Shown in pieces: positions 1 through 36,261 of a DNA stretch of 36,261 nt. The stretch spans positions 1-36,261 of IMG/VR virus record IMGVR_UViG_3300030202_000902. The stretch is one strand, 5' to 3'. Under the pieces are notes generated by a model. That model made no database searches, was not told where the DNA came from, and worked only from the letters and a program-made list of their open reading frames with translations. Within the stretch, counting starts at the first letter, position 1, and the number at the start of each line of letters is the position of its first letter. Made by a program: the position numbers and the translations under genes. This stretch comes from a virus.

Positions 1-66
1 GAAGCTTGGTTTAATAAGTGGAATGTTGGTGCTGGAGAAATGCCTTGGAAAGTGGATGCTAACTAA
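1..66 (+). CDS. 3' end of a rightward gene (partial)
   Basis: The plus strand is open from the first base and ends in TAA at 64-66. It gives a 21-residue C-terminus rich in Trp and ending WKVDAN. The rest of the gene lies outside the window, so no function can be given. It converges on the leftward helicase gene, with the two stop codons interleaved (TAA on plus, TAG on minus). Since all other plus-strand genes belong to the late arm, this is probably the last gene of that arm reached across a circular or permuted junction (inference). Confidence 0.55.
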   Translation, partial: EAWFNKWNVGAGEMPWKVDAN

Positions 67-1430
67 TCATTAAATAATGTCATAGCGTGCTCTTCAGAAG
101 TAGTTTCTCTATTTTCTGAATGTGCTCGAGCTTCTTCTGGACTATTTACTATGAGAGAAGAATCACCATCATAACCTAAATCAAACTTACAAGTAGTTCC
201 ATATCTATTCTTAGCTACAATAATCTGCTGTCCGAACTCTCCATGCTCAGCGTTATCATATTCATATACATAAGGATAATAGTTAAAGATTACGATTTCT
301 GCATCTTGTTCAAGATTTCCAGACTCAGCTAAGTCACTGAGCCTTGGAATCTTATCTACTCTATGCTCGATGTTTCGATTAAGTTGCGAAACTAGAATGA
401 CTGCACAACCAATTTCTTTAGCTAACCACTTGTATCTTCTTGTGATTTCGGCAATACGATGTCTCGTATCTTTCTTATCATAATGTGGAAACTCGATAAA
501 ACCTATATGGTCGTCAATAATAACGTCTGGTCTTATCTTTTTTGCTTCATTGATTGCTTCATCTAGACTTCTTAAATTATCAAATAATGATAGCGATGTG
601 TAATGTTTTTTTATGAAATCTATACCTTTTTCTATTTCTTTTCTGTGGTTCTCAGCGTTACCTCGCATATCTCTATTCTTTACTTTCGTATGCATAGCTA
701 AGAACTTTTTAATTATCTCTACTTTAGGCATTTCACGCGATACAAACATTACCTTTTTGCCATCGAGCACCATATTTTTAGCCATATTAAGTGCTAAGGT
801 GCTCTTACCATTTCCAGGTCTACCAGCAATTATAGATATTTCCCCCTTAGTCATACCGACTATTGCTTTATCAACCTTTTCCAAACCAGTTTGGACTAAA
901 TTCTTTTTTTCAAATATAGATGCAATCATCTCATCTGTTATATTAGATATATCTCCCATGCCTATATCTGCCATTTGAGCAAACTTCTCAGACATTTTTT
1001 GTAACATATTTATATCAGAAGATATATGTTTGTAAGAACTCTCATTTTTTAATCTTGTCATATATTTATGGCACTTTACATAAAGCTCTCTTCTTACATA
1101 TAAGTTGTATATAATTTGGGCGTGATGAACAACATTACCTTCGGATATAACTCCATCTACAAGACCAGTTAAGTAGTAAGTAATCTTTAATCCTTTCTCA
1201 CCTAGATAATTTGCAATAGTGCTCATATCTATAACTTTGTTTTGTTGTGATAAGGCATAAATTGCTGACCATATATGTTGGTGGTCTTGATGGTAAAAGA
1301 TATTTTTACTAACTAATAGTTTACTTACTTTGTGTATGTTGTCTGCATTTATTAGAATAGAACCAAGGACTTCTCTCTCGGACATTCCACTATACATTTT
1401 AGATACTTCTAGATTTTTTTCGTTATTCAA
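63..1430 (-). CDS. dnaB: Replicative DNA helicase, DnaB family
   Basis: A 455-aa hexameric 5'-3' fork helicase that would load at the phage origin and recruit host DnaG primase and polymerase. A DnaB N-terminal helical domain is visible at about residues 15-110 (SEREVLGSILIN onward). It is followed by the RecA-like domain with Walker A GRPGNGKST (about 203-211), Walker B-like DVIIDDH, and the VSQLNR and LAESGNLEQDA segments typical of the family. The length is normal for DnaB. The longest reading starts at TTG and overlaps the upstream gene by 8 nt; an ATG 11 codons further in (1397) is the alternative, and neither has a clear ribosome site. It is the last gene of the leftward replication block. 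Confidence 0.95.
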   Translation of the reverse strand: MNNEKNLEVSKMYSGMSEREVLGSILINADNIHKVSKLLVSKNIFYHQDHQHIWSAIYALSQQNKVIDMSTIANYLGEKGLKITYYLTGLVDGVISEGNVVHHAQIIYNLYVRRELYVKCHKYMTRLKNESSYKHISSDINMLQKMSEKFAQMADIGMGDISNITDEMIASIFEKKNLVQTGLEKVDKAIVGMTKGEISIIAGRPGNGKSTLALNMAKNMVLDGKKVMFVSREMPKVEIIKKFLAMHTKVKNRDMRGNAENHRKEIEKGIDFIKKHYTSLSLFDNLRSLDEAINEAKKIRPDVIIDDHIGFIEFPHYDKKDTRHRIAEITRRYKWLAKEIGCAVILVSQLNRNIEHRVDKIPRLSDLAESGNLEQDAEIVIFNYYPYVYEYDNAEHGEFGQQIIVAKNRYGTTCKFDLGYDGDSSLIVNSPEEARAHSENRETTSEEHAMTLFND

Positions 1431-1767
1431 GGTTGGGTGGTAACTCCTCTAAGTTGTTTTTTTCTTGTTCAATTTTGTTATCGAACTTCTTACTTTCGTT
1501 TCTCAATATACCTATAAAATAATATACATCAAAACCTTTTTCCTCTAACTTTCTATTTTTCCACAAGTTTATACAGAACCTAAGCACATCATCTTCTAAA
1601 TCTTTACAAGAGTGAAGCAGCGTATAAAAGTTTATTGGGTCTAGTTTGTTAAGAAATAAATGTTTTAGGTGCTCAAGCAAATCAGGATTGATTTGTTTTT
1701 CGAGAACTTTTATTTTTCTAGGATAGTTTTTTAAAGTATTCGACCAACCACAAGACGGACATCTCAT
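1423..1767 (-). CDS. Zinc-motif protein upstream of DnaB (possible helicase loader/initiator)
   Basis: A 114-aa protein. It starts with a single CPSCGW Cys pair, then a helical body, and ends in a charged segment containing YYFIGILRNE and a proline pair. It overlaps the DnaB gene by 8 nt and the preceding gene by 1 nt, so all three are probably translated in a coupled way. Phages often carry a helicase loader or replisome organiser next to DnaB, and a 'Y-F-x-x-I-x-x-N-E' C-terminal helix is common in such proteins. I therefore suggest that role, but only by position and general shape. No ATP-binding motif is present, so it is not a DnaC-type ATPase. Confidence 0.65.
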   Translation of the reverse strand: MRCPSCGWSNTLKNYPRKIKVLEKQINPDLLEHLKHLFLNKLDPINFYTLLHSCKDLEDDVLRFCINLWKNRKLEEKGFDVYYFIGILRNESKKFDNKIEQEKNNLEELPPNLE

Positions 1768-1976
1768 TAGTTTGTGTATTTTTCTATGTTAGAATCGTGC
1801 AATTTAGTTACACAAGAGTTGCAAAGAATCTTACCCTGCTTTTTTGCGTAATACTTTTGAAAGTGCTCAAGCAATTTTGTTTCTACATCGCAGCTGCGAC
1901 AATAAACTACTTCTTGATTATCTATCTGTTCTTTTAACCACGTTTTGTTGTCTTGCATTTTAATTCTTTCGGACAT
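1767..1976 (-). CDS. Small zinc-finger protein
   Basis: A 69-aa protein with two Cys pairs, CRSC (about residue 26) and CNSC (about residue 52), spaced as in a four-Cys zinc ribbon. The family is not recognised. The longest start (1976) overlaps the upstream gene by 43 nt in another frame; a second ATG at codon 7 (1958) would cut the overlap to 25 nt. Zinc ribbons in a replication block usually mean nucleic-acid or protein contacts, but nothing more specific can be said. Confidence 0.6.
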   Translation of the reverse strand: MSERIKMQDNKTWLKEQIDNQEVVYCRSCDVETKLLEHFQKYYAKKQGKILCNSCVTKLHDSNIEKYTN

Positions 1977-2275
1977 TGTTTCTTTTCCATAGGTATTCTA
2001 TTACCTATAAACTCTCTTAAAGCCACTTTACCTTTAGGCATTGTATAATAACGCCAAGGTTTACTACAAGTAGGACAACGAAAAGGTTGAAACTTAGACT
2101 TATTGCTGTAAGCAACTTCGTTCTTTTTTCTTTTTTCGCTTTCTATGTAATCGTCATCAAACCACTCATCATCAAAATAATTTTTAAGGGTTTCTTTTGA
2201 GTAATGTGACTCACGTAAATATAGCCAAACCTTACCTATGTAACAATATAGTCTTTTAATCGTCACAAACTTCAC
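1934..2275 (-). CDS. Small protein with C-terminal zinc motif
   Basis: A 113-aa protein with an aromatic-rich N-terminus, an acidic stretch (about 35-45) and the Cys pair CPTC near residue 68. Two further Cys near the C-terminus could complete a metal site. The start overlaps the end of a 48-aa gene upstream by 20 nt, in the close-packed style of this block. Family unknown. It is one of three successive genes with CxxC pairs, so the group may form a small replication-accessory set (inference). Confidence 0.6.
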   Translation of the reverse strand: MKFVTIKRLYCYIGKVWLYLRESHYSKETLKNYFDDEWFDDDYIESEKRKKNEVAYSNKSKFQPFRCPTCSKPWRYYTMPKGKVALREFIGNRIPMEKKQCPKELKCKTTKRG

Positions 2276-2402
2276 AAACTAAATTATAATCTTTATTTTG
2301 TAATTCTATATTTCGTTCTTTATTATTTTTTTTCTCTAAAGCAATAATAATCTTTTGAGCTAATAAGATAATTACTTCTGCTTCTTTTTTAGTTAGCTTC
2401 AT
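2256..2402 (-). CDS. Small 48-aa hypothetical protein
   Basis: A short gene found by reading the minus strand. It starts ATG at 2402 (or the ATG directly before it, 2405) and ends TAA at 2256-2258. The product begins MKLTKKEAEV, forms one likely amphipathic helix rich in Ile/Leu/Lys, and ends in CEVCDD, a single Cys pair. It overlaps the HTH gene upstream by about 14 nt and the next gene by 20 nt, filling exactly a gap that would otherwise be unusual in this packed operon. No family recognised. Confidence 0.5.
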   Translation of the reverse strand: MKLTKKEAEVIILLAQKIIIALEKKNNKERNIELQNKDYNLVCEVCDD

Positions 2403-2601
2403 CATTATTCTCTAAACTATATTCTGCAATAGATTTACCTTGTGGCGTAGTTATGTTTTTAGTTACGATAGGATAACCTTCGTGTCTTAAATCCCATATT
2501 CTAGCACTTAACCTTAAGCAACCAAATTTCTCTAGTGCTGATAAAGGTGTAATTTTCTCTCCATTTTTTAATGCAACAAGTATCATATCATTTTGAACCA
2601 T
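2389..2601 (-). CDS. Small helix-turn-helix protein (HTH_39-like)
   Basis: A 70-aa protein. The pattern 'ITPLSALEKFGCLRLSARI-x-DLRHEGYPI', followed by a short hairpin and a Y-x-L ending, matches the small phage winged-helix family known as HTH_39 (recalled, not searched). Such proteins are common in phage early regions and probably bind DNA. A clear AGGAG precedes the ATG. Directly upstream lies the structured intergenic segment 2621-2754, which could control its translation. It is one candidate binder for the dispersed GTGCTCR motif. Confidence 0.75.
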   Translation of the reverse strand: MVQNDMILVALKNGEKITPLSALEKFGCLRLSARIWDLRHEGYPIVTKNITTPQGKSIAEYSLENNDEAN

Positions 2602-2620
2602 TAGTATCTCCTAGTGTATT

Positions 2621-2754
2621 TTAATTTCCCCTCTTGTTTAAATTAGTGCCAACCAATTTAGTATGTGCTCACCATTAGGTGATAACCAATAACCTAGGTA
2701 AGGTGGATTTAACCACTCGACTCCTTTAAAGTCGCATTTTAGAAGGGAAATTAA
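2621..2754. ncRNA. Candidate structured RNA or cis-regulatory element
   Basis: A 156-nt gap between two closely packed genes. Its ends form a 10-bp perfect inverted repeat (TTAATTTCCC at 2621-2630 with GGGAAATTAA at 2745-2754), extendable to 13 pairs with one mismatch. Inside are three perfect hairpins: TCACC-ATTA-GGTGA (2669-2682), GTGG-6 nt-CCAC (2703-2716) and CGACT-7 nt-AGTCG (2718-2734), plus an ACCTAGGT palindrome. A closed multi-branch fold suggests an RNA in the leftward mRNA just ahead of the HTH gene. A DNA-level role is the alternative. I could not compute folding energies. Confidence 0.4.
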
Positions 2755-2757
2755 GTG

Positions 2758-2961
2758 TTAAGCTTTCGCTTTTTTGTTTTCTTTTTCTTCAGCTTCTTTA
2801 GTAACCATTTCATTTAAAGATGCAATAGCACCCAATAAACGCTGTTCTGTTACTTTTAAGCTATCAAGTTCCCCTACTCTCTTTTGGATGCCTTCTTGCA
2901 CCATTTTAAGCTCTTCTGCATAGCTTTCTAGGGTATCTTTAGCGTATTTTTTAAAGTCCAT
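2758..2961 (-). CDS. Small coiled-coil protein
   Basis: A 67-aa, highly charged protein. Heptad-like leucines over residues 8-55 suggest one long coiled coil, and the C-terminus is an E/K-rich tail ending KAKA. AGGAG lies a suitable distance before the ATG. Family and function are unknown; a dimerising accessory factor is the most that can be inferred. The structured gap 2621-2754 follows it. Confidence 0.7.
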   Translation of the reverse strand: MDFKKYAKDTLESYAEELKMVQEGIQKRVGELDSLKVTEQRLLGAIASLNEMVTKEAEEKENKKAKA

Positions 2962-2973
2962 TTTGTATTTCTC

Positions 2974-3120
2974 CTATTTTTTGCGACAAGGTGAAAAAAA
3001 GTTTTTAGCTCCTCTTAATACCTTATCCCAAAGTGTTAACGATTTCTTCTTTTTTCTTCTGTAAAGCTTAGTCGGCTCTACTTTTGTTTTTGCTTTTGCT
3101 CTTGCTTTTGCTTTTGGCAT
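2974..3120 (-). CDS. Very basic 48-aa protein overlapping the resolvase gene
   Basis: A short gene with an excellent ribosome site (AAGGAG seven bases before ATG at 3120) and stop TAG at 2974-2976. The product starts MPKAKARAKAKTKV and continues with an RRKKKK patch and LTLWDKVLRGAKNFF, so it has a basic tail plus one amphipathic helix. Its first 17 or so codons overlap, in another frame, the low-complexity K/S tail of the Hjc-like resolvase. It probably binds nucleic acid or the resolvase itself (inference). No family recognised. Confidence 0.6.
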   Translation of the reverse strand: MPKAKARAKAKTKVEPTKLYRRKKKKSLTLWDKVLRGAKNFFSPCRKK

Positions 3121-3433
3121 TTGTGCACTCCTTTATAGTTGCAATTAAACTTAAGTAATAATCTTGTGACATAATAGCTAAATTTCTACCTCTATCTTCT
3201 CCTACAAACTGAACGTGTATCTCATCAATAGGCATAAGGTGCTCAGCTAATCTTTTTCTTTTCTTGCATTGTATATGAATGCTGTCTTCTAAAACCATGT
3301 CTACTTCTTGGTGTAATCCTCTAGACCTTCCATCACTTCCCCAAGTTCTTTCTGCTTTTAAATCAAATTTATGAGCACGTTCTACGCACTTTCTTTCGTA
3401 ATATGTTCCTCTTAGCTTATTTTTTGATGGCAT
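3068..3433 (-). CDS. Hjc-like Holliday junction resolvase / PD-(D/E)XK nuclease
   Basis: A 121-aa protein. The N-terminal G-x-YYERKCVERA motif, the 'AERTWGSDGRSRG' stretch, and a beta-hairpin D-M-V-L-x8-QCKKRK follow the order E...D...(E/Q)xK of archaeal-type Hjc and related phage nucleases. It would cut four-way or branched DNA before packaging. The usual second acidic residue of ExK is Gln here (QCK), a known variant in this superfamily. After about residue 104 the protein becomes a KS-repeat tail ending KSRAD, encoded by DNA shared with the start of the next gene. GAGGAAAT precedes the ATG. Confidence 0.7.
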   Translation of the reverse strand: MPSKNKLRGTYYERKCVERAHKFDLKAERTWGSDGRSRGLHQEVDMVLEDSIHIQCKKRKRLAEHLMPIDEIHVQFVGEDRGRNLAIMSQDYYLSLIATIKECTNAKSKSKSKSKNKSRAD

Positions 3434-3646
3434 TTAATTTCCTCTGTTTGGTTCTTTTCTATATTGTTCAATCCAGCCTTTGTTTTTACTATGCTTTATA
3501 CCAGCAAAGTAATACCAGTGACCATATTGTTCGTGAAATTCTTTGTTACAATCTTCTCTCCATTTTTGGTCTTGATTTATTTTACTCTGTCTTTTATTAA
3601 ATATTGGGTTTCTATTCTTATCGTAAGTAGGATGAGATTTAGCCAT
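3434..3646 (-). CDS. Small hypothetical protein
   Basis: A 70-aa, polar and basic protein, with an aromatic cluster (HWYYFAGIKH) near the middle. AAAGGAA precedes the ATG. It lies between the DnaA-box cluster and the resolvase gene, whose start codon follows directly after this stop. No domain recognised; its position suggests a replication or recombination accessory role. Confidence 0.65.
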   Translation of the reverse strand: MAKSHPTYDKNRNPIFNKRQSKINQDQKWREDCNKEFHEQYGHWYYFAGIKHSKNKGWIEQYRKEPNRGN

Positions 3647-3664
3647 TATATTCCTTTCATAAAG

Positions 3665-3762
3665 TTATCCACAATTTTATACACATATCCACAATTTTAG
3701 GGTGAGCTATTCAGCAATAGTGTTATTTTATTTTATACGGAAAACAACAAGACTCACCCTAA
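3665..3762. other. Candidate replication origin: DnaA boxes plus 10-bp inverted repeat
   Basis: The 127-bp gap 3647-3773 contains three DnaA-box sequences in a row on the plus strand: TTATCCACA (3665-3673, perfect), TTATACACA (3677-3685, perfect) and ATATCCACA (3685-3693, one mismatch). They are followed by an inverted repeat TTAGGGTGAG (3697-3706) / CTCACCCTAA (3753-3762) that flanks an A/T-rich segment (3719-3737). A further perfect box in the opposite direction lies inside the SSB gene (4045-4053). The arrangement fits a DnaA-dependent origin placed next to SSB, annealing protein and resolvase genes. That the boxes bind DnaA is established for bacteria; that this is the phage origin is inference. 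Confidence 0.6.
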
Positions 3763-3773
3763 TTGTTTATATT

Positions 3774-4298
3774 CTAGAAGGGCAAATCATCATCAGATAT
3801 TAAGTCTTGGTCTGTTGCTTGATTCTTCTGAGCACTTGTAACTATTTTTACTCGTGCTGTTTTCATAGCATTACCATCTCTTCCAGTCCATTCTTCCATA
3901 ACTACTTCTACTTTATACTCGTATGCTTTTAACATATCAATAGTAAGTTGTGGTAAAAACATTTTGCCATCTTTTTCTTGCACTATCTTTAACAAGTCAC
4001 AAAACTTATAATAACCAGCGTTGCTTCCCATATCTGATTGCAAGTGTGGATAAAGAGAAGGATTAGGTTTTTTAAATCTAAACAAACCTTTATGCCTTAC
4101 TTCTTTCCCATCAATGTTAAACACTGGTTCATAAATGTCTGCTAAAAACTTACCTTGCACTTCTTTGTCTTCTTTGACAACAAGGTCTGTTACTTGAGCA
4201 CTATATGTTCCAGCTTCTATTGAAGATTTAGATTCACTTGGGTCATACCAAGAGTCTTCTCCAAATATATCTTCTATTTTATCCATTACATCATTCAT
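3774..4298 (-). CDS. Single-stranded DNA-binding protein
   Basis: A 174-aa protein ending in DDDLPF, nearly the same as the acidic DDDIPF tip by which bacterial SSB recruits recombination and repair proteins. The body (residues about 20-150) is beta-rich and resembles phage DUF669/SSB-like proteins rather than classical E. coli SSB. Its stop is next to the DnaA-box region. It overlaps the Sak3-like annealing gene by 8 nt, which fits a coupled pair that coats single strands and hands them to the annealase. Assignment rests on the tail and the context. Confidence 0.8.
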   Translation of the reverse strand: MNDVMDKIEDIFGEDSWYDPSESKSSIEAGTYSAQVTDLVVKEDKEVQGKFLADIYEPVFNIDGKEVRHKGLFRFKKPNPSLYPHLQSDMGSNAGYYKFCDLLKIVQEKDGKMFLPQLTIDMLKAYEYKVEVVMEEWTGRDGNAMKTARVKIVTSAQKNQATDQDLISDDDLPF

Positions 4299-4899
4299 TT
4301 TCTACTTTCTCCTTTACTTCGGGTTCTTGAAACTTCTTCAAATACTCGTCGTAATTGTTTGTGTTAATTTTAAGGGTCTTGATACCTTGTGCTACTTGTT
4401 GTTGATACTTAGCACCTTTGTTTTCTATAGACTTCATCATAACTTTATATTGTGTATCAGAAATCTCTTTAGGTTTATCTCCCTCTGGTAAGTCTTCTCC
4501 TTGGAAAATATATAAACCTAAACCAAACAATGCAAAACATTTTACTAAACATCTCTTTATAGAGTTGTTAATGTCTGTTGCTGTTGGTTTCTCTATAGTT
4601 TTGTTGTAATTATTCATTACTGGTAGTATTTCAGTTCTTTCAACTTTGTCTATTGTAACACTGACTTTTACAAAAGAACCTACTTCGGTGCTCATAAATG
4701 GCTGTCTTACATACCCCATATCTTGTCCTAAGCTTTTATCAAACTCGTGAACATACCAAGTTGCTTCTGGATACTCTTTTAGAATGTATGCTACTGCATC
4801 ACTCCAAGACAAATAATCAAACTTGCCTTTCTTCTCTTTAAACTCGTTAGCATTTATAGCAAACAAATTATCAAATACACTTTTATTTTTTGGTGGCAT
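4291..4899 (-). CDS. Single-strand annealing protein, Sak3/DUF1071-like
   Basis: A 202-aa protein. The segment 'FDYLSWSDAVAYILKEYPEA-x-W', a central 'NNSIKRCLVKCFALFGLGLYIF-x-GEDLPEG' and a lysine/glutamate-rich C-terminus are the signature of the DUF1071 family, known as Sak3-type phage recombinases. It would anneal complementary single strands produced by the neighbouring nuclease. AAAGGAG stands before the ATG. SSB, annealase and nuclease in adjacent genes form a red-like recombination module. Confidence 0.85.
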   Translation of the reverse strand: MPPKNKSVFDNLFAINANEFKEKKGKFDYLSWSDAVAYILKEYPEATWYVHEFDKSLGQDMGYVRQPFMSTEVGSFVKVSVTIDKVERTEILPVMNNYNKTIEKPTATDINNSIKRCLVKCFALFGLGLYIFQGEDLPEGDKPKEISDTQYKVMMKSIENKGAKYQQQVAQGIKTLKINTNNYDEYLKKFQEPEVKEKVENE

Positions 4900-4911
4900 T
4901 GCCTCTCCTTT

Positions 4912-5781
4912 TTAGTTAATGTGTGGACATAAGTGTCTTACTTCGCAATATCTTCTACATTTTATACCTTGCCAAGTCTCTTCTTCTGAGCACTTCTCTG
5001 GTATTGTGTTGCTAGATAAGTGATGTAATAATCTATCTCTCTTATCCAGATAATACGGAATTAAAATATCATTGTCAATAAAAGGTATGTCAACATAATA
5101 AATGTTGTTGAATATCCCTCTATCTTTAGCTGAGTATGTTCCAGCATCTCTAACGTTCATTTGTAGTTTCATTGATTTAACTTTATGACCTTTAGCTTCT
5201 AATAAATATCTATACATATTTACTTGAAAACCCCAGTCTCCAAAATCTTTTAGAGCATCATCTGAATAAAATTCTTTTACTTTTTTAATTGTTCCAGCTT
5301 TTCCCCAATTACCAGACCTTTTGTATTTAGTGCCTAGAGGGTCTGGAACTAATCTGTGTGTAAGTCCGAGCACTTTCGCTGCCTTAAAGCTTCCAGTGTT
5401 TTTATAATCTATTAACGTTTCACTTTCTATGTCATAAAAATCTAGAATACCAGTAATATTAAATCCTTCTAATTTTTCTTCTTGCAGATACTTGTCTTTA
5501 GGTAAGTCATTGTTCTCAAGTTGGGCGTGATGAATCGTTCCCATTAATGCAAAAGCTCTATCCTGTGGATTGATATAATAGTGCTCAACTCTTTTTAGGT
5601 AACTTTCACAAGTTCCTGATAAAAGTTCTGTTGTGCTCGGTGGTCTATTATCTGGTCGCTGTTCTGACATTGCTTTTAGAGTAGCAACTGACATACAACG
5701 TTCTGACATTCTGCATTTAGAAAAACAATCCTTAAATGTGGTGGTTTGTTCGTCTGGACATATAAATCCTATTACTGACAT
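4912..5781 (-). CDS. Cas4/RecB-like PD-(D/E)XK exonuclease with Cys clusters
   Basis: A 289-aa protein. The nuclease core is seen as GTIHHAQLE (about 82-90), ITGILDFYD (about 108-116) and LIDYKNTG (about 122-129), i.e. H...D...(D/E)xK. The C-terminus has a CRRYCEVRHLC run that, with an upstream Cys, could hold an iron-sulphur cluster as in Cas4/AddB nucleases. The N-terminus adds another Cys group (C9, C15, C19, C25). It would resect ends to provide single strands for the annealing protein downstream. The ATG has no clear ribosome site and sits only about 17 nt after a strong terminator, so expression probably needs read-through or regulation of that hairpin. Confidence 0.8.
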   Translation of the reverse strand: MSVIGFICPDEQTTTFKDCFSKCRMSERCMSVATLKAMSEQRPDNRPPSTTELLSGTCESYLKRVEHYYINPQDRAFALMGTIHHAQLENNDLPKDKYLQEEKLEGFNITGILDFYDIESETLIDYKNTGSFKAAKVLGLTHRLVPDPLGTKYKRSGNWGKAGTIKKVKEFYSDDALKDFGDWGFQVNMYRYLLEAKGHKVKSMKLQMNVRDAGTYSAKDRGIFNNIYYVDIPFIDNDILIPYYLDKRDRLLHHLSSNTIPEKCSEEETWQGIKCRRYCEVRHLCPHIN

Positions 5782-5797
5782 AAGATAATATACTAAT

Positions 5798-5833
5798 AAA
5801 AAAAAAGAGAGACAAGGATTAACTTGCCTCTCT
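5798..5833 (-). terminator. Strong rho-independent terminator (leftward)
   Basis: On the minus strand AGAGAGGCAAG (5833-5823) pairs with CTTGTCTCTCT (5816-5806) as 11 pairs including one G-T, around a 6-nt loop. A run of nine T follows (5806-5798). This is a textbook terminator. It lies between a TTGACA promoter (5915) and the start of the nuclease gene (5781), so it can act as an attenuator as well as the end of the upstream operon. Confidence 0.85.
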
Positions 5834-5880
5834 ATCCCAACACCACGAAAGGAACTTACAATCAGAATGATTGATAAGAT
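5798..5880 (-). ncRNA. Candidate short RNA or attenuated leader
   Basis: A transcript starting about 7 nt after the -10 of the promoter at 5915-5886 and stopping at the terminator 5833-5798 would be about 80 nt. It begins with a perfect hairpin CAATCA-3 nt-TGATTG (5873-5859), then an unpaired stretch containing TTCCTTTCG, which is complementary to an AAAGGAA-type ribosome site, then the terminator hairpin. No reading frame of note is present. It is either a small RNA or the attenuated leader of the nuclease-annealase-SSB genes. Confidence 0.4.
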
Positions 5881-5885
5881 AAAAC

Positions 5886-5915
5886 AATTTAATTATTGAG
5901 CACAAGCAATGTCAA
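5886..5915 (-). promoter_or_regulatory. Leftward sigma-70-type promoter
   Basis: On the minus strand a perfect TTGACA (5915-5910) is followed by 17-18 nt and TTAAAT/TAAATT (5892-5886). A copy of the dispersed motif GTGCTC lies inside the spacer (5898-5903), where a bound protein would block polymerase. Confidence 0.6.
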
Positions 5916-5944
5916 GCACTTTAATTATTTAATTTTTAGAAATG

Positions 5945-6042
5945 GTGCTAGAATCTAGTTAAGCTAGCTTTCTATTAGAAATGTTTAGTGTTTAGTTAGT
6001 TAGCTAGCTATTAAAGCTAACTAGTATTTACTAGCTTGTCAA
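5945..6042 (-). promoter_or_regulatory. Leftward promoter with CTAG-core palindromes
   Basis: A perfect TTGACA (6042-6037) with TAGCTT 17 nt on (6019-6014). Palindromes crowd the area: CTAGTA-TT-TACTAG (6021-6034) fills the spacer, TAGCTAGCTA is at 6001-6010, TTCTA-T-TAGAA at 5970-5980 and AAGCTAGCTT at 5961-5970. Together with the items at 5798-5915 and the hairpin at 6060, this accounts for the 331-bp stretch without a gene between 5782 and 6112. Confidence 0.5.
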
Positions 6043-6059
6043 GTTTTATTTTTAAGATA

Positions 6060-6099
6060 AGAGGCGAAACTTGATTTTGCGACCGAGTGTCTCGCCTCT
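6060..6099 (-). terminator. Candidate terminator hairpin
   Basis: AGAGGCGA (6060-6067) and TCGCCTCT (6092-6099) pair perfectly over 8 bp with a 24-nt loop, just after the stop of the 68-aa gene. The T-run on the minus side is poor (TTATCTT), so termination may be partial; a stabilising hairpin is the alternative. Confidence 0.4.
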
Positions 6100-6112
6100 C
6101 TTTTGATTTAGC

Positions 6113-6319
6113 TTAAATAGACTTGACCAATTTGTCTCCACGTCTAACGCTGAAACTATGGTCTCTTTCACATTGCATTATTAGCAAAGCTTCTTTCTTA
6201 TTTTTTGCTAAGTATGAGCACGTTATGTAGCCATTTAGGGCGTGCTCTTCCCTAAGTAGAAAGGTAAATTGTTTTAGATTACCACAACTTATCTTATTTG
6301 TAGTTCTTAAATCGAGCAT
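6113..6319 (-). CDS. Small hypothetical protein
   Basis: A 68-aa protein with a strong GAGGAG before the ATG. The core 'GYITCSYLAKNKKEALLIMQCERDHSFSVRRGDK' looks like a small alpha/beta fold in which a helix follows a strand. No family recognised. It is the last gene of the operon that starts near 10363, followed by a hairpin and a new promoter. Confidence 0.7.
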   Translation of the reverse strand: MLDLRTTNKISCGNLKQFTFLLREEHALNGYITCSYLAKNKKEALLIMQCERDHSFSVRRGDKLVKSI

Positions 6320-6384
6320 ATCTAACTCCTCATATTGTTGAATATAGGTGTTCTTTTAAATATACGAACTAATATTTGTTAAAT

Positions 6385-6531
6385 TCAACTGATTTTATTT
6401 TTGAGCAATTCTACTTCGTGCTCAAGTTTTTTTAGCATTTCTTGTTCTTTACCTAGTTCTAAAGTCATTGTTTCTGCAACCGACTTTAACAAATCCAGTG
6501 CTTTAAATAACTCTTTTATTGGTGTCTTCAT
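6385..6531 (-). CDS. Small coiled-coil protein (48 aa)
   Basis: Found by reading the minus strand: ATG at 6531 preceded by AGGAG, stop TGA at 6385-6387. The product (MKTPIKELFKALDLL at the start) carries heptad leucines through to the end (LKKLEHEVELLKNKIS), so most of it should form a coiled coil. It lies directly after the GroES gene. Function unknown. Confidence 0.6.
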   Translation of the reverse strand: MKTPIKELFKALDLLKSVAETMTLELGKEQEMLKKLEHEVELLKNKIS

Positions 6532-6541
6532 TATTTGTCTC

Positions 6542-6811
6542 CTATGTGTAAAATATTATTCCTAATATATCTCCTTCTCTAATCAGAAGAAGCTCTTCTT
6601 CATCTTTGAGCACTTTGTTACCAGAATAGTCGTTAAATATTACGTAATCATCTGGTTCTAAAGTTTTTACATCGTTACCTACTGATTGCACAACTCCTCT
6701 TGTTTCTTTCTTTTGGTCGGATTGTGCTAAGACAATACCACTATCGGTAGTCTCTTTTATTTTATCTACTTTTACTGACACAAAATCGTGCAGTGGTTTT
6801 ATTATGGTCAT
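6542..6811 (-). CDS. groES: Co-chaperonin GroES (Cpn10)
   Basis: An 89-aa protein, slightly shorter than the bacterial GroES of about 97 aa. It starts IIKPLHDFVSVKV, has the mobile-loop pattern SGIVLAQSDQKKETRG (about 24-39) that docks on GroEL, and later GxxVKTLEPDDYVIFNDYSG and a final LLIREGDILGII. It would cap the host GroEL for folding phage proteins, as gp31 does for T4 capsid protein. No GroEL is in the window. The stop of the 51-aa gene upstream overlaps its ATG (ATGA). Confidence 0.95.
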   Translation of the reverse strand: MTIIKPLHDFVSVKVDKIKETTDSGIVLAQSDQKKETRGVVQSVGNDVKTLEPDDYVIFNDYSGNKVLKDEEELLLIREGDILGIIFYT

Positions 6812-6966
6812 TTTTTATCTCCTTGTATGATTTTTCCTAACTTTTTATCGAACTCTTTAATAGTAAGTGCTCGATTAATTTTTACATCTCCTCTTTCGTT
6901 TGCAATGTAAAATATTTCTTGAGTAACTCTAGGGATTGCACCCTTGGCATATACTTTACTCATCAT
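6808..6966 (-). CDS. Small 52-aa hypothetical protein
   Basis: Found by reading the minus strand. ATG at 6966 (a second ATG follows at once at 6963) overlaps the upstream stop by 4 nt, and its own stop overlaps the GroES start by 4 nt. Both are typical coupled ATGA junctions. The product begins MMSKVYAKGAIPRVTQEI and contains a helix ending KKLGKIIQGDKK. No family recognised. The perfect fit between neighbours supports a real gene. Confidence 0.65.
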   Translation of the reverse strand: MMSKVYAKGAIPRVTQEIFYIANERGDVKINRALTIKEFDKKLGKIIQGDKK

Positions 6967-7208
6967 CTTGTCATATTGTCTAGTGCATAATCTGCATTTT
7001 TCTCTGCTTGAGCATCCATTTCTGCTGTCATATCGTCTTCCAGCTGAATCTCTTCTTTTGACATAGTAGAAGGATTATAATTATCTCTTATTCTCCTAAT
7101 AGATGATATATTATTATAAAACATAAACTCAAAACCTAAGTCTTTAAGCTCATCTATCTTTCTACCTATTTCTTCTTGTAATTCAAACGCTTTTTCTGCT
7201 TTACTCAT
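6963..7208 (-). CDS. Small hypothetical protein
   Basis: An 81-aa, acidic and mostly helical protein with AGGAG before ATG. Residues 1-25 form a likely amphipathic helix, and the C-terminal half is rich in D/E/A/M. Family unknown. Confidence 0.7.
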   Translation of the reverse strand: MSKAEKAFELQEEIGRKIDELKDLGFEFMFYNNISSIRRIRDNYNPSTMSKEEIQLEDDMTAEMDAQAEKNADYALDNMTR

Positions 7209-7216
7209 TATTTCTC

Positions 7217-7414
7217 CTATTCTGTTTTTGTGTAAATTTCTATTTCATTAGTTAAATCCATATTACTTGCTAAAAGATTATCTTTCTCTGTAATAAGATG
7301 CCCATATTCGTAGTTTCCTTCTAATCCATCTGCATATTGAACTACGATTACGTCTTTATCTCCATATTCAACTAATATATCTTCTAACTCTTTAATTAAT
7401 TTACTAATCTTCAT
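7217..7414 (-). CDS. Small conserved phage-type protein
   Basis: A 65-aa protein with GGAGG before ATG. The opening MKISKLIKELEDILVEYGDKDVIV and a following Y-A-D-G turn match the small phage/prophage proteins that start 'MKVSELI-x-x-L' and have no assigned function. An alpha-beta fold is likely. It shares one base with the next gene upstream. Confidence 0.7.
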   Translation of the reverse strand: MKISKLIKELEDILVEYGDKDVIVVQYADGLEGNYEYGHLITEKDNLLASNMDLTNEIEIYTKTE

Positions 7415-7674
7415 TAATCATCCTCCATTAGCTTATTATATTCTTCTTCTGTATCTGGAAACTGAATTACTGATTTTATATCGTGTAGAATATCTCTCAT
7501 TTTATCTATATCTTTAGCATTGTTAGTGCTTGATTCTATTCTATTAATTAATATCAGCATCATATTTATATGCTTGAGCATTGTATCTGTATCGGTTTTA
7601 AGCTTTTCGATTTTATGCTCAAGACTTGCTATTTCTAGAATGTCTCTTGTGCTACGCTTCTGCAATGTGCTCAC
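7414..7674 (-). CDS. Coiled-coil hypothetical protein
   Basis: An 86-aa protein read from GTG at 7674, which has AAAGGA four bases upstream; a TTG at 7689 would add five residues but lacks that spacing. Heptad hydrophobics (ASLEHKIEKLKTDTDTMLKHI and on) indicate a coiled coil, then an acidic end. It overlaps the 295-aa gene by 23 nt. Function unknown. Confidence 0.65.
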   Translation of the reverse strand: MSTLQKRSTRDILEIASLEHKIEKLKTDTDTMLKHINMMLILINRIESSTNNAKDIDKMRDILHDIKSVIQFPDTEEEYNKLMEDD

Positions 7675-8539
7675 CTTGTCCTTTCGCAATTTGAGCTTCT
7701 AAGTTCTTTAACTCTTTACTTATAGCTTTAGCTATGTCTTGAGGATTAGACAAGTTACCTAAAGATTCTGGTGTAACTGCTATGTTTTGCCTCTCTAATT
7801 CCTCTATGTGCTCAGTTTTAACTCGTGTGATAACATTGCTAAAGAACTTTAAGAATGTTTCCACCTCTATCTCTTTACTGAAAGTAAACGACTGAGATAA
7901 AAACCTAAGACCTTCGTTAATCATTGGATTTTCTGAGGTAAAACTAAACACCTCTTGAGAATCTCCTTCTGACATAGCTTGTTTAGTCTGTTCCCAACTC
8001 ATTTTGCTTTCAGAGATAGCTTCTAGAGTGTCTGATATGTCTTTAAGATATTCTTTGAGGACAAGAGATTCTTCTCTGTCGTCTCTTAAAGAGATATGAT
8101 AGATGGACATTCTCCATTCATACAATGAATAATCAACGTCTCTCTGTGTTTCTTTAAGATAGCCTTTAGCAATTAGTTTTGCTAAGTCTGCAAAATACAT
8201 ATCTCCATATTCCCAAGAACCATAAGTAGCATCACTCTTGACTGCTGTCATAATTCTAGCAGTGTTAGATGAAGTCAACTCTTTAAGTGCTTTTGGTGAG
8301 TTCCAACATTTGAGCACGCGAAATTCTGCATTTGTTCCATAGATTTCGTGTTCTTTTGTTAGTTCGTATGTAATATAAGGGTTGTCGACCTTACGTTCTT
8401 TCTTGCAAGTATTGATATTTAGTGTGTCCATAGTTATTTCGCAAGCTTTCTTAGAATACTCTAGGAATTGCTCTTTAGAAAAATTTTGAACTGGGTTAAC
8501 GTTGTGTGTAAAGCTGGTGTGTCCTTCTGGAACTGCCAT
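7652..8539 (-). CDS. Unrecognised 295-aa protein
   Basis: The largest unassigned protein of this operon. AAGGAG precedes the ATG. It is mixed alpha/beta, with 'YGSWEYGDMYFADLAKLIAKGYL' in the middle and a helical C-terminus (KAISKELKNLEAQIAKGQGEHIAEA). No nucleotide-binding, nuclease or metal motif is evident. It lies between a membrane protein and a coiled-coil protein. I do not recognise the family and assign no function. Confidence 0.75.
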   Translation of the reverse strand: MAVPEGHTSFTHNVNPVQNFSKEQFLEYSKKACEITMDTLNINTCKKERKVDNPYITYELTKEHEIYGTNAEFRVLKCWNSPKALKELTSSNTARIMTAVKSDATYGSWEYGDMYFADLAKLIAKGYLKETQRDVDYSLYEWRMSIYHISLRDDREESLVLKEYLKDISDTLEAISESKMSWEQTKQAMSEGDSQEVFSFTSENPMINEGLRFLSQSFTFSKEIEVETFLKFFSNVITRVKTEHIEELERQNIAVTPESLGNLSNPQDIAKAISKELKNLEAQIAKGQGEHIAEA

Positions 8540-8543
8540 AATA

Positions 8544-8858
8544 TTACTCTCCTTGTGGTTTGTTGTTGTTTGAATGTCGCAAATTCAGATAAAATCTACG
8601 AAATCTGTGAATTCTTGTCAAGTTATTTTTAAAAAATCTTTTTGTTATCGTCATAAACAAGCTAATTACCAAAAACCAGTAGAAGAAATCGCAAAACCCT
8701 ACTAAAAATTCAGTTAATGATACGTATGAGTTGTCAGATATTAAATTATGTCTCAAGTGCTCGAATATTAACACTGAAATCAATGAAATTGCTATGGATA
8801 AAGCAAAAGTTACTCTCCAAGATAGTTCTATAACTCTGTTAATGTAGTATTTAGTCAT
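8544..8858 (-). CDS. Small membrane protein, two TM helices
   Basis: A 104-aa protein with two hydrophobic segments (about 16-35, VTFALSIAISLISVLIF, and about 52-72, FLVGFCDFFYWFLVISLFM) and a strongly basic C-terminal tail that should stay in the cytoplasm. It is encoded in the early arm, away from the lysis genes. A superinfection-exclusion or host-membrane role is more likely than a holin, but this is only inference. Confidence 0.7.
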   Translation of the reverse strand: MTKYYINRVIELSWRVTFALSIAISLISVLIFEHLRHNLISDNSYVSLTEFLVGFCDFFYWFLVISLFMTITKRFFKNNLTRIHRFRRFYLNLRHSNNNKPQGE

Positions 8859-8866
8859 ATTTTCTC

Positions 8867-9265
8867 CTATTTTATCTTCGCATTGCCTAGTTGTAACTTA
8901 CCAGACCTTAAAAGTGCTCGTGCTTCTTTCATATTATAACCTTTTGAAGAACGTCGTGTGCATCTTTTCTCGTCAATAGCACTTTGTAAGGCGTGTCTTA
9001 ACATAAGGTCTGGAAAAGCTTTAAAGTTTTCTTTTCTTTTTTGGGAATCTTTCTTTTTTCTTATATCTAATTCTTTACCTTCATATCTTCTTTTGGCGTT
9101 TTTAGCTCGTTGTTTATCTCTTGAAGCTTTATTACACCAATAATTAGCTGTAGCATAAGATACGTTGAACCTATCAGCTATTGACTGATAAGTCCAACTT
9201 TGTTTTCTAAGTGCTCGCATTTTATCTACGACATCTTGTGTTACTTTGTATCTTTTGTCCAACAT
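8867..9265 (-). CDS. Helix-turn-helix DNA-binding protein
   Basis: A 132-aa basic protein. The stretch 'KMRALRKQSWTYQSIADRFNVSYATANYWC' (about 15-44) is a clear homeodomain-like HTH of the kind in resolvases and small phage regulators: helix, turn at F-N-V-S, recognition helix. The middle is very K/R-rich, and the C-terminus has a second helical segment. It may regulate the leftward promoters or bind the dispersed GTGCTCR sites (inference). It overlaps the upstream stop by 1 nt. Confidence 0.75.
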   Translation of the reverse strand: MLDKRYKVTQDVVDKMRALRKQSWTYQSIADRFNVSYATANYWCNKASRDKQRAKNAKRRYEGKELDIRKKKDSQKRKENFKAFPDLMLRHALQSAIDEKRCTRRSSKGYNMKEARALLRSGKLQLGNAKIK

Positions 9266-9561
9266 CAGTTGATAGAAGTGTCTGGTGTGTATGCATCTTT
9301 AAAAGATAAGTCCTCTTTCAAGGTTCTTAAGTCTCTAGATGCCTCTAAAATAGTAGCTTTACAACCATTCATATAACCAGCGTAGTAAATTGCTATCATT
9401 TCTGGTGGTGTGTCTTTCGGAACAACGTCTCGAATCAAACTTTCTATTACTTTAAAAGAACTTAAAGTAATGTCCTTATTTTCGAGCACCTTTAGCACTT
9501 CTGCTTGGATTTCTTCTATCCTTGGCATTATATTATTTCTCACGTTACTATTAACCATCAT
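9265..9561 (-). CDS. Small hypothetical protein
   Basis: A 98-aa, largely helical protein, with AAGGAG before a double ATG. The segment 'PPEMIAIYYAGYMNGCKATILEASRDL' is the only distinctive stretch. No family recognised. It overlaps the previous gene by 11 nt. Confidence 0.7.
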   Translation of the reverse strand: MMVNSNVRNNIMPRIEEIQAEVLKVLENKDITLSSFKVIESLIRDVVPKDTPPEMIAIYYAGYMNGCKATILEASRDLRTLKEDLSFKDAYTPDTSIN

Positions 9562-9724
9562 TCATTCTCCTTTGTATAGGTTTTAATTTAACTAATATTC
9601 GTTTAGCCATTTTATCCATAATTTCTAAACTTACTGATTGAGATAAATACATATCTAAAAAATCAACAATTTCTAATATGTCAAACTCGTCATTATTTTC
9701 GTATTTTTTGTTAAAATATGTCAT
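9551..9724 (-). CDS. Small hypothetical protein
   Basis: A 57-aa protein. The start at 9724 is chosen because GGGAGG lies just upstream and the ATG overlaps the preceding TGA (ATGA); the ATG at 9736 contains the ribosome site itself. The product (MTYFNKKYENN...) is acidic at first and basic at the end (KRILVKLKPIQRRM). Function unknown. Confidence 0.65.
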   Translation of the reverse strand: MTYFNKKYENNDEFDILEIVDFLDMYLSQSVSLEIMDKMAKRILVKLKPIQRRMNDG

Positions 9725-9969
9725 ACTTCCTCCCATTCTATGTTTGTGTCGTCTCCATGCTCTATAGTCTCAAAATTAATATATCCTTGAGCACCAGTAT
9801 CTTCTGACTTGAATTTAATTTTACCGATTGGTGTATGTCTCTCTATAATTCCACTAGCCATACTTAAAGAATTATGTATATCTTCTCTGTTTAACTCTTG
9901 CTCAGACTCTACGTAATAGTGTTTAGTGTCTACGCTTGTTTCTGTTACTTTATATTCATATTTAGCCAT
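9721..9969 (-). CDS. Small beta-rich hypothetical protein
   Basis: An 82-aa protein. Alternating polar/hydrophobic residues (YEYKVTETSVDTKHYYVES, IKFKSEDT, YINFETIEH) suggest mainly beta structure. No family recognised. The stop-start overlap of one base with the upstream gene suggests translational coupling. Confidence 0.7.
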   Translation of the reverse strand: MAKYEYKVTETSVDTKHYYVESEQELNREDIHNSLSMASGIIERHTPIGKIKFKSEDTGAQGYINFETIEHGDDTNIEWEEV

Positions 9970-10178
9970 TATTTATTCTCCTTTAGCATTTTATTTATTG
10001 CATTAATCATAAGCTTTGCTTGAGAGTTTTCAGTTTCTAGGATAGTATATTGTTCTCTCTCTTCGTCATAGTATCTACCATCATAATCTTCAAACTCTCT
10101 CTCCATAATTCGGTTGTTGCATTTTATTGTAACTTGCAAACTTTTTTTTATGGACATTACTATTTTTTTATAGTCCAT
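9969..10178 (-). CDS. Small hypothetical protein
   Basis: A 69-aa protein with a D/E/Y-rich middle (DYDGRYYDEEREQY) between two helices. Overlaps both neighbours by 1 nt. Function unknown. Confidence 0.65.
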   Translation of the reverse strand: MDYKKIVMSIKKSLQVTIKCNNRIMEREFEDYDGRYYDEEREQYTILETENSQAKLMINAINKMLKENK

Positions 10179-10363
10179 TATTTATCCTTCTTTCTACCAA
10201 AGAAATCTGCAAGTCTAGCTGGTATAACTACTTTGTCGTTACAATCGTCACAACATCTGCCATCATTGACTGGTTGAGCATTGTGTCCATCAGACCAATA
10301 AACTCTACCTTCTGGCGTTTTGTGTTCTTGTATTGGTTCTGGACATATTGAACATTGTTTCAT
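10178..10363 (-). CDS. Small conserved zinc-motif phage protein
   Basis: A 61-aa protein read from ATG at 10363, nine bases after AAGGAG; a longer reading to 10408 lacks such a site. It starts MKQCSIC and contains 'YWSDGHNAQPVNDGRCCDDCN-x-x-VIPARL', a pattern I know from many phage proteins of unknown function, with CxxC and CCxxC as a zinc site. It is the first gene of the second leftward operon, behind a leader with two hairpins. Confidence 0.8.
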   Translation of the reverse strand: MKQCSICPEPIQEHKTPEGRVYWSDGHNAQPVNDGRCCDDCNDKVVIPARLADFFGRKKDK

Positions 10364-10395
10364 AGGGTGTTTCTCCTTCGTGGTTATTAAATTTT

Positions 10396-10448
10396 CCGAG
10401 GGTAACAAGAGGTATATCAGCTATCCCTCGGTTAGTGCGACGAAGCAC
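10396..10448 (-). promoter_or_regulatory. Two hairpins in the 5' leader of the second leftward operon
   Basis: GTGC-6 nt-GCAC (10435-10448) and CCGAGGG (10396-10402) / CCCTCGG (10425-10431, 22-nt loop) lie between the promoter at 10513 and the ATG at 10363. No T-run follows, so they are more likely control or stability elements than a terminator. Confidence 0.35.
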
Positions 10449-10484
10449 ATAATTTTTTGGTGTTGTTTGCAAAATCATCGACAC

Positions 10485-10513
10485 AACTTACTGCGAATTA
10501 TTGAGGTTGTCAA
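10485..10513 (-). promoter_or_regulatory. Leftward sigma-70-type promoter
   Basis: Minus-strand TTGACA (10513-10508), 17 nt, TAAGTT (10490-10485), leading into the operon that starts at 10363. The 338-bp stretch 10364-10701 holds this promoter, the leader hairpins, a GTGCTCAAG copy (10607-10615) and the terminator of the upstream operon; no gene of note is present. Confidence 0.55.
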
Positions 10514-10650
10514 GGAATTTTTCATTTATTTTTCTCTATCTCCTTATGCGTAAGAGCTTAGAGGGATGCACCTCGTATCGATTTCTAGATTCGCAACTTT
10601 TTAAAGGTGCTCAAGTTTTTTTGTCGACGAGACGGACGACATAAACAAAA

Positions 10651-10678
10651 AACCCCCTAGCATAATCGCTAGAGGGTT
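10651..10678 (-). terminator. Rho-independent terminator (leftward)
   Basis: On the minus strand AACCCTCTAGC (10678-10668) pairs with GCTAGGGGGTT (10661-10651) over 11 positions with one mismatch and a 6-nt loop, then TTTTTTG... follows downstream. It ends the GC-richer operon 14081-10702. Confidence 0.75.
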
Positions 10679-10701
10679 CTTCGTGCCTACTGAGGTTCTC
10701 G

Positions 10702-10899
10702 TCAGTATCTTCGTGCTGGATATTTCTTAATACAATCGTTGCACTTGATACCGAAGAAGATTCCTCGGTGGTCTGTTCTTTGCCAAGGATGATACCATCC
10801 TCCTACAAGTGGATTCATCGTCATAAGGTCTGGCGATTTCTTCTTGCAAATCTGGCAACTTTGTTTTATTCCCTTGTGCTCTTCGTCGTGATATCTCAT
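10702..10899 (-). CDS. Small zinc-finger protein
   Basis: A 65-aa protein with two Cys pairs, CQIC (about 16) and CNDC (about 54), suggesting a four-Cys zinc ribbon around a Trp-rich centre. The competing reading 10727-10921 in another frame lacks any such pattern and is treated as a shadow. Last gene before the terminator at 10678. Confidence 0.7.
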   Translation of the reverse strand: MRYHDEEHKGIKQSCQICKKKSPDLMTMNPLVGGWYHPWQRTDHRGIFFGIKCNDCIKKYPARRY

Positions 10900-11156
10900 T
10901 AGTAGTCCTCTGTGTTTCCATACATTTCTACTATCTCTTCACATAGCTCAATAACTCGTGGAACGTGTCTTTTTTCGTATTGTCCTACGTATTCCTCACA
11001 AGTCTCAGCGTCTCCACAAGCCTCAAGGAACGTTTGCACGTCCTCTAAACAAGGAGCAGTGTGCTCAAAAAGCAAGTGACTCCCTCTCTTGTCGTTTAGT
11101 TCAGCATTGCTGATGTCATTTGATATTGTTTCGTGTTGTTCGTCTGTTAAAGCCAT
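10899..11156 (-). CDS. Small acidic hypothetical protein
   Basis: An 85-aa, very acidic protein with AAGGAG before the ATG and three Cys spaced through the second half. Mostly helical by composition. Its codon use (GAG, CGT, CTC) matches the AAA+/VWA-like genes upstream rather than the AT-rich genes downstream, so it probably belongs to that module. Function unknown; acidic small proteins can be DNA mimics, but nothing here proves it. Confidence 0.65.
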   Translation of the reverse strand: MALTDEQHETISNDISNAELNDKRGSHLLFEHTAPCLEDVQTFLEACGDAETCEEYVGQYEKRHVPRVIELCEEIVEMYGNTEDY

Positions 11157-11177
11157 TTTGTAATCTCCTTTTTGTGT

Positions 11178-11201
11178 GCCCTCAGCTTTATTGCTAAGGG
11201 C
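11178..11201 (-). promoter_or_regulatory. Intercistronic hairpin
   Basis: GCCCTTAGC-6 nt-GCTGAGGGC on the minus strand: nine pairs including one T-G. It lies between the VWA-like gene and the next ribosome site, without a T-run, so it is likely an mRNA stability or processing element. Confidence 0.4.
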
Positions 11202-11218
11202 GTTAGTGTTAGTGGTGC

Positions 11219-12193
11219 TCAGTCTCTTACTACTCCGACAACGTTAGTAAGAATGTCGCTGAAGTGGTCGTTCTTACCGACGTAGACATCAGCATCGACT
11301 AGCTTTTTGTATGTCTCTAGATTATCCTCTGGTGATATTCTAGTGTAAAGAGGATAGCCAAGACCATCGCCGATACCTAGACAACCCTTCCAGTATGAGA
11401 AGAGTATGTCTCTGAAGATACCAGTAACGCAGTAGTTGACTAGCTTGCTCTCGTTGATAGGCTCGCCAGCTTTCTTTGCTATGAACTTAGTCACCTCGAT
11501 GCATCTGTCGACGTTCTTCATACCAGAGAATTTGTTTAGTCTGATATTGCTCTTGTCCATATAGCTAGTGCTACCGAAGGAAATCTCGGTCGCGTAGCCT
11601 TTCTTCTCGAGCACCTCACAAATTGCAATCGCTTTAGTAGCTGTCTCTATGATTCTCTCAGCATCTACTGAACCAGACTGAGCATAGTCGATAAACACTC
11701 TGACTGATTTTTGAGAGTTGTTTCTCTTGAACGTCTCCATAGGATTAAGACCAGTCATTGCTTTGTCGATGTTTACGATACAACCAGCAATGTCTGAACG
11801 ACGTTTACGTCGAGTGTCTAGACCAATAGAACCTAGCTTTGCTATGCGTTCTGGACTAGCGAGCAACTTACTCTTCGCGTTCTTGTAGTAAGACCAGCCT
11901 TTGTCTGATGCATAGCCCTTGGCTATCTGCTTGAGCAAGAACTCACGATTGTTATAGTCGAGACAACTCTCGAACTTACCATAACTACCGACACAATCGA
12001 ACTCTAACGCTATCTCTGGACAATCATTCGTAGCCTCAGTTATTAAGTCTGAGAGGCTGTCGAACGCGTGAGTCAAGGTCGTAACTTTACGCGTAGATGC
12101 ACCACTACGAGCCATCTCAGTCTCAGTGTAACGCGTTCTATTCTTCGTCAAAGGTCTGTTCTTGTCGTTTACTCTCTGTGTTGGTGTCGACAT
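11219..12193 (-). CDS. VWA-like partner of the AAA+ ATPase (DUF7192/CobT-like)
   Basis: A 324-aa protein. The segment VRVFIDYAQSGSVDAE (about 164-179), followed by a helix (AIAICEVLEKKGYATEI) and a strand, has the layout of a von Willebrand A first strand and metal-site loop. The usual DxSxS is replaced by D-Y-A-Q-S-G-S, so the metal site may be degenerate. It resembles phage proteins I recall as DUF7192. The N-terminus is basic and likely unstructured. It overlaps the AAA+ gene by one base; AAA+ MoxR/CobS proteins typically work with a VWA protein on a common target. The target here is unknown. Confidence 0.65.
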   Translation of the reverse strand: MSTPTQRVNDKNRPLTKNRTRYTETEMARSGASTRKVTTLTHAFDSLSDLITEATNDCPEIALEFDCVGSYGKFESCLDYNNREFLLKQIAKGYASDKGWSYYKNAKSKLLASPERIAKLGSIGLDTRRKRRSDIAGCIVNIDKAMTGLNPMETFKRNNSQKSVRVFIDYAQSGSVDAERIIETATKAIAICEVLEKKGYATEISFGSTSYMDKSNIRLNKFSGMKNVDRCIEVTKFIAKKAGEPINESKLVNYCVTGIFRDILFSYWKGCLGIGDGLGYPLYTRISPEDNLETYKKLVDADVYVGKNDHFSDILTNVVGVVRD

Positions 12194-13599
12194 TAAGCCA
12201 CCTCTACTGACATAAACTCTGAGAGGTCTACTTCTATCGTCGTCAAGCCATACTTCGAGAACTCGGTATTTCTACGAGCACCGATTGAGTGAAGCTCGTC
12301 ATTAGTCCAGTCTTGAAGATACACCTTGAGCACTTCCTCGGGTCTCCAACCAGCCTTGACTAGTTTGATTGCTTGACCTATGAATCGAGGGGTGCAATCT
12401 CTGTGAAGTTGCTTGCTGTCTACGCGTCTGTGTGCGTTGACGTAGTCAAACAATTCTCTGAGATAGATTGTCTGGGTGAACTTGGTTTTGTTCTCTAGCA
12501 TCTCGTCGCTAGTCAATCTCTCTATCTCTGGATACGACGTGAAGTCGTCTGGTAATCCGAGCATAGCATTGACGATACGTCGGTCAACGTCTAACTGCCA
12601 CTTTGAGCACGTGAATCTGTCGAGGGTCGCTGAGTCGAGCTCTTTTCTTACAAAGCTACCTGCTGAACCTCCTCCAGAGTTTGCATTTCCCCACGTGTTG
12701 GCTGAGCAAATGATGTGACAATTCTCAGAACGTGTAGCTGACTCTTGCCCTCTACGCAAAGGAACGCTAATCTCGTCGTTGGCGAGTAGAGAGTTAAGAC
12801 CGACCAGAACGTCTGGGTCTGCGTTGTCAAACTCGTCTAACAAGATTGTTCCTCCATTCTCGACGATGTCTAGGAATTGAGTATCGAGGAAAGAACCATC
12901 GATGACCATTCGACCAGTCAAGTGTGCCTCGGAAACTCCAGCACTTAGCGAGATAGAATAGAACCTATCATCGTCGTGACCTAACAACGCGTTCAGTTGT
13001 CGACCCATTGTCGTCTTACCAGTTCCAGCACCACCGACGAGCAGAACTTGTTTGTTAGAGGATAGCATCTCGAAGATACGAGGCACTGCCCAATGCGTGA
13101 TGAGACCATTGTCTGGTGTCTCCTCTGGTTGAGCACCTTTGTCACCCTTGAGGATGGCTTGTGCTATCATATCGAGCTTTTTCTCCATAGCATCTACGCG
13201 TTCGGTATCAGCTCCAGCTGGCTGAGGTGTCTTAGTCGGTGCTGGCTGAGGTGTAGTATCAGCTGGCTTGTCTTCGCGTTCTGGTGTGCTCTCGGCTGGC
13301 TTAGTGTTGGCTCTGTAGAGGTCTGCTCTAAGACCTCTGGCTATGCTCTCTAAAGCATCCTTAGAACCATCTCTAATTTCCTGTCTAAGCTGTGACGATT
13401 GTGCTCGGTCAAATACTCTGAGCTCCTCTGCTTTATTGACTGCATCTCTGAGCAGTGGTCGCATCTCGTCTTTTACGCGTAGATAACCATTCTGGGCATC
13501 TCGTAGTGCTTCTCTCATTTTCTCTATATTCATTCTCTGTTCCTCCTCGGAAGTTGTGTTGTGTTTATTCTTCGTCGCTTTACTCTCGGTGATAATCAT
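12193..13599 (-). CDS. MoxR/CobS-like AAA+ ATPase
   Basis: A 468-aa protein. Residues 1-100 are helical and charged; 100-130 form a Pro/Thr linker; a short coiled segment follows. The AAA+ core begins near 165 with Walker A GGAGTGKTT (189-197), Walker B TILLDEFD (251-258), sensor 1 CSANT (298-302) and Arg finger LDRF (326-329). The insertion pattern and the downstream helical domain resemble CobS/MoxR proteins, which remodel protein complexes together with VWA partners. An alternative start at 13533 has GAGGAGG; the start at 13599 has AAGGAG and a 4-nt overlap with the upstream gene, so I keep it. Base composition is richer in GC than most of the window. Confidence 0.88.
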   Translation of the reverse strand: MIITESKATKNKHNTTSEEEQRMNIEKMREALRDAQNGYLRVKDEMRPLLRDAVNKAEELRVFDRAQSSQLRQEIRDGSKDALESIARGLRADLYRANTKPAESTPEREDKPADTTPQPAPTKTPQPAGADTERVDAMEKKLDMIAQAILKGDKGAQPEETPDNGLITHWAVPRIFEMLSSNKQVLLVGGAGTGKTTMGRQLNALLGHDDDRFYSISLSAGVSEAHLTGRMVIDGSFLDTQFLDIVENGGTILLDEFDNADPDVLVGLNSLLANDEISVPLRRGQESATRSENCHIICSANTWGNANSGGGSAGSFVRKELDSATLDRFTCSKWQLDVDRRIVNAMLGLPDDFTSYPEIERLTSDEMLENKTKFTQTIYLRELFDYVNAHRRVDSKQLHRDCTPRFIGQAIKLVKAGWRPEEVLKVYLQDWTNDELHSIGARRNTEFSKYGLTTIEVDLSEFMSVEVA

Positions 13600-19558: not shown

Positions 19559-21556
19559 ATGTCACCAATTAAAGAAGACCAAAAAGCAAGAGATAATAGA
19601 AATTTATTTAGAAAGTATGCAGATGCTAGAAAAGATTGGGATGTAGAAGCAAGAGATGCAATAGATTTTACATTAGGTAATCATTATTCTGCAGCAGAGT
19701 CTGATTTATTACAATCTATAGGTCAAGCAGACTTTACAATAGATAGAATATATGCTGCTATAGATAAACTTAAATCTATTATGACTTCTAAGCCAGTTAA
19801 GTTTAGTGTTTTAGCTAGAGAAGATTCTGACACTAAAATGTCTAATGTATGGAAAACTTTATTAGAATACGTATACGATATTTCTGATGGACAACACCAT
19901 TTTAAACAAGCAGTACATGACTATGCTACTACAGGTATGGGATATTTTTATGCTTACATAGACCCTGAAAAAGATTATGGTAGAGGTGAAGTAATGTTTA
20001 CACATATTAATCCATTTAGGGTATATGTAGACCCTGCATCTAAAGATAGATATTTTAAAGATGCAGCTAATATAATATTGTCTACTATAATTACAAAAGA
20101 ACAGTTATTAGATTTATATCCAGATGTAGAAGAATTTTTACCTAATATAGAATTACATGCACAAACAGATGTATATGACGACTATCCAGACTCTACTCAA
20201 AAAAACAGTCAAAAAGTATTTACTCCTGCTGAGGTAGATAGTAAAGATTATGATGGTGCTATTACAGATAGATATAGATTATTAGAACGATTTACTAGAG
20301 TAAAAGTTCCTTTTTATAGAATAGCTGATAATAAAGAAGGTTCTGAAATTATTATGAACCAAGAACAGTTTTTTATATTTGCTGAACAAAATGAAAGAGA
20401 TATTGAATCAGGTAGATATGAATACGTAGAAATTTTACAAACAAGAATTAAAGTTACAGCATCTTTAGGTCAAGTATTATTATATGAAAATATATTAGAT
20501 ACAGACACATATCCAATTATACCTGTACCAAATATATGGACAAATACTCCATATCCTAAGTCAGATGTAAATAAAGTAAAAGATATGCAAAGACTTTTAA
20601 ATAAGTTATTCTCTCTTGCATTAGCACACGCACAAACTTCTGCTGGACTAAAACTATTAGTTCCACAAGGTAGTGTAGAAAGTATTTCTCAACTTGAAAA
20701 AGATTGGGCTAATCCTAATGCTGTAATAGAATATGACCCTAGTTATGGAGAACCTCATTTTCCAGCTCCTCAAGCATTATCTGGAGAATTTTACGCACTA
20801 ATTAGTCAATGTGAAAGATACATTGATTTAAATTTTGGTGTTCCAGAATTATTACAAGGATTGAAATCAGGTGCTTCTGATAGTGTTCGTGGCACTATGT
20901 TGTTAGCACAAATGGGAGAAGGAAGAGGAAATAGTAAATTAAGAGATATAGAAATGTCTTTACAACAACTAGGTAAAGTAGTTTATCAGTTATCTAAAGA
21001 ACATTATACTTTTGAAAAGAGTTTTAGAATTGTACAACCTAATAATGACATTACAGAGTTTAGTGTAAATAATAGAATGTATGACGATAAAACAAATGAG
21101 CTATTAAAAATTAAAAACGATATTACAGCAGGACAATTCGATGTAAGAGTTGTTGCTGGTTCTACAATGCCTTCTAATAAATATGCAGAATATCAAATGT
21201 ATATGGAAGCCTATCAAATGGGATTAATTGATAAAGTAGAAGCATTAAAGAAAACTGAAATATTTGATAAACAAGGTGTACTTGAAAGAACTGGAGAAGT
21301 ACAAAGAATGAAAAGTATTATTGGTCAATTACAAGACCAAATAAAAGTTCTTAGTGGAGATTTACAAACTGCCCAAAGAGAATCAATGAGTGACAGAAAA
21401 CGTGTAGTTGTTGAGAAGTTTAAAACACAATTAGGCAAATCTGTTACTAACGCTGATGCTCAAGTTAGAATCGACGCTGAGAAAGAAAAACAGAAACAGA
21501 AACAACAGGTGCAGGCTGGTATTGATTCATTAATGTCTGAAGATATTGGTGGGTAA
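19559..21556 (+). CDS. Portal protein
   Basis: A 665-aa protein following the terminase. The opening 'DNRNLFRKYADARKDWDVEARDAIDFTLGNHYS', the 'SIMTSKPVKFSVLARE' stretch, 'INPFRVYVDPASKD' and 'LNFGVPELLQGLKSGASDSVRG' follow the P22-type portal pattern. The C-terminus is a long lysine/glutamine coiled coil as in barrel-bearing portals. Twelve copies would form the DNA entry vertex and the tail dock. Confidence 0.88.
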   Translation: MSPIKEDQKARDNRNLFRKYADARKDWDVEARDAIDFTLGNHYSAAESDLLQSIGQADFTIDRIYAAIDKLKSIMTSKPVKFSVLAREDSDTKMSNVWKTLLEYVYDISDGQHHFKQAVHDYATTGMGYFYAYIDPEKDYGRGEVMFTHINPFRVYVDPASKDRYFKDAANIILSTIITKEQLLDLYPDVEEFLPNIELHAQTDVYDDYPDSTQKNSQKVFTPAEVDSKDYDGAITDRYRLLERFTRVKVPFYRIADNKEGSEIIMNQEQFFIFAEQNERDIESGRYEYVEILQTRIKVTASLGQVLLYENILDTDTYPIIPVPNIWTNTPYPKSDVNKVKDMQRLLNKLFSLALAHAQTSAGLKLLVPQGSVESISQLEKDWANPNAVIEYDPSYGEPHFPAPQALSGEFYALISQCERYIDLNFGVPELLQGLKSGASDSVRGTMLLAQMGEGRGNSKLRDIEMSLQQLGKVVYQLSKEHYTFEKSFRIVQPNNDITEFSVNNRMYDDKTNELLKIKNDITAGQFDVRVVAGSTMPSNKYAEYQMYMEAYQMGLIDKVEALKKTEIFDKQGVLERTGEVQRMKSIIGQLQDQIKVLSGDLQTAQRESMSDRKRVVVEKFKTQLGKSVTNADAQVRIDAEKEKQKQKQQVQAGIDSLMSEDIGG

Positions 21557-21583
21557 ATTAAGCACATCTGAAGGAGAAACGTA

Positions 21584-22342
21584 ATGAGTGAAAATGAAAT
21601 AAACGTACACGAAAACGAACAAGTCGTTGAAGATGTACAACCTTTAGAAGGTTCAGAAACTTCTGAAAATAATGTAATAAATGAGCAAGCTAATGAACAG
21701 GATTTGAGTTCCGACGATGCAACAGATGCACGTAAATTCCAGTCTATGTACGATAAAGCACAAGCCGAAGTTGAAAAACTACAACCAGTAGCAAAGCTAT
21801 TTCAGGATAATCCTGAGTTGGTAGACGTAGTAAGAAACCATTTATCAGGGGGTAAAGGACAGGAAGAAGAAAAAGTGAAGTTAACCCAAGAGGAATTTAA
21901 TCCTTGGGATGCGTATACAGACCCAAATTCTAAATCATTTGAAATGAGACAACAAGAAATTGATGCTGCAGTAAGTGACCGTATGAAAGACTATATGGGA
22001 AGGCTTGAAGCCCAACGAGCTGTAGATAATCTTGAGCATAAAGCTCAGACTGATTTTAAATTGTCAAATGAAGATGCTAAAGATTTTGTAAATTTTGTTA
22101 CGCAGCCTAGAGAGCAATTACCTCTAGATACTTTATTTAGCGTTTGGAACGCTAAAAATAATGGAACTATGCAAACCAATAACAATATAGAGAGTGTAAG
22201 AAAAACACAATCAATTCCTAAGTCTGCTGGACTTGTACAAGGAGGACAACCTCCTAAGATGTCTGAAGACGATAATATGTGGAGTAATATATTGAAAGCT
22301 GGTAACCCTATTTCCATTGGTAAAAGTATCGCTAAAAAATAA
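21584..22342 (+). CDS. Scaffolding protein
   Basis: A 252-aa acidic protein with an E/N-rich N-terminus, a coiled middle (FQSMYDKAQAEVEKL) and a basic C-terminus (NPISIGKSIAKK), the usual build of phage scaffolds. It lies between portal and capsid genes, with AAGGAG before the ATG. It would guide capsid assembly and leave before packaging. Confidence 0.8.
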   Translation: MSENEINVHENEQVVEDVQPLEGSETSENNVINEQANEQDLSSDDATDARKFQSMYDKAQAEVEKLQPVAKLFQDNPELVDVVRNHLSGGKGQEEEKVKLTQEEFNPWDAYTDPNSKSFEMRQQEIDAAVSDRMKDYMGRLEAQRAVDNLEHKAQTDFKLSNEDAKDFVNFVTQPREQLPLDTLFSVWNAKNNGTMQTNNNIESVRKTQSIPKSAGLVQGGQPPKMSEDDNMWSNILKAGNPISIGKSIAKK

Positions 22343-22357
22343 TCTGGGAGGATTAAA

Positions 22358-23755
22358 ATGGCAATAACAAGTGGACAAATGAAAGCACAAAATCTAAGTG
22401 CTGCTACTACTTCAACTGGTGTTTCTAACACTGGTGTTGCTCCAGACCAAAGACGATTATTTAACTTTTCTGATAGGATTGCTGAATTAGCACCTGAAGA
22501 AAGTCCGTTTTTCGTCTATCTGAGCAAAACTGCAAAACTTCCTACTGATGATTCTTTGTTCCGTTACTTAGAAGATAGAACAAAAATTAATTATACAAGT
22601 AGAGAGTTTTTCATCGATGGAAATGTTGCGTCATCTGCACAGCTAGTAGCTGGAGAAGACCATACATTTACTGTTGAGACTGCAACAGGTTCAACAACTG
22701 CAGCAGGTCGTGTAGACTGGTTAGTAAAAGGAATGGTAATAGCTATTAGAACATTAGGAAGAGCAGAAGATTCTGCAGGTTACGGAAACGTAATTGTACG
22801 TGTAGAAGGTGCTCCTTCCCAAAATGCTGCTGATACTACATTCGTAGGTAAAGTAATATCTGTTTCAAGTACAGCTTCTAACATGGATAAAGTGCTTAAC
22901 GAACAGAGATGTCAGGTAATCGGTTCAGCTTACGCTGAAGGAACTGGTTCACCAGACGTATTTTCAGACAGTATGGATGACGGATTTGGATATACTCAAA
23001 TCTTTAAAACAGCTGCTGAAATTTCAAACACTGCTAACGCAACACAATTACGTGGCGTAAGTAATGAGTTTGATAGAGTCTTAGCTCAAAAACTAAGAGA
23101 ACATAAGATAGATATTGAAAGAGCTATGCTTTTTAACCAAAAAGCAAGAATTGATGGCGTTCAATATTCAGAAGGTCTAATAGGACATATCATTAAAAAT
23201 AGTACAGTAGTTGACCGTACAAGTGCTGGCTTAGCATACGAAAGTGGCAAAGCTTACTTTAGTAACTACAAACAAGCTGAACTTACTTATGATAACTTAC
23301 TTGCTGACTTTGAAGTGGTATTTGACCCAGCTCGTGGTGGTTCTAACGAACGACTAGCACTGTGTTCTTTACCAGTGATGTCTTATTTCAATAAAATGGG
23401 TGCAGTTAGTTTCTCAGAAAACTCAACTAATGGCTCACAATATCGTCTAAACATGGATGAACTTAATGGACAGTTTGGTCACAAACTAATGCAACTTGAC
23501 ACTATACACGGTTCTGTGTATATGGTTAAAGAACCATTGTTCAGAGGACATTCAGATGGTATGATGGCTATGGCTGACATGAGTAAAGTATACTACAGAC
23601 CATTAGTTGGTAACGGTATTAATCGTGACACTCAAGTTATGACAAATGTACAAAGTGCAGATGAAGACTTAAGAAAAGACATGATTCTTACTGAAGCTGG
23701 ACTGGAAGTATGTTTACCAGAATCACATTATCTAATTAACTTAGAGTTAGGATAA
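22358..23755 (+). CDS. Major capsid protein
   Basis: A 465-aa protein with GGGAGG before the ATG. It opens with 'FNFSDRIAELAPEESPFFVYLSK' and has 'GEDHTFTVET', 'RVLAQKLREHKIDIERAMLFNQKAR' and a C-terminal 'YYRPLVGNGINRDTQVMT', consistent with HK97-fold capsid proteins of the SU10/DUF5309 kind (recalled, not searched). Position after the scaffold agrees. It is about average in length for such proteins. Confidence 0.88.
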   Translation: MAITSGQMKAQNLSAATTSTGVSNTGVAPDQRRLFNFSDRIAELAPEESPFFVYLSKTAKLPTDDSLFRYLEDRTKINYTSREFFIDGNVASSAQLVAGEDHTFTVETATGSTTAAGRVDWLVKGMVIAIRTLGRAEDSAGYGNVIVRVEGAPSQNAADTTFVGKVISVSSTASNMDKVLNEQRCQVIGSAYAEGTGSPDVFSDSMDDGFGYTQIFKTAAEISNTANATQLRGVSNEFDRVLAQKLREHKIDIERAMLFNQKARIDGVQYSEGLIGHIIKNSTVVDRTSAGLAYESGKAYFSNYKQAELTYDNLLADFEVVFDPARGGSNERLALCSLPVMSYFNKMGAVSFSENSTNGSQYRLNMDELNGQFGHKLMQLDTIHGSVYMVKEPLFRGHSDGMMAMADMSKVYYRPLVGNGINRDTQVMTNVQSADEDLRKDMILTEAGLEVCLPESHYLINLELG

Positions 23756-23768
23756 GGGGGATATTAAA

Positions 23769-24209
23769 ATGAGAAGTTCATACTTAGAAGAAAACAGTGG
23801 TGTAAGTAACTTTAAACTAAAATACGAAGAAGTTGCAGCAGCTAGAACCTTAACTGAGCTAGATTCAGGAAAAGTATTCGGTATTAATCAGGCATCTGCC
23901 TACGAAATTACTTTACCTTTAGCAGCTTCAGCTGGTGCTGGTTGGAATGCGAAATTCGTTTTATCAACAGTGGCTTCTAACGCAGTTACTATTGCTAACA
24001 ATACTGCCGAAGATACAATCGTAGGTATAGTTGCAGGTGCAGATACTGGCACAGCAACAACAGCTACAGCTTCAGCAGAGTCAGCAGTTGATGAAATCGT
24101 ATTCATTAGTGGTGCAGCATTAGGTGATACAGTAGAATTAGTTTGCAATGGAGTAAACTACTTTGCAAAAGCTGTAGCACACGATGTAGCACACATTACT
24201 ATATCATAA
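23769..24209 (+). CDS. Capsid decoration/head-fibre-like protein
   Basis: A 146-aa protein with 'ARTLTELDSGKVFGINQASAYEITLPLAASAGAGWNAKFVL', the beta-rich motif (L-T-x-x-D-S-G-K-x-F ... LP) found in many phage capsid-stabilising or head-fibre proteins. The rest is Ala/Thr/Val-rich. It sits straight after the capsid gene with a strong purine-rich ribosome site. Likely binds the outside of the capsid. Confidence 0.7.
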   Translation: MRSSYLEENSGVSNFKLKYEEVAAARTLTELDSGKVFGINQASAYEITLPLAASAGAGWNAKFVLSTVASNAVTIANNTAEDTIVGIVAGADTGTATTATASAESAVDEIVFISGAALGDTVELVCNGVNYFAKAVAHDVAHITIS

Positions 24210-24242
24210 AACAATCCGTGAGGATTAGCAGTTTGGGTACTG

Positions 24243-24272
24243 TGGGGTTATTCGTAAAAAGGTGTAACCCCA
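24243..24272 (+). terminator. Hairpin after the capsid genes
   Basis: TGGGGTTA (24243-24250) and TAACCCCA (24265-24272) pair perfectly with a 14-nt loop. No T-run follows, so it is either a weak terminator that lowers downstream expression after the highly expressed capsid genes, or an mRNA-stabilising hairpin. Confidence 0.4.
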
Positions 24273-24310
24273 AACACCCATAATAAAATTTAATTAAATA
24301 GGAGAATACA

Positions 24311-24502
24311 ATGGCAAATTTTGATACAACTACAACAGTTATTATTAATGATGTAAGTATAAAAGCAGATTCTGTAGCAGGTTCATTAGCTAAAGAAATT
24401 AATGATGCAATAGAAGACATTGATACTGCAAAACTTGTAGATATTAAAGCAGTAATGCTTGATAGAAGTAGAATTGCAGTTATTATAATTGAACAAAACT
24501 AA
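24311..24502 (+). CDS. Small hypothetical protein
   Basis: A 63-aa protein with AGGAG before the ATG. Beta-like start (TTTTVIINDVSIKADSV), then a helix and a final strand (RIAVIIIEQN). It shares its last base with the next start. Found between decoration protein and injected/tail proteins; function unknown. Confidence 0.65.
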   Translation: MANFDTTTTVIINDVSIKADSVAGSLAKEINDAIEDIDTAKLVDIKAVMLDRSRIAVIIIEQN

Positions 24503-24753
24503 TGTCTAAGTGTCAGCATTGTAGTGAACCTAATCCAGAAGGGTTATTTAACTGCCCTTCTTGTGGTAATAAAGCGAATAAGTCTAAGTGGACCACTAAT
24601 ACTTTTATTAGAAATGGTGGTTATGCAACAGCTATTAGAAAAGACCAAATAGATTTTGGTACTAAAGATATGAATGAGCATATAAACGAGACAAAGAAAA
24701 AAAATGATGTTGCAAGAGATAAAAAGATAAATTCGCTTATAAAGTGGAAGTAA
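24502..24753 (+). CDS. Small zinc-ribbon protein
   Basis: An 83-aa protein with an N-terminal CQHC...CPSC (4-21) zinc ribbon, then a basic body. It overlaps the previous stop by one base. Zinc ribbons of this type are common in small phage virion-region proteins, but no specific role can be named. Confidence 0.7.
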   Translation: MSKCQHCSEPNPEGLFNCPSCGNKANKSKWTTNTFIRNGGYATAIRKDQIDFGTKDMNEHINETKKKNDVARDKKINSLIKWK

Positions 24754-24757
24754 ATTA

Positions 24758-24895
24758 ATGAGAGGTTTAAATACTAATATAAGAAAAAGTAATGGCGAGA
24801 AAAAAACTCGACAAGGTTGTAGTAAAAATACTAAACATGGAAATAAAATGAGTACAAAATATTATACTAAAAAATATAGAGGTCAAGGTAAGTAA
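24758..24895 (+). CDS. Small basic 45-aa protein
   Basis: Found by direct reading: ATG at 24758, TAA at 24893-24895, sharing its last base with the start of the next gene. The product (MRGLNTNIRKSNGEKK at the start, KKYRGQGK at the end) is strongly basic and rich in Gly/Asn/Tyr, so it is probably unstructured or nucleic-acid binding. The snug fit between neighbours supports it. Confidence 0.55.
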   Translation: MRGLNTNIRKSNGEKKTRQGCSKNTKHGNKMSTKYYTKKYRGQGK

Positions 24896-25932
24896 TGCCA
24901 CTACAAGGTATAAATAGCGTTGACAATGTTTTAAATAACAAAGAAATGAAACAACAAATTAATAAAGAAAGTGCACACATGGCTTTAATGGCAGCTGGAC
25001 TTACTCCTGGAGTAGGTATTTTTGCAGATGCTGCAGATGCTGCACTATATTTATCAGAAGGAGAGTTTGGAGAAGCAGCATTATCTGGAGTTAGTATGAT
25101 ACCTTTTGTAGGTCAATATGCAGGAAGCTTAAGAATGCTTAATAAAGCAAAAGAAGCAGGTGAACCTACAGTTAAATTTTTTAGAGGGGTAACAGATGTA
25201 AGGTATGAAAAAACATTTACAAAAGATTCTGCAAGAATGAAAGGTTCTATAGGGTTAGATAAAAAAGTACCTGAAGGAAATATTGTTGGAGGAGGAGATA
25301 TTATAAGTTCTAAAGCAGGTCAATATGATGGTAGTTTAGGTTCTTATGCAGGGGATAATCTTTCTTCAAGTACTCGTCAAGCACAAAAAGATTATTTTGG
25401 AGTTTCTAATTCTACGAGAGAACTACCTGCACAAGCATTATATACAAGTACTAATCCTGACATAGCAGTACAATATGCTACAAAAAGTATGAAAAATGCA
25501 GACATACCATTAGATATGGCATCAAGAAAACCTATTATATTAGAATTTGAAGTTCCTGTTTCTTGGTTAAAACAAAATAGCAGAAAAGTATTATCAGCTG
25601 ACAAAAATTTATATGATTCATTTAAAATCGGTGGACCAGGTTCTAAAAGTGCAGGCATGTTTCAAGATATGACTATATTTGACCAAGGACTACCTAAAGG
25701 CTTTTTATCCAAAGTACATAGATATGGAATACAAAAAGACAGTATTAATTTCTCACAAGGTTCTATGAAAAATTTAGAGTTCTTTTCTTTAAAAGATATA
25801 GGCTTATCAGGAAAATTAAAAAACGGAGTAGCAGATTTAACTAGTACTTGGGTTGACAGAGCTAATTTAATAAAAAAAGATGCTAAAGCATACGATAATA
25901 TTGTAAAAGCAATTACAGGAGTAAAATTCTAA
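24895..25932 (+). CDS. Pretoxin/ADP-ribosyltransferase-like protein, possible injected effector
   Basis: A 345-aa protein in two parts. Residues about 30-78, 'AGLTPGVGIFADAADAALYL' then 'MIPFVGQYAG', match the glycine-rich hydrophobic pretoxin (PT-TG) segment of polymorphic toxins. Residues about 93-285 resemble an ADP-ribosyltransferase: R97 in FFRGV, YTSTNPDIAVQYA (183-195), ILEFEVP (215-221), then a 'QDMTIFDQGLPKGF' strand. At the place of the usual catalytic Glu I read M259 (after Q257), so activity may be lost or use another residue. Its location between capsid and tail genes suggests a virion protein delivered with the DNA, by analogy with T4 Alt (inference). Confidence 0.6.
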   Translation: MPLQGINSVDNVLNNKEMKQQINKESAHMALMAAGLTPGVGIFADAADAALYLSEGEFGEAALSGVSMIPFVGQYAGSLRMLNKAKEAGEPTVKFFRGVTDVRYEKTFTKDSARMKGSIGLDKKVPEGNIVGGGDIISSKAGQYDGSLGSYAGDNLSSSTRQAQKDYFGVSNSTRELPAQALYTSTNPDIAVQYATKSMKNADIPLDMASRKPIILEFEVPVSWLKQNSRKVLSADKNLYDSFKIGGPGSKSAGMFQDMTIFDQGLPKGFLSKVHRYGIQKDSINFSQGSMKNLEFFSLKDIGLSGKLKNGVADLTSTWVDRANLIKKDAKAYDNIVKAITGVKF

Positions 25933-27551
25933 TGGCTGAAACATTTAAAACTAGAGTAGAAGATTTAACTGGTGCAGTAGGTGATGACAATGCATTAACT
26001 ACTTGGTTAACTGCAGGTGCTCGTTCTGTATTAAATATATTACCAAGTACTAAATTAGAAAGAATTGCAGGTAAAGACGATTTTACTTCTGCTATTGATG
26101 TTGAAGGTAAAAAAATTATATCTGTATTAAGAAAAGATGCAGGTAATAGTAATTTACGTATGCCTTGTAGAAAACTTCCACCTTCAATGATGGGAAGAGT
26201 TGATGATACAAATTATATGGAAGCTGCATCTGCTAGCGACCCTGCATATATTATTTTTAATAACGAACTTAATACGTTTCCTGCATCTGTATCTTCAAAT
26301 GATAGCAGACTTATAGCCATAGATACTAGTATAACAGTAGCTCACGGAGACGGTTCTAGTGGTATAGCTAACTTTCCAGACGAAGCAGAAGATGCAGTAG
26401 TATTATATGCAGCTAGAAATGCATTAGAAAGATTAATGAATGACCTACAATCTAATGAATTAATAGACCACGCATCAACAGGTGCATTAGCACTTATGAA
26501 TGCAGAGATTGATGATGTAGTTCATGATACAACTGGTTCACTTAAATTGGCTAAAGACCAAATAGGTGCTTTTGTTACATCTATAGCAGATATAGATGAT
26601 ACTACAGAGTTGTTTGACAACACAAATAAAAGATTTAAAGTAGTAAGAGATGCTTTGTTAAATGCTCAAAATATGATTGACGCTGATGGCTTTGGTACTG
26701 ATTTAAGTGTAAAAGATTTTGTTGGAGATGTAGATACAGCTTTAGGTAAAATAAATGCACATCTAATTGATGAAGAAGCTATATTAACTGATGACCCAAC
26801 TAGTGGAGATATTGCTACAGCATTAGGAGCAATTAAAACAGCTGTAGACCAAGCAGCAACAGCAGCAGGAAAATTTATTTCAGCTGATGAATCTGTTTTT
26901 GGAGACGAAGATACATTTTTAACTAGCAACTCTCAATTAACTAGAGTAAAAGATGCTTTAGATAAAGCTCAAGAAACTATTACTGGAGACCAGCCATCAA
27001 GTACTACTGACGCAAGAGGAGCTCAAGCAGAAGAAGATACAGAACTTGTTGCTTCTGCTATTTCTATAGCACAAACAGAAATTACAAGAGCTCAAACTCA
27101 TTTAGCAGAATGGACTAGTATTGGAGATATGAGAGTTAAAGAAGTACAAGTAGCACTTAATGAAGCAGACGGTTTTACTAAAGAAATACAAGCTAGACTA
27201 GCATACGCATCATCTTATATAGCTGCAGCAAATGCTAGAAATCAAGAAGGTTCTTCAAGAATAGCTCAAGCTAATTTAGGTGTTGCAGTAGCACAACAAG
27301 AATTACAAAGAGCAAATATAGCCATAGCAGAAGTAAACTCTTTAATGGCTTCTTATCAATTAGAATTACAAAGCGTTGCTCCTTACATGAGTGAAGTGTC
27401 AGGAAAGTTAGCAGCAGCAGCTCAATATGGTCAAGAGTATCAAGCTAGACTTACTAGAGACCAGTCTAAGTATCAATGGTATACTCAGCAGTATGCTCAA
27501 GTAGATGCTAGATATAAAGAACAATTACAAACATTACAAGGACCTAAATAA
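25932..27551 (+). CDS. Structural protein with long coiled coil (tail/connector)
   Basis: A 539-aa protein. Residues 1-170 look globular ('FKTRVEDLTGAVGDDNALTTWLTAGARSVLNILP'), and from about 340 the chain is a long Ala/Gln/Glu helix typical of rod-like tail proteins. It shares one base with each neighbour. Similar proteins occur beside the connector genes in marine short-tailed phages (general recollection). A tail or needle part is likely; the exact role is unknown. Confidence 0.65.
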   Translation: MAETFKTRVEDLTGAVGDDNALTTWLTAGARSVLNILPSTKLERIAGKDDFTSAIDVEGKKIISVLRKDAGNSNLRMPCRKLPPSMMGRVDDTNYMEAASASDPAYIIFNNELNTFPASVSSNDSRLIAIDTSITVAHGDGSSGIANFPDEAEDAVVLYAARNALERLMNDLQSNELIDHASTGALALMNAEIDDVVHDTTGSLKLAKDQIGAFVTSIADIDDTTELFDNTNKRFKVVRDALLNAQNMIDADGFGTDLSVKDFVGDVDTALGKINAHLIDEEAILTDDPTSGDIATALGAIKTAVDQAATAAGKFISADESVFGDEDTFLTSNSQLTRVKDALDKAQETITGDQPSSTTDARGAQAEEDTELVASAISIAQTEITRAQTHLAEWTSIGDMRVKEVQVALNEADGFTKEIQARLAYASSYIAAANARNQEGSSRIAQANLGVAVAQQELQRANIAIAEVNSLMASYQLELQSVAPYMSEVSGKLAAAAQYGQEYQARLTRDQSKYQWYTQQYAQVDARYKEQLQTLQGPK

Positions 27552-27901
27552 TGGCAGCAATAAAATTTACTGGAAAAGAAATATATAGTAGAGTTCTTCA
27601 AGCAGTTCCTGGAGTATCAGAAAACTATGTATTAAACTTAATAAATGAAGCATTGATTGATATGGGAACGCATCAACAAAAAGTAGAAAACGCTAAAACT
27701 GATTTAAAACATAATCAATTATGGTATGCATTAGATGATGATGAAGCTAATGTTACAATCAATAAAATATTTAGATGTGTTATACAAAACTCTGATGGAG
27801 AGCATATAATGATTCCTAGATTAACTCCTGGACAAATAAAACAATTTTATGACGAAACAAGTGCTGACACTAAAACAAACACTGCTTGGACGGAAGTATA
27901 A
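27551..27901 (+). CDS. Head-tail connector/adaptor-like protein, N-terminal half
   Basis: A 116-aa protein, 'FTGKEIYSRVLQAVPGVSENYVLNLINEALIDMG' (helical) then 'INKIFRCVIQNSDGEHIMIPRLT' (strands). In related phages I recall one protein of about 270 aa containing this part followed by the part encoded next. Here the two are separate genes joined by TAATG, so the gene seems to be split rather than truncated. Confidence 0.6.
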   Translation: MAAIKFTGKEIYSRVLQAVPGVSENYVLNLINEALIDMGTHQQKVENAKTDLKHNQLWYALDDDEANVTINKIFRCVIQNSDGEHIMIPRLTPGQIKQFYDETSADTKTNTAWTEV

Positions 27902-28356
27902 TGGCAGCAATAGACAGTCCGTATAAAGACCCTTCAAAAACATTTGTTTGGTGGATAGAAGGCGATAGAATCGCTATAGCTACATCAGAAGGAGATATTA
28001 ATACTACAGAAACAAGCGAAGGTAAATTAAAACCAGTTCAATTAGGTTCTGGAAACACAGTTACTGGTGGATTAATTATTTCTTATAATGCAGAGCCAGA
28101 TAAATTAACTGCTATAGATGCTACTACAGCAATAGATATAGAGAATACATTACAGCCAGCATTAATAGATTTTGTAAAATATAAAGCATTAATAGATGCA
28201 GCTTCTAGAGAAAATAACCCTGGTATAGCACAAATTAGAATGGCTGCAGCACAACAAGCATTAGCTTCTTACAGAGAAGCAGTAAGAAAATTTGGAATGA
28301 AGAAAAACGATAAAACAGGAGGTACTAGAGCAATAGTACCACCTAATCTAATTTAA
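27901..28356 (+). CDS. Head-tail connector/adaptor-like protein, C-terminal half
   Basis: A 151-aa protein from ATG at 27901. It starts with the 'FVWWIEGDRIAIAT' strand pair, has a beta region to about 80 and a C-terminal helical region ('LQPALIDFVKYKALIDAASRE... AAQQALASYREAVRKFG') of the type in which phage adaptors bind the portal. Shares the overlap TAATG with the gene before, so both halves should be made together. Confidence 0.6.
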   Translation: MAAIDSPYKDPSKTFVWWIEGDRIAIATSEGDINTTETSEGKLKPVQLGSGNTVTGGLIISYNAEPDKLTAIDATTAIDIENTLQPALIDFVKYKALIDAASRENNPGIAQIRMAAAQQALASYREAVRKFGMKKNDKTGGTRAIVPPNLI

Positions 28357-28378
28357 CTATACGGAGAGAGGATATAAA

Positions 28379-28666
28379 GTGGAAGTAAGCAAAGATAGTA
28401 AAATGACATTGAGTATTGAAACGTTAATATCATTAGGAACTACTTTAGTGTTAGTAGTAGGTATGTGGTTTACATTACAAGCAGATATTAAAGAAGCAAA
28501 AGAATTACCTGAGCCTCCAATAGGTAGAACAGAGTATGACTTAAAAGACCAAATGATTAGAAATACAATTATTGAAACTGAAAAAGATGTACAAGAGATT
28601 AAAGAAGAACAAAAGGAAATGCGTACAGACGTTAAAAATATTGAACGTATGTTAATGCAAAAGTGA
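28379..28666 (+). CDS. Membrane-anchored coiled-coil protein
   Basis: A 95-aa protein starting with GTG after GGAGAGAGG. One hydrophobic segment (about 13-31, 'LISLGTTLVLVVGMWFTLQ') is followed by a charged coiled coil to the end. This N-in, coiled-coil-out build resembles i-spanins or small holin partners. It precedes two exported proteins. Spanin-like is the best guess, without proof. Confidence 0.6.
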   Translation: MEVSKDSKMTLSIETLISLGTTLVLVVGMWFTLQADIKEAKELPEPPIGRTEYDLKDQMIRNTIIETEKDVQEIKEEQKEMRTDVKNIERMLMQK

Positions 28667-28675
28667 GGTACAGAG

Positions 28676-29077
28676 ATGAATTGGTTATATGGTATTACAT
28701 ATTTGGTTGGTATTTGTTTATGGCTATCGCCCTTATATGCTCAAAGTAGTTTAAAAGATTTACAACAGATTCAATTATTAAGTCAAGAAGAATGTATAAT
28801 AGTCCAAGTCAATGCAGATTGGAACTTTAAAGCATCATTAGATTTAAATGGCTTGAATAATTGTGTATGGTTTAATGCAAGTATAGACGACAAAGAATAT
28901 GGTGCAATTATTACAGATGAGTGGAAGATAGTTTCTGTGCCAACAATAATTATGTTTGAATATGGTAAAGAAGTAAAAAGATTTGAAGCTGGATTAAGTT
29001 TCAATTTAGATAAAGATAAAATCATCAAGGAAATCAAAGATGAAATTGATGAAATACAACTAAGGAAGTTTCAATGA
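28676..29077 (+). CDS. Exported thioredoxin-fold protein lacking the CxxC site
   Basis: A 133-aa protein with a signal peptide (about 1-22, ending LYA before QSS). The mature part follows thioredoxin: 'IIVQVNADWNFKASLDL' in place of V-x-F-W-A-x-W-C-x-x-C, then 'VSVPTIIMFEYGKEVKRFEAGL', which holds the cis-Pro loop. The catalytic cysteines are missing, so it cannot be a normal disulphide enzyme. A binding or chaperone role in the periplasm is more likely. It overlaps the outer-membrane gene by 4 nt. Confidence 0.65.
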   Translation: MNWLYGITYLVGICLWLSPLYAQSSLKDLQQIQLLSQEECIIVQVNADWNFKASLDLNGLNNCVWFNASIDDKEYGAIITDEWKIVSVPTIIMFEYGKEVKRFEAGLSFNLDKDKIIKEIKDEIDEIQLRKFQ

Positions 29078-30165
29078 TATATTTAGCAAGATGGTTTAAA
29101 AAGTTATTTTATGGTTCATTGTTATTAGGAACTTTAGTAGCACAAGACTTTTTTAAGTTTAGCACTATATATGGTGCATATAGTTTTAGTAGTCCTGTAA
29201 CTAAAGAACTACAATATCAAGTATCTGGTGGACAATTACAAGAGTTACAAGAAGAACTAGACGACCATAGTATTATGACGTTTGGTATTAGAAAGTTAGC
29301 AAGGTTTGGATATGAAAACAAACCAGAGGTGTGGTATACTGGAGATGAAGCACCTATTAATGAAAGTGTAGCTATTGGTAATGTACCTACTGGTTGGGAG
29401 TATGTAATACAATACTCTGACCACAAAGAGTTTGAAGAAGAGTTTGTGAACGAACAATATATGTTACGTTATATGGGAAAGAGTTTTTTGGTAAAAGCCA
29501 ATTACGATTCCAGGGGATTAGAAGACGTAGAGTTCGCAGCATTAGATATGCGTTACAAAAAAGACATAGGTAATCTAGCACTATCATTAGGAGTAGCTGG
29601 TAGAATGCATCCAGCATACTTAGACTTTAGACCTATTGATTTATGGTGGGCTGAACAAGGCATTAACACAGATGAGTTTACACCATTCTGGGATTTTGCT
29701 TATTTTTATGGTTATTCAGATGAGTTCGTAGAGCAGTTTACACAATATGGATATAGCTACTTTGATTATAAATGGTATGATGCAGAAGGTAATCTTGTAG
29801 CAAACACAGATGACCAATTTTATAAACAAGTATATGGAGAGCTTGTTAAACAATATAATGAAGAATATGCAAAAGACTTAGGGTATCAAAACGAACTAAG
29901 TTTATCAGTAGGTGCAGACTATTACAAATACACACCTAAGAACTGGTTGCACATGTGGGTCACAGCTTACCCAGTAACTAAAGGCATGTCTGACTATTCA
30001 TTTAACTATGATGTAGTAGACAATGGTATGGACTATGACTTAGGTTTAGTTTATGGTTGGAAGTTAACTAAAAAGTTTGGAGTATTTTTAGAAGGTAGAT
30101 TTTTGTCAATGTACGATGTACAATCTTATGAGTCTAAGGTTGGATTAAACTGGTTGATATACTAA
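29074..30165 (+). CDS. Phage-encoded outer-membrane beta-barrel protein
   Basis: A 363-aa protein with an N-terminal signal peptide (about 1-23, 'LFYGSLLLGTLVA' before QDFF). The rest is rich in alternating aromatic/polar strands ('LSLSVGADYYKYTPKNWLHMWVTAYPV', 'KFGVFLEGRFLSMYDVQ') and ends in '...KVGLNWLIY', with the terminal aromatic residue that marks substrates of the BAM machinery. It would insert in the host outer membrane late in infection, perhaps to block a receptor or change permeability. It overlaps the exported thioredoxin-like gene by 4 nt. Confidence 0.75.
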   Translation: MIYLARWFKKLFYGSLLLGTLVAQDFFKFSTIYGAYSFSSPVTKELQYQVSGGQLQELQEELDDHSIMTFGIRKLARFGYENKPEVWYTGDEAPINESVAIGNVPTGWEYVIQYSDHKEFEEEFVNEQYMLRYMGKSFLVKANYDSRGLEDVEFAALDMRYKKDIGNLALSLGVAGRMHPAYLDFRPIDLWWAEQGINTDEFTPFWDFAYFYGYSDEFVEQFTQYGYSYFDYKWYDAEGNLVANTDDQFYKQVYGELVKQYNEEYAKDLGYQNELSLSVGADYYKYTPKNWLHMWVTAYPVTKGMSDYSFNYDVVDNGMDYDLGLVYGWKLTKKFGVFLEGRFLSMYDVQSYESKVGLNWLIY

Positions 30166-30347
30166 TGGCTAAGAAAAAAACAAAGAAAAAAAAGAAAGGC
30201 TTGTATGCAAACATACACGCTAAGCGTAGAAGAATTAAAGCTGGTTCAGGAGAAAAAATGAGAAAGCCTGGAAGTAAAGGTGCTCCTACAAAAGCTAATT
30301 TTAAAAGAGCTAAGAAAACAGCCAAGAAAAGAAAGAAAAAGAAATAG
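30165..30347 (+). CDS. Very basic 60-aa protein
   Basis: A lysine-rich protein with the core 'GLYANIHAKRRRIKAGSGEKMRKPGSKGAPT', a pattern I recall from many marine phages without known function. About half of the residues are K or R. It probably binds nucleic acid in the virion or during packaging (inference). One-base overlaps on both sides. Confidence 0.8.
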   Translation: MAKKKTKKKKKGLYANIHAKRRRIKAGSGEKMRKPGSKGAPTKANFKRAKKTAKKRKKKK

Positions 30348-30646
30348 TGGCTAGAAAAAGAAAAAAAGCTATACGCAAGACTACTAAAGGTAAGAACGCT
30401 AATTATAGAAAAACTAAGTCTGGAGCAGGAATGACTGCTAAAGGTGTTAGAGCTTATAGAAAAGCAAATCCAGGTAGTAAATTAAAAACTGCTGTTACTG
30501 GTAAAGTTAAGAAAGGTAGCAAAGCAGCTAAAAGAAGAAAATCATATTGTGCAAGGTCTTTAGGACAACTTAAAAAAAGTTCTGCTAAGACTAGAAATAA
30601 TCCTAATTCAAGGATTAGACAAGCACGTAGAAGATGGAAATGTTAA
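30347..30646 (+). CDS. Very basic DUF6321-like protein
   Basis: A 99-aa protein starting with GTG (shares a base with the preceding stop). The segments 'MTAKGVRAYRKANPGSKLKTAVTGKVKKGSKAAKRRKSYCAR' and a final 'RQARRRWKC' match DUF6321, a marine-phage family (recalled). The high K/R content suggests DNA condensation or a virion role. Two Cys are conserved-looking (SYCAR and the last residue). Confidence 0.8.
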   Translation: MARKRKKAIRKTTKGKNANYRKTKSGAGMTAKGVRAYRKANPGSKLKTAVTGKVKKGSKAAKRRKSYCARSLGQLKKSSAKTRNNPNSRIRQARRRWKC

Positions 30647-30656
30647 AGGAGATACT

Positions 30657-30716
30657 ATGTATAAGAAAGCAAAAAAAGTGTATAAGAAACCTAAGAAAAG
30701 AAAGAAAAGGAAATAA
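30657..30716 (+). CDS. 19-aa lysine/arginine micropeptide
   Basis: Read directly: AAAGGAG, five bases, ATG at 30657, then 19 codons to TAA at 30714-30716. The product is almost only K, R, Y, P, V and A (MYKKAKKVYKK...). The near-perfect ribosome site and its place after two other basic proteins argue for translation, although it may be a remnant. Confidence 0.45.
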   Translation: MYKKAKKVYKKPKKRKKRK

Positions 30717-30717
30717 T

Positions 30718-30756
30718 ATGAATTGTGATTGTGGATGTGGAATATGCCTAAGTTAG
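30718..30756 (+). CDS. 12-aa cysteine-rich micro-ORF
   Basis: ATG at 30718, with AAGGA seven bases upstream, reads MNCDCGCGICLS and stops at 30754-30756, overlapping the holin start (30744) in another frame. Four Cys in CxCxCxxC would bind a metal. It may be a short leader that couples or delays holin translation. Confidence 0.3.
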   Translation: MNCDCGCGICLS

Positions 30757-31115
30757 ATATGATAGGAAGTATCATTGATAAAGTAGCTGGTCATGTAGAC
30801 AAGTTTACTTTAGACAAAGAAGAAAAAGCTCAGTTAATTATGGAGATTAACAAAGCACAAATAGAAGTTAATAAAATAGAAGCTGGTTCTAGTAGTTTCT
30901 TTAAAAGTGGCTGGAGACCAAGTGTGGGATGGATTTGTTCATTTGCGTTAGGTTATCATTTTGTGTTACAGCCTATGTTAGCATTTGGATTAACTGCAGC
31001 AGGATATACGTTAGTACTTCCAGAATTTGACATGAGTACTTTAATGACTGTTTTGATGGGATTATTAGGTCTTGGGGGAATGCGTAGCTTTGAAAAAGTT
31101 AAAAGGTCTGCATAA
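30744..31115 (+). CDS. Holin, 3-TM (GTA-type) family
   Basis: A 123-aa protein from ATG at 30744. N-terminal amphipathic/charged region (KVAGHVDKFTLDKEEKAQLI), then 'SGWRPSVGWICSFALGYHFVLQPMLAFGLTAAGYTLVL' and 'STLMTVLMGLLGLGGMRSFEKVKR': two to three membrane segments, the R-P turn and the closing G-G-x-R-S-x-E-K of the 3-TM holin family. It would open the inner membrane for the endolysin. Upstream codons overlap a Cys-rich micro-ORF. Confidence 0.82.
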   Translation: MPKLDMIGSIIDKVAGHVDKFTLDKEEKAQLIMEINKAQIEVNKIEAGSSSFFKSGWRPSVGWICSFALGYHFVLQPMLAFGLTAAGYTLVLPEFDMSTLMTVLMGLLGLGGMRSFEKVKRSA

Positions 31116-33778
31116 TGCCAAGAAGCCATGTAACATTAAATGACTTTAGTGGAGGAGTAAACACTAAGTCGTCTCCTAGAGATATATCTTTTAAAGAGTG
31201 TACCTTAGCAGACAATGCTATTATAAATTATAAAGGTTTAATTAAATCTACCTCAGATGCTACTAGTAAAGCTGGTTCTACTATATTAACTCATACTGCT
31301 CAAGGTAATGGTGCATTTATATTTAACTCTGAATTAAATTTAGATTTAAGTGGTACAGCAACACAACCTATTCAAGTTATTGCACATCCTACTACTAATA
31401 CTAATGCTCACAGCACTATAGAGTTTTTTTCACGCAATTTTGGTAATACTGGTAATTTTACTTTTTTAAACGGAACTCAAGCATCTAAACAAATAGACGA
31501 TTCTACTGCAAATAGAATTGCTGAAGATTTAACTACTTCTGAAACAGATGTAACAGTAGAAGATTCTAGTGTTTTTAATATTGGAGATTTTATAACAATA
31601 GGTAGTGAAATAATGGAAATAACTGGTATTGCAGTAGACAATGTTTTAACAGTTATTAGAGAAGTTAAAGGAAGTAGTGCAGCTACTCACAGCACTAATG
31701 ACCCTATACTTGAAGTTGACCCTTCAATTAACATGGGAGGTGCTGTAAATGATGCATTACAGCCCGTATACTACTATGTTGATGGAGTACTGTATGTATC
31801 AGATAAGCTAGTAGTAGATGGTACTAATAGTTCTTCACCTAAATCGTTTCAATATATAGATAAAAATAGATTTAATGCCACAGCTATTAAAGAGTGGATA
31901 AGTGCAGATGCAGCTGTTACTACTACTACAGATGCTATATTTGAAAACATAGCAGTAGCTGGAGAAGCTCTTTCACAACCTAGCGTTGCTGGTGAATTTA
32001 GAATGACATTAAAACAATTTGATTCTTATGATTCTGTTTCTGCAGTTACTACTGGTGCTGCTGATGTTTTGTTAGATGGAGCAATAGAATTTGATACAAC
32101 AACAATTACAGTAAAAGCAACTTCTGGAACTGCTAACACTAATTTATCTGCTGGTACTGTATTCCTTTTAGGCACTGAAGCATTGCAAGTAGAAAGCAGA
32201 ATAGGCAGTACTCAAATACAAGTTTCAAGAAATATATTTGGAAATTCAATAGAATTAGAACACGCAGATAATACTCCTTTACAAAAGTCAGATGAAGAAT
32301 CTATTACTGGTGGTGGATGGGAAGAAGGAGATTACGAATTTACTTATACTCTTTTAGATTATCAAAAAAATGAATCTTTACCACACGTTTTTAGTACTGG
32401 TTTAAGTAATGCTACAATAGGTCATGGTAAATATTTTAGTGACGTAGGATTGCAAATAAATACATCAGAAACATTTAGAAAAAAAGAAAAAGGTTTTAGA
32501 ATATATACAAGAAAGAAAAGTACTAATGATAAGTTTATTTTATTTTTAGATGCTGATTATGAAAGAGGAGTTAGAAGAAATTTATTTGAAGAGTTTACTG
32601 CTTGGACTAACAGTGGTAGTTATGGAGACTCTGGTTCAGCGTTTGCTAAAGTAGAATCATTAAAAATTAAAGTACCTTCATTAGAAACTTTTGAATCAAT
32701 TAATGGATATTCTCAAGAAGAAAAATCTATATCATTTGGAACTGATGGTGGTTATAAATGTGCTGCAATATGTTCTAGTAGAGCTTGGGTAGCAAATGTA
32801 AGAAAAAATGATGAACTATTTAACGATAGAATATATTATACATTACCTAATAGATATACTACTTTTCCAGATACATTTTATTTAGATATTGGTATTAATG
32901 ATGGAGATTCTTTTACAGCTATTCATGGATTAGGTAATAGAATATTAGCATTCAAACAAAAAAAACTTTATGTAATTAATGTATCATCTTCTTCTGAAGC
33001 AGGATGGTTTTTAGAAGGAGAGTATGAAGGAATGGGATGTATTTCTCAAGAAGCAGTTACAAAAACACCTTTTGGAGTATGTTGGGTAAATAATAGTGGA
33101 GTATTTGTATTTAATGGACAAACTGCTCCTACAGAGTTAACATCTAAATTAGATGATAAAATTTGGTATGATGCTCAAGTAGAAAGCAATATACAAAATC
33201 AACCAGCTATTGGATTTAATAATAAGTATAAACAGTTAATAGTTTATCAAGATTCTTCTTATAGCACAAGTATCAAAACTTGGGTGTTTGATTTTATTAC
33301 ACAATCTTGGGCAACTACAGATGTAATATTTAATTTATTTTCAGAAGGTGGAGCTTTAGTAACACAAGTATCAAACTTTTTAGAATCTTTTGATGGAGTA
33401 TATTACTTTGAAGGATTAACAAATAATAAAAAGAATTTAGCTGTATTTACTGGTGATTATGGAAGTAACCCTATAGATGTTCGTACTAAAGACATAGATT
33501 TTGAAAAACCTGGATTATTAAAAAAAATATTTAATGTAATAATTACAGCTAGAGATGCTGGAGCTAATACTACTTTAACATTATCTTATGCACTTAATGG
33601 AAGTTCAAGTTATACTCCTTTAACTGGTCAAGCTGTTAATAGTACTCAATATGCTATTAAAACATTTGACGTAGGTCAAACTTGTCAATCTATATCATTT
33701 AAAATTGCATCTAGTGCTAAAATAGAAATTAATGATATTACTATAGAATATAGAATAAGAAGAACGAGAGTTTCATAA
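31115..33778 (+). CDS. Tail 'stabilisation'-type protein
   Basis: An 887-aa protein. It opens with '[41 protein letters not shown]', the N-terminus of the large short-tail phage proteins compared to P22 gp10 (tail stabilisation/hub). A long beta-rich body follows ('[21 protein letters not shown]', '[16 protein letters not shown]') that looks like a beta-propeller. It would close the tail below the portal-adaptor and carry the fibre encoded next. Confidence 0.75.
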
Positions 33779-36261
33779 TGCCTAACTCTGGCAACCACAA
33801 ATCTAATAGTGTAGATTCTTTTTCTAACACTAGACCATCTAATAACTCTATTAAGGAAGGACAATCTATATCTTATATAGATAAAGGAAACTTAATAAGA
33901 TTAGAAAAAAGAAAAGGTGTTGTATATGAAAGTCAATTATTAGAAAGTGGTAAAAAACAAACTACTAATTTAAGAACAAGAACTGCTGTTTCAAGTACTG
34001 GTGATATTAGTTCAGTTATAGCAGGAACTGGATTATCTGGAGGAGGAACGTCTTCTTCTGTTACTTTATCTATTAATTCTACTGTAAGCACTCTTACTGG
34101 CACACAAACTCTTACAAATAAAACTTTAACAGCACCTACCTTAACTACACCAGCATTAGGAACACCAGCAAGTGGTGTTATGACTAATGTAACAGGTACA
34201 GCTGCAAACTTAACTGTAGGTAATGCTACTAAAATTACATCTATTACTAATAGTAATATTGTACAATTAACAGCAACTCAAACTCTTACTAATAAAAGTT
34301 TGACAGCTCCTACATTAACTGGTACTACACAAGCAGCAAATCTTAGCCTTTCTGGAGATTTAACAGTTGGAGGAACTACAACAACATTAAATGCAACAAA
34401 CTTAGTTGTTAAAGATAAAAACATTGTATTAAATTATTTAGATGGAGACTCAAGTGCTGCATCAGATGGTGCAGGTATTACAATACAAGATGCTGTTAAT
34501 TCTTCTACAGATGCTACTATATTATGGGATAAAGACCCAGGTGAATTTGATTTTTCTCATAGAATAACAGCTCCTAATTTTATTGGAGATGTAACTGGGG
34601 ATGTTACTGGAGATGTAACAGGAAATGTTACTGGAAGTTTAAGTGGTGGAACTGTAACATCATTAAGTTCACCTATAGCATTAGCTGAAGGTGGTACTGG
34701 TGGTGGAAGTGCTGCTGAAGCAAGAAGTAGTTTAGGTGTAGACCCTGCAGGTACAGACAATTCAACTAATGTAACCTTAGCAGGTAGTTTAAATTATATA
34801 ACATTAAGTGGACAGCAAATTACAAGAAATGCTATAGATTTAACTGCTGATGTTACTGGTGTTCTTCCGTCTGCAAACTTAGATGCAGACACAGCACACT
34901 TATCTACTACTCAAACTTTTACTGGTGCTAAGACTTTTAGTGAAAATGTTAAAATTAGTGGTGGAGATTACAATGGGCTTTTCTTTGAAAATGCTGCAGG
35001 AACTACAAATGCTTTATTTTATCAACACACAGCTAATGCTGCTTTAATAATTAAAGATATTGTAAATAATACCGATAGAGTATGGTTTGGATATGATGGA
35101 GATGTTGGTATTGGACAAAATCCTACTGCTAAATTAGATGTAGTTGGTAATGCTAAAATATCTTCTACTTTACAAATGGGAAGTAGAGCACCTCAAACTA
35201 ATGCAAAACTTATTTCAAGAGTAAATACTAATGCTATGGAATTTGGACACGAAAATCAAAGTGGGTATGGTTCTACATTAGGTGCTAATGCTGGTAATGG
35301 CTATCCATTCTTAGCTTTATATAGTGAAGCTGGAACAAACTCAAATACTTACAGAACAAGAGGTATTAAAGGTGTTGTATTAACAGCTGACACTTCAAAT
35401 AATTTTACAATAAATCAAGTAACTACTGCAAGTGCAGACAATCAAAGTTTAACTGAAAGATTGAGAGTAGACTCAGTAGGTAATCTTGCAATAAATCAGG
35501 GCAATAGATTTTATCTTGACGGAGTTGCTGCAAGTGGAGATACTTATATACAATCAGATACTGCTGACAATTTAAGATTTGTTGTTGGTAATCGTAATAT
35601 GATTGAAATGATTGAAGATGACAGTCAGGATATGGTAGTAATTGGTAATGGTGCTACTGATGTAGATTTTATTGTAGAAGATGATGCTGGAGCAGCTGTA
35701 TTAACAGTAGATTCTGGAACAAGTAAAACAACTTTACATAGTTTAGATGTTACTAATAATGTAGGACTAGGAGACGTAACAGCAGACAATGTAGGTTCTA
35801 ATAGCTTTCATTATAACAATAGTGGTTCATTGGGTGCAGAAGCATTTACGATTGGTGCTACTGGTGGAGTTAATTTTACTCAAGCTATTGCTTTAGCTAA
35901 TGCTGATTTCTCAGCTGCATCTAGTGATGGTGCTGTATTAAATCTTAAAACAACTTTAACAAATGAAGATGCTGTAGATATTTTAGGTAGAATAAACTTT
36001 TCAGCTCCTGTTTCTGGTAATGCTGGAGATGACTCTAGATTATTAGCAGCTTCTATTGTAGCACAGAAAAGTGCAGTATTTAGTTCTACATCAAATCAAA
36101 CAGATTTAATATTTCAAACTGGTACATCGGAAACTGCTACAGAAAAAGTAAGAATTAAAAATGATGGGAAAGTCGGTATAGGTGCAACAGCTCCTTTAAG
36201 AAAACTTCATGTCGTAGGTGATTTTGCAGTAAATGAAGCTACTGACCAATATTATGGTATT
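33778..36261 (+). CDS. Tail fibre protein (5' part, runs off the window)
   Basis: Open for 828 codons from ATG at 33778 (sharing a base with the previous stop) to the last base, with no stop, so the gene is longer. It has typical fibre elements: repeated '[14 protein letters not shown]' blocks (about residues 104 and 165), a (GDVT)n run (34588-34630), '[21 protein letters not shown]', and a Thr/Ala/Asn/Gly-rich beta sequence throughout. The N-terminus should dock on the tail, and the C-terminus (missing) would bind the receptor or contain a self-cleaving chaperone. Confidence 0.85.

Follow-up and report, generated by a model that had tools for sequence, protein, structure and literature searches.

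A three-box DnaA array in a phage replication module as a candidate docking site for the host initiator

Where does a phage begin to copy its genome if it carries a replicative helicase and a recombination set, and could the host initiator DnaA mark that place? This question is raised by a short gap in a 36,261-bp linear virus record, analysed here over its full length and referred to as the window. Genes from 63 to approximately 14,080 lie on the minus strand, late genes on the plus strand. The module of interest runs, in the order of transcription, through exonuclease, Sak, SSB, the gap 3773–3647, a 70-aa ORF, resolvase, a winged-helix protein, a 114-aa protein, and DnaB. The gap, which adjoins ssb, features the arrangement TTATCCACA-ATT-TTATACACA-TATCCACA—three boxes on the plus strand at offsets of 0, 12, and 20, spanning 29 bp in total. 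Box 1 (3665–3673, TTATCCACA) and box 2 (3677–3685, TTATACACA) are perfect; box 3 (3685–3693, ATATCCACA) carries one mismatch and has one base in common with box 2. The boxes fit the universal DnaA consensus, and the two perfect and one near-perfect box reported in a preliminary description are borne out. The same array occurs in an independent assembly (L001, a contig 99.8% identical over 10.2 kb).

The array is a DnaA-box cluster beyond chance, as judged by its score and by simulated pairs. It scores 41.6 as a cluster; none of 60 simulated sequences exceeds 26.7, and the runner-up place of the genome reaches 16.8. When the window is simulated 1000 times with an order-2 Markov model, an exact TTATNCACA pair at most 20 bp apart turns up in 2 runs (0.2%). 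The array is the sole one in the 36-kb record, and near-boxes are not enriched over the whole genome (47 observed, 55.6 expected).

Further anatomy that had been attached to the boxes does not belong to them. The TTATCCACA box at 4045–4053 inside ssb, previously taken as an extra perfect site, consists of the SSB codons CTT TAT CCA CAC (Leu-Tyr-Pro-His); the same codons read TTA TAT CCA CAC in one relative and AAA TAC CCT CAC in another. Because the box disappears upon codon change, it tracks the protein and is a codon by-product, so that an additional DnaA site at this position is ruled out. The 10-bp inverted repeat (3697–3762, minus strand; arms 3697–3706, TTAGGGTGAG, and 3753–3762, CTCACCCTAA; loop of 46 nt) is present as described, but belongs to the 3′ end of ssb, immediately behind the stop codon, where the RNA fold has a z of −3.8. 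Relatives carry a hairpin of differing sequence at this place, with or without boxes, and its z ranges from +0.8 to −4.5, i.e. its strength is variable. Since box-less relatives retain the hairpin, the repeat is rejected as part of an origin; judging from this comparison, it pertains to the 3′ region of the ssb mRNA and is unrelated to the DnaA array. The hairpin has no U-tract, lies between genes of a single operon, and may serve in the processing or stability of the mRNA. The A/T-rich segment of the preliminary description turns out to be ordinary for this genome: a 60-mer just as unstable is present in 61% of stretches of the same size in the window, and unusual duplex instability at the array is rejected on this ground. 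No DnaA-trio repeat was seen near the array on inspection by eye.

The genes around the array are replication and recombination genes, which speaks for an origin; those named here all lie on the minus strand. Ahead of it in transcription are a PD-(D/E)XK exonuclease (4912–5781), a Sak-type single-strand annealing protein (4291–4899; Pfam SSAP_Sak, 3.9e-43), and the phage single-strand DNA-binding protein encoded by ssb (3774–4298; PHROG 378, E = 1e-4). The 70-aa ORF (3434–3646), of unassigned function, begins 19 bp behind the array and is only sometimes present at this place in relatives. It is followed by a probable PD-(D/E)XK Holliday-junction resolvase (3068–3433), a motif-based name for a candidate with no match in Pfam or PHROG. 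A 114-aa all-helical protein (1423–1767) sits directly upstream of the DnaB-type replicative helicase (63–1430; Pfam DnaB_C, 1.5e-55) and is, by position only, a candidate helicase loader. A loader of the G39P or DnaC type was considered and found no support: the AlphaFold model is all helical (pLDDT 80), it has no PDB match at E < 1, and the protein belongs to no Pfam family. The preliminary description saw no polymerase, primase, or obvious initiator in this phage. This holds for DnaA (PF00308), family-A polymerase (DNA_pol_A, PF00476), and the DnaG zinc-ribbon (PF01807), found in none of 14 linear-fragment records (the window and 13 relatives) by a profile search confined to these families. 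Among the 20 window proteins scanned, no recognised initiator is present, and several small proteins match nothing assigned.

Relatives were gathered from IMG/VR by searches with SSB, Sak, and the two markers, exonuclease and resolvase. They comprise approximately 19 close relatives with collinear modules and terminases 79–87% identical, and many distant ones with terminases at about 50%. Among the close relatives, the array is found at three intergenic sites. Site A, behind ssb, is occupied in the window and its two nearest relatives, G001 and G002; there, the boxes persist and most of the gap has diverged. Box 1 is kept in G001 and reads TTATCCCCA in G002, box 2 is kept in G002, and box 3 in both. 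Site B is found in G005, where the identical 29-mer—all three boxes, with the 12-bp spacing of box 2—lies 1.3 kb upstream of the exonuclease gene and 3.4 kb upstream of ssb. It is reversed relative to transcription and shares no flanks with the window, and the SSB of G005 is 61% identical. The offsets 0, 12, and 20 are identical in three genomes. Site C is occupied in eight genomes (G006, G007, G016–G019, G021, and G022), where the array precedes the exonuclease gene by 5 to 7 kb and follows a terminator-like hairpin, with GCGTTTAAAC on each side. The number of boxes varies from 2 to 8 between flanks that otherwise align; G017, G019, and G022 have two boxes only and would not be singled out by score alone. 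The figure for duplex instability corresponding to the 61% of the window is 9–36% at this site.

No genome examined carries a second array. The array is absent from G003, G008, G011, and G023, which have the same gene order, and from the partial G009, all linear-fragment records in which absence is weak evidence; the record of G004 is a fragment of 8 kb, and that of G020 is uninformative because the site lies beyond its end. The 12 distant relatives, which have these modules too, show no array in the parts read, and among 77 resolvase loci arrays occur in close relatives only. In a terminase tree, site C falls within one supported clade (99/96), except for the cut record G020, and site A in the window–G001 pair as well as in G002, the sister of the array-less G003—a distribution that points to a history with gains, losses, or moves. 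The expected conservation among phages that share this gene order is found in part: several relatives keep the array, whereas several close ones with the same replication genes lack it. The three intergenic sites, the identical 29-mer of G005, and the fixed spacing suggest that the array is kept by selection where it occurs, G003, G008, G011, and G023 being without it.

Since relatives hold the same cluster in other genome gaps, the array is probably a genuine, movable docking site rather than a product of chance. Box sequence and spacing survive a change of place, orientation, and neighbours, which argues for a site read by a protein on duplex DNA and against a promoter, RNA, or coding signal. 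The boxes follow the DnaA consensus, and the records lack DnaA, family-A polymerase, and DnaG-type primase; the simplest function would be docking of host DnaA to start replication with the DnaB of the phage. The earlier idea of a host-DnaA cis site has accordingly gained from the relocation among three sites, in contrast to the A/T-rich, inverted-repeat, and ssb-box anatomy that had accompanied it. We lean, by a modest degree, towards the array being a binding platform for host DnaA and the core of the phage replication origin. DnaA binding, the start of replication at the array, and the helicase step are each inferred. Host DnaA would oligomerise on the tandem boxes and would open or distort nearby DNA. 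It would then help to place the replicative helicase, i.e. the phage DnaB, perhaps with the 114-aa protein. The genome would be copied by host primase and polymerase, and later replication would be handed to the phage exonuclease/Sak/SSB/resolvase recombination set. The lack of an unusual duplex-unwinding element next to the array in the window counts against an origin, as do the array-less genomes G003, G008, G011, and G023 and the 12 distant relatives. GC skew, proposed earlier as a check, shows no switch at 3.7 kb, neither over the whole strand nor at third positions; because skew follows transcription here, it is uninformative on an origin.

More tentatively, the origin of these phages may be a small relocatable DnaA-box cassette of variable box number, which moves between fixed intergenic slots of otherwise collinear genomes. 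Initiation would then lie wholly with the host initiator, the phage supplying DnaB, SSB, and the recombination set. If true, these phages would outsource replication initiation to host DnaA with no recognised initiator of their own, and the origin would relocate while genome order stays fixed. The array would then present a defined stretch of 29 bp to footprint and delete, and comparing relatives would allow origins to be predicted in uncultivated phages.

Among other readings, a DnaA sink fares best, though it is unlikely: the array would titrate host DnaA in the manner of datA, stalling initiation of the host chromosome and freeing replication proteins for the phage. Such a sink would be indifferent to position and orientation, as observed, would tolerate a box number of 2 to 8 at one site, and would need no unwinding element. 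However, three boxes are few at first entry, and the exact spacing in three genomes exceeds the needs of titration. Somewhat less likely still is a transcription switch, in which DnaA bound to the boxes acts as a repressor or activator of the genes that follow and couples their expression to the cell cycle of the host. In sites A and B the array does stand close before the ribosome-binding site of a gene, and DnaA is already known as a transcription regulator (PMC8203912). Yet the orientation to the following gene is opposite in the window and G005, and the genes behind the array differ among the window, G001, G002, G005, and G006/G007. This variation makes a switch less likely, and site C has no gene start within approximately 350 bp. 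The boxes might alternatively be iteron-like sites of a phage-encoded initiator with an accidental resemblance to DnaA boxes. Repeats at a fixed spacing in a few sizes and small unassigned DNA-binding-like ORFs in the module would suit this, but we consider it improbable. The repeats match the universal DnaA consensus including C/A variation at position 5, which DnaA tolerates, and no phage protein of this sample covaries with them. That the array is a product of chance or a neutral, functionless remnant, for which one could cite the several close relatives lacking it, is disfavoured by the conservation and very improbable, given how rarely a single exact pair arises in simulated windows, the recurrence of the identical 29-mer in G005 at a place not linked to the first, and boxes conserved within diverged gaps.

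Arrays of this type are not singular to this phage. In a survey for two boxes separated by 8 to 15 bp, a pattern derived from the array, at least 120 viral stretches gave a match, and at least 95 distinct viral contigs carry such arrays, with up to 9 boxes; DnaA-box arrays are therefore recurrent in phage genomes and of a kind already known. Among the matches listed, none of 119 viral stretches examined holds a recognisable DnaA gene, and in 104 of the 119 the array lies outside ORFs of at least 80 aa. Terminase, primase/polymerase, resolvase, and endonuclease families recur among 70 neighbouring proteins of the matches listed and are rare among 70 distant control proteins from the same contigs. 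The frequent position outside ORFs and the recurrence of primase/polymerase and resolvase families beside the arrays listed speak for an origin. The presence of terminases among these neighbours, again in the matches listed, counts against an origin. Terminase large-subunit genes account for at least 7 of the 70 neighbours versus 1 of the 70 controls among the matches listed. A search of 84,980 species genomes with the array sequence gave eight matches in unrelated bacteria; the DnaA ATP-binding motif is present in only one of these eight stretches, so the array sequence names no host. Named phage genomes gave weak short matches only, with no annotated use of a similar array.

Compared with known systems, the array resembles bacterial oriC clusters in its intergenic tandem TTATNCACA boxes at 11–12 bp spacing, read by DnaA in oriC and predicted to be so here. 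It differs in being smaller (three boxes), phage-borne, and not fixed in position, and no unwinding element or DnaA-trios are recognised. The origin of P1, oriR, and similar plasmid origins contain host DnaA boxes within the origin of a mobile replicon, but also require a replicon-encoded initiator (RepA) and its iterons; neither a RepA-like initiator nor iterons are recognised in the window. The datA locus of Escherichia coli and other chromosomal titration sites are likewise intergenic DnaA-box clusters whose place may vary; their size and partners differ, and a titration role of the array is putative. The window shares with SPP1 and 80alpha a module that unites helicase, SSB, annealing protein, and nuclease, which in those phages feeds recombination-dependent replication (PMC5499656). 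SPP1 starts from the initiator G38P and the 80alpha origin is embedded in ORF20 (PMC5499656), whereas no phage initiator is recognised in the window. In lambda, host DnaA regulates the theta-to-sigma switch (PMC5499656). Other published phage work considered here presents DnaA boxes as single-genome predictions; Pseudomonas phage vB_PseuGesM_254, with intergenic boxes predicted by Ori-Finder, is such a case (PMC11512268). The array described here is, in contrast, backed by a comparison of relatives.

The early region carries a second, dispersed motif. GAGCAC/GTGCTC (consensus approximately RRGTGCTCAA) occurs 54 times in the window against 12 expected, on both strands, in every reading frame, and in coding as well as intergenic DNA. 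Forty-six copies lie within 1–14400 (about one per 300 bp; e.g. at 87, 765, 3373, 3830, 6242, 9211, 13286, and 14374) and eight in the late 22 kb. A like excess is found in G001, G002, G003, G005, G008, G009, G011, and G023 (39–92 copies) and is absent from distant relatives. These copies could be stoperator-like operators or sites of another phage DNA-binding protein. The sister lineage (G004, G006, G007, and G016–G022, e.g. L158 and L159) has no such excess in the records checked and instead features the dispersed, palindrome-like CGTTTAAACG / GCGTTTAAAC, with 7–26 exact GCGTTTAAAC copies per record; in G006 and G007 the motif lies mostly in the early region. Two of the GCGTTTAAAC copies are the direct repeats that flank the DnaA array of this lineage. 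The lineages also differ in gene content, with an AAA+ plus DUF7192 pair in one and another gene set in the other (G006/G007), which is a lead to the motif-binding protein. In the early region of the window, the AAA+ ATPase (AAA_5/MoxR-like, 12193–13599) adjoins the DUF7192 protein (11219–12193), and both genes have a G+C of 0.44–0.50, above the rest of the genome. The window also encodes a GroES-like co-chaperonin (6542–6811; Cpn10, E = 2e-19).
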